Below are positions 1 through 64,000 of a stretch of 64,000 nt of DNA, in pieces. Each line of letters begins with the position of its first letter. Within the stretch, counting starts at the first letter, position 1. Below the pieces are notes generated by a model that had not been told where the DNA came from, did not search any database, and saw only the letters and a list, made by a program, of their open reading frames with translations. Position numbers and translations under genes: made by a program. The stretch is taken from positions 310,001 through 374,000 of the forward strand of contig NZ_WIBF01000001.1 in the NCBI RefSeq assembly GCF_009496005.1. Direction: 5' to 3'. Source of the DNA: Tritonibacter litoralis (GTDB lineage: Bacteria; Pseudomonadota; Alphaproteobacteria; Rhodobacterales; Rhodobacteraceae).

Positions 1-222
<222 letters not shown>

Positions 223-247
223 TCACCGCGCACAAGAAAAATCAAAA

Positions 248-275
248 CGGCGCGCCCATCCGGCGCGCCTTTTTT
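248..275 (+). terminator. Rho-independent terminator after DAHP synthase
   Basis: Two copies of the palindromic octamer GGCGCGCC (249-256 and 262-269) pair across a five-base loop and are followed by six T residues. It lies 26 bases after the stop codon of the DAHP synthase fragment. Confidence 0.9.
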
Positions 276-391
276 GTGTCACGCCCCAAAAGGGAAACGC
301 CCCGAGCGTTCTGCTGCGGGGCGCTGGATGCTTTCAAAACGGTGACCAATTCGTTCTAAAAGCGGGATAAATTTTAGAGATCGGGGAGCAC

Positions 392-1246
392 TTAATCTTT
401 GCTGACGACCAAACGCAGATGCGTTCCGCGGGCCGCCCTGGGCTGTTCCGGCTCTTCCTCTTGCGCGGTTTCAGTCGACACTTTGTCCGCTTCGGCCTTG
501 CGTCGTTTCAGCAGGTTGCGTGCCTCTTCCATAATGCTTGGCTCAGCTTTGAAACGGGTCTGCGTTTCAGCAAAGCCCGGGTTCACTACATTGGTGTCGG
601 CTTTTGCCGGTGCTTTTTCAGGGCGATCCGTAACCTCGGTCCGTGCTTTGGCCTTGAACTCCATATCCTGGATCGGATCGGCGGAAACGGAGCGCATATC
701 GATGCTGCTGATCGCGAAGCGCTGCGATACGCCCGTTGGGTTGCCTTCGGAAACAAACACACCCAGCGCGCGGCTGATATCGCCCAGATCACTGCGCAGG
801 GGCAGCAGCAACATATGTGCTTCACGGGCACCACGGGTGCGGGTGGTTTCGGTTTGAAGACCCATTTCAACAATCGCCGGGGTTTCAAACATGCTTTCCA
901 TCGCAGCGCTCAGCTGTTTGCGCGCTTCAGGGGTGAAAAACGCGCTCAGCGGCATGCCGCGGACTTCCATACCAGCCATTTCATTGACTTTCTGACCCGC
1001 CAGACGGAAACGCACAATACCCGGCGCAATACGTTCAACAATGAACGTCTGGCTCAGAATGTTTTCCAGCCCACGCGGATCCACCTGTGACCGGCTGGGC
1101 ACGTCATCGCCGCGACGCAAGGCAGTCCAATATGCCTCGGCCTGGCGCAAAGGTGTCAGCGACACACGGTTACGGAAGCGACCCATAGATACGACCTTGT
1201 CCTGCTCTGTCCCTTGTTTGGAACCATTGCGACCGCCAAAAAACAT
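392..1246 (-). CDS. PAS domain (PAS_5) protein
   Basis: A 284-residue soluble protein. Residues about 25-160 resemble the PAS_5 family common in Rhodobacterales: LTPLRQAEAYWTALRR, an ENILSQTFIVERIAPG segment, RFRLAGQKVNEMAGMEVRG, then a block ending in a PLRSDLGDISRALGV strand. The remaining C-terminal half is rich in charged residues and looks disordered. There is no kinase, cyclase or DNA-binding domain, so it may be a sensory adaptor, but its role is unknown. A second in-frame ATG 20 codons in (MGRFRNRV) could be the true start. It is divergent from yicC, and the 240-base spacer holds a CtrA-like box. Confidence 0.75.
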   Translation of the reverse strand: MFFGGRNGSKQGTEQDKVVSMGRFRNRVSLTPLRQAEAYWTALRRGDDVPSRSQVDPRGLENILSQTFIVERIAPGIVRFRLAGQKVNEMAGMEVRGMPLSAFFTPEARKQLSAAMESMFETPAIVEMGLQTETTRTRGAREAHMLLLPLRSDLGDISRALGVFVSEGNPTGVSQRFAISSIDMRSVSADPIQDMEFKAKARTEVTDRPEKAPAKADTNVVNPGFAETQTRFKAEPSIMEEARNLLKRRKAEADKVSTETAQEEEPEQPRAARGTHLRLVVSKD

Positions 1247-1326
1247 AGCTGTTATCCTTATTGCATCCGTTTAGAACCAGCCCTTCCAGATGCCCCATCG
1301 CGTCTTTAGGATTAGCTCTATTTTGG

Positions 1327-1341
1327 TTACCTTGGAGTTAA
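1327..1341. promoter_or_regulatory. Near-match to a CtrA box
   Basis: TTAC-N7-TTAA lies between the divergent PAS protein and yicC, one base from the CtrA consensus TTAA-N7-TTAA. CtrA and its phosphotransferase ChpT (encoded at 32.4 kb) are general in this order. This is a single near-match in AT-rich spacer, so it is only a candidate. Confidence 0.28.
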
Positions 1342-1487
1342 CATGCCATAATATGAATCAATTTTGGACGACTTCTTTAAGCAATGGTTAACGCTTAAGT
1401 ATAGGAGGCTTCCCATATCTCCTTGTCCATCCCCTATCCAAAGGGATAGGAAACAAATAAATCCTTGTTTTTATATGGAGTTTACCC

Positions 1488-2384
1488 ATGGCGCTCAGTT
1501 CTATGACCGGCTTTGCTTCTTCTCAAGGCACGATTGACACCCACGCGTGGAGCTGGGAGATCCGTTCTGTTAACGCAAAAGGATTGGATTTGCGCCTTCG
1601 GGTACCGGATTGGCTGGAAGGCCTAGAACAATACCTAAGAACCGAACTAGGCAAGGCACTTTCGCGCGGGAATGTCTCTCTTTCGATACGTATTTCCACC
1701 GAAGCAGCAGAGGGACAGACCTTTGCCGTCAATAAAAAAGTCCTGCAGTCGTTGTTGGCCGCGATGGCTGTTGCCGAAAAAGACGCGGCAACGCATGGGA
1801 TCCCCCTTGATCGTGCAACCGCCGCTGATCTGGTGTCGATGCGCGGTGTCCTGGAACAAGAGCAAACCGAGACCGACCCGGCTCCATTGCTTGCCGCTCT
1901 GAAAAAGGATTTCGAAACCCTTTTGGCGGAATTCGTTCAAATGCGGGGCAGCGAAGGTGCGGCGCTGGAACAGGTCCTGACAAGTCAATTGGCCCAAATG
2001 GAAGATCTGCGCGCGCAAGCCTTGGCCTGCGTAGAGACGCGCAAAGACGATGCAAACGCCGCCTTTAAAGCGGCGCTGGCGCGTGTGATCGATAATGTGG
2101 ATGGGCTGGACCAAGACCGCGTTGCCCAAGAGCTTGCGCTGCTGGCTGTGAAGTCCGACGTCACCGAAGAGCTGGACCGGTTGGACGCCCACATCAAGGC
2201 CGCAGCGGAACTGTTGGCCAAAGGCGGAGCGGTTGGGCGGCGGCTCGACTTTTTGATGCAAGAGTTTAACCGCGAAGCCAATACACTGTGTTCCAAATCA
2301 CAGCACAGCGCTATGACCCGCATTGGTCTGGAGATGAAAGCGGTCATTGACCAAATGCGCGAACAGGTTCAGAACGTCGAATAA
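1488..2384 (+). CDS. yicC: YicC family endoribonuclease
   Basis: A 298-residue protein opening with the family signature MALSSMTGFA and ending with the DUF1732 C-terminal block (GRRLDFLMQEFNREANTLCSKS, then a KAVIDQMREQVQNVE tail). YicC of E. coli is described as an endoribonuclease that acts on small RNAs. The middle is predicted alpha-helical and rich in Gln and Glu. The start is supported by GGAG eight bases upstream. gmk follows 24 bases downstream, and yicC beside gmk is a widespread arrangement in proteobacteria. Length and both end motifs are normal. Confidence 0.93.
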   Translation: MALSSMTGFASSQGTIDTHAWSWEIRSVNAKGLDLRLRVPDWLEGLEQYLRTELGKALSRGNVSLSIRISTEAAEGQTFAVNKKVLQSLLAAMAVAEKDAATHGIPLDRATAADLVSMRGVLEQEQTETDPAPLLAALKKDFETLLAEFVQMRGSEGAALEQVLTSQLAQMEDLRAQALACVETRKDDANAAFKAALARVIDNVDGLDQDRVAQELALLAVKSDVTEELDRLDAHIKAAAELLAKGGAVGRRLDFLMQEFNREANTLCSKSQHSAMTRIGLEMKAVIDQMREQVQNVE

Positions 2385-2408
2385 TTTGGCCAGGAAAGGG
2401 CATCCAGC

Positions 2409-3050
2409 ATGAGCAACCGTCGCGGTCTTTTGATTATCCTCAGCTCTCCGTCCGGCGCAGGGAAGTCGACCCTGGCCAAACGTCTGCGTGCCTGGGATCC
2501 GACGATTTGTTTTTCGGTCTCCGCCACCACGCGCAAACCACGTCCCGGCGAAGAAGACGGCAAGGATTACCACTTTTCAACGGTCGAAGATTTCAAAAGC
2601 GCGGTCAAAGAAGGTGAAATGCTGGAACACGCCTTTGTCTTTGGCAATTTCTATGGCTCCCCCAAAGGGCCGGTCAAAGCGGCGATTGATGCAGGCCAGG
2701 ATGTCTTGTTTGACATCGACTGGCAAGGTGCGCAGCAAATTCGCAACTCGGACCTGGGCCAGCACACGCTGTCGATTTTCTTGCTGCCCCCTTCCATTCA
2801 CGAGCTGAAACGACGTCTGGAAAGCCGAGGCCAGGACGATGCAGAAACCATCGACCGCCGTATGCAGAAAAGCTGGGATGAGATCTCTCACTGGGGGTCT
2901 TATGATCATGTGCTGGTCAATGACGACCTTGATGCGACAGAAGAGGCGCTCAAGACCATTATCTCGGCCATCCGCCTGCGCCGCATTCAACAGCCACAAT
3001 TGGTGGACCATGTACGCACCCTGCAGGCCGAGTTTGAGGAGATGTCATGA
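2409..3050 (+). CDS. gmk: Guanylate kinase
   Basis: A 213-residue cytoplasmic enzyme that phosphorylates GMP to GDP with ATP. The P-loop SPSGAGKST lies at residues 13-21. The GMP-binding segment [13 protein letters not shown] follows, then [10 protein letters not shown], the hydrophobic [14 protein letters not shown] strand, and the lid segment [24 protein letters not shown] precedes the ATG. The stop codon overlaps the next gene's start as ATGA, so gmk is translationally coupled to the gamma carbonic anhydrase. Length and all motifs are standard. Confidence 0.97.
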
Positions 3051-3568
3051 CCCTTTACGCACTGGGCACGCTGGAACCGAAGATTGCGGACGACACCTGG
3101 GTGGCACCGGATGCCAATCTGATCGGGCAAGTCGTGCTGGACACTGGCGCCTCGGTCTGGTTCGGCTGCACCATTCGCGCGGATCATGAAATCATCCATA
3201 TTTCGGCCGGCACCAATGTGCAGGAAAATGTGGTGATGCACATCGACAAAGGCTATCCGCTGACCATCGGAACCAATTGCACCATCGGTCACAAGGCGAT
3301 GCTGCATGGGTGTACCATTGGAGACAACACCCTGATCGGTATGGGGGCGACCATATTAAATGGCGCAAAGATCGGCAAAAACTGTCTGATCGGGGCAGGG
3401 GCACTTGTGACCGAGGGCAAGGACATTCCCGACAACTCATTGGTTATGGGTTCCCCCGGCAAAGTGGTGCGCGAAGTGGATACAGCCCTTGCTGCCAAGC
3501 TGACCCAAAGCGCGGTTCTTTATCAGGAGAATATGCGCAAGTTTCGGGATGATTTGCGCCCGATCTGA
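3047..3568 (+). CDS. Gamma-class carbonic anhydrase family protein
   Basis: A 173-residue left-handed beta-helix protein built from hexapeptide repeats (for example [13 protein letters not shown] and [13 protein letters not shown]). The three histidines expected to bind metal are visible: H65 in VVMHIDKG, and H82 and H87 in GHKAMLHG. Family members are trimeric; some hydrate CO2, others (YrdA/PaaY type) have unclear or thioesterase-linked roles. The start overlaps the gmk stop (ATGA). The metal ligands suggest a functional metal site, but substrate and physiological role cannot be read from the sequence. Confidence 0.9.
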
Positions 3569-3679
3569 TATATACCCCGACCTCGACGCAACTATAGGTT
3601 TTGTCGTTCGTTAAGGATTTTGCCACGTGCCCTTTACAATTCCGAGGTAGTGAGCCGCATTCAAATTAGGATGTATGTT

Positions 3680-4723
3680 ATGTCTGACGATCTGATCCGC
3701 GGTTTCTTGGATGCGATCCCACAGCCGGCCCTGTTAATTGATCAAAGCGAGCGCATGATTGGCGCGAATTCTTCGGCGATCTCCTTGCTGGGGAACGCGA
3801 TTGTCGGTCGTCACTTTGCGACCATTCTGCGCCAACCTCAGGTGATTGCCGCGATCGAAGGCTGCCTGCATGACCGTGCCCCCAAGTCGGCCCGCCACCT
3901 GTCCAATGATGGTGCCCAAGACACAAGTTTCGATGTCACCTTGCGTTATGTGCCAGGGATCGGAGCGGTTAATGGCGGCGCTGCGCTGCTGAGCTTTGTG
4001 GATGTCACTGACCGTGAACAGGCCAGCCAGATGCGGCGGGATTTTGTCGCCAATGTCAGCCACGAGTTGCGCACGCCTTTGACGGCTCTGATGGGGTTCA
4101 TTGAAACGCTTCGGGGTCCTGCACGAGATGATGCCAAGGCTCGGGATCGGTTTTTGGACATTATGGAAGGTGAAGCCAACCGGATGAATCGTCTGGTCGG
4201 CGATCTTCTGTCTCTCAACCGGGTTGAAAGCGAAGAGCGGGTGCGCCCCAAGGAAGACGTGGACCTGAACGGGCGCTTGGCTTCAACCATCAAGACGCTG
4301 GAACCTCTGGCCGCGGCACAGGGCACGGTATTGGAACTGTATGTGCCCGAAGAGGGGATCACCGTCAAAGGTGACCCGGATCAGCTGCAACAAGTGTTCA
4401 CCAATCTGGTCGAAAACGCGATTAAATACGGTGGCGACAAGGTAGAGCTGCGGCTGCACGCGTCGGAACGGGACCCGGCTGTGCGGGCCGCAGCAGCACG
4501 TATTCAGGTTATCGACAATGGCCCCGGAATTGACCCGGTGCATCTGCCACGGCTGACAGAACGGTTCTACCGCGCCGATAGTCACAGATCCCGAGAAATG
4601 GGCGGGACCGGCCTTGGACTGGCAATTGTCAAACATATCGTAAACCGGCACCGCGGCCGGATGCGGGTTGAAAGCCATGTTGGCAAAGGCTCGGTCTTTA
4701 CAGTGATTTTGCCTTTATGTTGA
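3680..4723 (+). CDS. phoR: Phosphate regulon sensor histidine kinase PhoR
   Basis: A 347-residue kinase with a PAS domain (residues about 5-110), a HisKA dimerisation domain with phospho-acceptor H128 in SHELRTPLTAL, and a HATPase domain with N box NLVENAIKYGG, DNGPGI and GGTGLGLAI. It has no membrane segment, unlike E. coli PhoR, so it is probably cytoplasmic. The ATG at 3680 is preferred over longer starts because AGG lies about ten bases before it. It sits just upstream of pstS, and the operon ends in phoB, its likely partner. A terminator separates it from pstS, so the kinase is transcribed apart from the pst operon. Confidence 0.9.
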   Translation: MSDDLIRGFLDAIPQPALLIDQSERMIGANSSAISLLGNAIVGRHFATILRQPQVIAAIEGCLHDRAPKSARHLSNDGAQDTSFDVTLRYVPGIGAVNGGAALLSFVDVTDREQASQMRRDFVANVSHELRTPLTALMGFIETLRGPARDDAKARDRFLDIMEGEANRMNRLVGDLLSLNRVESEERVRPKEDVDLNGRLASTIKTLEPLAAAQGTVLELYVPEEGITVKGDPDQLQQVFTNLVENAIKYGGDKVELRLHASERDPAVRAAAARIQVIDNGPGIDPVHLPRLTERFYRADSHRSREMGGTGLGLAIVKHIVNRHRGRMRVESHVGKGSVFTVILPLC

Positions 4724-4767
4724 ATATGTTAAATCATACTTGCGAAATTTCCCTTTTCAAAGGTCGT

Positions 4768-4800
4768 AACCACTGATTCTCACAATCAGTGGTTTTTTTT
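4768..4800 (+). terminator. Terminator after phoR
   Basis: An 11-base perfect stem (AACCACTGATT, 4768-4778, with AATCAGTGGTT, 4784-4794) with a CTCAC loop, running into a tract of eight T residues. It separates phoR from the Pho-box promoter of pstS. Confidence 0.93.
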
Positions 4801-4815
4801 AGCAAACCACGCCCA

Positions 4816-4844
4816 TTGTCATATAGCTGTTACATACCTGTCAC
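4816..4844 (+). promoter_or_regulatory. Triple-repeat Pho box before pstS
   Basis: Three 7-base direct repeats at exact 11-base spacing: TTGTCAT (4816-4822), CTGTTAC (4827-4833) and CTGTCAC (4838-4844), separated by ATAG and ATAC. The known PhoB site is two CTGTCAT-like repeats separated by four bases. The middle and last repeats form a near-consensus box and the first adds a third half-site. It lies 85 bases before the pstS ATG, so PhoB encoded at the operon's end probably activates the operon here. Confidence 0.88.
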
Positions 4845-4928
4845 AAAAGGCTCATGTGGCCCGCTTACCACGTCCCACAGATCATCGTGGGGGTGATCGA
4901 AAAAAAACTCTTACTCATGGAGACAGAT

Positions 4929-5984
4929 ATGTCCTTTGTGAAACTGACCGCATCCGCGCTGGCAATTGCAGCCGTATCCGCAACTGCAGCAGCAGCTCGC
5001 GACCAAGTGCAGGTTGCTGGTTCGTCCACCGTTCTGCCTTACGCTTCTATCGTTGCTGAAGCATTTGGCGAAAACTTCGACTTCCCAACTCCGGTTGTTG
5101 AATCCGGTGGTTCTTCCGCTGGCCTGAAGCGCTTCTGTGAAGGTGTTGGCGAAAACACCATCGACGTTGCAAACGCATCTCGCGCGATCAAAGAAAAAGA
5201 AATCAAAGCATGTGCCGAAGCTGGTGTTACCGACATCATCGAAGTGCGCATCGGTTATGATGGCATCGTTTTCGCTTCCGACATCAACGGCAACGAATTC
5301 GCTTACACCCCGACCGACTGGTTCCTGGCTCTGTCCGACAAAGTTCTGGTTGACGGCAAACTGGTTGACAACCCGAACAAAACTTGGGCCGACGTTAACG
5401 CAGACTTCCCTGCGCAAGACATCCAAGCCTTCATCCCGGGTACCAAGCACGGCACCCGTGAAGTTTTCGAAGACAAAGTGATCCTGGCTGGCTGTGAAGC
5501 AACTGGCGCGTTCGAAGCATTCCTGCACAACGCAGAAGGCGACAGCGACAAAGCCAAGAAAAAAGCTGCTGAAAAAGCATGTATCGCTCTGCGTACCGAT
5601 GGCGTTTCCGTTGACATCGACGGCGACTACACCGAGACCCTGGCGCGCATCGAAAGCAACAAAGACGGCATCGGCGTCTTCGGCCTGGCTTTCTATGAGA
5701 ACAACACCGACAAGCTGCAAGTTGCAACTATGTCCGGTATCGTTCCTTCCACCGAGTCCATCGCGACCGGTGAGTACCCTGTATCCCGTCCGCTGTTCTT
5801 CTACGTGAAGAAAGCACACATCGGCGTGATCCCTGGCCTGAAAGAATACGCTGAGTTCTTCGTATCTGACGAAGTTGCTGGCTCCGACGGCCCGCTGTCC
5901 GAGTACGGTCTGGTTGCTGACCCTGAGCTGGTTAAAACTCAGGAAGCAGTTTCCGCAGAAGCGGTTCTGGGCGGCAACTCCTAA
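4929..5984 (+). CDS. pstS: Phosphate ABC transporter substrate-binding protein PstS
   Basis: A 351-residue periplasmic phosphate-binding protein. It begins with a short Sec signal peptide (MSFVKLTASALAIAAVSATAAA). The mature start carries QVQVAGSSTVLPY and SGGSSAGLKRFC, the loops that bind phosphate in this family, and AFIPGTKHGTREVF and VSRPLFFYVKKAH further on. ATG 4929 is chosen because GGAG lies six bases upstream and the signal peptide begins there; an open extension to 4854 would put 25 non-signal residues in front. Codon choice is strongly biased, as in highly expressed genes. It is the first gene of the pst operon and is followed by a strong hairpin. Confidence 0.96.
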   Translation: MSFVKLTASALAIAAVSATAAAARDQVQVAGSSTVLPYASIVAEAFGENFDFPTPVVESGGSSAGLKRFCEGVGENTIDVANASRAIKEKEIKACAEAGVTDIIEVRIGYDGIVFASDINGNEFAYTPTDWFLALSDKVLVDGKLVDNPNKTWADVNADFPAQDIQAFIPGTKHGTREVFEDKVILAGCEATGAFEAFLHNAEGDSDKAKKKAAEKACIALRTDGVSVDIDGDYTETLARIESNKDGIGVFGLAFYENNTDKLQVATMSGIVPSTESIATGEYPVSRPLFFYVKKAHIGVIPGLKEYAEFFVSDEVAGSDGPLSEYGLVADPELVKTQEAVSAEAVLGGNS

Positions 5985-6009
5985 GCTCGCCCCGCGCACC
6001 TAAGATAGT

Positions 6010-6046
6010 GGCCGGGGTAGGGTGACCTGCCCCGGCCAACTTTTTT
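6010..6046 (+). terminator. Hairpin terminator or attenuator between pstS and pstC
   Basis: A 12-pair stem (6010-6021 with 6026-6037, one T-G wobble) closed by a GTGA tetraloop of the GNRA type, followed by AAC and six T residues. It looks like a full intrinsic terminator inside the operon. Partial read-through would give more PstS than membrane components, as known for binding-protein-dependent transporters. Confidence 0.85.
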
Positions 6047-6090
6047 CCTGCAACAGATCCTTCTGTCGGTTTCCGAAAACGGAGCTTTAA

Positions 6091-7563
6091 ATGCCCACTC
6101 TTTGGCTCGTTGCTTCTCTCCTTTTGCTGGCGGTTGCCGGTTTTGTCGTCGGGCGTCAAAGGGCGTTGTCGACGGCAGGTGGAGACGCAAAAGAACTTCA
6201 TTCGCTGCCCTCCTACTATGGGCATAACGTAGCCTTCACCACATTGGTTCCTGCCCTCGGGGCTTTGGCCATTTGGCTGCTTGTGCAGCCTATGTTTATT
6301 GAATCTCGCGTGTCCAAAATGATCCCCGACGAGATGGCGCCTGATCGTCCCACATTGGGTCTGGTCATGAGCGACGTCCGTCGCGTCGCCGAAGGTCTGG
6401 ATATCGCGGTTGCCCGCGGTGCTTTGTCGGCTGATGACGCACGCTCGCTCCGCACTGAATTTACAGACGTTCGTGGACGCCTGGGCGAAGTTGGCGTGGC
6501 TTTGGGTGCTGACGTGCGCCCCGAAGTTTTGCGCGCGGCCCAACGGTACCGGGTCATGAGCAAAACCGGAAACCGCATGATGGGGATTGTCATCGGGGTA
6601 CTCGCAATTGTCGGGTTTGCCTGGTCCTACATGCAGACGCACAAAGATTTCCGCGCGCGCAACGTGGTCGAAAAGGGCGTCTTGTCCCTGTTGATCCTGG
6701 CCGCGTCTCTGGCGATCTTGACCACCATCGGCATTGTTTTGTCGATGTTCTTTGAGACAATCAACTTCTTCAAGCTGCACAACGCGTCAGACTTCTTCCT
6801 TGGCGGCACCTGGGCTCCAAACTTTCGCGGGGACTCGGAACTGTCGATCCTGCCGCTTCTGTGGGGCACGCTCTACATCTCGTTCATTGCGTTGCTGGTT
6901 GCGGTTCCTGTGGGTCTGTTTGCAGCGATCTACCTGTCGGAATATGCCAACAACGCGGTTCGGTCCTTTGCCAAACCGCTGTTGGAGATCCTCGCGGGTA
7001 TCCCAACCATCGTTTACGGTCTGTTTGCATTGCTGACTGTTGGTCCGCTGCTGGTGAACACCTTTGGTAAAGGTGGCGCGCTGGGTGTGGAATGGATGGC
7101 CGGTGCGACATCGGTTCTGACGGCGGGCGTGGTTATGGGCATCATGCTGATCCCGTTTGTGTCCTCTCTGTCGGATGACATCATCAACGCGGTTCCGCAG
7201 TCCATGCGCGATGGCTCGCTCGGTCTGGGCGCGACCAAGTCGGAAACAATCCGCCAGGTTGTTATGCCTGCAGCGCTTCCGGGTATCGTTGGTGCGATCC
7301 TCTTGGCCGCGTCCCGCGCCATTGGTGAAACCATGATCGTGGTTATGGGGGCGGGCGCGATTGCCAAGTTCTCGGCCAACCCGCTGGAAAGCATGACCAC
7401 AATTACCACCCGTATCGTGAGCCAGCTGACAGGGGACACCGACTTTGCGTCGCCTGAAACTCTGGTGGCCTTTGCACTGGGTCTGACACTCTTTGTCCTG
7501 ACGCTGGGTCTGAACGTTCTCGCGCTTTATATCGTGCGCAAATACCGGGAGCAGTACGAATAA
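6091..7563 (+). CDS. pstC: Phosphate ABC transporter permease PstC, long form
   Basis: A 490-residue inner-membrane permease. The conserved permease core occupies roughly residues 240-490, with the EAA-type loop (ALLGVGATKSE-like segment SLGLGATKSETIRQVVMPAALPGI) that contacts the ATPase. The first 240 residues are an extension absent from E. coli PstC (about 320 residues): a first membrane helix, a soluble region (residues about 65-145) and two further helices. This long form is usual in alphaproteobacteria. GGAG precedes the ATG. Its stop overlaps the pstA start, suggesting coupled translation. Confidence 0.93.
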   Translation: MPTLWLVASLLLLAVAGFVVGRQRALSTAGGDAKELHSLPSYYGHNVAFTTLVPALGALAIWLLVQPMFIESRVSKMIPDEMAPDRPTLGLVMSDVRRVAEGLDIAVARGALSADDARSLRTEFTDVRGRLGEVGVALGADVRPEVLRAAQRYRVMSKTGNRMMGIVIGVLAIVGFAWSYMQTHKDFRARNVVEKGVLSLLILAASLAILTTIGIVLSMFFETINFFKLHNASDFFLGGTWAPNFRGDSELSILPLLWGTLYISFIALLVAVPVGLFAAIYLSEYANNAVRSFAKPLLEILAGIPTIVYGLFALLTVGPLLVNTFGKGGALGVEWMAGATSVLTAGVVMGIMLIPFVSSLSDDIINAVPQSMRDGSLGLGATKSETIRQVVMPAALPGIVGAILLAASRAIGETMIVVMGAGAIAKFSANPLESMTTITTRIVSQLTGDTDFASPETLVAFALGLTLFVLTLGLNVLALYIVRKYREQYE

Positions 7564-8888
7564 TGTCGGATACATCCAAAACATCCTTGCTGGCCTTGAC
7601 GCCGCGGACCAAGGCGCGCAACGCTGCAGAGAAACGGTTCCGCGCCTATGGGATCGCCGCGATTGCGGTGGGTCTGATGATGCTGATCGTCTTGGTCACC
7701 AACATCATCGGCAAAGGCACCGGTGCCTTCCAGCAGACCTTTGTCACTTTGAATGTTGAGCTGCTGGAAAGCAAGCTGGACAAAAAAGGCAACCGTGATC
7801 TTGATGACATCAAAAAGGTCACGACCTTTGGCTATAACCCGCTGATCCGGGGGGCCATGGAAGCCAAACTGGCTGAGATCGGCATCGAAACCGATATGAA
7901 AGGCAAAGACCTGGAAGGGATCCTGTCCAAAGGCGCGGTGGGCCAACTGCGTGAATATGTGACTACCAACCCGGACAAGATCGGCGAAACGGTTGAGTTC
8001 CGCTTTCTGGCGCAAAGCCGTGTCGACGGCTACCTTAAAGGTCGCGTAACCCGGGAGAGCATTGAAAACGACAAAGCAATCTCGGTTGAGCAGCTGGAGC
8101 TGGTAGACCAACTGGTGGATGCCGGTGTGATCGTCAAAACCTTCAACGCTGACTTCATTCTGGGTGCTGACGCTTCGGACCAACGTCCCGAGGCTGCGGG
8201 TATCGGTGTTGCGATGCTGGGGTCTTTGTCCATGATGCTGGTGGTTCTGGCGCTTGCGCTGCCCATTGGTGTTGCGGCCTCGATCTACTTGGAAGAGTTC
8301 GCGCCCAAGAACCGTCTGACTGACATCATCGAGGTCAATATCTCAAACCTCGCTGCGGTTCCGTCGATCGTGTTTGGTATCCTGGGCCTGGCCGTATTCA
8401 TCAACTATATGCACCTGCCGACCTCTGCGCCGCTGGTGGGTGGTCTGGTGCTGACGCTGATGACCCTGCCGACCATCATCATCTCGACCCGCGCGTCGCT
8501 GAAGGCGGTTCCACCGTCGATCCGTGATGCGGCACTGGGTGTCGGGGCGTCCAAGATGCAGTCCGTGTTCCACCACGTTCTGCCGCTGGCTGCTCCTGGT
8601 ATCCTCACCGGCACCATTATCGGCCTCGCACAAGCCTTGGGCGAGACCGCACCGCTGCTTCTGATTGGTATGGTTGGCTTTATCGCCTCCAACCCACCAG
8701 AAACACTGGTTGATGGCCTTCTGGCCCCGAACTCGGCCATGCCTGCCCAGATCTATGAATGGGCGAAACGTGCTGACCCTGCGTTCTATGAACGTGCCTG
8801 GGGTGGCATCATCATCCTGCTCGTGTTCCTTGTTACAATGAACACACTCGCCGTCATCCTGCGTCGTCGCTTTGAGCGTCGCTGGTAA
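7563..8888 (+). CDS. pstA: Phosphate ABC transporter permease PstA, long form
   Basis: A 441-residue permease partner of PstC. One membrane helix near residues 30-50 is followed by a soluble, probably periplasmic, domain of about 150 residues that E. coli PstA lacks. The permease core then runs from about residue 215, with AAVPSIVFGILGLAVFI and the coupling loop AALGVGASKMQSVFHHVLPLAAPGI. The start ATG shares a base with the pstC stop. pstB begins 15 bases after it. Both Pst permeases here carry the extended N-termini typical of this bacterial class. Confidence 0.93.
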   Translation: MSDTSKTSLLALTPRTKARNAAEKRFRAYGIAAIAVGLMMLIVLVTNIIGKGTGAFQQTFVTLNVELLESKLDKKGNRDLDDIKKVTTFGYNPLIRGAMEAKLAEIGIETDMKGKDLEGILSKGAVGQLREYVTTNPDKIGETVEFRFLAQSRVDGYLKGRVTRESIENDKAISVEQLELVDQLVDAGVIVKTFNADFILGADASDQRPEAAGIGVAMLGSLSMMLVVLALALPIGVAASIYLEEFAPKNRLTDIIEVNISNLAAVPSIVFGILGLAVFINYMHLPTSAPLVGGLVLTLMTLPTIIISTRASLKAVPPSIRDAALGVGASKMQSVFHHVLPLAAPGILTGTIIGLAQALGETAPLLLIGMVGFIASNPPETLVDGLLAPNSAMPAQIYEWAKRADPAFYERAWGGIIILLVFLVTMNTLAVILRRRFERRW

Positions 8889-8903
8889 TTGGAGGACACT
8901 GCC

Positions 8904-9701
8904 ATGAACGATATGCAATTTACGGACAGAGCCGTGGAACAAAAAGAAACCAAAATCGCAGCAAAAGACGTCAATGTTCACTACGGTGAGGCACATGCCA
9001 TCAAAGACGTGAACGTCGAAATCGAAGACAAGACTGTCACCGCATTCATCGGCCCGTCGGGCTGCGGTAAGTCCACATTCCTGCGGTGTCTGAACCGCAT
9101 GAATGACACCATCGACGTCTGTAGCGTCACTGGCAACATCCTGCTGGACGGCGAAGACATCTATGACAAACGCGTTGATCCGGTTCAGCTGCGCGCCAAG
9201 GTGGGTATGGTGTTCCAAAAGCCAAACCCATTCCCAAAGTCGATCTATGACAACGTGGCCTATGGCCCGCGCATCCACGGCCTGGCGAAATCCAAAGCCG
9301 AACTGGATGAAATCGTCGAGAGCGCGCTGCGTCGCGGTGCGATCTGGGAAGAGGTCAAGGACCGTCTGGACAAGCCAGGCACGGGTCTTTCGGGTGGTCA
9401 GCAGCAGCGTCTGTGCATCGCGCGCGCCGTCGCAACCGAGCCGGAAGTTCTGCTGATGGACGAACCTTGTTCAGCGCTCGACCCGATCGCAACGGCACAG
9501 GTCGAAGAGCTGATCGACGAGCTGCGCGAGCGCTATTCGGTTGTGATTGTTACACACTCCATGCAGCAGGCCGCGCGTGTCAGCCAGAAGACAGCGTTCT
9601 TCCACCTGGGCACTTTGGTTGAATTTGGCCACACCGGTCAGATCTTCACCAACCCCGAAGATCCGCGCACCGAAGCCTATATTACGGGTCGCATTGGTTA
9701 A
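8904..9701 (+). CDS. pstB: Phosphate ABC transporter ATPase PstB
   Basis: A 265-residue ATPase that powers phosphate import through PstCA. Walker A is GPSGCGKST (residues 50-58), the signature is [14 protein letters not shown], and Walker B with D-loop is [13 protein letters not shown]. The C-terminal [34 protein letters not shown] is characteristic of PstB. The ATG at 8904 has GGAGGA ten bases upstream; a TTG five codons earlier would overlap that site and is rejected. PstB also takes part in phosphate signalling to PhoR through PhoU. Confidence 0.97.
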
Positions 9702-9715
9702 GGTTAGGAAATTAC

Positions 9716-10426
9716 ATGGACGAGCAACACATAACATCGGCCTTCGACCGTGATCTTGAGGCGATGCAAGCCCAGATCATGAAAATGGGTGGCTTGGTTG
9801 AAGCGGCAATTATGGAAGCCGCAAGCGCGTTGGAAACCCGCGACGAAGAACTGGCACAGAAAGTCCTGGAAAATGACGCGGCAATTGATGGTCTCGAAGA
9901 GATCATCAATTCCGAAGCGGCACGGGTGATCGCTCTGCGGTCGCCAACAGCCGTGGACCTGCGTCTGATCCTCTCGGTTATGAAGATCGCCTCTAACCTG
10001 GAACGGGTTGGGGATTATGCGAAAAACATCGCCAAACGGACGGGTGTTCTGGCACAGACTGGCCACATCCTGGACAGCGGCGCAGCCCTGCGCCGGATGG
10101 CCCGCGAAGTTGAACTGATGCTCAAGGACGCCTTGGACGCCCATGTTCAACGCGATGCAGAACTGGCGCAAGACGTGATCAACCGCGATCTTGATGTCGA
10201 CCAGATGTACAACGCGATGTTCCGGGAATTCCTGACCTATATGATGGAAAACCCACAGAACATCACACCGTGCATGCACCTGCATTTCATCGCCAAGAAC
10301 ATCGAACGTATGGGGGACCACGTGACCGCGATTGCCGAACAGGTGATCTATGTGGTGGCTGGTGAAACTCCTGCCGAAGAGCGGGTCAAAGGCGACACCA
10401 CTTCGACTGCACCCCAGGAGGGTTAA
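9716..10426 (+). CDS. phoU: Phosphate signalling complex protein PhoU
   Basis: A 236-residue helical protein with two PhoU repeats. The first contains VEAAIMEAASALETRDEELAQKVLENDAAIDGLE and the second VELMLKDALDAHVQRDAELAQDVINRDLDVDQMYN. Each repeat is followed by a conserved block with Asp/Glu residues (LRLILSVMKIASNLERVGDYA; LHFIAKNIERMGDHVTAIAE), the metal-binding face known in the family. PhoU links the state of PstSCAB to PhoR and dampens the regulon when phosphate is plentiful. It begins 14 bases after pstB and phoB follows four bases later. Confidence 0.96.
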   Translation: MDEQHITSAFDRDLEAMQAQIMKMGGLVEAAIMEAASALETRDEELAQKVLENDAAIDGLEEIINSEAARVIALRSPTAVDLRLILSVMKIASNLERVGDYAKNIAKRTGVLAQTGHILDSGAALRRMAREVELMLKDALDAHVQRDAELAQDVINRDLDVDQMYNAMFREFLTYMMENPQNITPCMHLHFIAKNIERMGDHVTAIAEQVIYVVAGETPAEERVKGDTTSTAPQEG

Positions 10427-10430
10427 TTGA

Positions 10431-11120
10431 ATGTCAGCCGATCAGCCAACTGTTCTGGTCGTCGAAGACGAGCTCGCACAACGTGAGGTCCTTGCCTATA
10501 ACCTGGAAGCCGATGGCTTCCGGGTCGTAAAAGCGGAAAACGGCGAAGAAGCGCTGTTGATCGTCGACGAAGATACGCCGGATATCATTGTTCTGGACTG
10601 GATGATGCCGAACCTCAGCGGGATTGAGGTTTGCCGTCGTCTAAAAACCCGCCCAGATACACGTTCCATCCCGATCATCATGTTGTCAGCCCGATCCGAG
10701 GAGGTGGACAAGGTCCGCGGCCTTGAAACCGGTGCCGATGATTATGTGGTCAAACCCTATTCCGTGATCGAATTGATGGCCCGGGTGCGGACGCAACTGC
10801 GCCGCGTCCGTCCGGCAACGGTTGGGATGCGATTGGAGTTTGAGGATATCATCCTCGATTCTGAAACCCACAAGGTCAGCCGCAGTGAAAAGCCTCTGAA
10901 GCTCGGACCAACCGAGTTTCGCCTGCTGTCGACCTTTATGGAAAAGCCGGGCCGGGTCTGGAGCCGCGAACAGCTGCTGGACCGGGTCTGGGGGCGTGAC
11001 ATCTATGTGGATACTCGCACGGTTGACGTCCATATTGGCCGTTTGCGTAAAGCTCTGACCCAACATGGTGGCGCGGATCCCGTGCGTACTGTCCGGGGTG
11101 CTGGCTACGCGCTGGGTTAA
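10431..11120 (+). CDS. phoB: Phosphate regulon response regulator PhoB
   Basis: A 229-residue OmpR-family regulator. The receiver domain has the phosphorylation site D56 in IIVLDWMMP, with acidic residues in VVEDE near residue 11 and K in YVVKPYS. The winged-helix DNA-binding domain (about 130-229) carries LGPTEFRLLSTFMEKPGRVWSREQLLDRVWGRDIYVDTRTVDVHIGRLRKAL, the recognition helix of PhoB. It closes the pst operon, so activation from the Pho box at 4816-4844 gives positive autoregulation. No clear T-tract terminator follows, only a hairpin overlapping the end of the converging LysR gene. Confidence 0.95.
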   Translation: MSADQPTVLVVEDELAQREVLAYNLEADGFRVVKAENGEEALLIVDEDTPDIIVLDWMMPNLSGIEVCRRLKTRPDTRSIPIIMLSARSEEVDKVRGLETGADDYVVKPYSVIELMARVRTQLRRVRPATVGMRLEFEDIILDSETHKVSRSEKPLKLGPTEFRLLSTFMEKPGRVWSREQLLDRVWGRDIYVDTRTVDVHIGRLRKALTQHGGADPVRTVRGAGYALG

Positions 11121-11127
11121 AACCTTT

Positions 11128-11156
11128 GATCCGTTGCCTCATCGGGGCAGCGGATC
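11128..11156. terminator. Hairpin between converging phoB and LysR genes
   Basis: GATCCGTTGCC (11128-11138) pairs with GGCAGCGGATC (11146-11156) through one wobble pair, with a seven-base loop. There is no good T tract on either side. It overlaps the last codons of the LysR gene, so it is a weak shared terminator at best. Confidence 0.5.
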
Positions 11157-12053
11157 CTCTGCTTGGGCCTGAGGTGCCAGCCAGTCGCGGAACTTTGTCA
11201 ATCCAGGATGCCGATTATTGCCACGTGCCCACATCAGGTAATAGGCCCCTCCGGTCTCAATCGCACGATCATAAAGCGCCACAAGCCGACCGGTCGCCAC
11301 ATCCTGCTCCACCAAATAATCCGGCATCAGGGCAACACCCATCCCATGCTGTGCGGCCTGGCTGATCGTCGCAAACTGATCAAACACCGCCCCATCCAAT
11401 GGCTGATCAATCGGCACACCAACAGCGGCAAACCATTCCTTCCAGGCGGTGGGACGCGTCTGAATATGCAGCAAGGGGCAGCTGGCAAGGTCCTGCGGGC
11501 CGTTCAAGTTGCGCCCCGCAAAGAAGTCTGGCGAACACACGGGCAACAATTGTTCATGGCGCAAAAGCATACCTTCACTATGGGGCCAATCCCGTGCGCG
11601 ACCGTAGTGAAGTGCTGCGTCAAAGCTCTCGGTTGCAAAGGAAAACGGTTGCAGTCGCGTCGCCATATTGATCGTCACATCCGGATGCAGCCGGGCAAAG
11701 TCGGGCAGGCGGGGCATCAACCACCGCATGCCAAAGGCCGGTAAAATTGCCAGATGCAGGGTTCCTGCCACGGGCTCCTGAACCAGATTGTGGGTCGCCT
11801 GCGCAATTGTTGTCAAAGCCTGACGGATCTCTGCCGCAAAATCCCCAGCCCGATCCGTCAGCCGCAGCTGTTTCTGACTACGATCCACCAGATCCACCCC
11901 CATTTGCGCTTCCAGCGATTGAAGCTGTCGGCTGATGGCCCCTTGGGTCAGATTAAGATCGCCGGCCGCCGCTGACGCGCTGCCCAACCGATCCAAGGCT
12001 TCAACCGCGCGCAGGGCCGCCATAGAGGGGAAATATCGTCGAGGAGCTACCAT
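11139..12053 (-). CDS. LysR-family regulator, probable GcdR (glutarate pathway)
   Basis: A 304-residue regulator of the GcvA-like LysR type. The N-terminal winged helix is clear (SMAALRAVEALDRLGSASAAAGDLNLTQGAISRQLQSLEAQMGVDLVDR), followed by the two-lobed effector-binding domain from about residue 90. The start at 12053 places YFPSMAALRA at the usual distance; longer TTG or ATG starts add 10 or 3 residues. It is divergent from glutaryl-CoA dehydrogenase 102 bases away, the arrangement in which LysR activators of glutarate and lysine catabolism (GcdR) are found. The partner is inferred from position; the effector is unknown. Confidence 0.82.
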   Translation of the reverse strand: MVAPRRYFPSMAALRAVEALDRLGSASAAAGDLNLTQGAISRQLQSLEAQMGVDLVDRSQKQLRLTDRAGDFAAEIRQALTTIAQATHNLVQEPVAGTLHLAILPAFGMRWLMPRLPDFARLHPDVTINMATRLQPFSFATESFDAALHYGRARDWPHSEGMLLRHEQLLPVCSPDFFAGRNLNGPQDLASCPLLHIQTRPTAWKEWFAAVGVPIDQPLDGAVFDQFATISQAAQHGMGVALMPDYLVEQDVATGRLVALYDRAIETGGAYYLMWARGNNRHPGLTKFRDWLAPQAQAEDPLPR

Positions 12054-12054
12054 G

Positions 12055-12071
12055 TATGACATATGCTCATA
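12055..12071. promoter_or_regulatory. Candidate LysR operator
   Basis: TATGA and TCATA form an inverted repeat separated by seven bases (CATATGC), immediately upstream of the LysR start and 85 bases before gcdH. LysR regulators usually bind short dyads of T-N11-A form in such divergent spacers. Confidence 0.45.
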
Positions 12072-12155
12072 CAAATCAGCCAAAGTCTCGTTTTTAATTG
12101 CGCCTTTGTCGGGTTACCCTTGCGACAACGTTAATTTTCCCATCGGAGCTTCCCT

Positions 12156-13379
12156 ATGCTTGACGACAAACCTACGCTGCGCGCCAAAGATGCCCCTGAT
12201 CTGGGCAAGTTCACCTGGGACGATGCCTTTCGTCTGGAGGACCAGTTAAGCGAAGAAGAGCGGATGATCGCGGCTTCTGCACGCGCCTATGCCGAGGAAA
12301 AGCTGGCCCCGCGTGTCCTGGACGCCTTTGAGGAAGAGACAACCGACCCTGCCATTTTCAAAGAGATGGGCGAGATGGGGCTGTTGGGCGTGACCCTGCC
12401 CGAAGAATATGGCGGGCTTGGCGCGGGCTACGTTGCCTATGGTCTGGTCGCACGGGAGATCGAACGGGTGGACTCCGGCTACCGCTCCATGATGTCGGTT
12501 CAAAGCTCCTTGGTGATCTATCCCATTTACGCATACGGAAGCCAGGCGCAGCGGCAGAAGTACCTTCCGAAACTGGCCAGCGGTGAATGGATCGGCTGTT
12601 TTGGCCTGACCGAACCCGACGCGGGGTCAGATCCTGCATCGATGAAGACCCGGGCCGAAAAGATCGAGGGTGGATATCGTCTGACCGGGTCGAAAATGTG
12701 GATTTCAAACGCGCCGATTGCCGATGTTTTTGTAGTTTGGGCCAAATCAGATGCGCATGGCGGTAAGATCCGTGGCTTTGTGCTCGACAAAGGCACCAAA
12801 GGTTTGAGCGCACCAAAAATCGCCAACAAAGCCTCGCTGCGCGCATCCATCACTGGCGAGATTGTCATGGACAATGTCGAAGTCGGCGAAGAGGCACTGT
12901 TGCCCAATGTACAAGGGCTGAAAGGTCCCTTTGGATGTTTGAACCGCGCGCGTTACGGGATCTCTTGGGGTACAATGGGTGCAGCAGAGGCCTGCTGGCA
13001 TTCTGCGCGCCAATATGGGTTGGACCGGATCCAATTTGGCCGTCCGCTGGCAAACACACAGATCTTCCAGCTGAAGCTTGCGAATATGCAAACCGAGATC
13101 ACCTTGGGACTGCAGGCCTCATTACGGGTCGGGCGTTTGATGGATGAGGCCAATGCAGCGCCTGAAATGATCTCATTGATCAAGCGCAACAACTGCGGCA
13201 AGGCGCTTGAGATTGCGCGCATGTCCCGCGATATGCATGGCGGCAACGGCATCAGTTATGAATTCGGGGTGATCCGCCACATGATCAACCTTGAGACGGT
13301 GAACACTTATGAGGGCACCCATGACGTGCATGCTTTGATTTTGGGTCGGGCCCAAACCGGTCTGCAAGCGTTCTATTGA
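12156..13379 (+). CDS. gcdH: Glutaryl-CoA dehydrogenase
   Basis: A 407-residue flavoprotein acyl-CoA dehydrogenase that oxidises and decarboxylates glutaryl-CoA to crotonyl-CoA in lysine, hydroxylysine and glutarate breakdown. Visible features are [21 protein letters not shown] and [21 protein letters not shown] (FAD and substrate region) and the C-terminal [21 protein letters not shown], nearly identical to the end of mitochondrial GCDH, with the catalytic base E386. The [18 protein letters not shown] segment is also specific to GCDH. The divergent LysR gene probably controls it. A hairpin follows the stop. Confidence 0.95.
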
Positions 13380-13392
13380 ACATTTTTGCAAA

Positions 13393-13424
13393 GCAGGAAT
13401 GCAAAACCGGGTTTGCGTTCCTGC
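13393..13424 (+). terminator. Hairpin after gcdH
   Basis: GCAGGAATGCAAAACC (13393-13408) pairs with the near-complement ending at 13424 (GGTTTGCGTTCCTGC), with one bulge and one mismatch. ATTTGTTAA follows, a poor T tract. It may end gcdH transcripts. The same bases also hold two copies of the TGCAAA motif repeated through this gap. Confidence 0.5.
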
Positions 13425-13919
13425 ATTTGTTAACAGCACAGCTGACAAAGTCTGGTAATTAGATCAGCCGTAAATGTTAACCCAGGTCCATGCAGCCACG
13501 AAACCGCAAAACTAGATTTGCAATACCGCAAGACACAGCAGGCATTGCAAAATCACACCCAAGAGTAGCGCGTCAGCACGTCTATTTTGCAAACTCGCAA
13601 CGAACTGTTGGCGTGTTTCGAAGTGATCAACAATGCTTCTTCAGAGATATCAACGCATGCATAGCCCGATATTCGGGTAAACTGTGCCAAATGGCACCAT
13701 ACATGCAAAACAAATCTCTACATTACGATATCATTCCGACTTTTATGCAAAACATGGAAATCACTGGCCGAACCCACCGTCAAATGCCTTGAAAGCTTTC
13801 GTTCAGGTAAACACAGACGATCCAAAACGCAATTGAAGGCGGGTTTTATGGTTAACGCCATTGCGTTCGTGCGATGCCAACCGCCTGGGATCGCCCCTCA
13901 CTTTTGCAATTATTACGCC

Positions 13920-13934
13920 TTAACAAAAGGTTAA
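13920..13934. promoter_or_regulatory. Perfect CtrA-type box
   Basis: TTAACAAAAGGTTAA matches the CtrA consensus TTAA-N7-TTAA exactly. It lies between converging genes, 27 bases beyond the response-regulator stop, where no known promoter is expected. Confidence 0.45.
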
Positions 13935-13960
13935 ACCAATTTTAAAGCATAAGACGAACC

Positions 13961-14677
13961 TCAGGACAACTCCACCTCTGCCGCCAGAATATAGCCTTCA
14001 CCGCGAATGGACTGGATCAAAGACACATCCGCACCCGTGGGATCAATCTTGCGCCTGAGGCGAGAGATATGCGCGTCCACCGCCCGATCGGTAATCGTCA
14101 CTGATTTTCCATACAGCGTATCCATAATCTCATCCCGGCTGAGCAAACGCCCCGCACGTCCAACCAACGCCGACAAAAGAGCAAATTCAGCCCCAGTCAA
14201 TGAGATGGGCCGATTGCTGTCCTCCCGCTCCAAAGTGCGTTTCGCGAGATCAAGGTGCAGGCCAGAAAACCGCGCATGAGAGTGATCTGCGGCGCTGCTG
14301 CCCTGTATGGCTGGTTCCATCCGGCGCATCACCGCCTTGATCCGCGCCAGCAACTCGCGCGGTTCATAGGGTTTGGTCAGATAATCATCCGCCCCCAGTT
14401 CAAGACCAACAATCCGGTCAAACACTTCATCCCGTGCGGTCAGCATAATCACCGGCGTCTTGGCGGTTCTTCGAATATCTTTCAGAATATCAAACCCATC
14501 GGCATCCGGCAGATTGAGATCCAGAACCAGAAGATCAACCAAATGAGGATCAAACATGGCGCGCGCCTGCGCCCCGGATGTTGCGACCTGAACCTTGAAC
14601 CCGTGTTTGTCCAAAAACCGGGACAAAAAGGCGGTTAATTGCATGTCATCGTCAACAACCAGGATTTTCTGATCCAT
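13961..14677 (-). CDS. OmpR-family response regulator
   Basis: A 238-residue regulator. The receiver domain has VVDDD near residue 9, phosphorylation site D53 in LVLDLNLPDADG, and K in YLTKPYEPRELLARI. The winged-helix effector domain (about 135-235) carries ISLTGAEFALLSALVGRAGRLLSRDEIMDTLYGKSVTITDRAVDAHISRLRRKID. It is similar in style to TorR-type regulators. It diverges from the hybrid kinase at 14745, 67 bases away, which makes the two a probable pair. Because the kinase gene leads straight into the Rieske/molybdopterin operon, this regulator is a candidate controller of that operon, by position only. Confidence 0.88.
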   Translation of the reverse strand: MDQKILVVDDDMQLTAFLSRFLDKHGFKVQVATSGAQARAMFDPHLVDLLVLDLNLPDADGFDILKDIRRTAKTPVIMLTARDEVFDRIVGLELGADDYLTKPYEPRELLARIKAVMRRMEPAIQGSSAADHSHARFSGLHLDLAKRTLEREDSNRPISLTGAEFALLSALVGRAGRLLSRDEIMDTLYGKSVTITDRAVDAHISRLRRKIDPTGADVSLIQSIRGEGYILAAEVELS

Positions 14678-14744
14678 CTCAAACCTCTGCGTTGCAGCTG
14701 CGATTACTGTTGTCGGAAAATTCCTTAAACCGCAGTGAGCGTAA

Positions 14745-17000
14745 ATGGCCCAAATGATCGCAGTCCCGAAACGATTTTATGCAATTGGAATCGCGGCATT
14801 TTTGATGATCTTGCTGTCATCGGGCCTGGGCGTCTACCTTGGAATGGAGACGCAACATAAATTTCGCGAAGTCGAAGCCAGCTGGGTGGATCACAACGGT
14901 GATGTTGGTCAAAAAGGCGTCTGGATCAGCACAATCCGCGGGCATTTGGGGTATGGCGGGATCATCCACAATTTTAAAAACTACGTCTTGCGGCGGGATC
15001 CTGCATACCTGGAAACAGCGGTACAACAGGTCACACAGTTCAACACGGTGATCGAAGAGTATCTGGCCCATAGCCAGGACCCAAATGAACGTAAGGCCCT
15101 CAGGATCTTGCAAGACACCATTGCGATTTATGACGCGAATTTTGCAGTGGCACAAAGCGGCGTGCGGGAAGGTATCAGCACGCAGGCTTTGGATCAGATG
15201 GTCAAAGTGGATGACAGCGCCGCAAAGCTAGCGCTGGCACAGCTTGAGAAAACCTGGACGGATGCGCGACTTGCCTCCACCACGCGTGTGTTTGCCGCTG
15301 TGGAAGAGGGGCGCGCGCTTATTGCGGTGGGTTTTGCCTCCGTCGCGGGCCTAGTGCTGGCGTCGATTTCCATTGGCACCATTATATATCTGATGTTTCA
15401 CGATATGGGCCACACGTTAAACCGCTTGTCCGATGAATTGGACGCACGACGCGCCGCCGAAGCCTCAGAACATCGCTTGGCCAGTGTGGTGGAACAAAGC
15501 CCCGCGACCATCATTATCACGGATCGCAACGCCAAAATTCTTTATGCTAACAAGCGGTTCTTGGAGGTGACCGGCTGGAGCAGTGCTGAGATCTTTGGAA
15601 AATCGCCAAAGTTCCTGCAGTCCGGCGATACCAGCGATGACACCTACCTCGACCTGCGCCAGGCCCTTGAGGAGGGGCGCGATTGGCATGGAACGTTTCG
15701 TAATCGCAAAAAGGACGGCGGGATCTATTGGACCGACACTTTGATCTTGCCCCTGCGCGGCCCCGATGGCGAGGTGCACAGTTTTGTCGGCATCGGAGAA
15801 GACATCACCGAACGCAGACAGGCGCGGGAACAGGTGGCGCGGGCTCAAAAGCTTGAGGCGGTGGGGCTGCTGGCGGGTGGCATCGCGCATGATTTCAACA
15901 ATGTCCTGACCACCATCATCGGGGCAGCACATTTGGCGGCGCTCGACGCCCCCGAGGGCAGCGATTTGGCAGGTGAGATCGATCAAATCGAGATTGCAGC
16001 CAAACGTGCCCAAAGCCTGGTGCGCGGATTGTTGACCTTTGCGCGGCGCGAACCCGGTCAGTCCCAACCCGTTGATCTGGATGTCATCACGCAGGAAGTG
16101 CAGCGCTTGCTGCGGGCTTCGGTTCCGCCGACACTGCGGATTGAGGTTGATCAGACGGACGGTCCGCATGGCGTTTTGGCCGATCCAACCCATCTGCATC
16201 AGATTGTGATGAACATTGTTCGAAACGCAGCCGAAGCGATTGGCGTTCATGAGGGCGTTGTGCGTCTTACGGCCCATCGCGTAACCGAAACACCAGATGG
16301 GTTGAGACCGCTCAAAGCAGGATGGATGCGGTTGACCATTCAAGACAACGGCCCCGGCATGTCGGCAGAGGTGCGCAGGCGTCTGTTTGACCCATTTTTC
16401 ACCACAAAACCCCTTGGGAAAGGGTCCGGGCTTGGGCTGGTGGTGGTCGCAGGCCTGGTGGAAGAGATGGGAGGTCGCGTGCTGGTGGACAGCGTGCAAG
16501 GGCAGGGCGCACGTTTTGATATTTTCTTGCCCGCGACGGATCTGACAACGGTTCCGGACAGCGGCTCAGAGGCGCAACTGCCTCGTGGCAAGGAGCGGAT
16601 CCTGGTGGTGGATGATGAGACCGAAATTGCGGCGACCTGGCGGCGCCTGTTGATGCGGCTGGGCTACCGAGTGGAGGCCTATACCTCGCCCGTGATTGCG
16701 CTGGAGAAATATGCAGCGGATCCCGGACGGTTTGATGCGGTGATCACGGATATGGTGATGCCGGACATGTCCGGCGCAACCCTTGCGACACAAATCCGGC
16801 GACTGCGGCCGGGGCTGCCGGTGATCATCTGCACGGGATACTCCCCCTCTGCCATCAACGTGGAAGGCCCAGCGCCGGTGGTGCTGGACAAACCCGTGGA
16901 TCCGGCCCGTCTTGCCCAGCAATTGCGCAGCGTGTTGGACCCGCCGGTATCACAGGCCAAGCCGCCGTCACAAACCGTAACACTTCAGAACGTTTTGTAA
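14745..17000 (+). CDS. Hybrid sensor histidine kinase (PAS-HisKA-HATPase-REC)
   Basis: A 751-residue membrane kinase. It has a first helix near residues 10-30, a periplasmic helical region (about 31-185) containing the segment GYGGIIHNFKNYVLRRD, and a second helix at about 190-215. A PAS domain (about 240-360, ending GIGEDITERRQ) is followed by HisKA with phospho-acceptor H382 in GGIAHDFNNVLTT, HATPase (DNGPGMSAEV, GKGSGLGLVVVAGL) and a C-terminal receiver with D669 in ITDMVMP. The periplasmic input domain suggests sensing of an extracellular compound; the ligand is unknown. It runs in the same direction as the next operon, 183 bases ahead of it, so it may sense that operon's substrate. Confidence 0.87.
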   Translation: MAQMIAVPKRFYAIGIAAFLMILLSSGLGVYLGMETQHKFREVEASWVDHNGDVGQKGVWISTIRGHLGYGGIIHNFKNYVLRRDPAYLETAVQQVTQFNTVIEEYLAHSQDPNERKALRILQDTIAIYDANFAVAQSGVREGISTQALDQMVKVDDSAAKLALAQLEKTWTDARLASTTRVFAAVEEGRALIAVGFASVAGLVLASISIGTIIYLMFHDMGHTLNRLSDELDARRAAEASEHRLASVVEQSPATIIITDRNAKILYANKRFLEVTGWSSAEIFGKSPKFLQSGDTSDDTYLDLRQALEEGRDWHGTFRNRKKDGGIYWTDTLILPLRGPDGEVHSFVGIGEDITERRQAREQVARAQKLEAVGLLAGGIAHDFNNVLTTIIGAAHLAALDAPEGSDLAGEIDQIEIAAKRAQSLVRGLLTFARREPGQSQPVDLDVITQEVQRLLRASVPPTLRIEVDQTDGPHGVLADPTHLHQIVMNIVRNAAEAIGVHEGVVRLTAHRVTETPDGLRPLKAGWMRLTIQDNGPGMSAEVRRRLFDPFFTTKPLGKGSGLGLVVVAGLVEEMGGRVLVDSVQGQGARFDIFLPATDLTTVPDSGSEAQLPRGKERILVVDDETEIAATWRRLLMRLGYRVEAYTSPVIALEKYAADPGRFDAVITDMVMPDMSGATLATQIRRLRPGLPVIICTGYSPSAINVEGPAPVVLDKPVDPARLAQQLRSVLDPPVSQAKPPSQTVTLQNVL

Positions 17001-17126
17001 GCCTGCCCGCAACACTTGGCGTTTCACGATTGGATAAACCGATTGCGTGGAACAACCCGGCCACTCGCCTGCGGCCGGGACGCAAGCCAGGGTGCAGCAT
17101 GCACCGGCCAGCTTTGTCTGACCCTT

Positions 17127-17174
17127 CTGTCCAGTCCCCGCAGGCACACAGCATTCCGCTGATCGGCTGGACAG
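17127..17174 (+). promoter_or_regulatory. Inverted repeat reaching the ribosome-binding site of the Rieske/Mo operon
   Basis: CTGTCCAG (17127-17134) is complementary to CTGGACAG (17167-17174), which runs into the AGGAGG ribosome-binding site of the first operon gene. Pairing across 32 bases could cover that site. A second short dyad, GTGCAGCATGCAC, lies at 17092-17104. Both are candidates only. Confidence 0.3.
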
Positions 17175-17183
17175 GAGGTCAAA

Positions 17184-18257
17184 ATGATCCGAACACTCAC
17201 CTTGATGGGCGCTTTGTTGGCGGGCACGGCCGCCATCGCGCAGGACACGGTGCCCATTCCCCCGATCGATGTCGACGCTGCGCGGGCTGAACTGGGCAAA
17301 CGGATGTTTTACGACACCCGCCTGTCAGGCGATGCAAGCCTTGCCTGCGCCAGCTGTCACGACCCGGCGCGCGCCTTTACCGACGGCGAAGCGCTGTCCG
17401 CGGCTTATACCGGCGCTGCGCATTTCCGCAACGCCCCAACCCTGGCCAACGTCGGCTACCGCGGCGCGTGGATGCATGACGGTCGTCTGGGCACCAATTT
17501 GAACGATGTCGCGCGTGAGATGATCACCGAGACCTATCTGATGAATATGGACATGCGCATCATGCAGGAACGCATGAAGCAAGACCCGGTTTATGTGGAG
17601 ATGTTCAAGGCGGCTGGCATGTCCGAACCCTCAAACGGCGGGGCTCGCAATGCGCTGATGGACTTTATGAAAACCATCGTGTCCCGCGGCGCTCCGGTGG
17701 AAACCGGTGACTTGTCCGAGGCCGCCCAGCGCGGGCAGGTTGTGTTTGAAGGCAAAGGCCAGTGCGCATCCTGCCACACCGGCGCGCGCTATACCGATGA
17801 TCAGGTCCATAACACCGGCGTTCCTGGCAATGCGGAGATCTGGGCAGATCCCGAACGCCATTCCGCCTTTGTCACCTATGCCAAGTTCATGGGTGTCGAG
17901 AACTATATGAACCTGCGCGAAGATCTGGGTGCCTTTATCCGCACCCATGAAGACGACAGCAAACGCACCTTCCTGACCCCGACCTTGCGCGAGCTGACAT
18001 ATACAGCGCCTTACATGCACAACGGTGTGTTCGAAACACTGGAAGAGGTTGTGGCCTTCTACAACCAAGGTGGCGGTGATGATCCCCTGAAAGACGACCG
18101 CCTGAAGCCCCTGAACCTGAGCGATCAGGAACAGTCTGATCTGGTGGAATACCTCAAAGCCATGTCGGGCGAGAGCTTCGACATCGATGCCTATGTCTGG
18201 CGCGAAGACGATTTTGACTACGTGCTGATCAATGACTGGCTGAACGCAACCAACTGA
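17184..18257 (+). CDS. Di-heme cytochrome c peroxidase family protein, IdrP-like (first)
   Basis: A 357-residue exported protein with a Sec signal peptide (about residues 1-19). Two c-type heme sites are visible, CASCH at 55-59 and CASCH at 194-198, as in bacterial di-heme peroxidases and MauG. A YMHNG motif at 277-281 offers a distal methionine. Family members reduce hydrogen peroxide in the periplasm. It opens a four-gene operon (gaps of 11, 16 and 12 bases) with a second di-heme peroxidase, a Rieske protein and a molybdopterin enzyme, the gene set of the iodate reductase IdrAB-P1P2. There the peroxidases are thought to remove peroxide or reactive iodine intermediates. AGGAGG precedes the ATG. 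Confidence 0.85.
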   Translation: MIRTLTLMGALLAGTAAIAQDTVPIPPIDVDAARAELGKRMFYDTRLSGDASLACASCHDPARAFTDGEALSAAYTGAAHFRNAPTLANVGYRGAWMHDGRLGTNLNDVAREMITETYLMNMDMRIMQERMKQDPVYVEMFKAAGMSEPSNGGARNALMDFMKTIVSRGAPVETGDLSEAAQRGQVVFEGKGQCASCHTGARYTDDQVHNTGVPGNAEIWADPERHSAFVTYAKFMGVENYMNLREDLGAFIRTHEDDSKRTFLTPTLRELTYTAPYMHNGVFETLEEVVAFYNQGGGDDPLKDDRLKPLNLSDQEQSDLVEYLKAMSGESFDIDAYVWREDDFDYVLINDWLNATN

Positions 18258-18268
18258 GGAGAGGGACC

Positions 18269-19399
18269 ATGATGAAAACAACAACCGCAATCCTCGTCTG
18301 CCTGACCGCTTTGGCCAGCCCAGCGCTGGGAGAGGCACCACGTCCCGCAGGGCTTGCTCCCTTGGGCGAGGCACCGATCCCCGGATCCAACCCTCAAAGC
18401 GACGCCAAGGTTGAACTGGGCAAACTGCTGTTCTTTGATCCGATCCTGTCCGGCAACTACGGCATGCCCTGTTCCTCGTGCCACCTGCCGGATGCAGGAT
18501 GGGCCGTGCAGGCACCGATCTCGTTTGGTTATCCGGGCACAACCCACTGGCGCAACAGCCAGACCATTGTGAATTCGGCCTATTACAGCAAACTGTTCTG
18601 GGCTGGATCTTCTGGCAACCTTGAACACCAGGCGCGTTCTGCCGCCCGTGGTGGTGTTGCGGGCAATGGCGAAGACGACATGATGGAAAGCCGCCTGGCC
18701 TTTGTGCCGGAATACCGGGAGCGCTTTGCGGATGTCTTTGGCGATGACTGGCCCAATGTGCGCCACGCCTATGATGCGATTGCCGCCTTTGAGCGTACGA
18801 TCAACCAGACCGACACGCCATTTGACGCCTATATGCGTGGTGATGACAGCGCTTTGAACGCACAAGAGATCCGCGGGCTTGAGCTGTTTGCTGGCAAAGC
18901 GGGCTGTATCTCGTGCCATGACGGGCCGATGCTCACCAACGAGAAATACTACAACCTTGGTGTGCCTGCTTATGACGGCTGGCAAGAGGATGAGCTGGCG
19001 CAGATTACATTCCGGTTTGAGCTTTATGCCAAAGGCTCCACCGAAGAGATGTATCGCACCACCAAGGATGATCCCGGCCTTTATTTCCGGACCAAGGAGA
19101 AGTCCGACAAGGGCAAGTTCCGCGTACCGTCGCTGCGCTACACCAAATACACCTATCCCTACATGCACAACGGCATGTTGGAGACGCTCGAAGATGTTGT
19201 GGAGTTCTACAACCAGGGCGGCGGTGTAAACGAGTTCGCCGCGAATAAATCCGATCAGATCCAGCCCCTTGGCCTGAGCGCGGATGAGAAAGCCGATCTT
19301 GTGGCTTTCCTCCTGACCCTGTCGGGCGAGGAAATCCTGATCGAAGAACCTGACCTTCCAACCATGGAGCCGCTGCCATCCCCTGCGGCCTTCAATTGA
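18269..19399 (+). CDS. Di-heme cytochrome c peroxidase family protein, IdrP-like (second)
   Basis: A 376-residue exported protein with a signal peptide (about 1-21). Heme sites are CSSCH at 68-72 and CISCH at 213-217, and YMHNG recurs near residue 298. It is clearly related to the preceding gene but diverged and not a recent duplicate: it has longer loops (for example LEHQARSAARGG) and a different C-terminus. Which of the two corresponds to IdrP1 and which to IdrP2 cannot be decided by eye. The first two codons are both ATG; GGAGAGGG lies just upstream. It is probably a periplasmic partner of the Rieske/molybdopterin enzyme encoded next. Confidence 0.85.
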   Translation: MMKTTTAILVCLTALASPALGEAPRPAGLAPLGEAPIPGSNPQSDAKVELGKLLFFDPILSGNYGMPCSSCHLPDAGWAVQAPISFGYPGTTHWRNSQTIVNSAYYSKLFWAGSSGNLEHQARSAARGGVAGNGEDDMMESRLAFVPEYRERFADVFGDDWPNVRHAYDAIAAFERTINQTDTPFDAYMRGDDSALNAQEIRGLELFAGKAGCISCHDGPMLTNEKYYNLGVPAYDGWQEDELAQITFRFELYAKGSTEEMYRTTKDDPGLYFRTKEKSDKGKFRVPSLRYTKYTYPYMHNGMLETLEDVVEFYNQGGGVNEFAANKSDQIQPLGLSADEKADLVAFLLTLSGEEILIEEPDLPTMEPLPSPAAFN

Positions 19400-19415
19400 G
19401 ACGAGGAGTGACAAG

Positions 19416-20003
19416 ATGAAAGATCTTGATCCGCACATCGCCGCCGCCGTCAATGGCGAGAACGGCGAAGCCCAAAAGGCGGGCACGCGCAAATGTCTGA
19501 TGAACCGGCGTCAGTTTCTGCTGACGTCGGGGCTGACCACCACCGTGGTGATGGTGGGTATTCCGGGCCTCTCTGAGGCTGAGACACCCGCCGTGGTCTC
19601 CACCTATCCCCGCAAGCTGATTGGCAAGCTGTCTGAGTTGAAAACCGACGAGCCCTTGTCCTTTGAATACCCGGACGAGGGGCAATACGCCGAAAGCATT
19701 CTGGTCAAGCTTGGCACCAAAGTGGGCGGCGGCATTGGCCCCGATGCGGATGTGGTGGCCTTTAACTATACCTGCACCCACCAAGGGGGGCCGTTGCAGG
19801 GCACCTATAAGGCCGCTGACAAGGCGCTGGGTCCGTGCCCCTTGCACCTGACCACTTTTGATCTGACCCGCCACGGGATCTTCATCTCGGGTCAGGCCTA
19901 TCAATCCCTGCCACAGGTCCTGCTCGAAGTGGACGGCGACGACATCTACGCCGTCGGCATGTTCGGGTTGATCTATGGCCGTTTCGACAATCTTCAGGGT
20001 TAA
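19416..20003 (+). CDS. idrB: Rieske [2Fe-2S] small subunit, IdrB/AioB type
   Basis: A 195-residue periplasmic electron-transfer subunit. A twin-arginine signal (NRRQFLLTSG, residues 30-39) precedes a hydrophobic stretch, so it is folded before export and probably carries the large subunit with it. The Rieske ligands are C120 and H122 (CTHQGG) and C141 and H144 (CPLH), with 18 residues between H122 and C141. The extra cysteine pair that forms a disulfide in many Rieske proteins is missing, as in some arsenite oxidases. AioB would be the alternative name; IdrB is preferred because of the two peroxidase genes upstream. Confidence 0.78.
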   Translation: MKDLDPHIAAAVNGENGEAQKAGTRKCLMNRRQFLLTSGLTTTVVMVGIPGLSEAETPAVVSTYPRKLIGKLSELKTDEPLSFEYPDEGQYAESILVKLGTKVGGGIGPDADVVAFNYTCTHQGGPLQGTYKAADKALGPCPLHLTTFDLTRHGIFISGQAYQSLPQVLLEVDGDDIYAVGMFGLIYGRFDNLQG

Positions 20004-20015
20004 GGAGACAAAGAC

Positions 20016-22697
20016 ATGTCCACCCCATACTATGTCCCCGAGGAATTCGTCCCCCTGCCGCCGCCAGACGCAGAGGTGATCCCTACAGCTTGTGATTACT
20101 GCATCGTGGCCTGCGGCTACAAAGTCTACCGATGGCCCGTTGCAGGCGGCAAAAATGGTGGCCCGGCCGCCGATCAAAACGCCTTTGGTGAGGATTTCCC
20201 GGTCAGCCCGCTGGGCCCCTGGATTGCCCCCACGCAGCACAATATCGTCCTGCACAACGGCGCGCCGCACCATGTGGTGATCATCCCCGACAAGGACACA
20301 GAATTTGTGAACTATTCGGGCAACAGCTCGATCCGGGGTGGGGCGATTGCGCAAAAGGTCTATAACCCGCAGACCCCAACCCGCGACCGCCTGAAATCGC
20401 CGATGATCCGGATGTTTGGCGTGCTGATGCCGGTGACATGGGATTTTGCTCTGGAAATAGCAGCCGAGGTTGGCAAACACGTGTTGAAAACACATGGCAC
20501 CAATGCCTATGGCGTTAAAACCTTTTCCTATGGCTATATGGAAAACACATATGCCATCACAAAGTATGCGCTTGGCAATATCCGCACCGCGAACTTTACC
20601 TTCCACGACACGCCGTCAGACGTAACCTCGACGCCGGGTTTCCGGGACGCGGGGTTCGATAACTTTGGCCCCTCATATGACGACTGGGCAGAGGCCGACA
20701 CATTGCTAATGTGCGGCACCGATCCTTATGAGACCAAGACCATCTTGTTCACCGACTATATCATGCCGGCAATCCAGGGCGGGCAAAAGGCGATCTTTAT
20801 GATCCCGCGCCGGTCTGCAGGCACCGCCTTTGCCGAAGCCAATGGCGGCTTGGTTCTGGATATCCAGCCGGGCACCGACCTTCCGGTGGTTCTGGCCATT
20901 GCCCGTGTCATCGTGGAAAACGGCTGGCAGGACAAAGAATGGATCAAGAACTGGGTGAACAACAAATGGGAAAGCTCATCAGGCTTTGGCCAGGGCACCC
21001 GCAACACCCCATGGCAGTGGCGCACCACCTGGGGCAAATTCCAGACCAAAGGCTTTGACGATTGGGTCGACTGGCTGATGGCGCAGGACTATGCAGTGCC
21101 CGAGAAAGCCGCTGAAATCGCGCAGATCGACGTACAGAAGATCTATACCGCCGCCGAATGGATGGCCAAACCCCGCGAAGATGGCAGCCGTCCCAAGACC
21201 TCGATCATGATCGAAAAGGGGTTTTACTGGTCCAACAACACCGGCAACACCCAAGCGATTTCCGCCTTGGGCATTACAGTTGGGGCCGGTGGCCGCCCCG
21301 GTCAGGTCATTGGCCGTGCCGGCGGTCACCAGCGTGGAGGCCTGCGCGGCGGTGGCTATCCCCGCAACAAATCGCCCGAGAAACTGCCTGGCCGTCGCCG
21401 TCGCGCAATGGATACAGACCGGTATTTTATGGCCGGTCACACCCGGTTGGCGCATGTGATCGGCACCACTTGGGTGCAGGCAATGTGCGGCAGCCAGTCC
21501 TTGCAGGCCAAATTCGAAGAGCTGACCGTGCGCAACCCGCATCAGGTCGGATCCTTTGACAAGCAAGAGATCATCGACACGCTAAAAGCGCGCGCGGACA
21601 GCGGTGGCACGGTGGTGATCAACCAGGACATCTATCTGGTCGACCCAATTGGCGCACGGTTTGCCGATATCATCTTCCCGGCTTCTGGTTGGGGTGAGGA
21701 CACATTTACCCGCGCCAATGGTGAACGGCGCTTGCGGGTTTACCCCAAGTTCTATGATGCGCCGGGTGAAGCAAAACCCGATTGGTGGATCATTGCGCAG
21801 CTGTCCAAGAAGATGGGCTTTGAAGGTTTTGATTGGCAGAACTCCAACGATGTGATCGAGGAGGGGGCCCGCCATTCCCGTGGCTCGCGCAAGGACTTTA
21901 ACATGGTTCTTGTGGCCGCCAAACGCGAAGGCAAAACCCTGCACCAAAAGCTGGGCGAGTTCGGCACCAATGGGATCCAAGGTCCCGTTCTGATGCGCGA
22001 AGATGGCACATTGGAGGGCACCAAACGGCTGCATGACACCACGCGCAAACTGCCGGATACCGGGCCGGGTGGGGCCAATATGTTCAACAAGAAGCTGACC
22101 CACTTCAACTCACAGACCGGGAAATGCAACATTCAGAAAGCGCCTTGGGATCTGTTCAGCTCTTATTGGGAATGGCTGAAACCGCGTGAGAGCGAGGACG
22201 AGCTGTGGATCACCTCGGGCCGGATCAATGAACGCTGGCAGTCCGGCTATGATGACCGTCGCCGCCCGTACATCGTGCAGCGCTGGCCGGAAAACTGGAT
22301 CGAGCTGCACCCGGAGTTTGCCGAAAAACACGGCATCGAAAGCGGTGACTATGTGCAGGTCTATTCCGAGCGGATCCCAGTTCAAAAAGACACCATCGTG
22401 GGCGTCGAAGGCGATGACTTTGACTTCGCCAAGCTGATGGAACACGGCCATATCGAGCTGACCAAAGCGGCGATCACCGCTGTGGCGATTGTCACCCCCG
22501 CTGTAAAGGAGAACATGGGCTACATGGACTTCCTGCACACCGCCCAACCCGCCAATGCTTTGGCTGGTCGCGTGGTGGACTGGATCAGCGGCAACTACAA
22601 CTACAAGATGGGTGTCGGCAAAGTACGTAAAATGGGTGAAAGCCCTTATAAAACACAGATGCGCTCTATGTCCTTTGCCCGTCGCGACATCGCTTGA
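20016..22697 (+). CDS. idrA: Molybdopterin oxidoreductase, probable iodate reductase large subunit (AioA-like)
   Basis: An 893-residue member of the DMSO reductase family, related to arsenite oxidase AioA. The cluster motif is C26-x2-C29-x3-C33-x70-S104, the [3Fe-4S] arrangement shared by AioA and IdrA. It has no export signal and would leave the cell with the Tat-borne Rieske subunit. Of the AioA arsenite-binding residues, the histidine (H197) and the R-x3-H pair (R434, H438 in GRAGGHQ) are present, but the AioA glutamate aligns with S205 and the surrounding segment differs. No aioX, aioS or aioR genes are nearby. Iodate reduction is inferred from gene context; arsenite oxidation or another oxyanion remains possible. 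Confidence 0.72.
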   Translation: MSTPYYVPEEFVPLPPPDAEVIPTACDYCIVACGYKVYRWPVAGGKNGGPAADQNAFGEDFPVSPLGPWIAPTQHNIVLHNGAPHHVVIIPDKDTEFVNYSGNSSIRGGAIAQKVYNPQTPTRDRLKSPMIRMFGVLMPVTWDFALEIAAEVGKHVLKTHGTNAYGVKTFSYGYMENTYAITKYALGNIRTANFTFHDTPSDVTSTPGFRDAGFDNFGPSYDDWAEADTLLMCGTDPYETKTILFTDYIMPAIQGGQKAIFMIPRRSAGTAFAEANGGLVLDIQPGTDLPVVLAIARVIVENGWQDKEWIKNWVNNKWESSSGFGQGTRNTPWQWRTTWGKFQTKGFDDWVDWLMAQDYAVPEKAAEIAQIDVQKIYTAAEWMAKPREDGSRPKTSIMIEKGFYWSNNTGNTQAISALGITVGAGGRPGQVIGRAGGHQRGGLRGGGYPRNKSPEKLPGRRRRAMDTDRYFMAGHTRLAHVIGTTWVQAMCGSQSLQAKFEELTVRNPHQVGSFDKQEIIDTLKARADSGGTVVINQDIYLVDPIGARFADIIFPASGWGEDTFTRANGERRLRVYPKFYDAPGEAKPDWWIIAQLSKKMGFEGFDWQNSNDVIEEGARHSRGSRKDFNMVLVAAKREGKTLHQKLGEFGTNGIQGPVLMREDGTLEGTKRLHDTTRKLPDTGPGGANMFNKKLTHFNSQTGKCNIQKAPWDLFSSYWEWLKPRESEDELWITSGRINERWQSGYDDRRRPYIVQRWPENWIELHPEFAEKHGIESGDYVQVYSERIPVQKDTIVGVEGDDFDFAKLMEHGHIELTKAAITAVAIVTPAVKENMGYMDFLHTAQPANALAGRVVDWISGNYNYKMGVGKVRKMGESPYKTQMRSMSFARRDIA

Positions 22698-22844
22698 TCG
22701 GCCTTGTGGTGCGCTCCTTGCCTGAAACGGGCAGGGCGCGCATCGCCCCCCTGGCTCCGGCGGTCTCAACCTCCCCAGACCTGTGCCGGGGCCAGTTTTC
22801 AAAACACGAATTGAACATTTCACTCATCCTCAAAGAGGCCCACA

Positions 22845-24962
22845 ATGCTGCAACACGTGTCTCCCCAACGCGGCGAAAACTTTGATCCCGTCCCAACCCT
22901 GTTGATGCATTTTGCGGATGGAAATGATGTCATCCGCACCGACGCCGTGCAGGCCATGGCACAAGTTGCCCCAGGTGACGACAGGGTGCGTCAGGCCCTG
23001 CTGGGGGCGCTGCTGGACCAGGACCCTGATGTGCGCAGCGATGCAATGGAAGCCTTGCAGGATTTTGCCCAACCCGAAGACTGTGACACCATCCGCAACA
23101 GTTTAACCGGCGACCCTGTGCGAGAGGTCAAGCTGGCCGCCGTGGTCCTGCTGGCCATGCTCAAGGATCACGCCTCCATTCCGCTGTTTCGCAAGCTGAC
23201 CCTGTCGCGCGCCGAAGACGAGGTTGCCTGGGAAGATGAGGCGGGCCTGTGGGACGAATGGCTGGAGGTGCAGGCGGCTGTGATCCGCGCGCTCGGGCAT
23301 TTGGGTGCCTCTGACGCAATCGCGGATATGCTGGCCGCCCGTGATGATGAATTTGGCCAGAATCTGGATCAACCGGTGTTTGAGGCCTTGTCACAAATGG
23401 GTCAGGACGGTCTGATCTGGCTGTTGGCTATTGTCCAGACGGAAACCGGGCTGCCGCGCAAACGCGCGTTGGAAATCTTGGAACGCCTCGATCCGATGGC
23501 CCTGGTGGATCAGATCGACGCCCTATGGCAGGATAAAAACCCCGAGGTTCGGGCATTGATCCTGAACCATATGCCGGTTCACGACCCGCGTTTGGCGCAG
23601 GCCGCAACACAAGACCCCTCGGAACTGGTGCGCCAGGCTGCGTTGCGTTTGGCGGCGGATCCAGAGCTTGCAATCGAAGCTTTGGCAGATCCCTCCACAA
23701 AAGTGCAGGCCGCCGCGCTGGATCTGGTGGACCGGCCGCAAAACGCCGATTTTCACGCAACGCTTTTGGCGAATATGGTCGCATGGGCCCGCACGGATGA
23801 TGGTCCATTGGTCAGCGCAGTTGCCCGGAACTGGGTCCGTTTGGCGCCTACAACACCGTTTGATTTGTTGATGGAGATTGCGCGCGCAGCAGATCGACCA
23901 TTGGAGGCCCGCGTTCTGGCAGTATCTGCCTTGGCCGATTTGCAGGACGAGGCTGCGACCGAGCGTTTGATTTCACTGCTGTCCAACCCATCCCAACAAG
24001 TGCGCGCGGCAGCTGGCCGCCACCTTGCCGCGCGGGGCAGGGACGGGGATGAGGACGCGGTTGAGGCACTGGCCGCCGCCGCTGAAGCCGTATTGCTGCC
24101 CCCGCAGGAGACCCCCGACCCTGTGGCGGTGACAGCCGAAGCTCCACGGCTGAAAGTGTCGGACAAAGGGGATATTGTGGCAACATCCCCAAGTGAGACA
24201 GCGGTTTCGACACTGGAAGCAATCCAGATCAATCGAACCGCATCCCCAAGAGAGACCAAAGCTGAAGGCAAACCATCCCCCGAACGCAAACAGGGCAAAA
24301 ACCGCAAACGCCAGGCCATCGAAGGTCCCACAGAGATCGCTCCGGATCTGGCCCGGATTGTTTTGACACTGTTCCAGGACCTGCGCGACCCACGCAGCGG
24401 CGCAGCCGTTCTGGCAATGACGCATGCGGGGGACGACACACTGCGATATGGGGCCTATCGGGCACTGGTCGCGCGTCTGGATGATTTGCGCATCACCGAG
24501 GCGGACGCTGTCCGGCTTCTGGCGGGGCTCAAAGACCGCAATGCAAACATTCGCGCATGTTGTGCGGAATACGCGGCGCAAGCGCCTGACACACACCCCG
24601 CGCTCTGCGCAGCGCTTGGGAATTGCCACGACGACACCGATGCCATGGTGCGCGTTGCGGCCGCTCGCGTGTTGACCCAGAAAGAGAGCGTCTTGTCCGC
24701 CTTGCGCGACGATGACGCCCGCATTCGGGCCCGTGTTCTGGACCGGATCCTGTCCACTGAGGACGTGGTTTCGCCTGAGGAGGCTTTTGAGACCCTCCTT
24801 GCAGGGGATCGCATTGTCACGTTGCGCCAAGGGGCTGCGCAATCAGACGACTTTAAACAGCGCATTTTGGAAAAACTGGCCGCGCATGACCTGACCCCGC
24901 GCACGGCTCACGTGTTGCTTCAATCTTTGAACACCAAACATGGGGATGGGGCAGCGGTCTGA
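22845..24962 (+). CDS. HEAT-repeat protein
   Basis: A 705-residue protein made almost wholly of HEAT-type helical repeats: DDRVRQALLGALLDQDPDVRSDAMEAL and NPEVRALILNHMPVHDPRLAQAA in the first half, and DEAATERLISLLSNPSQQVRAAAGRHLA and DRNANIRACCAEYAAQA in the second. A polar, probably disordered linker lies around residues 415-500. No signal peptide or membrane helix is visible, so it is cytoplasmic and likely a protein-protein scaffold. AAAGAGG precedes the ATG. It lies 147 bases after idrA on the same strand. An assembly or maturation role for the molybdoenzyme is a guess from position. Confidence 0.8.
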   Translation: MLQHVSPQRGENFDPVPTLLMHFADGNDVIRTDAVQAMAQVAPGDDRVRQALLGALLDQDPDVRSDAMEALQDFAQPEDCDTIRNSLTGDPVREVKLAAVVLLAMLKDHASIPLFRKLTLSRAEDEVAWEDEAGLWDEWLEVQAAVIRALGHLGASDAIADMLAARDDEFGQNLDQPVFEALSQMGQDGLIWLLAIVQTETGLPRKRALEILERLDPMALVDQIDALWQDKNPEVRALILNHMPVHDPRLAQAATQDPSELVRQAALRLAADPELAIEALADPSTKVQAAALDLVDRPQNADFHATLLANMVAWARTDDGPLVSAVARNWVRLAPTTPFDLLMEIARAADRPLEARVLAVSALADLQDEAATERLISLLSNPSQQVRAAAGRHLAARGRDGDEDAVEALAAAAEAVLLPPQETPDPVAVTAEAPRLKVSDKGDIVATSPSETAVSTLEAIQINRTASPRETKAEGKPSPERKQGKNRKRQAIEGPTEIAPDLARIVLTLFQDLRDPRSGAAVLAMTHAGDDTLRYGAYRALVARLDDLRITEADAVRLLAGLKDRNANIRACCAEYAAQAPDTHPALCAALGNCHDDTDAMVRVAAARVLTQKESVLSALRDDDARIRARVLDRILSTEDVVSPEEAFETLLAGDRIVTLRQGAAQSDDFKQRILEKLAAHDLTPRTAHVLLQSLNTKHGDGAAV

Positions 24963-25101
24963 CTTTCAGGCCAAAGCCTAATGGTGTTTTGACCTGGTGA
25001 CGCCTGATGTGGGCTGAGGGAACACCGGTTAGCAGAGATTGATGCATCGGGGTTCTGCGAAACATCGCGGAACCCCATTTTAGCGCACCCAGGCCTCAGG
25101 C

Positions 25102-25407
25102 TCAAACCGGCACATGATCCAGAAACCGACGTGTCGGCGTGTCTGTAACCATGCCCGCCAAAACCGTAAAATCGCCCCGATCCTGCCGCCAGGCGTTGTA
25201 GCCCTCATAATCCGCCCGGGTGCGCCAGGTTTCGATCATTATTATCCGTGCGGGATCATCCTGGTCTTGTTTCACCTGAACACCCAAGTTCCCCGGACGG
25301 CGCCGGGTTTGAGGCAGTAAACCCTGGCACATCAGCTCAAACTCATCGAGCTTATCTGCCTTCAAGTTGAGTTCGACGATAACGGTAATGCTCATCGGCG
25401 CAGCCAT
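25102..25407 (-). CDS. Antibiotic biosynthesis monooxygenase (ABM) domain protein
   Basis: A 101-residue single-domain protein with the ferredoxin-like ABM fold: a SITVIVELNLKADKLDEFELMCQGLLPQTRRRPGNLGVQVKQD strand-helix half and an IIMIETWRTRADYEGYNAWR half with the typical E-W pair. Relatives include the quinol monooxygenase YgiN and small heme-degrading enzymes, but most are uncharacterised. The ATG four codons downstream (MSITVIV) is an equally likely start. It stands alone between the HEAT gene and a tRNA, with no sign of an operon. Confidence 0.78.
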   Translation of the reverse strand: MAAPMSITVIVELNLKADKLDEFELMCQGLLPQTRRRPGNLGVQVKQDQDDPARIIMIETWRTRADYEGYNAWRQDRGDFTVLAGMVTDTPTRRFLDHVPV

Positions 25408-25600
25408 GCTCGAATGAAAGGTCTTATGGGTTTAAGGTAACTATAAAAAATATCAGGCATTCTCATCCTCTTAGGTGGATTGAACTTTGGAGTTCATTCT
25501 GGCTAGGAGGGTGAGGTCCGGCAAGGAAACCTGCGATTACTTTAAGTAGAATTATTGAGTTCATTAACAACTTAACGTGAAAGTTGTGTTTTTCATTCTT

Positions 25601-25641
25601 GGGATTTCCATTTTCGTCAATCTATCGAAAATGGAAATCCC
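25601..25641. repeat. Perfect 16-base inverted repeat
   Basis: GGGATTTCCATTTTCG (25601-25616) is exactly complementary to 25626-25641, with a nine-base spacer. No T tract follows on either strand, so it is not a normal terminator. It could be an RNA hairpin, an operator or the remnant of a small mobile repeat. No second copy was noticed in the window. Confidence 0.7.
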
Positions 25642-25688
25642 AACAAAACTAGGGTATTGATTTCGACTTTACTCTTTAAAATCAAAGA

Positions 25689-25722
25689 CAAAAACACCTG
25701 TGACGACCGACTCACACGGTGT
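25689..25722 (-). terminator. Terminator of tRNA-Ser
   Basis: Read on the minus strand, ACACC and TGTGA (separated by one bulged base) pair with TCACA and GGTGT, then TTTTTG follows. It lies 46 bases beyond the 3' end of the tRNA. Confidence 0.7.
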
Positions 25723-25767
25723 GGTCGTTGGTAGATTTAAATACTCAAAACAAGTGATGAGGGATAA

Positions 25768-25857
25768 TGGCGGAGAGACAGGGATTCGAACCCTGGGTCC
25801 CCGTGAAGGGACAACGGTTTTCGAGACCGCCCCGTTCGACCACTCCGGCACCTCTCC
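25768..25857 (-). tRNA. tRNA-Ser (anticodon CGA)
   Basis: Read on the minus strand, the acceptor stem GGAGAGG pairs with TCTCTCC (one G-U pair), followed by discriminator G and an encoded CCA (25768-25770). The D arm GCCGGAGTGGTCGAACGG, the anticodon loop CTCGAAA with CGA, a long variable arm and the T arm GGGTTCGAATCCC are all present. The long variable arm and about 90-base length fit a serine tRNA reading UCG. Confidence 0.95.
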
Positions 25858-25979
25858 GCGGTGGAGTGTGAAGGGGCGTTTAAAGGGGACGGGCAGGGGG
25901 CGCAAGAGGAAAATCAAACTTTCTTTAGAAGATCGCATTTTTCCTTGTCCCCTTTGGGCTTTGCCTTAAGGTCTTGTAC

Positions 25980-26837
25980 ATGATTACAAAAACACCCCTT
26001 CCGCGCCCCTTATTTTTTGTCGCTTTTTTTGTCGCTGGTTTTCTGGCTTTGACCTTGGCCACCGCGACCGCCCAAGCGGCTGATCGTGCCCGGATCGAGA
26101 CTTTTTTAAACGTAACAGGGTTTGACGTGGCTTTGGACAGTATCGCCCTGTCCGCCGAAAGCGCGCCTGGGATGATTGGCCTCACACCTGAGGACTTTGG
26201 CGGTGCCTGGGATGGGATCGCCGATACCGTGTTCTCACTTCCTGACATGCGCAATCAAGCCTTGGATTATCTGGAAGAAACGCTCAGCGACGCGGCCTTG
26301 ACGCATGCTGAGGCCTTCTATGCAACGGAGCTCGGCCAACGGCTTGTGAAGGCCGAAAACGCCTCTCATTTGGTGGAAGACAGCGACACCAAACATATCG
26401 CTGGACGTCGTATTGTTGCAGATCTGGTCCAAGCTGGTGACAATCGGGTCGATATCCTGAAACGCATGGGACGCGCGGTTGACGCTGGTGAGAGCTCGGT
26501 GAAAGCCGTACAAGAGGTTCAGTTCCGTTTTATTGTTGCCGCCGAAACCGCCGGGATCATCGAATTGCAGCTTGAACCTGATGCCTTAAAAGGTCTCTTG
26601 GCTGAGCAGGAAGACGAGATGCGCCTTGAGATGGTGGAAAGCGCCTTGACCTCATCCGCCTATGCCTATCAAGGGTTCACCAACCAAGAGCTGGAAACTT
26701 ACTCCGATGCGCTGGAAACGCCAGAGATGCAGGAAGTCTACCGGCTGTTGAACGCCATCCAGTTCGAGATCACGGCGTCGCGTTATGAAGAACTGGCGTA
26801 CCGGCTGGGTAAAATTGGTCCCAGCGAAGATATCTGA
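25980..26837 (+). CDS. DUF2059 domain protein, exported
   Basis: A 285-residue protein starting with a hydrophobic signal segment (PLFFVAFFVAGFLALTLATATAQAA). The mature part is mostly helical, with DUF2059-like segments such as AALTHAEAFYATELGQRLVKAEN and the C-terminal FTNQELETYSDALETPEMQEVYRLLNAIQFEITASRYEELA, the 'Y x T P/S' region typical of the family. ATG 25980 has AAGG eight bases upstream; a TTG two codons earlier is less likely. Function is unknown. It precedes rplU by 190 bases, a spacer that probably holds the ribosomal promoter and leader. Confidence 0.8.
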   Translation: MITKTPLPRPLFFVAFFVAGFLALTLATATAQAADRARIETFLNVTGFDVALDSIALSAESAPGMIGLTPEDFGGAWDGIADTVFSLPDMRNQALDYLEETLSDAALTHAEAFYATELGQRLVKAENASHLVEDSDTKHIAGRRIVADLVQAGDNRVDILKRMGRAVDAGESSVKAVQEVQFRFIVAAETAGIIELQLEPDALKGLLAEQEDEMRLEMVESALTSSAYAYQGFTNQELETYSDALETPEMQEVYRLLNAIQFEITASRYEELAYRLGKIGPSEDI

Positions 26838-27027
26838 ACCTTGGCTTCTAAAAACAGTTGACTTTGCGGGTGACGAACTGCAAAAGGCCGCATCCCGGCA
26901 CGGATTCTGTCTGCGCCGGGATTATTCTGTCATACGCCCACAAGGGCGCGCTGTTCGAGGTGGGAGCGCAAGCTGCCAAAACACCCAACCGGGGACCGTA
27001 GGACGCGGGTAACAAAAGGAAAACGCA

Positions 27028-27615
27028 ATGTTCGCGGTCCTCAAGACTGGCGGCAAGCAGTATAAAGTACAGGCAGGCGATGTCCTGCGTGTTGAAAAAC
27101 TGGCTGCTGACGCTGGCGAAACTGTTCAATTCAACGACATCCTGATGCTGGGCGGCGACGCTCCGGTTGTTGGCGCACCTCTGGTTGACGGCGCAGCCGT
27201 ACAAGCGGAAGTGATCGACCAGATCAAGGGCGACAAGGTCATCAACTTTGTCAAACGTCGTCGTAAACACAGCTCCAAGCGCACCAAAGGTCACCGTCAA
27301 AAACTGACCCTGGTCAAGATCACCGAGATCCTGGCGTCTGGCGCAGACAAAACCGGTATCAAAGTTGCAACCGGCAAAGGCGAAACCTCCGCTGCTCCGG
27401 CAGCTGCTGCAAAGGCCGCTCCGGTCGCTGCCGCAGGTGACGCAGACGATCTGACCAAGCTGACTGGTGTTGGCCCCGCAGCTGCCAAGAAATTGGTAGA
27501 AGCAGGTCTGTCCACCTTCGCCCAGATCGCAGCCTTGTCTGACGACGCAATTGCTGCTATCGACACCATCAAAGTGAAGCCCGAATGGGTGGAACAGGCC
27601 AAAGAGCTGGCCTAA
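27028..27615 (+). CDS. rplU: 50S ribosomal protein L21 with C-terminal helix-hairpin-helix extension
   Basis: A 195-residue protein, about 90 longer than E. coli L21. The normal L21 domain covers residues 1-105 (MFAVLKTGGKQYKVQ at the start, RRRKHSSKRTKGHRQKLTLVKI near its end). An Ala-rich linker then leads to a helix-hairpin-helix domain (DDLTKLTGVGPAAAKKLVEAGLSTFAQIAALSDDAIAAID), a fold that usually binds nucleic acid. Such extended L21 proteins are seen in Rhodobacterales. rpmA follows 18 bases later. The 190-base leader contains a TCCCGGC/GCCGGGA hairpin at 26893-26921, which could be a regulatory leader structure. Confidence 0.95.
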   Translation: MFAVLKTGGKQYKVQAGDVLRVEKLAADAGETVQFNDILMLGGDAPVVGAPLVDGAAVQAEVIDQIKGDKVINFVKRRRKHSSKRTKGHRQKLTLVKITEILASGADKTGIKVATGKGETSAAPAAAAKAAPVAAAGDADDLTKLTGVGPAAAKKLVEAGLSTFAQIAALSDDAIAAIDTIKVKPEWVEQAKELA

Positions 27616-27633
27616 GGCTAAGGAGAGACACTT

Positions 27634-27903
27634 ATGGCACATAAGAAAGCTGGCGGTTCATCCCGTAACGGTCGCGACTCTGCCGGTCGTCGTCTTGGCG
27701 TAAAACTCTATGGTGGTCAGGCTGCAAACGCAGGCAACATCATTGTACGTCAACGCGGCACCAAATTCTGGCCGGGCGAAGGCGTTGGCATGGGCAAAGA
27801 TCACACCATCTTTGCAACTGTCGAAGGCGCAGTAAGCTTCCAAAAAGGCCTGAAAGGCCGCACCTTTATTTCGGTTCTCCCGGTGGCGGAGGCCGCTGAG
27901 TAA
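27634..27903 (+). CDS. rpmA: 50S ribosomal protein L27
   Basis: An 89-residue basic protein with the standard start [24 protein letters not shown] and the conserved [24 protein letters not shown] core. L27 reaches the peptidyl-transferase centre of the large subunit. It shares an operon with rplU, as in nearly all bacteria. AAGGAGA precedes the ATG, and a strong terminator follows 30 bases after the stop. Confidence 0.98.
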
Positions 27904-27933
27904 GCCGAACCTGAAAGGTTAATGAAAAATTCA

Positions 27934-27970
27934 GGGGGATCGGCTATAAGGCCGGTCCCCCTTTGCTTTT
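27934..27970 (+). terminator. Terminator after rplU-rpmA
   Basis: GGGGGATCGGC (27934-27944) pairs with GCCGGTCCCCC (27951-27961) through one wobble, then TTTGCTTTT follows. The 200 bases between here and the next gene hold no convincing gene. Confidence 0.88.
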
Positions 27971-28173
27971 GATGCTGGACACATGCTTAAGTTACATAAT
28001 ATCAATATCACTTCCCATATGGGAGAGAGGCAGGCCCGTCGCTTCACATCGACGCGCATGTTGGGGAGGGATATTGCACGGGTGGATGCTCGAACTTATC
28101 TCATTCATGTGTCTGCATATGGCAGGGCAGGAGGCCCTGCTGTGGGATATACGTTCAAAGGAGGAGCGTTAAC

Positions 28174-28710
28174 ATGAGCCTGGATCAAATCGCTGCACAA
28201 CACCCGATTGAATCCGAACGCTTCGATCTGCGCCCGCTGCGGAAATCCGACGAGGGGCTGATTTCCCATTATGCGTCCGATAAACGGGTGGCCGGAATGA
28301 CCAGTTCTATCCCCCATCCCTTGCCGCCCGGTGCAACCGAAGCATTCGTGACACGCGCCATGCAGGCCGAGCAGAACGAATACGTCTGGGCCATTGATGG
28401 CTTGCGGGACGGCAGCGCGGAACTGATGGGGATCATCTCCTTGAAACGGATGGATCGCAACCAATCCGAAGTGGGGTTTTGGATCGCGCCGACCTTCTGG
28501 AACACCGGAGTCGCGTCCGAGGCTTTGCAGGCCTTGATTGACGCAAATCCGTTTGAAGATGCCGCCATGTTTGCCACCGCCTTTCAGGACAACCCGGCCT
28601 CCGCCCGTGTGCTGACCCATTGCGGGTTTGAATATCTGGGCGATGCGGAAACCTTCTCAGTGGCACGCGACGCAAACGTCCCAACCTGGACTTACAGCCG
28701 AAAACTGTGA
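28174..28710 (+). CDS. GNAT family N-acetyltransferase (RimJ/RimL type)
   Basis: A 178-residue acetyltransferase. It begins with the RimJ/RimL-like ESERFDLRPLRKSDEGLISHYASDKRV, and the acetyl-CoA fold contains LMGIISLKRMDRNQSEVGFWIAPTFWNTGVASEALQALID and AFQDNPASARVLTHCGFEYLG. Members modify protein N-termini or small molecules; the substrate here is unknown. AGGAGG nine bases before the ATG is a very strong ribosome-binding site. A GNAT gene between rpmA and obgE is a conserved position in this order. Confidence 0.88.
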   Translation: MSLDQIAAQHPIESERFDLRPLRKSDEGLISHYASDKRVAGMTSSIPHPLPPGATEAFVTRAMQAEQNEYVWAIDGLRDGSAELMGIISLKRMDRNQSEVGFWIAPTFWNTGVASEALQALIDANPFEDAAMFATAFQDNPASARVLTHCGFEYLGDAETFSVARDANVPTWTYSRKL

Positions 28711-28736
28711 TTGGCCCCCGGGCTCGTTTACGGTAA

Positions 28737-30958
<2,222 letters not shown>

Positions 30959-31040
30959 GGTGACGCGCGCCTTTCATCTTTTCAAAAATACTCCCGCCGG
31001 AGGCGCCCTCTGGCCTGCCACATACAAAGGCATCTGAGAT

Positions 31041-32306
31041 ATGAAAGACATGGAAAATATTCCCGCCCTTATGGAAGATCTGGGCAAACGCGCAAAGGCA
31101 GCAGCGGCAACACTGGCAACAGCCAGCGCTGAATGCAAAACAAAAGCCTTGAAAACAGCAGCCGACGCGGTCTGGGCCAACCGCGACAAAATTATTGAAG
31201 AGAACGCAAAAGACCTGGAGTTTGGTCGGTCCAAAGGTCTGACCGCTGCGATGATGGACCGGTTGGAGCTGAATGAGGGTCGCATTCAAAGCATCGTGGA
31301 CGGTCTGCGTGCCATCGCTGGACAGGATGATCCTGTGGGCGAGGTGTTGACCGAATGGGATCAACCCTCGGGGCTCAACATCCAGCGCGTACGCACACCT
31401 TTGGGCGTGATCGGCGTGATCTATGAAAGCCGTCCGAATGTGACCGCAGATGCCGGCGCATTGTGCCTGAAATCCGGCAACGCGGTGATCCTGCGCGGCG
31501 GCTCGGAAAGCTTTCATTCGTCCCAGGCGATCCACGCCTGTCTCGTGGCGGGGCTGAAAGCCGCTGACCTGCCCGAAGATGCCATTCAGCTGATCCCCAC
31601 CCGCGATCGTGCGGCGGTGCAGACCTTGCTGACCATGACAGATTACGTGGACGTAATTGTTCCCCGTGGCGGCAAAGGTCTGGTGGGTCTGGTCCAGCGC
31701 GAAGCGCGGGTGCCGGTTTTTGCTCATCTCGAAGGCGTGGTGCACATCTATGTCGACAAAGCCGCCGATCCGCAAAAGGCTTTGGACGTGGTGCTGAACG
31801 CCAAAACCCGGCGTACCGGCATTTGTGGCGCGGCGGAATGTCTTTTGATCCACCAGGACATCGCCGAGACCCTCGGTGCGGATATCCTGAACGCGCTGTC
31901 GGCGGCGGGTGTTGAAATCCACGCAGCCCCGGGTCTGGCAGGTCCTGCAGACATGGTTGCTGCCAATGATGAGGATTGGGGTAAAGAGTATCTGGATTCC
32001 ATCATCGCGGCACGATCAGTGGCAAGCATCGATGAGGCGATTGCCTTTATTCGTGCCCATCACTCGCAGCACACCGATTGTATCCTGACCGAAGATGATG
32101 CCGCAGTTGCGCAGTTCTTCTCGGAGCTGGACAGCGCGATCCTGATGCACAATGCCTCAACCCAATTTGCCGATGGCGGTGAATTTGGCATGGGAGCCGA
32201 AATTGGCATTGCCACAGGCAAGATGCACGCCCGTGGACCTGTGGGAGCGGCGCAGTTGACCAGCTTCAAATATCTGGTGCGCGGCAACGGCACAACACGG
32301 ACATAA
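31041..32306 (+). CDS. proA: Glutamate-5-semialdehyde dehydrogenase (gamma-glutamyl phosphate reductase)
   Basis: A 421-residue NADPH-dependent enzyme for the second step of proline synthesis. It belongs to the aldehyde dehydrogenase superfamily; the catalytic cysteine is in the [14 protein letters not shown]-like segment ([12 protein letters not shown]). [36 protein letters not shown] and the C-terminal [24 protein letters not shown] are typical of ProA. It follows proB on the same strand and is closed by a bidirectional terminator. Confidence 0.97.
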
Positions 32307-32321
32307 CAAAACGGACATATC

Positions 32322-32352
32322 AAAAAAGCGCCGGGACACCGGCGCTTTTCCT
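32322..32352. terminator. Bidirectional terminator between proA and chpT
   Basis: AAAAGCGCCGG (32324-32334) pairs perfectly with CCGGCGCTTTT (32339-32349) around a GACA loop, with A and T runs on both flanks. It can serve proA and the converging chpT gene. Confidence 0.9.
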
Positions 32353-32356
32353 TTTG

Positions 32357-32953
32357 TCAGAAGCGGATGCTGACCCCGGTTTCACTTTGCGTATATGTCA
32401 CCTTGCGGCTGACTTCGGACGCCAATGATGGCAAAAGTGCAAACTGAACCTGTGCGGGCGTGATACTGCTCACACCAGCGCCATCCGCCAGCCAAGCCCA
32501 CAGCCCCTCATCCACGTTGACCTTGCGACCGGTTCCAGACACGCTCCAGCTGTCCCCGGTCTTTTGAATTTCAACGGTTCCGCCATAGGGCAGGGCGCTT
32601 TCCAGGCACAAGGCCGCCAGAAACACCAGTCGAACCTCTGCGCGGCTGACAGCGTCATTTGGCTGCCATTGATACTTCAGCCGGCCGCCTTTGCTCAGAT
32701 CCTCCAGGACCGATACAATCTCGGCCCGGCCCAGGCCCTGGTCACCGGCCGCTCCAAAGGCAACCCGGAAGAAACGGATCCGGGCATTGGCATTGTTCAC
32801 ACTGTCTGCAATCAGCTCAAGCTCGGGACCATCCACAGCCCCGGCCATTCCCAACAGCTCCAACCCGTTGTTAATCGCTCCAACCGGGCTAATCAGGTCG
32901 TGACAAATGCGAGACCCTATCAAAGTGGCGAGATTGACGTTATCTACGGCCAT
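32357..32953 (-). CDS. chpT: Histidine phosphotransferase ChpT
   Basis: A 198-residue dimeric phosphotransferase that passes phosphate from the hybrid kinase CckA to CtrA and CpdR in the alphaproteobacterial cell-cycle and motility circuit. The phospho-acceptor H18 sits in SRICHDLISPVGAINNGLELL. The C-terminal half is a degenerate ATPase-like fold without N, G1 or G2 boxes. The ATG at 32953 is preferred over upstream starts because the family begins a few residues before the histidine helix. It is divergent from the small DUF3553 gene. cckA and ctrA are not in the window. Confidence 0.88.
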   Translation of the reverse strand: MAVDNVNLATLIGSRICHDLISPVGAINNGLELLGMAGAVDGPELELIADSVNNANARIRFFRVAFGAAGDQGLGRAEIVSVLEDLSKGGRLKYQWQPNDAVSRAEVRLVFLAALCLESALPYGGTVEIQKTGDSWSVSGTGRKVNVDEGLWAWLADGAGVSSITPAQVQFALLPSLASEVSRKVTYTQSETGVSIRF

Positions 32954-32980
32954 GTTTTCCTCCGATGCGGGCCACCCCTT

Positions 32981-33163
32981 ATGAATGACCTCAACTCTGT
33001 TCTTGCTCCCGGCATGTTTGTAAAACATCCAGACCACCCCGAATGGGGCATGGGACAAGTGCAATCCAACGCAGGTGGCAAAATCACCGTCAACTTCCCG
33101 GATCAGGGAAAATTGGTTTTTGACAGCGCGCGGATCGCGTTAATCCCTGTTTTTGATCTGTGA
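32981..33163 (+). CDS. DUF3553 small protein
   Basis: A 60-residue protein (MNDLNSVLAPGMFVKHPDHPEWGMGQVQSN at the start) with a small beta-barrel-like pattern, PGMFVKHP, WGMGQVQS and KITVNFPDQGKLVF, as in the DUF3553 family and the RNA-polymerase-binding CarD-like or Tudor-like barrels. Function is unknown. It is divergent from chpT with 27 bases between the starts, so they must share regulatory DNA. An inverted repeat (AACGGTT/AACCGTT, 33165-33182) follows the stop and may end its transcript. Confidence 0.75.
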   Translation: MNDLNSVLAPGMFVKHPDHPEWGMGQVQSNAGGKITVNFPDQGKLVFDSARIALIPVFDL

Positions 33164-33270
33164 AAACGGTTGACGAACCGTTAACTCACTCCAGAAGATT
33201 TGACATAAACTTGCCCAATCTGTGCCTCATGAGGTAGGGAGGCGCAAGTCAGAACCGCCCCGGAAGATAT

Positions 33271-34023
33271 ATGCCTGAACCGAAACAAGACTTTACGGTG
33301 AAACTCGCAGAAACCGAAGAGGAACTGTGCGCGGCGCAGGCTCTGCGGTATGAGGTTTTTGTACAAGAGCTGGGCGGCGACGGCGCATTGGTTGATCATG
33401 ACGCCGGGTTAGAGCGGGACCGGTTTGACCCTTACTTTGACCATATGTTGGCGATTGATAATTCCAACGGACAAGTTGTTGGTGTGTACCGACTGTTGCG
33501 TGGCGAGCAGGCGGAAAAAATCGGACAATTCTACTCTGACGATGAATATGATCTGACGGTTCTGCAGAACTCGGGTCGGCGCATTCTGGAGTTGGGCCGT
33601 TCCTGCCTGCACAAGGACTATCGCGGTGGCACGGCCATGTATCATCTGTGGAACGGATTGTCGCAATATGTGCTGTCCCACAAGATTGAGGTGTTGTTTG
33701 GCACGGCCAGTTTTCATGGAACAAACATCGATGCCCTGGCCGCACCTTTGTCGTTGTTGCACCACAATCACCTTGCCCCCGAAGATCTGCGGGTACGTGC
33801 CAAGGCTTATCAGTCAATGGATCTGATCCCAGCAGAGGATCTGGACCGCCGCGCGGCGATGTTGCAAATTCCGGCGCTAATCAAAGCCTATCTGCGTCTG
33901 GGTGGCTTTATCGGCGATGGGGCATTTGTCGATCATGCGTTTAACACCACCGACGTCTGTCTGATCCTGGACACGGCCCGGATGAATGAACGTCAACGCA
34001 AAATCTATGTCGGTGGGCGCTGA
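33271..34023 (+). CDS. olsB: Ornithine N-acyltransferase OlsB
   Basis: A 250-residue GNAT-like enzyme that N-acylates ornithine with 3-hydroxyacyl-ACP to give lyso-ornithine lipid. Recognisable parts are AAQALRYEVFVQELGG, FDHMLAIDNSNGQVVGVYRLL, ILELGRSCLHKDYRGGTAMYHLWNGL and GTASFHGTNIDALAAPLSLLHHNHLAPEDL. olsA follows after 3 bases, so the pair completes ornithine-lipid synthesis. Ornithine lipids often replace phospholipids under phosphate limitation. The leader holds TTGACAT-N4-TTGCCCA, only a poor match to a Pho box, so phosphate control is not shown. Confidence 0.9.
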   Translation: MPEPKQDFTVKLAETEEELCAAQALRYEVFVQELGGDGALVDHDAGLERDRFDPYFDHMLAIDNSNGQVVGVYRLLRGEQAEKIGQFYSDDEYDLTVLQNSGRRILELGRSCLHKDYRGGTAMYHLWNGLSQYVLSHKIEVLFGTASFHGTNIDALAAPLSLLHHNHLAPEDLRVRAKAYQSMDLIPAEDLDRRAAMLQIPALIKAYLRLGGFIGDGAFVDHAFNTTDVCLILDTARMNERQRKIYVGGR

Positions 34024-34026
34024 TCC

Positions 34027-34851
34027 ATGTCCATGAGCTGGCAAAGCGATACAGCACCCGACCCGGTGAAGATTTCTGCCCTGGGTTGGTTATTGATCGG
34101 GCTGCGCACCCCGGTGATTGGCCTTTTGGTCATTGGCTGCTTGTTGGTGTTGATCCTGTTTCGGGCCGTGGAACGGCCTATGTTTGGCTCCCGGCGGCCG
34201 GTCACCTCATATGTGCCGAAATACGTCAGCCGCGTGGTTCTTTGGGTCATGGGATTTCGCTATAAAGTGACTGGAGAGGGCATGCGCGCGCCCGGCGCAG
34301 TGGTGGCCAATCACGCAAGTTGGCTGGATATCTTCACGCTGAACGCCGCCAAACGTATTGTTTTTGTGTCCAAAGCCGAGGTTGCCAGCTGGCCTGGCAT
34401 CGGATGGCTGGCCCGTGCCACCGGAACCGTGTTTATCGAGCGCAACCGCGCCAAGGCACGTGACCAGGCGCTGTTGTTTGAAGCAAAGTTGAAAGCGGGC
34501 CAGAAGCTTTTGTTCTTCCCGGAAGGGACATCCACAGACGGCTGCAGAGTTCTGCCTTTTAAAACCACGCTGTTTGCGCCTTTTGTCAGTGACGCGTTGC
34601 GCGATCATCTGGCCATTCAACCGGTCTCTGTCATCTATCATGCGCCAAAAGGGGCGCCCGCACGGTATTATGGCTGGTGGGCTGACATGGATTTTGGCGC
34701 AAATCTCCTCAAAATTCTGGCAACCCCGCGGCAGGGTGTGATTGAGGTGGTATTCCACACCCCGCTCCATGCGGCGGATTTCAAGGATCGCAAAACCCTT
34801 GCAGCGGCCTGTCAAACCGCCGTGCATGATGGGTTTTATACGCGAAAATGA
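34027..34851 (+). CDS. olsA: Lyso-ornithine lipid O-acyltransferase OlsA
   Basis: A 274-residue membrane acyltransferase of the PlsC family. Hydrophobic helices near residues 20-45 anchor it. The catalytic motif H-x4-D is NHASWLDIFTL, the acyl-acceptor motif is FPEGTSTDG, and FIERNRAKARDQ lies between. It adds the second acyl chain to lyso-ornithine lipid made by OlsB. The start ATG is 3 bases after the olsB stop, so the genes are probably co-translated. Plain lysophosphatidate acyltransferase is the alternative, but the pairing with olsB favours OlsA. Confidence 0.88.
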   Translation: MSMSWQSDTAPDPVKISALGWLLIGLRTPVIGLLVIGCLLVLILFRAVERPMFGSRRPVTSYVPKYVSRVVLWVMGFRYKVTGEGMRAPGAVVANHASWLDIFTLNAAKRIVFVSKAEVASWPGIGWLARATGTVFIERNRAKARDQALLFEAKLKAGQKLLFFPEGTSTDGCRVLPFKTTLFAPFVSDALRDHLAIQPVSVIYHAPKGAPARYYGWWADMDFGANLLKILATPRQGVIEVVFHTPLHAADFKDRKTLAAACQTAVHDGFYTRK

Positions 34852-34880
34852 CATTTCTGCGCTGGCCCATTCAAGGGTGC

Positions 34881-34909
34881 TTGTCAAAGCCCGGGAACTG
34901 GATTATACG
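34881..34909 (+). promoter_or_regulatory. Sigma-70 type promoter of rpsB
   Basis: TTGTCA (34881-34886) and TATACG (34904-34909) are separated by 17 bases, a good housekeeping promoter. Transcription would begin near 34916, leaving a leader of about 120 bases before rpsB. Confidence 0.6.
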
Positions 34910-34944
34910 CGCGCCATTCGAACCCGCAGGCGGGGTTTGGTCTG

Positions 34945-34965
34945 TTCAGGGGAGACATCCCTGAA
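34945..34965 (+). promoter_or_regulatory. rpsB leader hairpin
   Basis: TTCAGGG (34945-34951) pairs perfectly with CCCTGAA (34959-34965) around GAGACAT. It lies within the rpsB leader, about 70 bases before the ATG. Several bacteria control rpsB by S2 binding to leader RNA; that role here is inferred. Confidence 0.5.
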
Positions 34966-35034
34966 GGACCGCCGGTTGGACGCAGCAGCGTCTAAGACCC
35001 CCGCCGAGGACTGAAACCGGAAAAGGAAAATAGC

Positions 35035-35802
35035 ATGGCTCTTCCCGAGTTCTCCATGCGTCAGCTGCTGGAAGCTGGCGTTCACTTTGGTCACCAGACA
35101 CAGCGCTGGAACCCGCGCATGGCGCCTTATATCTATGGCGCGCGTAACGGCATCCACATCATGGACCTGACCCAGACTGTTCCAATGCTGGACCAGGCTC
35201 TGCAGGCCGTACGTGACACCGTTGCAAAAGGTGGCCGCGTTCTTTTTGTAGGCACCAAGCGTCAGGCGGCTGCACCGATTGCAGAAGCTGCTGAGAAATC
35301 CGCTCAGTACTACATGAACCACCGCTGGCTGGGTGGCACGCTGACCAACTGGAAAACCGTTTCCCAGTCGATCCAGCGCATGAAAGACATCGACGAGCGC
35401 ATGGAGACCGGTGCCGAAGGCCTGACCAAGAAAGAGCGTCTGGGCATGGAGCGTGACCAAGAGAAGCTAACCGCGTCTTTGGGTGGTATCCGTGAAATGG
35501 GCGGCGTTCCTGACCTGCTGTTCGTTATCGACGTGAAAAAAGAAGCGCTGGCAATTGCCGAAGCCAACAAGCTGGGCATCCCAGTTGTGGCTGTTGTGGA
35601 CACCAACTGCTCCCCTGATGGCGTTGACTATGTGATCCCAGGCAACGATGACGCATCGCGCGCAATCTCGCTGTACTGTGATCTGGCTGCACGCGCTGCG
35701 CTGGACGGTATGACCGCACAGCTGGGCGCAGCAGGCGTTGACCTCGGCGAATTCGAAGAGGCACCGGCAGAAGAAGCAGTGACTGAGGAAGTCGAAGCCT
35801 GA
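35035..35802 (+). CDS. rpsB: 30S ribosomal protein S2
   Basis: A 255-residue ribosomal protein. Signatures are [40 protein letters not shown] near the start and [53 protein letters not shown] further on. An acidic tail ([15 protein letters not shown]) closes it. Codon choice is strongly biased. It leads the rpsB-tsf operon, and AAAAGGAAA precedes the ATG. A hairpin between it and tsf may tune the ratio of the two products. Confidence 0.98.
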
Positions 35803-35831
35803 TCTTCCGACATGTCACATGATTGACATAT

Positions 35832-35859
35832 GGGGCAGGGTATGACCTGCCCCAAATCC
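35832..35859 (+). terminator. Intercistronic hairpin between rpsB and tsf
   Basis: GGGGCAGG (35832-35839) pairs perfectly with CCTGCCCC (35846-35853), followed by AAATCCCTTTT. The T tract is weak and displaced, so partial termination or RNA-end protection is more likely than full termination. Confidence 0.55.
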
Positions 35860-35883
35860 CTTTTGAATTGAGGAGAGCCTAAG

Positions 35884-36762
35884 ATGGCAATCACTGCAGC
35901 ACTCGTGAAAGAACTGCGCGACAGCACCGGCGCCGGCATGATGGACGCCAAAAAAGCGCTGACCGAAAATGATGGCGACATGGAAGCGGCAATTGACTGG
36001 CTGCGCACCAAAGGTCTGGCCAAAGCGGCGAAGAAATCCGGCCGTACCGCAGCAGAGGGTCTGGTTGCTGTTGTTGTCGACGGCGGCAAAGGTGTTGCGG
36101 TTGAAGTGAACGCTGAAACCGACTTTGTTGCGAAAAACGCTGAATTCCAGGAAATGGTATCCAGCATCGCAACTGCGGCTCTGGGCGTTGCAGATGTTGA
36201 CGCGCTGAACGCAGCAGAAATCGCTGGCAAGCCGGTTTCCGAGCTGATCACCGACAAAATCGCCACCATCGGCGAGAACATGAACCTGCGTCGCATGGCA
36301 TCTGTCGAAGGCGAAACCGTTGTTGCATATGTCCACAACGCAGCCACCGCAGGCATGGGTAAAATCGGTGTACTGGTTGCCATGAACGGTGGTGATGAAA
36401 CCATCGGCAAGCAGGTTGCAATGCACATCGCAGCTGTAAACCCTGCGGCTCTGTCCGAAGCTGAGCTGGACGCTTCCATCGTTGAGAAGGAAAAGCAAGT
36501 TCAGATGGACATCGCCCGTGAATCCGGCAAGCCGGAGCAGGTGATCGAGAAGATGATCATGGGCCGCATGAAGAAATTCGTCGCGGAATCCACACTGCTG
36601 AACCAAGCCTTTGTTGTGAACCCGGATCTGACCGTGGAAGCCGCAGCCAAAGAAGCAGGCGCAACCATCACTGGTTTTGTTCGTCTGGAAGTTGGCGAAG
36701 GCATCGAAGTCGAAAAAGAAGACTTCGCAGCAGAAGTTGCAAAGGCCGCTCAGGGCGCATAA
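35884..36762 (+). CDS. tsf: Elongation factor Ts
   Basis: A 292-residue nucleotide-exchange factor for EF-Tu. The N-terminal UBA-like domain is [42 protein letters not shown], followed by the conserved [11 protein letters not shown] that contacts EF-Tu, and two core subdomains. AGGAGAGCC precedes the ATG. It shares an operon with rpsB in the usual bacterial order. A strong terminator lies 30 bases after the stop. Confidence 0.98.
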
Positions 36763-36792
36763 ACGCCCCGATACGTCCTAAACCAAAACGAG

Positions 36793-36820
36793 CGGAGCGC
36801 ATTTTGCGCTCCGTTTTTTG
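36793..36820 (+). terminator. Terminator after tsf
   Basis: CGGAGCGCA (36793-36801) pairs perfectly with TGCGCTCCG (36805-36813), followed by six T residues. Confidence 0.92.
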
Positions 36821-36911
36821 TTTGTGATTCACGCCGTTGAAAAGTCATAGAACAGATCATCTGAGCCCGCACCCAATGGGCGCCTTCAGCTAACTGTGAT
36901 GCTTTCTTAGG

Positions 36912-36954
36912 ATAAAAAGAGGGGTCCCAATGATGGGGATATCTGGGACCCCTC
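36912..36954 (-). terminator. Terminator of the LuxR gene
   Basis: Read on the minus strand, GAGGGGTCCCA pairs perfectly with TGGGACCCCTC (36944-36954 and 36919-36929 on the plus strand), then CTTTTTATCC follows. It is 240 bases beyond the luxR stop, so the transcript has an unusually long 3' region. Confidence 0.85.
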
Positions 36955-37193
36955 ATAAATTCTGGATAGGATACAGACCAATAAGCACCCACGACCAGAC
37001 AAGCCATAGTGCCCTGATATCGCAGGGGTATAGCTCGAAGTTCCTTGGCCAAAGCCACCACTCACGGAACACGCATAGTATGTTACTATATCTCGTATTT
37101 CAGTAGTAGTGTTTTCCATACCATTAGCCGAAACATGCCAGTTATTTCCGCTTCTGAAATAAGTCATTAACTTCAGAAGCTTAGAAGTGACGG
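36955..37193 (-). other. Long 3' untranslated region of luxR, possible small RNA
   Basis: 239 bases between the LuxR stop codon and its terminator. An open frame that begins with TTG at the LuxR stop runs through it (MENTTTEIRDIVTYYACSV and so on from an internal ATG), but its codon use is unlike the neighbouring genes and no ribosome-binding site is seen. It is AT-richer than average. A small RNA processed from the 3' end, or a small peptide, is possible. Confidence 0.35.
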
Positions 37194-37943
37194 TCAAGCT
37201 TCAATCTGATAAATTTGATTGCTCAATGCGGCCTTCAGAACAGCCTGCGCTGTGGTGTCCACAGCCAAAGCCTCACGGGCGAGTCGGAGGTGCTTTTCAA
37301 TTGTCGCGGTAGTAAGGCCCATAATTGTGGCAATATCCTGCGTTGTTTTCCCATCGCCAACCCATTGCAGAGCTTCCCTCTGGCGGTTCGTTAGACCGCG
37401 ATTGGGGGGCACATAGGGCAGGGTGAGAATCTTGAGATGCACCACGTTGCTCATCAGCTCGATGTCTGCGCCGTCTTTCTCCCACATCTTGTCGATCTGA
37501 TCTTGATCCAAACCGGGACCCGCAGCCAGCGATACAGCCCCTTTGAACCGCGGAGAAGGTGAGAAGAAACTGACCGTATATCCGGCCCTCATCTCCATCG
37601 TACGGTTAAATTCAAGCACTTCTGCCGCTTTGGGGCTGAGCGTACCTTCTGTGAGTTGCTTATGTGCCAGCCTCCAACTGCAGGATCCTTCGTTTTCCAG
37701 CGCCCAACGAACCATCGGCGCATGAAAGTACAACCCACTGTCGAGAAAACCTTTCATATAGGCCTGACCGTGATTGGACAGGATCAGAAAGTCATTCGGA
37801 TCGCCAAGAGAATTTGCCACCTTGTGCCGGGTATAGCCGTAGATCACACGGTCAAACCCATAGTCAGCCATCTTTTCCTGATAGCCTTTCCAAAGCTGCT
37901 CCAGACTGCGGCATCCTGACACGAATTTTAAGAACTCAATCAC
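37194..37943 (-). CDS. LuxR-family regulator with autoinducer-binding-type domain (LuxR solo)
   Basis: A 249-residue regulator with an N-terminal autoinducer-binding fold (residues about 15-165) and a C-terminal helix-turn-helix (GLTNRQREALQWVGDGKTTQDIATIMGLTTATIEKHLRLAREAL). Aligning P76 and W90 with P71 and W85 of TraR places Y62, F66 and A75 at the AHL-contacting W57, Y61 and D70. Loss of the aspartate argues against ordinary acyl-homoserine-lactone binding. No luxI-type synthase is in the window. The aroQ gene ends nine bases upstream on the same strand, so both may be in one transcript. Confidence 0.85.
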   Translation of the reverse strand: MIEFLKFVSGCRSLEQLWKGYQEKMADYGFDRVIYGYTRHKVANSLGDPNDFLILSNHGQAYMKGFLDSGLYFHAPMVRWALENEGSCSWRLAHKQLTEGTLSPKAAEVLEFNRTMEMRAGYTVSFFSPSPRFKGAVSLAAGPGLDQDQIDKMWEKDGADIELMSNVVHLKILTLPYVPPNRGLTNRQREALQWVGDGKTTQDIATIMGLTTATIEKHLRLAREALAVDTTAQAVLKAALSNQIYQIEA

Positions 37944-37952
37944 GGTTGGGCC

Positions 37953-38393
37953 TCACTTCGATCCCAGATGTGCCACCATGGCATCCATTGCCATCACATA
38001 GCCAAATGACCCAAATCCACAGATCTGCCCAACAACGGCGCGGGAAATATAGGATTGGTGCCGAAAGGATTCGCGGGCATGGATATTGGACAGGTGGACT
38101 TCAATCGCGGGCAGTTCGACGGAAAACAGCGCGTCCATCAATGCCACAGAGGTATGTGTATAGGCCCCCGCATTCAGGATAATTCCATCCTGCGCCGTTT
38201 TTGCATTGTGGATCTGATCAATCAGATCGCCTTCGTGATTGGACTGATAGCAGTAAACCTCACATCCCTTAGACCGGCCATGATCCCTGCATTTTTCCTC
38301 AACCATTTGAAGAGTTTCACTGCCATAAACCTCCGGTTGACGGGTACCCAGAAGGTTGAGATTAGGACCGTTCAGGATCAGGAGTTTCGGCAT
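37953..38393 (-). CDS. aroQ: Type II 3-dehydroquinate dehydratase
   Basis: A 146-residue enzyme that dehydrates 3-dehydroquinate to 3-dehydroshikimate. Motifs are LILNGPNLNLLGTRQPEVYG with catalytic R18 and Y23, NHEGDLIDQIHNA, NAGAYTHTSVALMDAL and VHLSNIHARESFRHQSYI. Members form dodecamers. ATG 38393 is chosen because GGAAAG lies just upstream; an open extension to 38468 is not family-like. The LuxR gene lies nine bases downstream, which hints at co-transcription. Confidence 0.95.
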   Translation of the reverse strand: MPKLLILNGPNLNLLGTRQPEVYGSETLQMVEEKCRDHGRSKGCEVYCYQSNHEGDLIDQIHNAKTAQDGIILNAGAYTHTSVALMDALFSVELPAIEVHLSNIHARESFRHQSYISRAVVGQICGFGSFGYVMAMDAMVAHLGSK

Positions 38394-38727
38394 CGATCTT
38401 TCCATTCTTTTTGTTTTACCTGCAGCTAAGTATCGCGGATAAACAATGTCCTGCGCCACCCGCTGCACGATCCATTCAACTTTACGCAGTTTGGGCAGCT
38501 TAGAAAAGCTCTAGGCTTAACGCAGTTGGACGGTTTATCTAACTTTGTTGTCTAACTGCCCCTTGGTTTTTTGAATGGGCTTGTTTTTGGCTTCACAAGA
38601 GCCAGCCGTAAGAGTTTACACATCTTCGGCTGTCATAACGCAACTACAGCGTGGTTTTACGTATCGCAAAAGCCTCGACCAGATGGCTTGGACCGCGCTA
38701 CATGAAACACAGAGCGGAGCACAGGCG
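38394..38727. other. Divergent spacer with inverted and direct repeats
   Basis: 334 bases between aroQ and the crotonase gene. GCAGTTGGA (38522-38530) and TCTAACTGC (38551-38559) form an inverted repeat with one mismatch, and TCTAACT occurs twice (38538-38544, 38551-38557). These could be operator sites for the divergent promoters. No gene is seen. An open extension of the crotonase frame back to 38575 is not family-like. Confidence 0.4.
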
Positions 38728-39390
38728 ATGACGCAAGACTGGTTAAATCGCAGAGAGCATGGGGCAGGGATCGTCGAGCTACAGCTGGGCAACGGTCCAT
38801 CAAACGCACTGTCGCCGGGTTTGTTACAGGACTTTGCACAGCAAATTGCAGAGCTTGACGCCTCAGAAGCGGTTGAGGTCATCCTGATCGGCAGCCCCTT
38901 CAAAGCCTTCTCAGTTGGCACAGACAGTTCCCAGAATTCTGACGCCTTCAAGACGGCCCTCGACACTGCACTGATTACACTGTTTTCCTGTCAGACACCC
39001 ACAATTGCTGTTGTGAACGGCGACATACACGGACCCGGGCTCAGCTTGATTTTGACCTGTGATGACCGCATTGGGGTCACCAAATCGGGGTACAGTTATG
39101 ACGGCGTCCATTCCGGACTTGAGATGAGCGCGGTTGAAACCGTGCTGGTCAATCAGATGCTGGACCAAAATGTTCTGCGTCGCCTCGCACTGACCGGCCA
39201 AACAATTGGTCCTGTGGCGGCGCGCAACTATGGGATCATCGATATTGTTGCTGAAGACCAGGAAGACCTGTGGATGTATGCGCTGCGCGAAGCAAAGGCG
39301 TATGCAGCTCTGGCGCCGGATCGGTTTTCCAAGACCAAGACCTGCATTCGCGCCCATACATTGAATTTGATGCGATCTGCTGCTGGCTGA
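38728..39390 (+). CDS. Enoyl-CoA hydratase/isomerase family protein
   Basis: A 220-residue protein of the crotonase fold, shorter than typical hydratases (about 260). Recognisable are IVELQLGNGPSNALSPGLLQDFAQQI, the oxyanion-hole region FSVGTDSSQNS and TIAVVNGDIHGPGLSLILTCDDRIG. The usual catalytic glutamates of hydratases are not evident: SGLEMSAVETVL carries one near the expected place. The reaction is therefore unknown. The start is set at 38728 because the family homology begins there and GGAG lies upstream; it could be the ATG at 38686. It lies 28 bases before a serine hydrolase. Confidence 0.75.
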   Translation: MTQDWLNRREHGAGIVELQLGNGPSNALSPGLLQDFAQQIAELDASEAVEVILIGSPFKAFSVGTDSSQNSDAFKTALDTALITLFSCQTPTIAVVNGDIHGPGLSLILTCDDRIGVTKSGYSYDGVHSGLEMSAVETVLVNQMLDQNVLRRLALTGQTIGPVAARNYGIIDIVAEDQEDLWMYALREAKAYAALAPDRFSKTKTCIRAHTLNLMRSAAG

Positions 39391-39418
39391 TCGCTGCTTC
39401 ACCCAAGGGAAAAGTCAT

Positions 39419-40630
39419 TTGGATCATTCCGCGCTTGAACAGATCGCGCATTGGCAAACAGCCTATGTTCAGGCGGGGAAATACGCGGGCAGCTCCGTGT
39501 TGATCCATCAAAACGGGCAAGAGCGTTTCTTCTCGGCCGTAGGGCAACGTGATCTCCAGCGCGCAACCGCCTTTGACCGCGACACGGTTGTGCGGCTCTA
39601 TTCGATGACCAAACCGGTGACATCGCTTGCTGTTCTGATCTTGATTGAACGCGGCGCGCTTCGGCTTGATACACCGCTTGATGCAATCTTACCGGAGTTC
39701 CGGGATTTGCAGGCTTTGGTCGTGGATGCGACCTCTGCGGAGCAAACGGCGGCGGCCCAGATCCCAACCATATTGCAGCTTTTGACCCATCAGTCCGGGT
39801 TTTCATATGCGTTCAACACAGGGCTGGTGCCAGAGTTGATGGCTGCAAACGACATTTCCTTTGGGCCAGACCAAGGCAGCCTGGAACAACAGGTCAGCGC
39901 GCTGGCGCGGCTTCCCTTGGCCTTTCAGCCTGGAGAGAAATGGGAATACTCCGTTTCAATTGATGTACTGGGCCGCGTGATCGAAGTGGTCAGCGGTCAA
40001 AGCCTGGACACATTTTTGCGCGCAGAAATTTTGGATCCAATGTCCATGCTGGACACAGGCTTTTGCGTGCGCCCCGATCAAATCGACCAGTTTGCGGTTC
40101 TGTATTCACAGACCACGGGCGGGCAGTTTGACGTCAATACGGTCACCGCACCGTCAGGGCCGCTCCAGGATGTGGATGATGCCGGTCGGTCACCGTTTTT
40201 GGACACCACATTGTTTTCCGGCGGCGGTGGCCTGGTGGGAACCATTGATGATTATGCGAAGTTTGCCAACATGTTGCTGCACAACGGGAATGTCGGCGGT
40301 CATCAGCTGGTGTCGCCGAAAACGGCGCAGATTATGCGTCGCAATCATTTGCCATCGGAAATTGCAGACATGGGACCAACCAGCTTTGCGGAACAGCCAA
40401 TGCGTGGCATGGGCTTTGGCCTCGGCGGGTCTGTTTTGTTGGATCAAAAACGCGCGCAAACCTCTGGATCTGTTGGGGATTTCAGCTGGGGTGGGATTGC
40501 CTCCACTTATTTCTGGATCGACCCCAAGCGGCAATTGTCCATCGTGTTTTTCACGCAGCTGTTGCCGTCCAGCGCATATCCATCGCGGGGCGAGCTTAAA
40601 ACGCTGGTAGATCAGGCTGTGTCACCGTAA
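39419..40630 (+). CDS. Class C beta-lactamase family serine hydrolase
   Basis: A 403-residue protein of the serine beta-lactamase/penicillin-binding fold. The nucleophile motif S-x-x-K is S62-M-T-K65 in LYSMTKPVTSLAVLILIERGAL. A Y-S-V motif (WEYSVSIDVLG) stands where class C enzymes have Y-x-N, and GGGLVGTIDDYAKFANMLL is conserved. There is no signal peptide, so it is likely a cytoplasmic esterase of the EstB type rather than a periplasmic beta-lactamase. TTG is the start, supported by AAGGGA ten bases upstream. It may be co-transcribed with the crotonase. Confidence 0.85.
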   Translation: MDHSALEQIAHWQTAYVQAGKYAGSSVLIHQNGQERFFSAVGQRDLQRATAFDRDTVVRLYSMTKPVTSLAVLILIERGALRLDTPLDAILPEFRDLQALVVDATSAEQTAAAQIPTILQLLTHQSGFSYAFNTGLVPELMAANDISFGPDQGSLEQQVSALARLPLAFQPGEKWEYSVSIDVLGRVIEVVSGQSLDTFLRAEILDPMSMLDTGFCVRPDQIDQFAVLYSQTTGGQFDVNTVTAPSGPLQDVDDAGRSPFLDTTLFSGGGGLVGTIDDYAKFANMLLHNGNVGGHQLVSPKTAQIMRRNHLPSEIADMGPTSFAEQPMRGMGFGLGGSVLLDQKRAQTSGSVGDFSWGGIASTYFWIDPKRQLSIVFFTQLLPSSAYPSRGELKTLVDQAVSP

Positions 40631-40689
40631 ATGGCAAGTCTGGCATCCATTTATTTAACATAATTCTCATTACACAACATTTGCAGATC

Positions 40690-40722
40690 GAAAAAAAGGC
40701 CGGACCCGTGTTGGATCCAGCC
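40690..40722 (-). terminator. Terminator of the C1/corrinoid operon
   Basis: Read on the minus strand, a ten-pair stem (two G-U pairs) between 40713-40722 and 40698-40707, loop AACAC, is followed by seven T residues. It lies 26 bases beyond the stop of the methyltransferase. Confidence 0.85.
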
Positions 40723-40748
40723 CCGCCATACGTCAACAATTACCCAGG

Positions 40749-41822
40749 TTAACCACGGCGACGACGACCGCCGCCGCGACGTCCACGCGCGCCTTCGGCA
40801 CCATCGTCTTTCTTATTGAACTTGATCCACTCAGCGCCGCCTTCGTCGTTATTGGTCAGGAAGTTCGCCGCACGGATTGCTTCCATCTCTTTTCCAGCGC
40901 GCGGCTTGGTGGACCCCATGCCAAACAGTTTGACAAAGGCTTCATCCTCCATGCCCTCAGGCAGAATGATACCAGCGGCTTCGACCTCCGCCTTCTTCTC
41001 GGCAATCTTTTTGGGACCAATGGGCAGCGCCACCGGGTTCATGATTGCAGAGGTCATGCCTGTGGCCATTGCCATCGGCAAAAATGCGTTGTTGATGCCA
41101 TGGCGGTTTGGCAAACCAAACGAGATGTTGGAAGCGCCACAGGTGGTGTTCACACCCAGCTCGTTGCGCAAACGGCGATTAAGCTCAAAGACTTGCAAGC
41201 CAGCGGTTCCCATTGCGCCAATGGGCATCACCAGCGGGTCCACAACAATATCATGTGCCGGAATGCCAAAATCTGCGGCACGTTCGACGATCTTTTTCGC
41301 AACGGCGAAACGCACCTCGGGATCTTCGGAAATCCCGGTGTCATCATTGGAAATCGCAACAACCGGCACGTTGTATTTTTTGACCAGCGGCAGAACGATT
41401 TCCAGCCGCTCTTCCTCACCGGTGACCGAGTTCAGCAACGGACGCCCTTCGGCGGCCTCCAGACCGGCCTCCAACGCGCCAGGAACCGAGGAGTCGATAC
41501 ACAGCGGTGTATCTGTAACCGCTTGGACCGTTTTGACCAATTGGCGCATCAGGTCCGGCTCAACAAAGTTATTGTCGGCATACCGCGGATCTTCGGCCAT
41601 TTTGTTTGAGAACACCGCGCCCGAGTTAATGTCGAGCACAGTTGCCCCCGCGGCCACCTGCGCCAGAGCATCAGATTCCACACGTGAGAAATCACCGCGT
41701 TCCAACTCTTCGTTCAGGATTTTCCGACCGGTCGGGTTGATGCGTTCGCCAATGACTGTGAACGGCTGATCGAAACCCATGATTGTGGTTTTCGATTTAG
41801 ATTCAATAATAGTACGGGTCAT
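40749..41822 (-). CDS. Methyltetrahydrofolate-corrinoid methyltransferase (pterin-binding domain)
   Basis: A 357-residue TIM-barrel protein of the dihydropteroate synthase-like pterin-binding family. Typical segments are TVIGERINPTGRKI, GATVLDINSGAVF, PLCIDSSVPGALEAGLEAAEGRPLLNSVTGEEER, VVAISNDDTGI, DIVVDPLVMPIGAM and CGASNISFGLPNRHGINNAFL. The enzyme moves the methyl group of methyl-tetrahydrofolate to a corrinoid protein. The C-terminus is a very basic tail. It follows metF and a small 'virulence factor' gene. In Roseobacters such stand-alone domains act as pieces of a split B12-dependent methionine synthase; the B12-binding and homocysteine pieces are not in the window. Confidence 0.87.
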   Translation of the reverse strand: MTRTIIESKSKTTIMGFDQPFTVIGERINPTGRKILNEELERGDFSRVESDALAQVAAGATVLDINSGAVFSNKMAEDPRYADNNFVEPDLMRQLVKTVQAVTDTPLCIDSSVPGALEAGLEAAEGRPLLNSVTGEEERLEIVLPLVKKYNVPVVAISNDDTGISEDPEVRFAVAKKIVERAADFGIPAHDIVVDPLVMPIGAMGTAGLQVFELNRRLRNELGVNTTCGASNISFGLPNRHGINNAFLPMAMATGMTSAIMNPVALPIGPKKIAEKKAEVEAAGIILPEGMEDEAFVKLFGMGSTKPRAGKEMEAIRAANFLTNNDEGGAEWIKFNKKDDGAEGARGRRGGGRRRRG

Positions 41823-41832
41823 ACTTGATCCT

Positions 41833-42756
41833 TCAGGAGTTCACAGGTTTTGCGGCATCACCGCCATTATCAATGGCCCACGTTGCATTTGTTTTGATCC
41901 CACCAAGCGGGAAGAAATGCACATTGGTGATGTTGAAGTCCGGGTTTGCGGCCTTGTGCGCAGCAAGCTCAGTCAGCACATCTGTCGGCTCATAGGGCAA
42001 CAACAGCTTACTGACATCCATCGCACGTTTCTGCAGCACCTTCAGCGATGGCCCTACCCCACATGCAATGGCGAATTTGATCAGGGTCTGCAGTTTGGCC
42101 GGGCCTGCGATACCGATATGGACAGGAATATCAACGCCCGCTTCTTTGATAGCGTCGGCCCATTCAATAATGGGTTTTGCATCAAAGCAGAACTGGGTCG
42201 CCAGAGCCATTTGAGCATCTGTCGTTTCAGAGAATTTCTGTTTCCATTGAAGCGCTTCGTCAACATTCTTCATGCTGCCATCGGGATCAATATCTTTGTT
42301 CCCTTCAGGATGTCCGGCCACATGGAGATTGGTAAACCCGGCCTTGTCAAACAAGCCGGTCTCCAACAGCTGCATCGAGCAATGAAATTCACCCTGCGGC
42401 TGGTTCACACCACCGGCCAAAAGCAGCGCCTGTTTGACATCTGCTTCGCCCTGATAACGCGCGATCCAATCGGCGAGTGTGGCCGCGTCCTTGATAATGC
42501 GCGCCGGGAAATGCGGCATGACCGGAAAGCCCTCGGCATTGATGCGTTTGGCGGTCTCAACCATCTCTTCGACCGGCGTGCCATCGATATGGGCAATGTA
42601 AACCCGAGTGCCCGCTGGCAGAAGATCGCGAAAGCTTTCAACCTTGGCCGCTGTGCGCGGCATCACTTCGATCGAATATCCGTTCAGGAAGGCTTCGACT
42701 TCAGGATTTACAGGCCGCGCGCCGCTGTCACGTTTCTTAAAGTTCAACAAAGCCAT
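41833..42756 (-). CDS. metF: Methylenetetrahydrofolate reductase family protein
   Basis: A 307-residue TIM-barrel flavoprotein-type enzyme that would reduce methylene-tetrahydrofolate to methyl-tetrahydrofolate. Family features are SIEVMPRTAAKVESFRDLLPAGTRVYIAHIDGTP, VMPHFPARIIKD, QALLLAGG, NLHVAGHPEG and ATQFCFDAKPIIEWADAIKEAGVDIPVHIGIAGPA. ATG 42756 is chosen because GGGAGG lies just upstream. Ten bases separate it from the corrinoid methyltransferase, which uses its product, so the two form a methyl-supply route. It is the diverged MetF type of this gene trio, not the E. coli type. Confidence 0.87.
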   Translation of the reverse strand: MALLNFKKRDSGARPVNPEVEAFLNGYSIEVMPRTAAKVESFRDLLPAGTRVYIAHIDGTPVEEMVETAKRINAEGFPVMPHFPARIIKDAATLADWIARYQGEADVKQALLLAGGVNQPQGEFHCSMQLLETGLFDKAGFTNLHVAGHPEGNKDIDPDGSMKNVDEALQWKQKFSETTDAQMALATQFCFDAKPIIEWADAIKEAGVDIPVHIGIAGPAKLQTLIKFAIACGVGPSLKVLQKRAMDVSKLLLPYEPTDVLTELAAHKAANPDFNITNVHFFPLGGIKTNATWAIDNGGDAAKPVNS

Positions 42757-42782
42757 CGCGGCCTCCCATAAAGCTTCCAGGC

Positions 42783-43079
42783 TTACGCCCATCCGTCATT
42801 GGCGATCAAGGCCTTCAGGCGTTCTTGATCGTATTCCTGTTCCAGACGTTGAACTTCGGCGTCCGCGATCTCGGCCGCTTCGCCTTCGATAGAGATGGGA
42901 TCCGCCTTGCGCCATTCTGCCAGATAAGCATCTGCATCCTTGGCACCAACCTTCATGGCTGCGCGGTCGATCGCTTGCTCGAACCGTTCATCCAAAATCT
43001 TTTTGGTCCCACGGCGGCCTTTGCCAACGATAACTTGGGCTGGAATATCCCGCCAGTATACGATTGTGACCTCAGCCAT
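42783..43079 (-). CDS. 'Virulence factor' family protein (C1/corrinoid cluster)
   Basis: A 98-residue protein matching by eye the small family named virulence factor in Pfam (start MAEVTIVYWRDIPAQVIVGKGRRGTKKILDERFEQAIDRAAMKVGA). Despite the name, it regularly stands first in operons with MetF and a corrinoid methyltransferase, so a role in one-carbon or corrinoid metabolism is more likely. The ATG at 43079 begins the conserved part and has GAGGGGG upstream. metF starts 26 bases after its stop. Confidence 0.8.
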   Translation of the reverse strand: MAEVTIVYWRDIPAQVIVGKGRRGTKKILDERFEQAIDRAAMKVGAKDADAYLAEWRKADPISIEGEAAEIADAEVQRLEQEYDQERLKALIANDGWA

Positions 43080-43371
43080 GGACCTGATCCCCCTCATTCG
43101 TCTGGGTATTCTTGGAAACCTACGATCAGCACCGCAGCAGTGTTCGTCGGTTTTCGACAACACATGCGTTTAGAGCGACGTTTTGTGTGAGGATGAGATA
43201 CGCTGGTGGCGCCCAAAAATCCACATCAAACGAAACTCATATTCTTCACACTCATTATGAATCACACCACAGTTTTTTCCAGCAAATGCTCAAGAAATGG
43301 ACTGCGCTGCTTGCGCCGTCGGAATGCCCGACATATTCTGTTGTTAACACGATAATCGGAGGGCGTGAATC

Positions 43372-44484
43372 ATGGCGCCCAGGCGTTCCAAAGGTGCGCG
43401 TGCGTTTCCCCGCGCGGTTGAGACCACGGCACCTGCCCGCCCAGACCCAGATGCGCTTTATGCGGCTTTGGATTTGGGAACAAACAGTTGCAGGATGCTC
43501 ATTGCCCAACCCAAGGGCAGCGGGTTTCATGTGGTCGACAGTTTTTCAAAGTCTGTGCAATTGGGCGCAGGCTTGGAGAAATCCGAGCGCCTGTCGCGTG
43601 GATCGATGGCGCGCACCATTCAAGCCCTGCGAATCTGCCAGAAAAAGCTGAAACGGCACCGCGTGCGCAATATGCGACTGGTGGCCACCGAAGCCTGCAG
43701 ACGCGCCAAAAACGCGCGGGATTTCATTCACCAGGTGCGTCGGGAAACCGGGCTGAAGCTTGAGATTATCAAACCCGAAGAGGAAGCCCGGCTGGCGGTT
43801 ATTTCATGCGCCCCTCTGGTGTCGACCAAGACGGATCAGCTGTTGGTAGTCGACATTGGCGGTGGCTCGACCGAGCTGGTGTGGATTGACCTATCGTCTG
43901 TTCCCCGCCGCGACCGACCCACGGCAATTATGCGGCTGCAATCGGGGTTCCATTCCGGCGACTCACCCTTCCCTGCAGCCAAGGTTGTGGATTGGATCAG
44001 TGTTCCTTTGGGTGTTGCCACGCTCAGGGATCAGTTCAACGACGTGGAAGATGATTCCGGTCGCTTTGCGTTGATGAGCTGGTTTTTTGAAGAAAGCCTG
44101 GCGGATTTTGCCCCCTATAAGGATGAGCAAGCCCGCGAAGGCTTTCAAATCGTTGGAACTTCTGGAACCGTGACGACGGTTGCCGCCTCTCATCTGGGGC
44201 TGAAACGATATGACCGGACCAAGGTCGACGGATTGCGGATGACGTCAGATCAGATTGACAAGGTCATACGCGGCTATCTAGACCTCGGCCCCAACGGACG
44301 CCGCCATGACCCGCGCATTGGCGATGACCGTCAGGCATTGATCATGTCCGGCTCAGCCATTTTGCAGACATTGCTGCGGTGCTGGCCAACAGATCGGCTG
44401 ACGGTTGCGGATCGGGGCCTGCGCGAGGGGCTCTTGTATGCCCAGATGAGCGCGGATGGTGTTTTGGAAGATGGGCCATTCTGA
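43372..44484 (+). CDS. Ppx/GppA family phosphatase
   Basis: A 370-residue member of the exopolyphosphatase/pppGpp phosphohydrolase family. The actin-like nucleotide-binding motifs are LYAALDLGTNSCRMLIAQ, the conserved VATEACRRAKNARDFI, LLVVDIGGGSTELVWI and a GTSGTVTTVAA segment. It lacks the C-terminal HD-like domain of long Ppx proteins, which makes it the short form common in this group. Substrate (polyphosphate or pppGpp) cannot be told apart by eye. The next gene, rlmE, starts about 66 bases later; ppx-rlmE pairing is common in Rhodobacterales. Confidence 0.9.
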   Translation: MAPRRSKGARAFPRAVETTAPARPDPDALYAALDLGTNSCRMLIAQPKGSGFHVVDSFSKSVQLGAGLEKSERLSRGSMARTIQALRICQKKLKRHRVRNMRLVATEACRRAKNARDFIHQVRRETGLKLEIIKPEEEARLAVISCAPLVSTKTDQLLVVDIGGGSTELVWIDLSSVPRRDRPTAIMRLQSGFHSGDSPFPAAKVVDWISVPLGVATLRDQFNDVEDDSGRFALMSWFFEESLADFAPYKDEQAREGFQIVGTSGTVTTVAASHLGLKRYDRTKVDGLRMTSDQIDKVIRGYLDLGPNGRRHDPRIGDDRQALIMSGSAILQTLLRCWPTDRLTVADRGLREGLLYAQMSADGVLEDGPF

Positions 44485-44550
44485 CCCAAATCCGGCAAAG
44501 ACAAAGATGTGGTAAAGTGGCCCGAGCGCCGCTTTCGATATGGTGATGAT

Positions 44551-45273
44551 ATGGCGAAGACGCCGACAGGAAAAAACACGTCCGGTCGTGGACAACGCGA
44601 TCTGAAGGTCAAGGTGAAATCCGCCCGTGGCCGCAAGCTCAGCTCGACCCGATGGCTGCAGCGGCAATTGAACGACCCTTATGTGCGGCGTGCACAACAA
44701 GAAGGCTATCGCGGGCGTGCCGCCTATAAGATCATGGAGCTGGACGATAAATACCGGTTTCTGGTGCCGGGTGCACGTGTGGTGGACCTGGGCTGTGCGC
44801 CGGGCGGGTGGAGCCAAGTTGCGGTCAAACGGATCAATGCGCTGGGTGAAAAATCCGGAAAATCCATCGGCCGCATTGTTGGCGTCGACCTCCAAGAAGT
44901 GGAACCTTTGGCAGGCGCTGAATTCCACCAGCTGGATTTTATGGACGACGGAGCCGATGACAAGGTCAAGGACTGGCTTGGCGGCACAGCAGATGTGGTG
45001 ATGTCAGATATGGCTGCAGCCAGCTCAGGCCACAAACAGACGGATCACCTGCGTATCATTTCGCTGTGCGAGACGGCGGCCTATTTCGCCTTTGACGTTT
45101 TGGAAGACGGCGGGACATTTGTAGCCAAAGTTCTGGCAGGCGGCGCCGAAGGTGAACTGCAGAAGCTGCTGAAGCTGAAGTTCGACAAGGTCATGAATGT
45201 GAAACCGCCCTCCTCCCGGTCCGACAGTTCCGAGAAGTTCGTGGTGGCAATGGGCTTTCGCGGCAGGGATTGA
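44551..45273 (+). CDS. rlmE: 23S rRNA (uridine-2'-O-)-methyltransferase RlmE (FtsJ)
   Basis: A 240-residue SAM-dependent enzyme that methylates the ribose of U2552 in 23S rRNA. The basic N-terminus ([28 protein letters not shown]) is followed by [13 protein letters not shown], the SAM motif [28 protein letters not shown]-like [26 protein letters not shown] and [11 protein letters not shown]. The catalytic lysines of the RrmJ K-D-K-E set are at the expected places. The ATG at 44551 is preferred; a GTG 14 codons earlier would add a non-family stretch. Confidence 0.95.
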
Positions 45274-45301
45274 CGTCACCTGCCCCAAAGACCCGTATCC
45301 A

Positions 45302-45469
45302 TTACAGATGCGATGGCGCTTGTAGGGATTTCTTGGCAATTTCGCGCTGAAGCTTTTGCAGTTCTGCGTCATCCTCGGTCAGCTGCCACAGGCGGACGGG
45401 CGCTGTTTTTCCCTTTTCAAGACCGTTCGAAAAGGTGATGGCCTTCAAGGTTTTTGACAGAAGAGACAT
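45302..45469 (-). CDS. Small hypothetical protein, 55 residues
   Basis: The frame begins MSLLSKTLKAITFSNGLEKG and ends KKSLQAPSHL. A GGAG lies ten bases before the ATG, and codon choice matches neighbouring genes. The middle segment (PVRLWQLTEDDAELQKLQREIA) looks amphipathic and helical. It sits between rlmE (converging) and brkB (same strand, upstream). No family is recognised and no function can be assigned, but the ribosome-binding site and codon use support a real gene. Confidence 0.62.
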   Translation of the reverse strand: MSLLSKTLKAITFSNGLEKGKTAPVRLWQLTEDDAELQKLQREIAKKSLQAPSHL

Positions 45470-45586
45470 GGAACCGCTCCAAATTGATGTGATCGCTTTG
45501 GATTATGGTTAATCACCGACTGTGGGCCCAAAATGGCGCAATTGTGTCACGGCTGCCTTATTGTTTCACTTTCGGCAACAATGTGG

Positions 45587-46441
45587 TCAATCCGCCGTAG
45601 ATTTGATGTTTCGATCCATCAAAGCACCATTCAATTCCGCACCCAAAATCAAAATCGCTGCGTTCAGATACAGGAAAACAAGCGCCACCATCGCACCGGC
45701 CAGCCCCGCATAGGTCGCCGAATACTGGGCAAAGCTAGCGATATAATAGGCAAAGCCAATCCCAGCGCCCCACCACAGGATAACCGTGAACAAAGCCCCT
45801 GCCCCAATTTCGCGCAGACTGTGCAACCGGTCCGGCAAGGCAAAATGGCAGACAAAGACCGAAATCACAGGCACGCAAAGGACAAGCATCCCGTTTGAGC
45901 CATTTGCCCATGTGGACACAAATTCGGCGCTCATACCTGGGAGGTGATCCGCGAGGTAGTAGATCACCAACGGTAAGACAACCTCAAACACGGCGGCGAT
46001 CAACAGCCCTGCCGCACCTATGATCACCAGCGCGACGCAGATGGCGCGCGCTATCCAAAAGGGTCGCGTGTCATCCTCATGATAGGCAGACACCATCGCC
46101 AAACGCACCGCGTCCACGCCATTTGACGCAAAATAAATGGTCAAAACCCCGCTAAAGGTCACCAGCTTCAGCCCGGATGTCTCAAGAACGGCCATGACCT
46201 CATGCTTGATCGGCGACGCCACCGCATCTGGCCAACTGCCAAACAACAGCTCCATAACGTGTTCAATATCAATAGACTGCGCGGAAACCTCTGCAATAGC
46301 CCCAGCCAAGGAGACCGTGAACAACGCAAAAGGAAACAAAGCCAACATCATGGACATCGCGATATGGCTGCTGAGCACCCAACCGTTTTTGTGATTGAAC
46401 TGCACAGCCGCAGCAAGCAAAGCGGTAACAAAACGTCGCAA
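45587..46441 (-). CDS. YihY/BrkB family membrane protein
   Basis: A 284-residue inner-membrane protein with six predicted helices, for example MMLALFPFALFTVSLAGAIA and VALVFLYLNAAILILGAELNGAL. The family was once thought to be RNase BN and is now considered a transporter of unknown substrate. Conserved segments include GWVLSSHIAMSMMLALFPF and the C-terminal YLNAAILILGAELNG. A TTG at 46441 is chosen as start because homology begins there and AGGGA lies eight bases upstream; the open frame extends to 46483. Confidence 0.85.
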   Translation of the reverse strand: MRRFVTALLAAAVQFNHKNGWVLSSHIAMSMMLALFPFALFTVSLAGAIAEVSAQSIDIEHVMELLFGSWPDAVASPIKHEVMAVLETSGLKLVTFSGVLTIYFASNGVDAVRLAMVSAYHEDDTRPFWIARAICVALVIIGAAGLLIAAVFEVVLPLVIYYLADHLPGMSAEFVSTWANGSNGMLVLCVPVISVFVCHFALPDRLHSLREIGAGALFTVILWWGAGIGFAYYIASFAQYSATYAGLAGAMVALVFLYLNAAILILGAELNGALMDRNIKSTAD

Positions 46442-46585
46442 ACCTGTGGTCCCTATGATACTGAAACATCTGCACAATACCAAGTGAACACGGAATTGGC
46501 GCTTTTATTTTTTGATCTTTGAACTATCCCTTAAACAGTGGGTTCAACGAGAGCCTGCGACGCATATCAATCTCAATTTAAAAGG

Positions 46586-47251
46586 ATGCCCATTTTGACC
46601 CTGAAGTTTGACAATGTGCACAAATCCTTTGTGTCACAAGGTCAGCGGCGCAGCATCCTGAATGGGGTATCCCTTTCGCTGGCAGCCGGTGAGACCATGG
46701 CGCTGACGGGTGAAAGCGGATCTGGAAAAAGCACTTTGTTGCATCTGGCCGCAGGCTTGGATCAGGGCGACGGAGGTAATATTTCCGTTTGTGGTCAAAA
46801 TATTACGGGACTGTCCGAAACTGGACTTGCAGAGCTGCGCAAGAACAAAATTGCCGTTGTTTTTCAACAATTCAACCTGATCCCGTCCCTCACAGCGTGG
46901 CAGAACATTGGGTTTCACGCCCGGCTGGCAGGTCGGTTTGATCAGGAGTGGTCAGATGCTCTGTGCGAAGTCCTGGGACTTGACGATCTGCGCAATCACA
47001 CGCCGGACCAGCTGTCCGGTGGTCAACAACAGCGGGTGGCGATCGCTCGCGCGATGGCGGTGCGGCCTGCGCTGCTGTTGGCGGATGAACCCACTGGCAG
47101 TCTGGACGAAACTTCAGGCCACAAGGTTCTGGATTTGCTATTAAATCTTGTTTCCCAAGAACAAACAGCGCTTTTATTGGTGACGCATTCCACTGCGATT
47201 GCGGAACGGCTGGCACGTCGTGTTCACCTAAGCCACGGGCAGCTCACATGA
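46586..47251 (+). CDS. ABC transporter ATPase, LolD/MacB-like
   Basis: A 221-residue ATPase. Walker A is GESGSGKST, the Q-loop region VVFQQFNLIPSLTAWQNI is typical of the LolD/MacB/FtsE group, the signature is [14 protein letters not shown] and Walker B is LLLADEPTGSLDE. The AAAGG ribosome-binding site abuts the ATG at 46586 but is well spaced from TTG at 46595, so translation may begin there. Its stop overlaps the start of the FtsX-type permease (ATGA). It powers that permease, probably a mechanotransmission or lipoprotein-extraction type pump. Confidence 0.9.
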   Translation: MPILTLKFDNVHKSFVSQGQRRSILNGVSLSLAAGETMALTGESGSGKSTLLHLAAGLDQGDGGNISVCGQNITGLSETGLAELRKNKIAVVFQQFNLIPSLTAWQNIGFHARLAGRFDQEWSDALCEVLGLDDLRNHTPDQLSGGQQQRVAIARAMAVRPALLLADEPTGSLDETSGHKVLDLLLNLVSQEQTALLLVTHSTAIAERLARRVHLSHGQLT

Positions 47252-49632
47252 TCCGCTGGGGCATGCTGGCCCTGCTGTCGCATTGGCGTCGGGCACCGGT
47301 ACAGTTTCTGGCAATTGTTCTTGGGCTCGCACTGTCGACCGCCTTGTGGTCAGCGGTACAGGCCATTAATGCAACCGCGCGCGCAAGCTATGGTGAGGCG
47401 CAAACGCGATTGGCGCTTTTTGGCGCCGATCGGTTGATGGCGACCGATCGACCGTTGCTGGTAGACGATTATGCCACGCTGCGGCGTGCGGGATGGCTGG
47501 TTTCCCCTGTTTGGGAGGGCACAGTCGATCTGGGCAATGGACCTATTCAGCTGATGGCGATTGACCTCTTGTCCCATCCGATGGTGCCCCAACTGCAAGG
47601 CGCCGACCAGCCTGTCTCCAACGGCACTGCGCCTTTGCTCGTGGAAACCCCGATCTTTGCCCATCCGGATACCTTGGCTGATTTGGGCCCTATCACCTAC
47701 CCACAGCAGAGCGCGCCCATTTTGCCGCGGGGATTGGTGATTGCAGATCTTGCGGTTGCTGAGGTCTTGACAGAAGGCGTAAGAAACCTGTCGCATCTTG
47801 TTGTTTTAGAAGCAAACAATCAGACCGCCTTCCCCCAAGACTTGCCCTTGGAATGGGTTAAAGGGCCAAACACATCCCCGGGTGAGCTGACGGAGAGTTT
47901 CCACCTGAACCTCACAGCATTTGGCCTTCTGGCCTTTGTCGTGGGGCTGTTCATTGTCCAAAGCACGATCAAACTGGCCGTGGAACAGCGGCGCGGCATG
48001 ATGCGGACCTTGCGGTGTTTGGGCATGCCTTTATCGACGCTGGTGACACTCTGCGCGGCGGAATTGCTCACCCTGGCGGTATTGGCCGGAGCGATTGGTC
48101 TGTGCCTTGGCTATTTTATCGCTGGTTTCCTGTTGCCGGGCGTGAACGCAACGCTTTCAGGGCTTTATGGCGCAAAGGTGCCGGGACAATTGAACATGGA
48201 TCCGTCCTGGGCGGCGACCGGATTGGCGATGACGCTTGTTGGCACCACAATTGCAGGAAGCAGTTCGATGATACAAGTCTATCGCTTACCAATCCTTCAA
48301 AGCACAGCCGCCTCTGCGCGCAGCCTTGTGACGCATAGAGTCAATCGCCGTAACCTGTTCATAAGCCTGTTGTTGCTCGCAATTGCGCTGATCCTGTTGT
48401 TTATTCCCCACCTTTTGGCGGGTTTCGCGCTGATGGGCGCGTTGATGTTGGGCTTTGTCTTGCTGCTCCCTATTGGCGCAGCGCTTGTAATGCGCTTTTT
48501 CGAAACCCGTGTACGGCCAGGTATGGCCCAATGGATCTGGGCGGACATGCGCGCGCAGCTTGGGGTGATGAGCGTCCCGCTGATGGCACTGGCCTTGGCC
48601 GTCGCCACCAATATTGGTGTTGAAACAATGACATCCAGCTTTCGCCTCACCTTTGTCAACTGGATCAATCAACGGTTCTCCGCTGACCTTTATGTGTCCG
48701 TTGGGACGGCGGATCAGGCACAGCCGCTGCTGGCTTATCTGGATCAAAACAGCGCGGAAACACGGCCCCTGTGGGTCAGCGATTTGGAAAGCGCCGCGCA
48801 TCCCACGCGGTTATGGGGCGTGGTTGACACACCCTATTACGCAGAACGCTGGCCAATGTTGTCTGAAACTCCTGACGGTTGGGCGAAACTTCACCAGGGT
48901 GAGGGCGTGATGGTCAACGAACAGCTGTCGCGTGCCAGAAACCTTTGGGCGGGGGACAGCATCTCCCTTCCCAAACTGGGCGACGCTATGATCTTGGGGA
49001 CCTACCCGGATTATGGCAACCCTAACCACCAGATCATTATGTCACGTGATGCCCTGTTCCAAATCGTTCCTGACGCGGTTTTGCGCAATGTCGCTGTTGT
49101 TATGGGGGCGAACCAAGAACTTCAAACGGAGCTCAGGCAGGTGTTTGATTTGCCGGGAACGGCAATTCTGGATCAAAATCAGCTGCGTGCGCAGTCGTTG
49201 CAGGTTTTCGACCAGACTTTTACCGTTACAGCCACGTTAAATGTTCTGACTCTTGGGGTATCGGGCTTCGCCTTGCTGACAAGTTTCACCGCCTTGTGGG
49301 GGCAGCGCTTGCCGCAATTGGCTCCGGTTTGGGCTATGGGTCTTGCGACCCGGCAGCTTGCTGTGTTGGAGGTGCTGCGCAGCCTTGGCCTGGCGCTTTT
49401 GACCGCGCTTTTGGCGGTTCCCTTGGGACTGCTGCTTGCCTGGGTGCTTTTATCGGTGACAAATACCCTGGCCTTTGGCTGGAAACTGCCGATGTTTCTC
49501 TTTCCGGACAGCTGGTTACGCACCGTTCTTCTTGCATCCCTGGCGGCTGTGATTGCCTGCGCGCCGACAGCCTGGCGCCTTTATCGGATCTCGCCCGCGG
49601 CGCTTTTGAAGGTTTTTTCCAATGAGCGTTAG
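47248..49632 (+). CDS. FtsX-family ABC transporter permease
   Basis: A 794-residue permease with two FtsX domains. Helices lie near residues 10-30, then three around 225-330 (FGLLAFVVGLFIVQSTIKLAVEQRRGMMRTLRCLGM marks the first FtsX core), two around 370-410, and a second FtsX set in the last 150 residues. Two large periplasmic regions (about 40-220 and 440-660) separate them. This double layout resembles LolCE/YbbP-type pumps that move lipids, lipoproteins or polypeptides. It overlaps the ATPase upstream and the AttH-like gene downstream, so the three make one operon. Confidence 0.88.
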   Translation: MIRWGMLALLSHWRRAPVQFLAIVLGLALSTALWSAVQAINATARASYGEAQTRLALFGADRLMATDRPLLVDDYATLRRAGWLVSPVWEGTVDLGNGPIQLMAIDLLSHPMVPQLQGADQPVSNGTAPLLVETPIFAHPDTLADLGPITYPQQSAPILPRGLVIADLAVAEVLTEGVRNLSHLVVLEANNQTAFPQDLPLEWVKGPNTSPGELTESFHLNLTAFGLLAFVVGLFIVQSTIKLAVEQRRGMMRTLRCLGMPLSTLVTLCAAELLTLAVLAGAIGLCLGYFIAGFLLPGVNATLSGLYGAKVPGQLNMDPSWAATGLAMTLVGTTIAGSSSMIQVYRLPILQSTAASARSLVTHRVNRRNLFISLLLLAIALILLFIPHLLAGFALMGALMLGFVLLLPIGAALVMRFFETRVRPGMAQWIWADMRAQLGVMSVPLMALALAVATNIGVETMTSSFRLTFVNWINQRFSADLYVSVGTADQAQPLLAYLDQNSAETRPLWVSDLESAAHPTRLWGVVDTPYYAERWPMLSETPDGWAKLHQGEGVMVNEQLSRARNLWAGDSISLPKLGDAMILGTYPDYGNPNHQIIMSRDALFQIVPDAVLRNVAVVMGANQELQTELRQVFDLPGTAILDQNQLRAQSLQVFDQTFTVTATLNVLTLGVSGFALLTSFTALWGQRLPQLAPVWAMGLATRQLAVLEVLRSLGLALLTALLAVPLGLLLAWVLLSVTNTLAFGWKLPMFLFPDSWLRTVLLASLAAVIACAPTAWRLYRISPAALLKVFSNER

Positions 49633-50677
49633 ACTGTTGTTTGCAATGTTGCTGGCACTCCTGCCCGGTTCTGGTTTTGCGCAAGGTTACGCGGGGCTTG
49701 GACAAAAGGCCGGCGATGGGTTTCAAAACCCAGATCCAACCCTAGCCCCAGCATTCCCACAAGATCACGGTCCCCATCCCGATTTTCGCATCGAATGGTG
49801 GTATGTAACGGCCAACTTGCAGGACGCAGATGGTCAGGACTATGGGATACAATGGACCCTGTTCCGCTCGGCCGTGCGACCATATGAGACCGACGGATGG
49901 GACAGCCCGCAATATTGGCTGGCGCATGCAGCCTTGACGACGCCCGAAACACACCAGGTGGCAGAGAAGCTCTCCCGTGGGGGAATTGGGCAGGCGGGCG
50001 TCTCGGTTGATCCATTTGCCGCGTGGATAGACGACTGGCACATGCACGGCGCGGACGCCTCCTTGGACGCGCTGCAATTGTCTGCAAATGGCGATGATTT
50101 CTCTTATGATCTGCAGCTCACAGCGACGGGGCCTTTGGTCCTGCAAGGGGAAAACGGGTATTCCGTAAAATCCCAAAGCGGTCAGGCCAGTTACTACTAT
50201 TCCCAACCGCATTTTGAGGTCACGGGCGTTGTCTCCCCTGACGGCTCTGCCATTCCGGTCACCGGGCAGGCCTGGCTGGATCGGGAATGGTCTAGCCAAC
50301 CCTTGGACGAGGGGCAAAGCGGATGGGACTGGTTTTCCTTGCGTTTTGAGGATGGCACCAAGCTGATGGGCTTCCTGCTGCGCGGCACATCGGGGGTGTA
50401 TTCTTCGGGCACCTGGATCGACCAAACCGGCCAAGCCTTTCCCCTGCCCGTCGGTGCCTTTGCCGCCAAGCCCTTGCGGTTTGAAAGCGCCGTATCTGAT
50501 GACATCCCAACGACTTGGCACGTAAAACTGCCCGATCGAGGTGTCGATATCCAAGTCACGGCGATCAATCCAAACGCCTGGATGGCAACCTCCTTTTCCT
50601 ATTGGGAAGGCCCGGTGCAGGTAACCGGCAGCCATTCCGGCAAAGGGTATCTGGAAATGACAGGCTATGGCCCGTGA
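49622..50677 (+). CDS. AttH/CrtC-like secreted lipocalin-type protein
   Basis: A 351-residue exported protein with a signal peptide (residues about 1-20). The family signature DHGPHPDFRIEWWYVTANL near residue 55 and the segments QWTLFRSAV, YWLAHAALT, DWHMHGADAS, SYYYSQPHFEVTG and GQAWLDREWSSQPLDEGQSGWDWFSLRFEDGTKLMGFLLR place it in the AttH/carotenoid 1,2-hydratase-like group (COG5621). Such proteins regularly follow an FtsX-type ABC pair. Its 5' end overlaps the permease by 11 bases. A hydrolase activity is sometimes predicted but no catalytic site can be named. Confidence 0.87.
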   Translation: MSVRLLFAMLLALLPGSGFAQGYAGLGQKAGDGFQNPDPTLAPAFPQDHGPHPDFRIEWWYVTANLQDADGQDYGIQWTLFRSAVRPYETDGWDSPQYWLAHAALTTPETHQVAEKLSRGGIGQAGVSVDPFAAWIDDWHMHGADASLDALQLSANGDDFSYDLQLTATGPLVLQGENGYSVKSQSGQASYYYSQPHFEVTGVVSPDGSAIPVTGQAWLDREWSSQPLDEGQSGWDWFSLRFEDGTKLMGFLLRGTSGVYSSGTWIDQTGQAFPLPVGAFAAKPLRFESAVSDDIPTTWHVKLPDRGVDIQVTAINPNAWMATSFSYWEGPVQVTGSHSGKGYLEMTGYGP

Positions 50678-50746
50678 TGCGGTTAACCTGACGCTAAGCC
50701 AGGCCCGCTATGATTGATCAGTTTCATTCAAGGGGAGGAGAACCCG

Positions 50747-51097
50747 ATGAACCTGTATCACTGTTCCATCGATCTGGTGCATGAGGCCAAGGCGCTGGCC
50801 TTTGCCAATGCGGTTGATCAATGGATGGCTTATTTGCAAGAGCGTGGCACTGTACGTGATTGGCGGTTGCTGCGGCGCAAACTGCATCTGGCCAATGATG
50901 CCTGCCGTGACTTCCTGCTGGAAGTCGAGTTTGACGATATGATCCAGCTGGACAGCGCGTTCCGGGTTCTTGGTGAAAAGGACGAGGAGGTCGAGCGTTT
51001 GTATGAAGGCGTTTCAAACCTGATCGCGCATGTGGATGTTGGCCTGTACCGGCCCTTCCCTGACCCCGAACGCGCGGAGCGTATGGCCCTGATCTAA
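50747..51097 (+). CDS. DUF6614 family protein
   Basis: A 116-residue soluble protein beginning MNLYHCSIDLVHEAKALAFANAVDQWMAYLQ, with RDWRLLRRKLHLANDACRDFLLEVEFDDMIQLDSAFRVLG and a conserved YRPFPDPERAERMALI tail. It is a Rhodobacterales family of unknown function with a ferredoxin-like, two-half pattern. AGGGGAGGAG is a very strong ribosome-binding site before the ATG at 50747. It is separated from the AttH-like gene by 69 bases and ends at a bidirectional terminator. Confidence 0.75.
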   Translation: MNLYHCSIDLVHEAKALAFANAVDQWMAYLQERGTVRDWRLLRRKLHLANDACRDFLLEVEFDDMIQLDSAFRVLGEKDEEVERLYEGVSNLIAHVDVGLYRPFPDPERAERMALI

Positions 51098-51098
51098 C

Positions 51099-51127
51099 AA
51101 AAAGCCGGGCTGATTGCCCGGCTTTTT
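51099..51127. terminator. Bidirectional terminator between DUF6614 and carboxypeptidase genes
   Basis: AAAAAGCCGGGC (51099-51110) pairs perfectly with GCCCGGCTTTTT (51116-51127) around TGATT. A and T runs on both sides let it act in both directions. Confidence 0.93.
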
Positions 51128-51136
51128 CAGTCCGTG

Positions 51137-52606
51137 TTACAGATCATAAAGATCTGCGAATTTGGTCTTGAGATAGCTAATCAGCGCCGAATGGTTGGGC
51201 GCATGGCCGCAGGCATGTTCAATGGTCGCAAGCGGCGTGCGCAACGCTCCGTGTTGCTGAAGATTGTCACCCAACCACGTGGTGGCCGCGGATGTATCAC
51301 CCTGGGCCAGTTGCGTATCCAGATCCGGAACGGCAGCGCGCAGCGCCTCATAAAGGCAGCCCGCATAGACATTGCCCAGCGAATAGGTTGGAAAATAGCC
51401 AAACAACCCCACGGACCAGTGTACGTCCTGCAAACAGCCGTTTGACGGCTTGTCCACCGCATATCCAAAATCGCTGGCAAAGCGTGCGTTCCAGGCCTCT
51501 TCCAGGTCCCGAACATCCAGCGCACCGCTCATGAGGTCGCGTTCCAGATCAAAGCGCAGCATGACATGCAGGTTGTACTGTAACTCATCCGCTTCGGTCC
51601 GTATGTAGCCATTGTGGACGCTGTTGACGGCCGCATAAAACGCCTCTGCATCTGGGACACCAAAATCCCCAAACACATCCCGCATTTGACCATAAAGCCA
51701 TCCGGTAAATGCACGGCTGCGGCCCAGCTGGTTTTCATAAATCCGGCTTTGACTTTCATGAACGCCCATCGAGACGCCATTACCCAATGGAGTCAACAGA
51801 TAGTCGCGAGCAATATTCTGCTCGTAACAGGCGTGGCCAACCTCATGAATTGTTGAATAAAAACAGTTGAACGGGTCGGTTTCACTGGTGCGCGTGGTGA
51901 TCCGCACATCCAACCCGCTGCCGGATGAGAAGGGATGTACCGCTTTGTCCAGACGTCCGTGGGCCATGGTATAGCCAAAAGCCTCGGCCAAAGTCTGTGC
52001 CAGCTGCATCTGCTTTCCGGCATCAAAACGCCCGTCCAAGCCTTTTGGGGCTGGCTGGTCCAACACGGCGGCGCGCAGATCAACCAGCTCGGGGCGCATC
52101 GCATCAAAAATCGCGCTGATCTCAGCCGCGGTTGTGCCCGGCTCATAATCCTGGATCATCGCATCATAGACATCGCCGCCTTCGGCCAGTGCCTGGCCTT
52201 CCTGGCGCTTCAGAGCGACAACTTCTTCGAGGACGGGTACAAAGGCCGCCACGTCTTCATTGGCACGCGCATCGGCCCATTTTCCCTGCGCTTCGGATGT
52301 GACACGGGCCAATGTCTTGGCTAGATCCGCTGGAACTTTTACCGCGCGATCATAGCCGCGTTTGATTTCCCGCAGCTGCGCCTGGCCAACCTCATCGGCG
52401 GGCGCTGCCGCAGCCAGCCACTCGGCCACACGCGGGTCGGACCGGCGCGCATGCAAGACGGCTTCCATTGCTGCCATCTCTTCACCGCGCTGTGGAGCCG
52501 CACCGCGCGGCATCATGGTTTCCTGATCCCACCCCAAACGGCCTGCTACCTGTGCCAGCGCTTGTGTTTCACGCTGGAACGTCATCAGTTCATCAAATGC
52601 CGTCAT
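51137..52606 (-). CDS. M32 family metallocarboxypeptidase
   Basis: A 489-residue zinc carboxypeptidase of the Taq/M32 family, mostly helical, which trims amino acids from peptide C-termini in the cytoplasm. All hallmark motifs are visible: HPF (residue 224), DVRITTR, the zinc site HEVGH at 254-258, GVHESQSR, YIRTEADELQYNLH and GCLQDVHWSVG. Length fits the family. It is upstream-neighboured by ctaA on the same strand (16-base gap), but no functional link is known. Confidence 0.95.
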   Translation of the reverse strand: MTAFDELMTFQRETQALAQVAGRLGWDQETMMPRGAAPQRGEEMAAMEAVLHARRSDPRVAEWLAAAAPADEVGQAQLREIKRGYDRAVKVPADLAKTLARVTSEAQGKWADARANEDVAAFVPVLEEVVALKRQEGQALAEGGDVYDAMIQDYEPGTTAAEISAIFDAMRPELVDLRAAVLDQPAPKGLDGRFDAGKQMQLAQTLAEAFGYTMAHGRLDKAVHPFSSGSGLDVRITTRTSETDPFNCFYSTIHEVGHACYEQNIARDYLLTPLGNGVSMGVHESQSRIYENQLGRSRAFTGWLYGQMRDVFGDFGVPDAEAFYAAVNSVHNGYIRTEADELQYNLHVMLRFDLERDLMSGALDVRDLEEAWNARFASDFGYAVDKPSNGCLQDVHWSVGLFGYFPTYSLGNVYAGCLYEALRAAVPDLDTQLAQGDTSAATTWLGDNLQQHGALRTPLATIEHACGHAPNHSALISYLKTKFADLYDL

Positions 52607-52622
52607 GTCTTCGAAATCCTTA

Positions 52623-53768
52623 TCAATGATCTTTGATCGAAATGCTTATAGGATAGGCCGACAGGAACCGCGCCCGAAGGATCAAAACCCAGACCAACAC
52701 GGCCACCAACTGGTGTGCAATTGCTGTTTGCCACGGAGCGGCCTGCACAACGGTCACAATGCCCAAAAGGATTTGGAATGTCACGGCCACCATCACCGCG
52801 TTAAAGGCAAAACGGGTGTTTGCATGGGCACTTGCCCGTCCTTTGAGCCAGACAACAACAGTAAAGACCAACAACAGATACCCGCTGACGCGGTGAATAA
52901 ACTGAACCAGCCCGGGGTTTTCATAAAAGTTCCGCCACATTGGTTCCAAGCCAAAGGCTTCGGGTGGGAAGACCTGCCCCCCCATCAACGGCCAATCGGT
53001 ATAGGAGCGACCCGCATCAATGCCCGCCACCAATGCGCCCAGCAGGATCTGCAGCATGGCAAAATGCATCAAACCAGTGGCAAGGCTGAATGGTTTTGCC
53101 TCTTTTGCGCGACGCGCTTGCATTAAATCCTGTTCGCTGCGTCCCAGCCCCATCATCGCCCAGGCCAGAAGGCCCAGAATAGCAAACGCCAGACCAAGGT
53201 GGATCGCAAGCCGGTAAGAGGCGACCGTGGTCACACCTTCACCCTGGGTCACGCCGGAATGTACCATCCACCAGCCAACGCCCCCTTGGACCGCGCCCAG
53301 AAGGCCTGGGAGCACCAGACGACCGGCCCAACCGGTTGGGATCTTACGTGCCACGGCAAAGCCCAGAAACCCAACCGCCCAAACCAGACCAATCACGCGT
53401 CCCAGCTGGCGATGGCCCCACTCCCACCAATAGATCTGTTTAAAATCAGAGAGTTCCATCCATTTATTCTGGATGGCCCATTGATCGATCTGCTTGTATT
53501 TGTCGAATTCCGCTTGCCAGTCCGCCGCATTCATTGGCGGGATGGCCCCCGTGATGGGCCGCCATTCGGTGATGGACAGACCGCTGTCTGTCAGCCGCGT
53601 GAGCCCTCCAACCGTGATCATTGCCACGACCAGAACAAACAACATGCCCAACCACATGCGGATCCATTTGCGGGCACCGTCGTGACCGCGATCCAACAAT
53701 CCGGGCGTGGGCGCGGCTTGTTTTTCCTTGGCGCCACCTACGTCTTCGAAAATACTGCGATTGCTCAT
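52623..53768 (-). CDS. ctaA: Heme A synthase (CtaA/COX15)
   Basis: A 381-residue membrane protein with eight predicted helices that oxidises heme O to heme A for cytochrome oxidase. The COX15 signature GLTRLTDSGLSITEWRPITGAIPPMN is near residue 70, followed by EWGHRQLGRVIGLVWAVGFL, IHLGLAFAILG and QFIHRVSGYLLLVF, which hold the paired heme-ligand histidines. ATG 53768 is chosen because GAGG lies just upstream and homology begins there. trmJ ends 52 bases upstream on the same strand. Confidence 0.95.
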   Translation of the reverse strand: MSNRSIFEDVGGAKEKQAAPTPGLLDRGHDGARKWIRMWLGMLFVLVVAMITVGGLTRLTDSGLSITEWRPITGAIPPMNAADWQAEFDKYKQIDQWAIQNKWMELSDFKQIYWWEWGHRQLGRVIGLVWAVGFLGFAVARKIPTGWAGRLVLPGLLGAVQGGVGWWMVHSGVTQGEGVTTVASYRLAIHLGLAFAILGLLAWAMMGLGRSEQDLMQARRAKEAKPFSLATGLMHFAMLQILLGALVAGIDAGRSYTDWPLMGGQVFPPEAFGLEPMWRNFYENPGLVQFIHRVSGYLLLVFTVVVWLKGRASAHANTRFAFNAVMVAVTFQILLGIVTVVQAAPWQTAIAHQLVAVLVWVLILRARFLSAYPISISIKDH

Positions 53769-53820
53769 CTTTGCCTCTGTGTCCTTCAGCTGATCCAGGC
53801 GATGTATGATATAGCCTTTA

Positions 53821-54567
53821 TCAGTCGCGATTGTCCCGCCAACGGACCATCTGTCGCATGATGCCGTGCAGCATCTGCACATCCGCCCGGGTCAGGCGCA
53901 TCCGGCTCCAGAGATTGCGGAATACAACTTTCATCCCCGGCGCTTTTTCCGGCGGATAGAAATAGCCCGCCTCCTCCAGCCGGTCCTCATAGTGTTTGAC
54001 CAATGCCTCAACCTCAACACCGGTGGCCCAATCGGATTTGCCGATATCAAACACTTCATGCTCGATCGTTTCGGCTTGGCGGCGCCATTCATAGGCCGCC
54101 AGCAACACACATTGCCCCAGGTTCAGCGACGCAAACTCTGGGTTCACGGGCACGGTAATGATCGCATTGGCCTTGGCGATGTCCTCGTTTTCCAGCCCGG
54201 CGCGTTCGGGGCCGAACATCACGGCGACTTTCTCACCGGCTTTGATCTTATCCGCGGCCAGTTTCATCGCCGCTTCGGGGCTGTAAACCGGTTTGGTCAG
54301 CTCCCGTGGACGGGCGGTTGTGGCAAAGACATAGGTGCAATCTTCAAGCGCACCGGCCAGATCGCCCGCCAGCTGCGCCTCATCCAACAGTCTCCCTGCG
54401 CCCGACGCCATCGCAACAGCCTTTTGGTTTGGCCAGCCATCGCGCGGGGCAACAATCCGCATCCGATCCAGCCCAAAGTTCCACATCGCCCGCGCGGCTG
54501 CGCCAATGTTTTCGCCCATCTGAGGGCGTACCAAGACAAATGAAGGCTGAGGGGTCGGGCCGGGCAT
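53821..54567 (-). CDS. trmJ: tRNA (cytidine/uridine-2'-O-)-methyltransferase TrmJ
   Basis: A 248-residue SPOUT-class methyltransferase acting on the ribose at tRNA position 32. Typical are FVLVRPQMGENIGAAARAMWNFGLDRMRIV at the start, VATTARPRELTKPVYSPEAA, VMFGPERAGLENEDI and INPEFASLNLGQCVLL-like VNPEFASLNLGQCVLLAAYEW, with the trefoil-knot SAM site in the last two. The C-terminal 75 residues form the TrmJ dimer extension (KAPGMKVVFRNLWSRMRLTRADVQMLHGIMRQ). The family name is sure; the exact tRNA set is inferred. Confidence 0.93.
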   Translation of the reverse strand: MPGPTPQPSFVLVRPQMGENIGAAARAMWNFGLDRMRIVAPRDGWPNQKAVAMASGAGRLLDEAQLAGDLAGALEDCTYVFATTARPRELTKPVYSPEAAMKLAADKIKAGEKVAVMFGPERAGLENEDIAKANAIITVPVNPEFASLNLGQCVLLAAYEWRRQAETIEHEVFDIGKSDWATGVEVEALVKHYEDRLEEAGYFYPPEKAPGMKVVFRNLWSRMRLTRADVQMLHGIMRQMVRWRDNRD

Positions 54568-54733
54568 CGCATTCTCCGTTAAATCCGCCTTGCTCTAATG
54601 GGCATCTGACATGGGGGCAAGGTGTGTGTTGGCCCTGCCGCTGCATCAAACCTATCTTTTCCATAGGACAAATCCTTGCGTCCGTCAGCATTTCCGGTAA
54701 ATACCTGTCAATCGTCAAACAGGAGCCCGCGGA

Positions 54734-55366
54734 ATGGAAAACCAGGCCCAAGCCCCCGAGCAGCCGCAGATCTATCTCATTACCCCTCCCACGTTCGAGC
54801 TTGCCCGCTTTAGCGAACAGCTAGCACGTGTGTTGGACGCCCAAGACATCGCCTGCGTGCGTTTGGATCTGGCCAGCCGTGATGAGGATACGCTGAGCCG
54901 GGCCAGCGACGCCCTGCGCGAGGTCACCATTGCGCGCGACGTGGCCTTGGTGATTTCCGACCACATCGTTCTGGCCGAACGTCTGGGTCTGGACGGTGTG
55001 CATCTGACCGATGCCACGAAATCGGTTCGCAATGCCCGCAAAACTCTGGGCACGGACGCCATTGTGGGCAGCTTTTGTGGCACGTCCCGCCATGATGGGA
55101 TGACTGCTGGCGAAGCAGGCGTGGATTATGTGTCTTTTGGCCCCATCGGCGCGTCGGGCCTTGGCGACGGCGAACAGGCCACACCGGACTTGTTTGAGTG
55201 GTGGTCCCAGATGATCGAGGTGCCGGTTGTGGCCGAAGGCGGGTTGACCGAGGACGCGATCCAAAAGGTCGCGCCATTTACAGATTTCTTTGGCGTCGGT
55301 GATGAGATCTGGCGCACCGAGGACCCGCTGGCGACGCTACATCGGTTCCAAGCCGTGATGAGCTGA
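54734..55366 (+). CDS. Thiamine phosphate synthase family protein (ThiE-like)
   Basis: A 210-residue TIM-barrel protein resembling thiamine-phosphate synthase: PQIYLITPPTFE at the start, LVISDHIVLAERLGLDGVHLT, the phosphate-loop region IVGSFCGTSRHDGMTAGEAGVDYVSFGPIG, and VVAEGGLTEDAIQKV. It is diverged from classical ThiE: the Thr/Lys-rich GPIFxTxTK loop that holds the pyrophosphate reads GPIGASGLGDGEQ. It may be the Roseobacter variant or a TenI-type protein. AGGAGCCCGCGG precedes the ATG. No other thiamine gene is nearby. Confidence 0.8.
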   Translation: MENQAQAPEQPQIYLITPPTFELARFSEQLARVLDAQDIACVRLDLASRDEDTLSRASDALREVTIARDVALVISDHIVLAERLGLDGVHLTDATKSVRNARKTLGTDAIVGSFCGTSRHDGMTAGEAGVDYVSFGPIGASGLGDGEQATPDLFEWWSQMIEVPVVAEGGLTEDAIQKVAPFTDFFGVGDEIWRTEDPLATLHRFQAVMS

Positions 55367-55387
55367 GCACCGGCGGCCAGTCTGCAA

Positions 55388-56410
55388 TCACAAAAAGATC
55401 TGATACATCAGAAAACCGATCACCGTCAGGCTCGTGGGCATTATAACCCGCCCGCGGTACTTTGAGCTGCGACCAAGCCACAGACCGATCACCGCGTAAG
55501 CCACGCAAACCCATGTCAACAAGGCAATAAAGTTCCCCGCCCCGAACCCTGCTGAAGCGGGCAAGAGATGCGTGATAGGCAGGCCCGCGTTCTCTATCGA
55601 TGTGGCAAACACAGATATTTGCAAAGCGCCGAACCCAAATAACAACACCCCCCGCCAAATCTGCAAATTACGGAACAGAATATTATCTAAAGCCAGGACC
55701 GCAGTCAGCACAGGCAGCGCCCAATCGACAAGCCTCTGATCTGGGGACCAGTGAACATAAGGCAAAGCAACCGCCGCGAGGCTGAAGCCAAGTCCCAAAC
55801 ACGCCAATTGTGCCGCCATTGGACCAATACTGCCGCGCTTTAGGAAGATCACCAAAGCCAAAAGGATCATGCCGACGTCTCGCGGCCAGGCTTTCATGAA
55901 CCCAAGTTGCAGGTTTTGAAACGCAATCTCTTCGACACTTCTGGCGCTACCACCTCTGATCAGGATCGGCTCGCTGTGACGTCCGCGCAGAAAAATCCCG
56001 CTAAAAGGTTCAGAAACGTCAAGCTGCTGCAGCACAACCGGACCCAGCATTTGTGGCCAATAAAATTGTACCGTCAACGCATCCGGTGGGATCTCCACCT
56101 CCAGCGCAATATGTGTCGCAGAGTCCGTTTGGCGGATGCCACGGATATCAGTCTGCGCGAAGGTTCCGCCAAACGAGACAATTCCATCCGTAATCTGTGC
56201 AAACACCTGGGTCGCACCTGCAGTGTCAGCCCAGCTAGCCGTATCATGATCGTTGAAGACAATGTCCAGAAACAAACGTGTTTCATCCGCTCGAAAGCGC
56301 ACCTGAGTTGGCTTTTCCGTCTGCGCAAAAGCGGTCACACCGCACAGCAGCCAGCAAACCATCGCACCGGCAATCACATAAACACTTTTGCGCAACAGGA
56401 CCCGCAGCAC
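55388..56410 (-). CDS. HupE/UreJ-like membrane protein
   Basis: A 340-residue membrane protein. A signal-type helix (residues about 10-30) is followed by a soluble periplasmic domain (about 35-160) and then six or seven helices (about 175-335). The arrangement fits the HupE/UreJ_2 family of putative metal permeases, but the usual HxxxDH-type motif at the first core helix reads GFMKAWPRDVGMILLALVIFL, so the metal-binding histidines appear lost. Its transport substrate is unknown. It is divergent from psuK and ends 21 bases from the ThiE-like gene (converging). Confidence 0.65.
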   Translation of the reverse strand: MLRVLLRKSVYVIAGAMVCWLLCGVTAFAQTEKPTQVRFRADETRLFLDIVFNDHDTASWADTAGATQVFAQITDGIVSFGGTFAQTDIRGIRQTDSATHIALEVEIPPDALTVQFYWPQMLGPVVLQQLDVSEPFSGIFLRGRHSEPILIRGGSARSVEEIAFQNLQLGFMKAWPRDVGMILLALVIFLKRGSIGPMAAQLACLGLGFSLAAVALPYVHWSPDQRLVDWALPVLTAVLALDNILFRNLQIWRGVLLFGFGALQISVFATSIENAGLPITHLLPASAGFGAGNFIALLTWVCVAYAVIGLWLGRSSKYRGRVIMPTSLTVIGFLMYQIFL

Positions 56411-56633
56411 GCTCTCCCACGGTTAATTGCTTGAAGTTTTCTATTGATTTCAGTCTAACCACCTCTGTCACGCTGTGGCTAGCGTCAAATAAGCGAGAAT
56501 GGTCGCCCGACGGGAAACAAAAGCAAACCTGCGGAAACCGGACCCTTCGCCCCTTTGCGCGCCATCCCCAAGCCGCTTGCGATGCGACAAAAAGATTGCC
56601 ATAGCAACACGAACAGCAAAGGAAGTTTCGCAT

Positions 56634-57524
56634 ATGCCAGCTCAGGTCATCTGTATTGGATCAGTGCTGTGGGACATCGTTGGGCGCACACCACGCAATA
56701 TGGCCTTATCCAATGACGTCCCTGGTCGCATTTTACGGCTGCCGGGCGGTGTTGCCCTCAACATCGCGCAAGCGCTCGCCAAATATGACCTGTCTCCTGT
56801 CGCGCTGACGGCAATCGGTCAAGACACCGAAGGTGATGACCTTATGAAGGCCAGCGCCGATCTGGGTCTCGACATGCAATTTGTTCACCGCCCAGACGAT
56901 TTACCCACAGACTGCTATATGGCCATCGAAGGTGCCAATGGTTTGATTGCCGCAATCGCCGACGCGCATTCCCTCGAGGCGGCCGGCGACGCAATCCTTG
57001 CTCCTTTAACGGATGGGCGATTGGGCAGCGAAACATCTCCATTTTCCGGAGTTATTGCGTTGGATGGCAATCTGACCCTGGCATTGCTGCAAGAGATTGC
57101 CCAAAATCCGCTGTTCTCCAATGCAGATTTGCGGATCGCGCCGGCTTCACCTGGCAAAGCAGAGCGCTTGCGGCCATTTCTGACCCACAGCCGTGGGACG
57201 CTTTATGTTAACCTCGAAGAAGCAGGCATTCTGGTGGATCGTTTGTTTGACAGCAGTCAGGACGCTGTGCGTGCCCTGTTGGACGCAGGAGCGGCGCGGG
57301 TGATGGTCACCCACGGCGGGCGCGATGCAACATTTGGCACCCCAGATCTCATCACTTCTCAAACCCCGCCAAAAGTGAATGTCACACGTATCACCGGCGC
57401 GGGAGATACGTTTATGGCGGCCCATATCGCTGCTGAAATTCAGGGCGCATCCCCGTCGGATGCCCTTAATGCGGCTCTTGCTGCCGCGGCCTCTTATGTT
57501 TCCGGAGACACTATACTATCATGA
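56634..57524 (+). CDS. psuK: PfkB-family kinase, probable pseudouridine kinase PsuK
   Basis: A 296-residue ribokinase-fold enzyme. Typical are the opening VICIGSVLWDIVGRTPR, the RLPGGVALNIAQALAKYDLSPVALTAIGQDTEGDDLM segment, TPNLxEA-like YVNLEEAGIL, and the catalytic ITGAGDTFMAAHIAAEIQ with the GAGD anion hole. It phosphorylates pseudouridine to pseudouridine 5'-phosphate. The pairing with psuG, whose ATG overlaps this stop (ATGA), fixes the substrate. ATG 56634 is chosen because GGAAG lies about nine bases upstream; the frame extends to 56499 but the extra residues are not family-like. Confidence 0.9.
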   Translation: MPAQVICIGSVLWDIVGRTPRNMALSNDVPGRILRLPGGVALNIAQALAKYDLSPVALTAIGQDTEGDDLMKASADLGLDMQFVHRPDDLPTDCYMAIEGANGLIAAIADAHSLEAAGDAILAPLTDGRLGSETSPFSGVIALDGNLTLALLQEIAQNPLFSNADLRIAPASPGKAERLRPFLTHSRGTLYVNLEEAGILVDRLFDSSQDAVRALLDAGAARVMVTHGGRDATFGTPDLITSQTPPKVNVTRITGAGDTFMAAHIAAEIQGASPSDALNAALAAAASYVSGDTILS

Positions 57525-58426
57525 ATATCCAATTTTCCTCCGAAGTTGCAGCCGCCCAGGCCCAAGCACGCCCCATTGTTGCACTGGAAAGCACCATTAT
57601 CACGCATGGCATGCCCTACCCGCGCAATGTTGAAACCGCCAAATTGGTGGAGCAAGACATCCGCGACGCAGGTGCAACGCCCGCGACGATCGCAGTATTG
57701 GAAGGTCAGCTGCATATCGGCCTTGAGCCCGAACAGCTTGAGGCACTGGGACAGGCCAAAGATGTCGCCAAGGTGTCGCGCGCAGATATCGCGGCCTGCA
57801 TGGCCACCGGCGGAACCGGCGCAACCACGGTTGCGGCCACAATGATCGCAGCCCATCTGGCGGGCCTGTCCGTATTTGCAACTGGCGGCATTGGCGGCGT
57901 GCACAAGGGCGCAGAAACAAGCTTTGACATCTCAGCTGATCTGCCCGAGCTGGCCAGCACCCCTGTCAATGTGGTCGCCGCCGGAGCCAAGGCGATCCTG
58001 GACATCCCGAAAACCCTGGAATTCCTGGAAACAAATGGTGTTCCGGTGATTGCCTTTGGTCAGGATGCCTTCCCGGCTTTCTGGTCGGCGCAATCCGATC
58101 TCCCTGCCCCGCTGCGCATGGACACCGCCGCTGACATTGCCCGTGCCTTTGTCACACGTCGGTCGATGGGGCTGCCGGGTGGGCAGCTGATTGCCAATCC
58201 GATCCCAAAAGACGCGGAAATCCCAGCCGAGGTTCTGGCGCCAATTATCGCACAGGCCCAAAGCGAAGCGGATGCGCAAGGCATCACGGCCAAAGCGGTC
58301 ACGCCCTTTCTGTTGCAGCGGATCTTTGAGTTGACCGAAGGACGCTCATTGGAGGCAAACATTGCCTTGGTCCGAAACAACGCAAAGCTCGCGGCGCAAA
58401 TCGCCCAAGAACTGATCGCTCAGTGA
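57521..58426 (+). CDS. psuG: Pseudouridine-5'-phosphate glycosidase
   Basis: A 301-residue enzyme that splits pseudouridine 5'-phosphate to uracil and ribose 5-phosphate. Conserved parts are IVALESTIITHGMPYPRNVETAKLVEQDIR, KVSRADIAACMATGGTGATTVAATM, FATGGIGGVHKGAETSFDISADLPEL, VVAAGAKAILDIPKTLEFLETNGVPV and NPIP. It is translationally coupled to psuK, so the pair recycles pseudouridine from RNA turnover. Length and motifs are standard. Confidence 0.96.
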   Translation: MNIQFSSEVAAAQAQARPIVALESTIITHGMPYPRNVETAKLVEQDIRDAGATPATIAVLEGQLHIGLEPEQLEALGQAKDVAKVSRADIAACMATGGTGATTVAATMIAAHLAGLSVFATGGIGGVHKGAETSFDISADLPELASTPVNVVAAGAKAILDIPKTLEFLETNGVPVIAFGQDAFPAFWSAQSDLPAPLRMDTAADIARAFVTRRSMGLPGGQLIANPIPKDAEIPAEVLAPIIAQAQSEADAQGITAKAVTPFLLQRIFELTEGRSLEANIALVRNNAKLAAQIAQELIAQ

Positions 58427-58511
58427 GCTTTGTGGAAATTGCTTCAATCAACCCATTGTCGGATCACCGGTCGCCCCCTAAGTTGCAGGCATCTAACGGA
58501 ATTGACGAATA

Positions 58512-59195
58512 ATGACGACGCCATTTGACGAAGAGCCGCACCGGCAACCGGGCCTGTTCTCGAAACTACGATCCTCGTTCCTGACTGGGATCGTTGTGAT
58601 TGCGCCAGTTGGTCTGACCATCTGGCTTTTGTGGACGGCAATGGGATGGATCGACGGCGTCGTGCTGCCGCTGGTTCCTGATACTTTCCTGCCAGAGCAA
58701 TATATTGGCATCAACCTGCGTGGCGTCGGGTTGATCATCTTCTTGCTATTCACAATTGTGGTCGGCTGGATTGCAAAAGGCATTCTGGGCCGGTCGCTGA
58801 TCAGCTTTGCCGAGGGTCTCGTGGACCGCATGCCGGTTGTGCGCTCGATTTATTCTGGGATCAAACAGATCTCGGAAACGGTTTTTGCCCAATCCGAACG
58901 GAGCTTTGAGCGCGCCTGTTTAATCCAATACCCGCGCAAAGGTATTTGGGCCATTGGCTTTATCTCAACACCGGCCAAAGGCGAAGTGTCCGAGAAGGCC
59001 GAAACGGGTGGTAAATTGCTGAGCGTTTTTGTCCCGACGACGCCAAACCCAACATCGGGCTTCTTGCTGTATTTCCCGGAAGAAGACGTCATTGAGCTCG
59101 ACATGAATGTTGAAGACGCTGCGAAACTGGTGATCTCGGCCGGGTTGGTCTACCCTAATTCCAAGGACGATCCGGACATTAAAAAAGACAAGTAA
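58512..59195 (+). CDS. DUF502 membrane protein
   Basis: A 227-residue inner-membrane protein of the DUF502 (COG2928) family. Two hydrophobic helices near residues 22-45 and 70-95 are followed by the conserved VRSIYSGIKQISETVF, ACLIQYPRKGIWAIGFIST, FVPTTPNPTSGFLLYFPEEDVIELDMNVEDAAKLVISAG. Family function is unknown; related plant proteins (COV) are membrane proteins. It follows psuG by 85 bases and ends at a terminator shared with bdhA. Confidence 0.9.
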   Translation: MTTPFDEEPHRQPGLFSKLRSSFLTGIVVIAPVGLTIWLLWTAMGWIDGVVLPLVPDTFLPEQYIGINLRGVGLIIFLLFTIVVGWIAKGILGRSLISFAEGLVDRMPVVRSIYSGIKQISETVFAQSERSFERACLIQYPRKGIWAIGFISTPAKGEVSEKAETGGKLLSVFVPTTPNPTSGFLLYFPEEDVIELDMNVEDAAKLVISAGLVYPNSKDDPDIKKDK

Positions 59196-59203
59196 CCGAT
59201 TAA

Positions 59204-59232
59204 AAAGGCGCCGTAATTGGCGCCTTTCGTTT
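59204..59232. terminator. Terminator between DUF502 gene and bdhA
   Basis: AAAGGCGCC (59204-59212) pairs perfectly with GGCGCCTTT (59219-59227) around GTAATT, with a CGTTTTC tail and A-rich left flank. It can work in both directions. Confidence 0.85.
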
Positions 59233-59247
59233 TCCAAGTTAACGCCA

Positions 59248-60021
59248 TTAAAGCGCCGTCCAGCCGCCATCGACGCTGATGGTTGTGCCCGTGATCTGCG
59301 CGGCAGCATCGGACGCCAAAAACACCGTTGTGCCACCCAGCTGCTCGACAGTTGCGAACTCACGCGAGGGCTGGCGTTCCAGCATCACCTTTTTGATCAC
59401 CTCTTCCCGACCCATATTGTATTTCTCCATGGTGTCTGGGATCTGCGCCTCAACCAGGGGGGTCAAAACATATCCTGGGCAAATTGCGTTACAGGTGATC
59501 GGCTCCTCAGCTGTTTCAAGCGCAACCGTTTTTGTCATCCCCACCACGCCGTGTTTGGCGGCGACATAGGCTGATTTAAACGGCGATGCTGTAAGCCCAT
59601 GGGCAGAGGCGATATTAATGACGCGCCCCCAGCCGGCAGTGCGCATTTTTGGCAGTGCCGCTGCCGTTGTGTGGAACACGGAATTTAGGTTAATCGCAAT
59701 GATGGCATTCCACTTGTCCATTGGGAATTCATCAATAGGCGCCACATGCTGGATACCAGCATTGTTGACCAAAACATCGCAATCGCCCGCTTTTTCAATC
59801 AGGGCGCGACATTGTTCCCCGTCTGACATATCGGCCTGAATATACCGGGCCTCTACGCCAAACTCCTTGGCGATCTCGGCTGCCAGCGCGTGATCTTCCT
59901 CGCGGTCCGTAAAGGAGTTCAACACCACATTCGCCCCGGCCCGCGCAATCTCTCGTGCGACTCCCAAACCAATGCCTGAATTTGATCCGGTCACAACCGC
60001 AGTTTTGCCGTTTAATACCAT
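59248..60021 (-). CDS. bdhA: 3-hydroxybutyrate dehydrogenase
   Basis: A 257-residue short-chain dehydrogenase that oxidises 3-hydroxybutyrate to acetoacetate in polyhydroxybutyrate and ketone-body use. The NAD site TGSNSGIGLGVA is at residue 11. The catalytic serine is in INIASAHGL and Y-x3-K in SAYVAAKHG. ICPGYVLTPLVEAQIPD and the C-terminal FLASDAAAQITGTTISVDGGWTAL match bdhA rather than a general reductase. A 328-base spacer upstream holds a candidate small RNA with its own terminator 139 bases before the start codon. Confidence 0.93.
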   Translation of the reverse strand: MVLNGKTAVVTGSNSGIGLGVAREIARAGANVVLNSFTDREEDHALAAEIAKEFGVEARYIQADMSDGEQCRALIEKAGDCDVLVNNAGIQHVAPIDEFPMDKWNAIIAINLNSVFHTTAAALPKMRTAGWGRVINIASAHGLTASPFKSAYVAAKHGVVGMTKTVALETAEEPITCNAICPGYVLTPLVEAQIPDTMEKYNMGREEVIKKVMLERQPSREFATVEQLGGTTVFLASDAAAQITGTTISVDGGWTAL

Positions 60022-60159
60022 GGCCTCTTCCCTCCAAATGAGCTATCTCGACGGTCCGCGCACTTTGGCATGCTGCAGATGCAAAAGAAACGGTGTTGGC
60101 ACAGATTTGAAGTCCGAAAAATACGGATAAGCCCCAAGACAGATGCAATGATTTTGCAC

Positions 60160-60234
60160 AAAAAAACGCCCGCGCGAAGCGGGCGTTGAGTTATTGAGGC
60201 AGGTTTCATACAGGCAAGAAACCTATCGAGCAGT
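60160..60234 (-). ncRNA. Candidate small RNA (about 75 nt) upstream of bdhA
   Basis: On the minus strand a transcript starting near 60234 would contain a first hairpin AGGTTTC/GAAACCT (60218-60224 with 60201-60207), a single-stranded TGCCTCAATAACTC stretch, and an intrinsic terminator with a perfect nine-base stem (AACGCCCGC/GCGGGCGTT) followed by seven T residues. A well-spaced sigma-70 promoter lies just upstream. The layout of hairpin, open linker and terminator is that of Hfq-type small RNAs. It could also be a terminated leader of bdhA. No family is recognised. Confidence 0.6.
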
Positions 60235-60240
60235 GATCCC

Positions 60241-60269
60241 TTTATAAGCAATTTCCGGCCTTGGTCCAA
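60241..60269 (-). promoter_or_regulatory. Promoter of the candidate small RNA
   Basis: On the minus strand TTGGAC (-35, 60264-60269) and TATAAA (-10, 60241-60246) are separated by exactly 17 bases. Transcription would start near 60234. Confidence 0.65.
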
Positions 60270-60349
60270 GCTAAAAGTTTGATTTGAACCACATGAGCCG
60301 ATAGCGTCCCCACCTATGAAAATAAGGCCTCATCAGGATTGTTGCGAAA

Positions 60350-62167
60350 TTGGCACCGAAATTTTTCTCTCGCCCTTTCGGCCATTGGGCCGGAATCATC
60401 ACACTGTTCTGCGCGATTCAGGCACAAGCAGAATCGACTCACGCCATTTCTATGTATGGAGACCCTGCACTACCACCGGATTTTGTGTCCCTCCCCTATG
60501 TGAACCCAGACGCACCAAAGGGCGGCAAAATCACGTTTGGCGCCACTGGCGGCTTTGACACACTGAACCCATTTGTGCGCAAGGGCAGCACCCCGTGGCA
60601 CTACAGATTTTGGGCTGCCGAAAGCCTGATGACCCGCAGCCTGGATGAACCCTTCACACTCTATGGTGTTTTGGCCGAATCGATAGAGGTCCCTGACGAC
60701 AGATCATGGGTCGAGTTTACCCTGAACCCCGCCGCCAAATTCTCGGACGGTAGTCCGGTCACAGTTGAGGATGTGATCTGGTCTTATGAGACGCTGGGCA
60801 CATCCGGACATTCCCGCTACAGGAGTTTTTGGAACAGTGTTTCCAAAATTGAAACAACCGGTCCGGGAAAAGTCCGACTCAGTTTTTCGTCAGACAACCG
60901 TGAACTGGCCCTGATCGCAGGCCTGCGTCCCATTCTGAAAAAAGCGCAGTGGGACGGGAAGTCCTTTGCCGACTCTGGCCTGAGCGAAGCGCCGATTTCT
61001 TCGTCTGCCTACGTGGTAAGCGATTTTGAGCCCAATCGCTTCCTGGAAATGAAACGGAACCCGGATTACTGGGGCCAGGATCTGCCCATCCGAAAAGGAA
61101 CGCAAAACGCGGACACCTTGAGGGTTGAACTGTTTGGTGATGGCACCGTTATGTTTGAAGCCTTCAAGGCGGGCGAGCTGAGCACCTATCGCGAATACAA
61201 CGCGAACCTGTGGCACAGCGCCTACAACTTCCCGCGTGTTCAAAATGGCAAGGTAATTCAGTCCGAGATCGTGCATCAAAAACCGACGGGCATGACCGGT
61301 CTGGCACTCAACACACGCCGCGCGCCGTTGAATGACTGGCGCGTGCGCGATGCGCTGACGCTGGCCTTCAATTTTGAATACATCAATGAGACGATTACCG
61401 GTGGGCAGCAGAAACGCATCCAATCCTATTTTTCGGGCTCCACATTGGGGCATTTGCCTGGTCCGGCCTCTGGCGAAACCGCCACTCTGTTGGAGCCTTT
61501 TGCGGATCACCTCATCCCAGGCACGCTGGAAGGTTACGCTCAGCCCATTTCGGACGGCAGCCTGCGCAATCGCAAGAACCTGCGCAAGGCTGTCAAACAG
61601 CTGAACGCGGCGGGCTGTTCGGTCAGCGATGGCGCATTGCGATGCCAAAACAGCGATCCCGTGACGCTCACCATGTTGATCCGGCAATCGGATCAGGACA
61701 ACAAATCCATCGCTGATATCTATGGCCAAGCTCTTGAACGCCTTGGCATCCAATTGCAGATCGATGTGGTCGACAACGCGCAATATGTTGAGCGGGAAAG
61801 CAACTTTGATTTTGATATCATTCCAATCCGGCGATCAGCGTCTTTGAGCCCCGGGAATGAGCAATATCTGTACTGGGGACAGTCTGGCGCAACCCAACCC
61901 GGGTCGCGCAACTTGGCTGGCATCACCGATCCGGCGGTGGATAAAATGATTGACGCGATGCTTGCTGCACGCAGCAGCGAAGCGTTCCAGGCGGCAGCCC
62001 GCGCCCTGGATCGCCTTCTGGCCGCTGGGCGCTATGTGATCCCGATCTGGCAATATGACGCGGCATTTATCGCCCATGTCCAAGAGCTGAAGTACCCTGA
62101 CCACATTCCGATTTACGGCGATCGCGCCACGTATTTTCTGCCTGAAGTATGGTGGATTGAACCGTAA
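60350..62167 (+). CDS. Extracellular peptide-binding protein (SBP family 5, YejA-like)
   Basis: A 605-residue periplasmic binding protein for an oligopeptide-type ABC importer. A signal segment (HWAGIITLFCAIQAQA, about residues 12-27) is followed by ISMYGDPALPPDFVSLPYVNPDAPKGGKITFGATGGFDTLNPFVRKG, the opening typical of YejA-type proteins, and VRDALTLAFNFEYINETI and DPAVDKMIDAMLAARSSEAF further on. TTG is the start, with AGGA eleven bases upstream. No permease or ATPase gene follows; a terminator comes straight after, so the transporter parts must be encoded elsewhere. Confidence 0.88.
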   Translation: MAPKFFSRPFGHWAGIITLFCAIQAQAESTHAISMYGDPALPPDFVSLPYVNPDAPKGGKITFGATGGFDTLNPFVRKGSTPWHYRFWAAESLMTRSLDEPFTLYGVLAESIEVPDDRSWVEFTLNPAAKFSDGSPVTVEDVIWSYETLGTSGHSRYRSFWNSVSKIETTGPGKVRLSFSSDNRELALIAGLRPILKKAQWDGKSFADSGLSEAPISSSAYVVSDFEPNRFLEMKRNPDYWGQDLPIRKGTQNADTLRVELFGDGTVMFEAFKAGELSTYREYNANLWHSAYNFPRVQNGKVIQSEIVHQKPTGMTGLALNTRRAPLNDWRVRDALTLAFNFEYINETITGGQQKRIQSYFSGSTLGHLPGPASGETATLLEPFADHLIPGTLEGYAQPISDGSLRNRKNLRKAVKQLNAAGCSVSDGALRCQNSDPVTLTMLIRQSDQDNKSIADIYGQALERLGIQLQIDVVDNAQYVERESNFDFDIIPIRRSASLSPGNEQYLYWGQSGATQPGSRNLAGITDPAVDKMIDAMLAARSSEAFQAAARALDRLLAAGRYVIPIWQYDAAFIAHVQELKYPDHIPIYGDRATYFLPEVWWIEP

Positions 62168-62193
62168 CCAACGGAACACGCATACACAGCGTT

Positions 62194-62227
62194 AAAAACC
62201 GCACCGCTCAAACGGTGCGGTTTTTTC
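62194..62227 (+). terminator. Terminator after the peptide-binding protein gene
   Basis: AAAACCGCACCG (62195-62206) pairs perfectly with CGGTGCGGTTTT (62213-62224) around CTCAAA, and T residues continue to 62226. Confidence 0.92.
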
Positions 62228-62262
62228 TTGCATTTACAGCATATTTCTATATTTCATGAATT

Positions 62263-63096
62263 ATGGAAATAAACGTCATAGATAAGCTCTCTGCCCTGGC
62301 GCATGAAAACCGGCTCGCCCTGTTTCGGCTGTTGGTCCGGCGTTACCCAGATGCGGTGCCCGCAGGTGAGGTGGCGCAGGCGTTGGGGTTCAAGGCCAAC
62401 ACCACATCCACCTATTTATCGGCATTACGTAACGCCGGTTTGATCGATCAACGCCGCATGGGCACATCCTTGTGCTACGTTGCGCGGCTGGATGGATTGC
62501 AGGGCATGTTTGATACATTGCTCTCAGAGTGCTGCCAAAACCGACCGGATGTTTGCAGTATTCCCGCGCATAGGCCGATCCCCCAACCCAGCTTGGACCG
62601 ACCGCTCAAGGTTCTGTTTGTCTGCTCCGGAAACTCGGCCCGTTCCCTGTTGGCAGAGGCCCTGTTGAACGGCGAAGGTCAGGGCAAATTCATCGCCTAT
62701 TCCGCGGGCACCACTCCGTCCGAAGCGCCAAACGCTGAGGCGCTCTCAACCCTTGCGGCGCGGGGATATGATGTCTCGCGCCTCTCCTCCAAAGGGCTTT
62801 CACCGTTTCAGGCCGACGATGCGCCGACCATGGATCTGGTTGTGACCGTCTGTAATCAAGCCGCAAACGGAGAGCTACCGCACCTGCCCGGCCGCCCGCT
62901 TCATGCCCACTGGGGCGTCGCAAACCCGCTGCATGACGGCACACAAACCAAGGTGGCAATGCGGTCGGCTTTTGAAATTCTGAAACACCGCATCCAGGCT
63001 TTTACCTGGCTGCCGTTTGACCGGCTCGATCCCTACGCCCTGCAGCATCGGATCGATGAAATCGGACATCTCACCCCAACACACAGCACGTCTTAA
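62263..63096 (+). CDS. ArsR regulator fused to arsenate-reductase-like (LMW phosphatase) domain
   Basis: A 277-residue fusion. Residues 1-95 form an ArsR winged helix (LAHENRLALFRLLVRRYPDAVPAGEVAQALGFKANTTSTYLSALRNAGLIDQRR). C90-C91 and C98 just after it fit the C-terminal arsenite site of the Acidithiobacillus-type ArsR. Residues 115-270 form a low-molecular-weight phosphatase/ArsC domain with the P-loop C121SGNSAR. A second cysteine (C197) is present, but the third of the thioredoxin-type triad reads ELP, so the reductase activity may be altered. It begins the ars operon and probably represses it until arsenite appears. Confidence 0.9.
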   Translation: MEINVIDKLSALAHENRLALFRLLVRRYPDAVPAGEVAQALGFKANTTSTYLSALRNAGLIDQRRMGTSLCYVARLDGLQGMFDTLLSECCQNRPDVCSIPAHRPIPQPSLDRPLKVLFVCSGNSARSLLAEALLNGEGQGKFIAYSAGTTPSEAPNAEALSTLAARGYDVSRLSSKGLSPFQADDAPTMDLVVTVCNQAANGELPHLPGRPLHAHWGVANPLHDGTQTKVAMRSAFEILKHRIQAFTWLPFDRLDPYALQHRIDEIGHLTPTHSTS

Positions 63097-63113
63097 CAAG
63101 GGACATACAAGCA

Positions 63114-63590
63114 ATGAACATTCTGGTTTTGTGTACAGGAAACTCAGCCCGATCGATCCTGCTGGAGTCGATCTTCAACACATTGGGCAAAGATCGCGTC
63201 ACGGCGTTTTCGGCCGGATCGCAGCCCGCAGGGAAAGTGCACCCGCAGTCGATCAAGCTGCTGACCGAGCTTGGACACGACGTATCCGGCGCACGATCCA
63301 AATCCTGGGATGAGTTCGGCGGCCCGGACGCGCCACGGATGGATATTGTCATCACCGTTTGCGCATCGGCTGCCGGCGAAACATGCCCCGTTTGGGCAGG
63401 CGCGCCGGTGCGGTGCCATTGGGGTGTCGAAGACCCTGCTGCAGCGGAAGAACCAGAATGGGATGAAGCCTTCAAAACCGCTTATACTATCTTGAAAAAA
63501 CGGGCAGAAGCTCTGTTGGAGGTCAAATTCGAAAACCTGGAACTGCCCGCCCTGACAGCTGAGCTCAAGCGTATTGGAGAGCTGGTATGA
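63114..63590 (+). CDS. arsC: Arsenate reductase, thioredoxin-type ArsC
   Basis: A 158-residue enzyme that reduces arsenate to arsenite. The P-loop is C7TGNSARS. C83 (ITVCASA) and C91 (ETCPVW) complete the cysteine relay of thioredoxin-coupled ArsC, so unlike the fused copy upstream it looks fully active. It starts 17 bases after the ArsR-ArsC fusion and its stop overlaps the aquaporin start (ATGA). The product, arsenite, would leave through that channel. Confidence 0.94.
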   Translation: MNILVLCTGNSARSILLESIFNTLGKDRVTAFSAGSQPAGKVHPQSIKLLTELGHDVSGARSKSWDEFGGPDAPRMDIVITVCASAAGETCPVWAGAPVRCHWGVEDPAAAEEPEWDEAFKTAYTILKKRAEALLEVKFENLELPALTAELKRIGELV

Positions 63591-64000
63591 ACGCGCAGAA
63601 ACTTCTGGCAGAAGGGCTGGGGACAGCCTTTCTTCTGATCAGCGTCATCGGGTCCGGCATCATGGCGGAAACACTGGCGCAGGGGAACGTGGCCTTGGCC
63701 CTTTTGGCAAACGCCATTGCCACAGGCTGTATGCTGTTTGCCATTATCACCACATTGGGCCCGATTTCCGGCGCGCATTTCAATCCAGCTGTGTCTCTGG
63801 CCTTTGCGCTGCGCGGCGACCTGCCGTGGAAAGATTTTGGCCCTTATGTTCTGATCCAGATCATCGGCGGGATCCTCGGCGTTTGGGCCTGTCATTGGAT
63901 GTTTGACCAATCGATCCTGCAGACCTCTGCCACAATGCACAGAACCGGCGTATCGCAATGGTTCTCGGAAATCGTGGCGACCTTTGGTCTGTTGTTTGTG
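63587..64000 (+). CDS. Aquaglyceroporin (MIP family), partial; probable arsenite channel
   Basis: The first 138 residues of a membrane channel, cut by the window end. Three helices are visible, with the first NPA box in GAHFNPAVSLAFAL (near residue 67). It overlaps arsC by four bases. A MIP channel downstream of arsC, as aqpS in Sinorhizobium, lets arsenite made by ArsC out of the cell by diffusion. The pore-selectivity residues of the second half are outside the window, so arsenite specificity is inferred from the operon only. Confidence 0.88.
   Translation, partial: MNAQKLLAEGLGTAFLLISVIGSGIMAETLAQGNVALALLANAIATGCMLFAIITTLGPISGAHFNPAVSLAFALRGDLPWKDFGPYVLIQIIGGILGVWACHWMFDQSILQTSATMHRTGVSQWFSEIVATFGLLFV

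Follow-up and report, generated by a model that had tools for sequence, protein, structure and literature searches.

Does the four-gene cluster at positions 17184-22697 of the window (the whole 64,000-nucleotide stretch of Tritonibacter litoralis DNA analyzed here) encode an iodate reductase, or the arsenite oxidase that automated annotation would call? On the evidence of the sequence, we consider it highly probable that its product is an Idr-type iodate reductase acting in the periplasm.

The four-gene operon

All four idr ORFs lie on the + strand with intergenic gaps of 11, 16, and 12 bases (ORF list), in agreement with the 11-16 bases given in a preliminary description, and the four Idr components named there (idrA, idrB, idrP1, and idrP2) were all found. 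That description also regarded the gene order as reversed. This was wrong and the idea was discarded, P-P-B-A being the standard order in print and in the loci that we inspected. In PMC10989891, idrP2,P1,B,A is the order in Pseudomonas SCT and Denitromonas IR-12, and P-P-B-A is presented as characteristic of Idr; PMC8801600 places idrP1P2 always upstream of idrAB. P-P-B-A was observed in every related locus inspected with complete upstream DNA. Chance was dismissed because the family E-values were all 5e-5 or better and the same arrangement recurred in related loci. The limits of the four genes had been given correctly, but the feature is wider. The genes of a two-component system precede it (13961-17000) and a gene for a HEAT-repeat protein comes after it (22845-24962); both had been overlooked.

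The first two genes, idrP2 (17184-18257, + strand; name assigned from the published gene order) and idrP1 (18269-19399, + strand), encode di-heme peroxidase-like proteins with Pfam CCP_MauG matches of 4e-35 and 1e-40, respectively. Each product carries two CxxCH motifs, starting at residues 55 and 194 in IdrP2 and at residues 68 and 213 in IdrP1, which confirmed the early proposal of two distinct di-heme peroxidases. The CCP_MauG domain and the two CxxCH motifs are also found in bacterial di-heme peroxidases, MbnH, and MauG. IdrP1 is nearest to 1nml (di-haem cytochrome c peroxidase, its nearest solved structure) and other cytochrome c peroxidases, and IdrP2 to 6e1c (Di-heme enzyme). Both proteins differ from MauG and MbnH in scoring under the NCBIfam cut-offs for these two families and in occurring as a pair ahead of idrB.

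The third gene, idrB (19416-20003, + strand), encodes a Rieske subunit (Pfam Rieske; TIGR02694, 124 bits vs. a cut-off of 95.65) with CxHx18CxxH and a Tat-type motif, RRQFL at residue 31. The anticipated Tat-exported Rieske protein is present as far as its motifs go, and its export is predicted from them. The fourth gene, idrA (20016-22697, + strand), encodes the Mo catalytic subunit with a 3Fe-4S motif (CDYCIVAC at residues 26-33), the Pfam domains Rieske_3/Molybdopterin/Molydop_binding, and a TIGR02693 score of 427 bits vs. a cut-off of 359. The C-x2-C-x3-C-x70-S pattern described earlier was right in that Ser104 sits at x70, but the serine that is invariant among relatives and aligned with AioA is Ser105, at x71. 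The Idr features listed in PMC10149662 (CX2CX3C...S, CXHX18CX2H, a Tat motif on IdrB, and two CX2CH per IdrP), which the window has in common with known Idr systems, were all found at the locus, with the aligned serine at x71. A further trait expected of Idr systems is a Sec leader on both IdrP proteins and its absence from IdrA.

Iodate reductase or arsenite oxidase

In a tree of 41 rows (27 Idr and 14 AioA, composed without ArxA and published reference IdrA sequences), window IdrA and 26 other Idr-type sequences split from the 14 AioA sequences with support of 100/100. The large subunit was thus not placed in the AioA clade, in line with the expectation that it would be Idr and not AioA. The AioA substrate-site glutamate, which we take to be Glu203, is kept in 14/14 AioA rows and replaced in 27/27 Idr rows. 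Window IdrA has Ser205 here; the residue at this position is Ser in the window clade and, in deep-clade proteins, Asp. Judged by tree, active-site residue, and synteny, the enzyme groups with Idr and not with arsenite oxidase.

If automated annotation were right, the enzyme would be a variant that oxidizes arsenite and the two di-heme proteins would be incidental. The two subunits do score above the curated cut-offs of the NCBI arsenite-oxidase models, and the preliminary description had foreseen that automated annotation would make this call. The solved structures nearest to the subunits are AioA and AioB, and three of the four AioA substrate-site residues are kept in window IdrA. Arsenite oxidase AioBA (NT-26 and others) likewise consists of Rieske and Mo/3Fe-4S subunits in B-A order, and in NT-26 sensor and regulator genes adjoin it, as at the window locus. 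However, window IdrA stands in a separate, fully supported clade with the site glutamate replaced, it is just 27-31% identical to AioA, and it scores 423 bits against the arsenite-oxidase model vs. 1072-1310 for nine AioA in the same survey. Two peroxidase genes are present in its cluster vs. none in four annotated Aio loci. We regard an arsenite oxidase as very improbable. The passing of both cut-offs by the window proteins indicates that TIGR02693 and TIGR02694 catch Idr as well, and automated models still label Idr enzymes arsenite oxidase.

The enzyme could also be a reductase for a different oxyanion or for a wider set of them (bromate, chlorate, selenate), with iodate as a side substrate. 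Few Idr systems have been tested for substrates, and the Ser or Asp at the lost-glutamate position could mean that specificity differs between clades. Three idr-bearing marine Alphaproteobacteria nevertheless reduce iodate, and 0.1 μM iodate induces idr in one of them (PMC11445184), which by analogy argues against this reading; we consider it improbable, if less so than arsenite oxidation.

For the preferred iodate reductase, the catalytic scheme follows models that have been published for Idr systems elsewhere. IdrB (Rieske, Tat signal) would carry IdrA (Mo, 3Fe-4S) into the periplasm, and IdrAB, supplied with electrons by a soluble cytochrome c or a cupredoxin, would reduce iodate, probably to hypoiodous acid and on to iodide. 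IdrP1 and IdrP2 would remove peroxide or other oxidants arising en route. As proposed for other marine strains, the system probably provides an electron sink at low oxygen in an aerobic host. What our analysis directly establishes is the sequence anatomy, the clade, the co-occurrence, and the insertion.

The HEAT-repeat gene and the regulators

The fifth gene (22845-24962, + strand; HEAT_2, Pfam) encodes a 705-aa HEAT-repeat protein, a proposed IdrAB assembly/export factor. It comes after idrA in 78 of 80 related named loci, and the contigs of the remaining two stop within 250 bases. Among 394 family genomes, full-length copies were found in 17 of 22 idrA-positive genomes vs. 0 of 372 others. 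A fold search with the HEAT model returned general HEAT-type scaffolds only (best 2.7e-7), and no TorD/NarJ family appeared in the Pfam or NCBIfam results. TorD/NarJ chaperones are cytoplasmic helpers tied to one molybdoenzyme. The HEAT protein possibly does the same job, but differs from them in its HEAT-repeat fold by profile and model. In the alphaproteobacterial branch the gene forms a fifth member of the unit. We put at a little short of even the chance that its product serves as a cytoplasmic scaffold for IdrAB assembly or export. A role as a regulatory or signaling scaffold, e.g., for the kinase, and not as an assembly factor appears less likely. HEAT repeats are general scaffolds, as are all the fold matches, and the protein diverges much faster than IdrA (22-51% vs. 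76-92% identity), both of which would suit signaling; on the other hand, the gene stays behind idrA in two-component and FNR-type loci alike, and its retention in FNR-type loci without a detected kinase ties it to the enzyme genes and not to one regulator. Should the HEAT protein prove necessary, idrA by itself would be an insufficient marker in Alphaproteobacteria, and expressing the four named idr genes elsewhere may fail. Within the literature searched, the occurrence of a fifth HEAT gene with idr in this bacterial group has so far gone unremarked.

Upstream of the operon are genes for an OmpR-family response regulator (13961-14677, - strand; Response_reg and Trans_reg_C, Pfam) and a membrane hybrid histidine kinase (14745-17000, + strand; PAS, HisKA, HATPase_c, and receiver), the proposed sensor of iodate or its products, with hydrophobic segments at 5-23 and 192-210. 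Among the 62 named loci whose upstream DNA reaches far enough, a minority of 16 have the pair next to idr, as do all three deep-clade loci. The kinase sensor region was detected (E at most 1e-60) in 15/22 idrA-positive vs. 0/372 other family genomes. It seems to us an evenly balanced proposition that the kinase and the OmpR-type regulator switch on idr transcription on sensing iodate or its products. A fold search with the sensor model gave nothing under 0.001, the best match being 0.014 to helical sensor domains. NarQ fragments were among the weak matches; no inference was drawn from them.

Many relatives, for example in Pseudovibrio and Roseibium, carry an FNR-like regulator in place of the two-component system. 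The type of regulator varies along with the promoter sites, direct repeats accompanying the two-component system and FNR boxes the FNR-like regulator. The candidate regulator site in the window, GTCACAAACCGTAACA (16967-16982, + strand), is a repeat with a 10-base period that falls within the kinase gene at its 3' end. The direct repeat, of the form GTCACA-N4-GTCACA and allowing at most 1 mismatch, was found in 12 of 20 two-component loci vs. 9 of 46 others. This comparison is partly circular, since visual inspection of some of the loci scored later had first drawn attention to the motif, and in it the three deep-clade loci were given 340 bases instead of 300. The separation by FNR boxes, in a test confined to loci with a regulator (14 loci have neither), was incomplete: the Ruegeria loci have the kinase, and weak boxes (1-2 mismatches) occur in 11 of these 12. 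Promoter and terminator scans showed no excess over shuffled sequence. The apparent joint exchange of regulator and promoter site is new within the literature searched, and it would predict whether a given strain responds to iodate or chiefly to oxygen. More doubtful is the compound proposal that the alphaproteobacterial iodate reductase needs both a dedicated HEAT assembly factor outside TorD/NarJ and a clade-specific iodate-sensing kinase, the latter swapped together with its promoter site for an FNR-type oxygen switch.

Known Idr systems and the insertion in the window

Known IdrABP1P2 systems are those of Pseudomonas sp. SCT, Denitromonas sp. IR-12, Azoarcus sp. DN11, Aromatoleum TC-10, and aerobic marine Alphaproteobacteria. 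The window resembles them in its four components, the order P2-P1-B-A, and an irregular distribution and insertion. It differs by the added HEAT gene, by an OmpR-type regulator and hybrid kinase where the known systems have the atoS/atoC type, and by the lack of an adjoining cytochrome c or moaA. Also missing from the window are the cupredoxin, MoeA, MoaA, and DUF2478 genes that adjoin idr in many relatives. Window IdrA shares 91% identity with the protein of Thalassovita taeanensis, a species formerly called Litorimicrobium taeanense and under that name among the organisms with iodate-reduction genes in PMC8692401. Cultured members of the window clade include Pelagimonas varians and T. taeanensis. 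The early identification of an iodate reductase in a Roseobacter-type chromosome was supported, but the finding is not new, PMC11445184 having described roseobacters with idr that reduce iodate.

According to PMC8801600, the iodate respirers confirmed at the time all belonged to one small clade. In the genes it contains (two-component system, cytochrome c, and moaA), this clade resembles Azonexus L164; the Azonexus type was used as its proxy, and SCT, IR-12, DN11, and R. azorensis were compared by description, not by sequence. The Azonexus IdrA is about 49% identical to window IdrA, and the HEAT gene is absent from the Azonexus-like clade. By this comparison, the clade of the best-characterized Idr enzymes is probably one that shares only about 49% identity with that of the window. 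The computed IdrA masses, with start codons chosen mechanically, were 99.17-99.41 kDa in deep-clade Rhodobacteraceae (n = 3) and 99.68-100.5 kDa in the window clade (window, 99.89 kDa). The predicted mass of the R. azorensis enzyme is 99.4 kDa (PMC11445184), nearer to the deep clade, so the published experiment may not cover the window clade. Roseovarius azorensis as the host was rejected on the predicted masses of IdrA, FdhF, SecA, and IF-2, which are 99.89, 100.96, 100.51, and 89.34 kDa for the window genome vs. 99.4, 101.3, 99.9, and 89.1 kDa in the paper. SecA agreed within 0.06 kDa in none of the 22 idrA-positive family genomes; IF-2 agreed in two of them and gave no match in a third, and the FdhF comparison covered the window genome alone.

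Comparison of the window with the sister genome G017 (blastn) revealed a 12.3-kb segment without alignment (13436-25762): homology runs to 13435 and resumes at 25763, and G017 carries about 985 other bases at the insertion place. The near-empty site was seen in G017 only, because the two flanks are far apart in the siblings G001 and G014. The genus is represented by 18 genomes, one of which has full-length idrA; together with the insertion relative to G017, this points to horizontal acquisition. A tRNA-Ser(cga) gene (25768-25857, - strand; ARAGORN) faces the insertion with its 3' end, and the junction in G017, G014, and G001 has the same tRNA. A search for direct repeats (att) shared by the tRNA end and the interval 12001-17200 turned up none of 11 bases or more. 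Any tRNA was present in 7 of 63 named loci scanned, and only that of L074 lies less than 1 kb from the HEAT gene; a tRNA next to the cluster as a rule was dropped on the count of 7/63. Within the literature searched, the 12.3-kb insertion beside tRNA-Ser(cga) is new. The insertion also contains a small ABM-domain monooxygenase-like gene (25102-25407, - strand; ABM, Pfam). A search of 97 loci found no counterpart of it close to idrA, and it is probably a passenger of the insertion.

Large subunit and gene order

All four ORFs of the preliminary description, with their spacing and motifs, are present in the window sequence. Its forecast that automated annotation would call the operon arsenite oxidase was correct, as NCBIfam arsenite-oxidase models exceed the cut-off for both subunits. 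Within one survey, the window scored 423 bits, four other Idr-type proteins 404–437 and nine AioA 1072–1310. A large-subunit tree was built from 27 Idr-type and 14 AioA rows, 41 in total (NT-26 among the AioA; the loci are a selection). A 100/100 branch set all 14 AioA apart from the window protein, in agreement with its earlier reading as an iodate reductase. We take the AioA substrate-site residues to be His195, Glu203, Arg419 and His423. The glutamate was retained in 14/14 AioA and replaced in 27/27 Idr rows, by Ser in 20, Ala in 1 and Asp in 6 (the six rows of the deep clade, a distant IdrA group including three Rhodobacteraceae loci); the remaining three residues were retained in all rows compared (14 AioA and 27 Idr). 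The published IdrA mass for R. azorensis is 99.4 kDa, compared with 99.17–99.41 kDa in the three deep-clade Rhodobacteraceae and 99.68–100.5 kDa in the window clade. The window's companions in the tree (identity 91–92%) were Pelagimonas varians, Thalassovita taeanensis (L056; L071 comes from the same genome) and an Aliiroseovarius MAG (L055; likewise L070). Under its former name, Litorimicrobium taeanense, Thalassovita taeanensis is listed in PMC8692401 with organisms carrying iodate-reduction genes.

The order P-P-B-A had been regarded as reversed; it is instead the order idrP2, P1, B, A published for Pseudomonas SCT and Denitromonas IR-12, and also for Ca. Methylomirabilis iodofontis (PMC10989891), on which basis we name 17184–18257 idrP2 and 18269–19399 idrP1. 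Neither this order nor an iodate reductase in a roseobacter is new, since both are already in published idr papers (PMC10746228 is a review). The conserved four-gene idr locus passes between lineages (PMC8692401). In R. azorensis, iodate and static growth both raise idr transcription, idrA from 0.1 μM; the strains of that study did not grow on iodate anaerobically (PMC11445184).

A HEAT-repeat gene downstream of idrA

The fifth gene, 22845–24962 (+), encodes a HEAT-repeat protein of 705 aa. A scan of genome contigs provided the best 80 of 505 relatives for locus counts. Among these 80, a HEAT homologue lies downstream of idrA in 78, the two exceptions being L115 and L142 (246 and 2 bases past the idrA match), and in 77 an ORF of 100 aa or more begins no farther than 300 bases from the idrA stop (mechanical start calls). 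The downstream ORF overlaps the idrA stop by four bases in five loci (L081, L091, L093, L143 and L145) and is shorter, 479 aa, in L101. The gap in the window is 147 bases, in which no terminator-like site was found on the + strand.

Across the 394 Rhodobacteraceae genomes, idrA was detected in 22 (E ≤1e-100) and HEAT profile matches in 66 (E ≤1e-5). Seventeen of the 66 cover the profile wholly or for the most part (E ≤2e-139) and all 17 are idrA-positive; the other 49 are partial matches at 1e-13 or weaker. The co-occurrence gave a Fisher p of 1e-25, uncorrected for kinship. Five idrA-positive genomes have no full HEAT match: G112, where idrA is cut by the contig end, G208, with a C-terminal idrA remnant, and G173, G190 and G389 of the deep clade (IdrA identity 50–52%). 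In the plasmid loci of Vibrio, Azonexus and Thiothrix, and in G423, the search turned up no HEAT homologue next to idr. The HEAT match of L187 (G320:C10:42486-44579) crosses one in-frame TGA, pointing either to a truncated protein or to an error in sequencing. The gene is unmentioned in the text passages searched on idr or on HEAT repeats, iodate and molybdoenzyme chaperones.

No leader was seen by inspection, and the single weakly hydrophobic stretch (97–115) falls within repeat helices. An alignment of 18 sequences has 26 invariant columns, including Trp129, Trp136, Trp139 and Gln143. The model (pLDDT 85.4) consists of two helical-repeat lobes joined by a disordered linker, which holds a short helix at 456–465 conserved in the alignment; Foldseek returned general scaffolds only. 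IdrA, which shows no signal of its own on inspection of the N-terminus, would be completed in the cytoplasm and then exported with IdrB. We infer a role in assembly for the HEAT protein, as would suit a scaffold that resides in the cytoplasm and is linked to the enzyme genes.

Regulators and predicted promoter sites

Regulators were counted in the 62 loci, among the best 80 of 505 relatives, with enough upstream DNA. An OmpR-type regulator and a hybrid kinase, in the window at 13961–14677 (-) and 14745–17000 (+), lie directly upstream in 16/62; 12/62, all Ruegeria, have the kinase upstream and a regulator downstream. By the same test 34/62 have neither arrangement, including L141 and L144, where a regulator-kinase pair lies ∼7 kb upstream of idrA. 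The pair is directly upstream in L094 (left out of the 62 as short) and is present in 3/3 deep-clade Rhodobacteraceae loci. The kinase sensor region (E ≤1e-60) was found in 15/22 idrA-positive vs. 0/372 other family genomes; weaker matches (E ≤1e-10) occur in 19 more, the best (4.4e-38) in an idrA-negative genome. In G368 and G262 kinase and idrA are on different contigs. The region was modelled as an all-helical bundle, and its near-invariant stretch reads GYGGIIHNFKNYVLR in the window. A second, weaker match is present in the window's own genome (G000:C52:165419-166408).

In the clade of confirmed iodate respirers, a two-component system, a c551-like cytochrome and moaA often adjoin idr, and the two-component system was proposed to sense iodate (PMC8801600). 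Azoarcus DN11 carries atoC/atoS upstream of idr (PMC10149662). Beyond these two systems, no idr regulators are mentioned in the text passages searched.

In 22/80 loci (best 80 of 505), e.g., Pseudovibrio, Roseibium/Labrenzia and Pelagibius, idrP2 is closely preceded by a Crp/FNR-family gene; its confirmation by Pfam and the observation of its divergent orientation come from L100 only. TTGAT-N4-ATCAA with at most two mismatches occurs within 200 bases of idrP2 in 20/20 Crp/FNR loci with upstream DNA (L106 and L117 omitted; exact in 5, one mismatch in 12, two in 3) vs. 1/17 two-component loci, window included (Fisher 1e-9). Weak FNR boxes are also present in 11/12 Ruegeria loci. TCACA repeats at 10- or 11-base spacing were found with at most one mismatch in 12/20 two-component loci vs. 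9/46 others, and without mismatch in 8/20 vs. 1/46. These counts across loci indicate that the regulator and the predicted promoter site swap together, the enzyme genes and the HEAT gene being constant.

Insertion site and accessory genes

The window aligns with its sister genome G017 up to 13435 and again from 25763, with ∼985 bases between in G017. The right end of the insertion is five bases off the 3' end of tRNA-Ser(cga). In G001 and G014 both flanks share one contig, ∼16 and 23 kb apart, so that neither shows an empty site. No integrase was recognised among the window ORFs scanned by family, a scan of the larger ORFs. In Oricola cellulosilytica (L074) the cluster is ∼0.5 kb from tRNA-Ser(cga) (15421–15507), and an acyl-CoA dehydrogenase 3.3 kb farther on (18798–20009) is 79% identical to the window's flank gene; the two perhaps share an insertion region. 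An ABM-domain gene at 25102–25407 (-) inside the window's insertion had no match near idrA among the other loci searched.

In many relatives the cluster is accompanied by a gene for a cupredoxin, MoeA, MoaA or DUF2478; no such gene was found less than 13 kb from the window idrA. Upstream of idr in Roseibium album (L100, 2091–6864) are MoeA, MoaA, a plastocyanin/azurin-like protein, DUF2478 and the Crp/FNR regulator, and this cupredoxin may be an electron donor for IdrAB. L068 of G208 holds the C-terminal half of a deep-clade idrA (8643–9842, 80% identical to L065), and neither idrB nor idrP was matched in the 18-kb stretch; the half gene is either a decaying remnant or a break. Finally, the idr-type genes in L163, L164 and L165 belong to large plasmids or secondary replicons, their hosts being Vibrio sp. 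THAF190c, Azonexus hydrophilus and Thiothrix subterranea; that of Azonexus hydrophilus is annotated as arsenate reductase (azurin).
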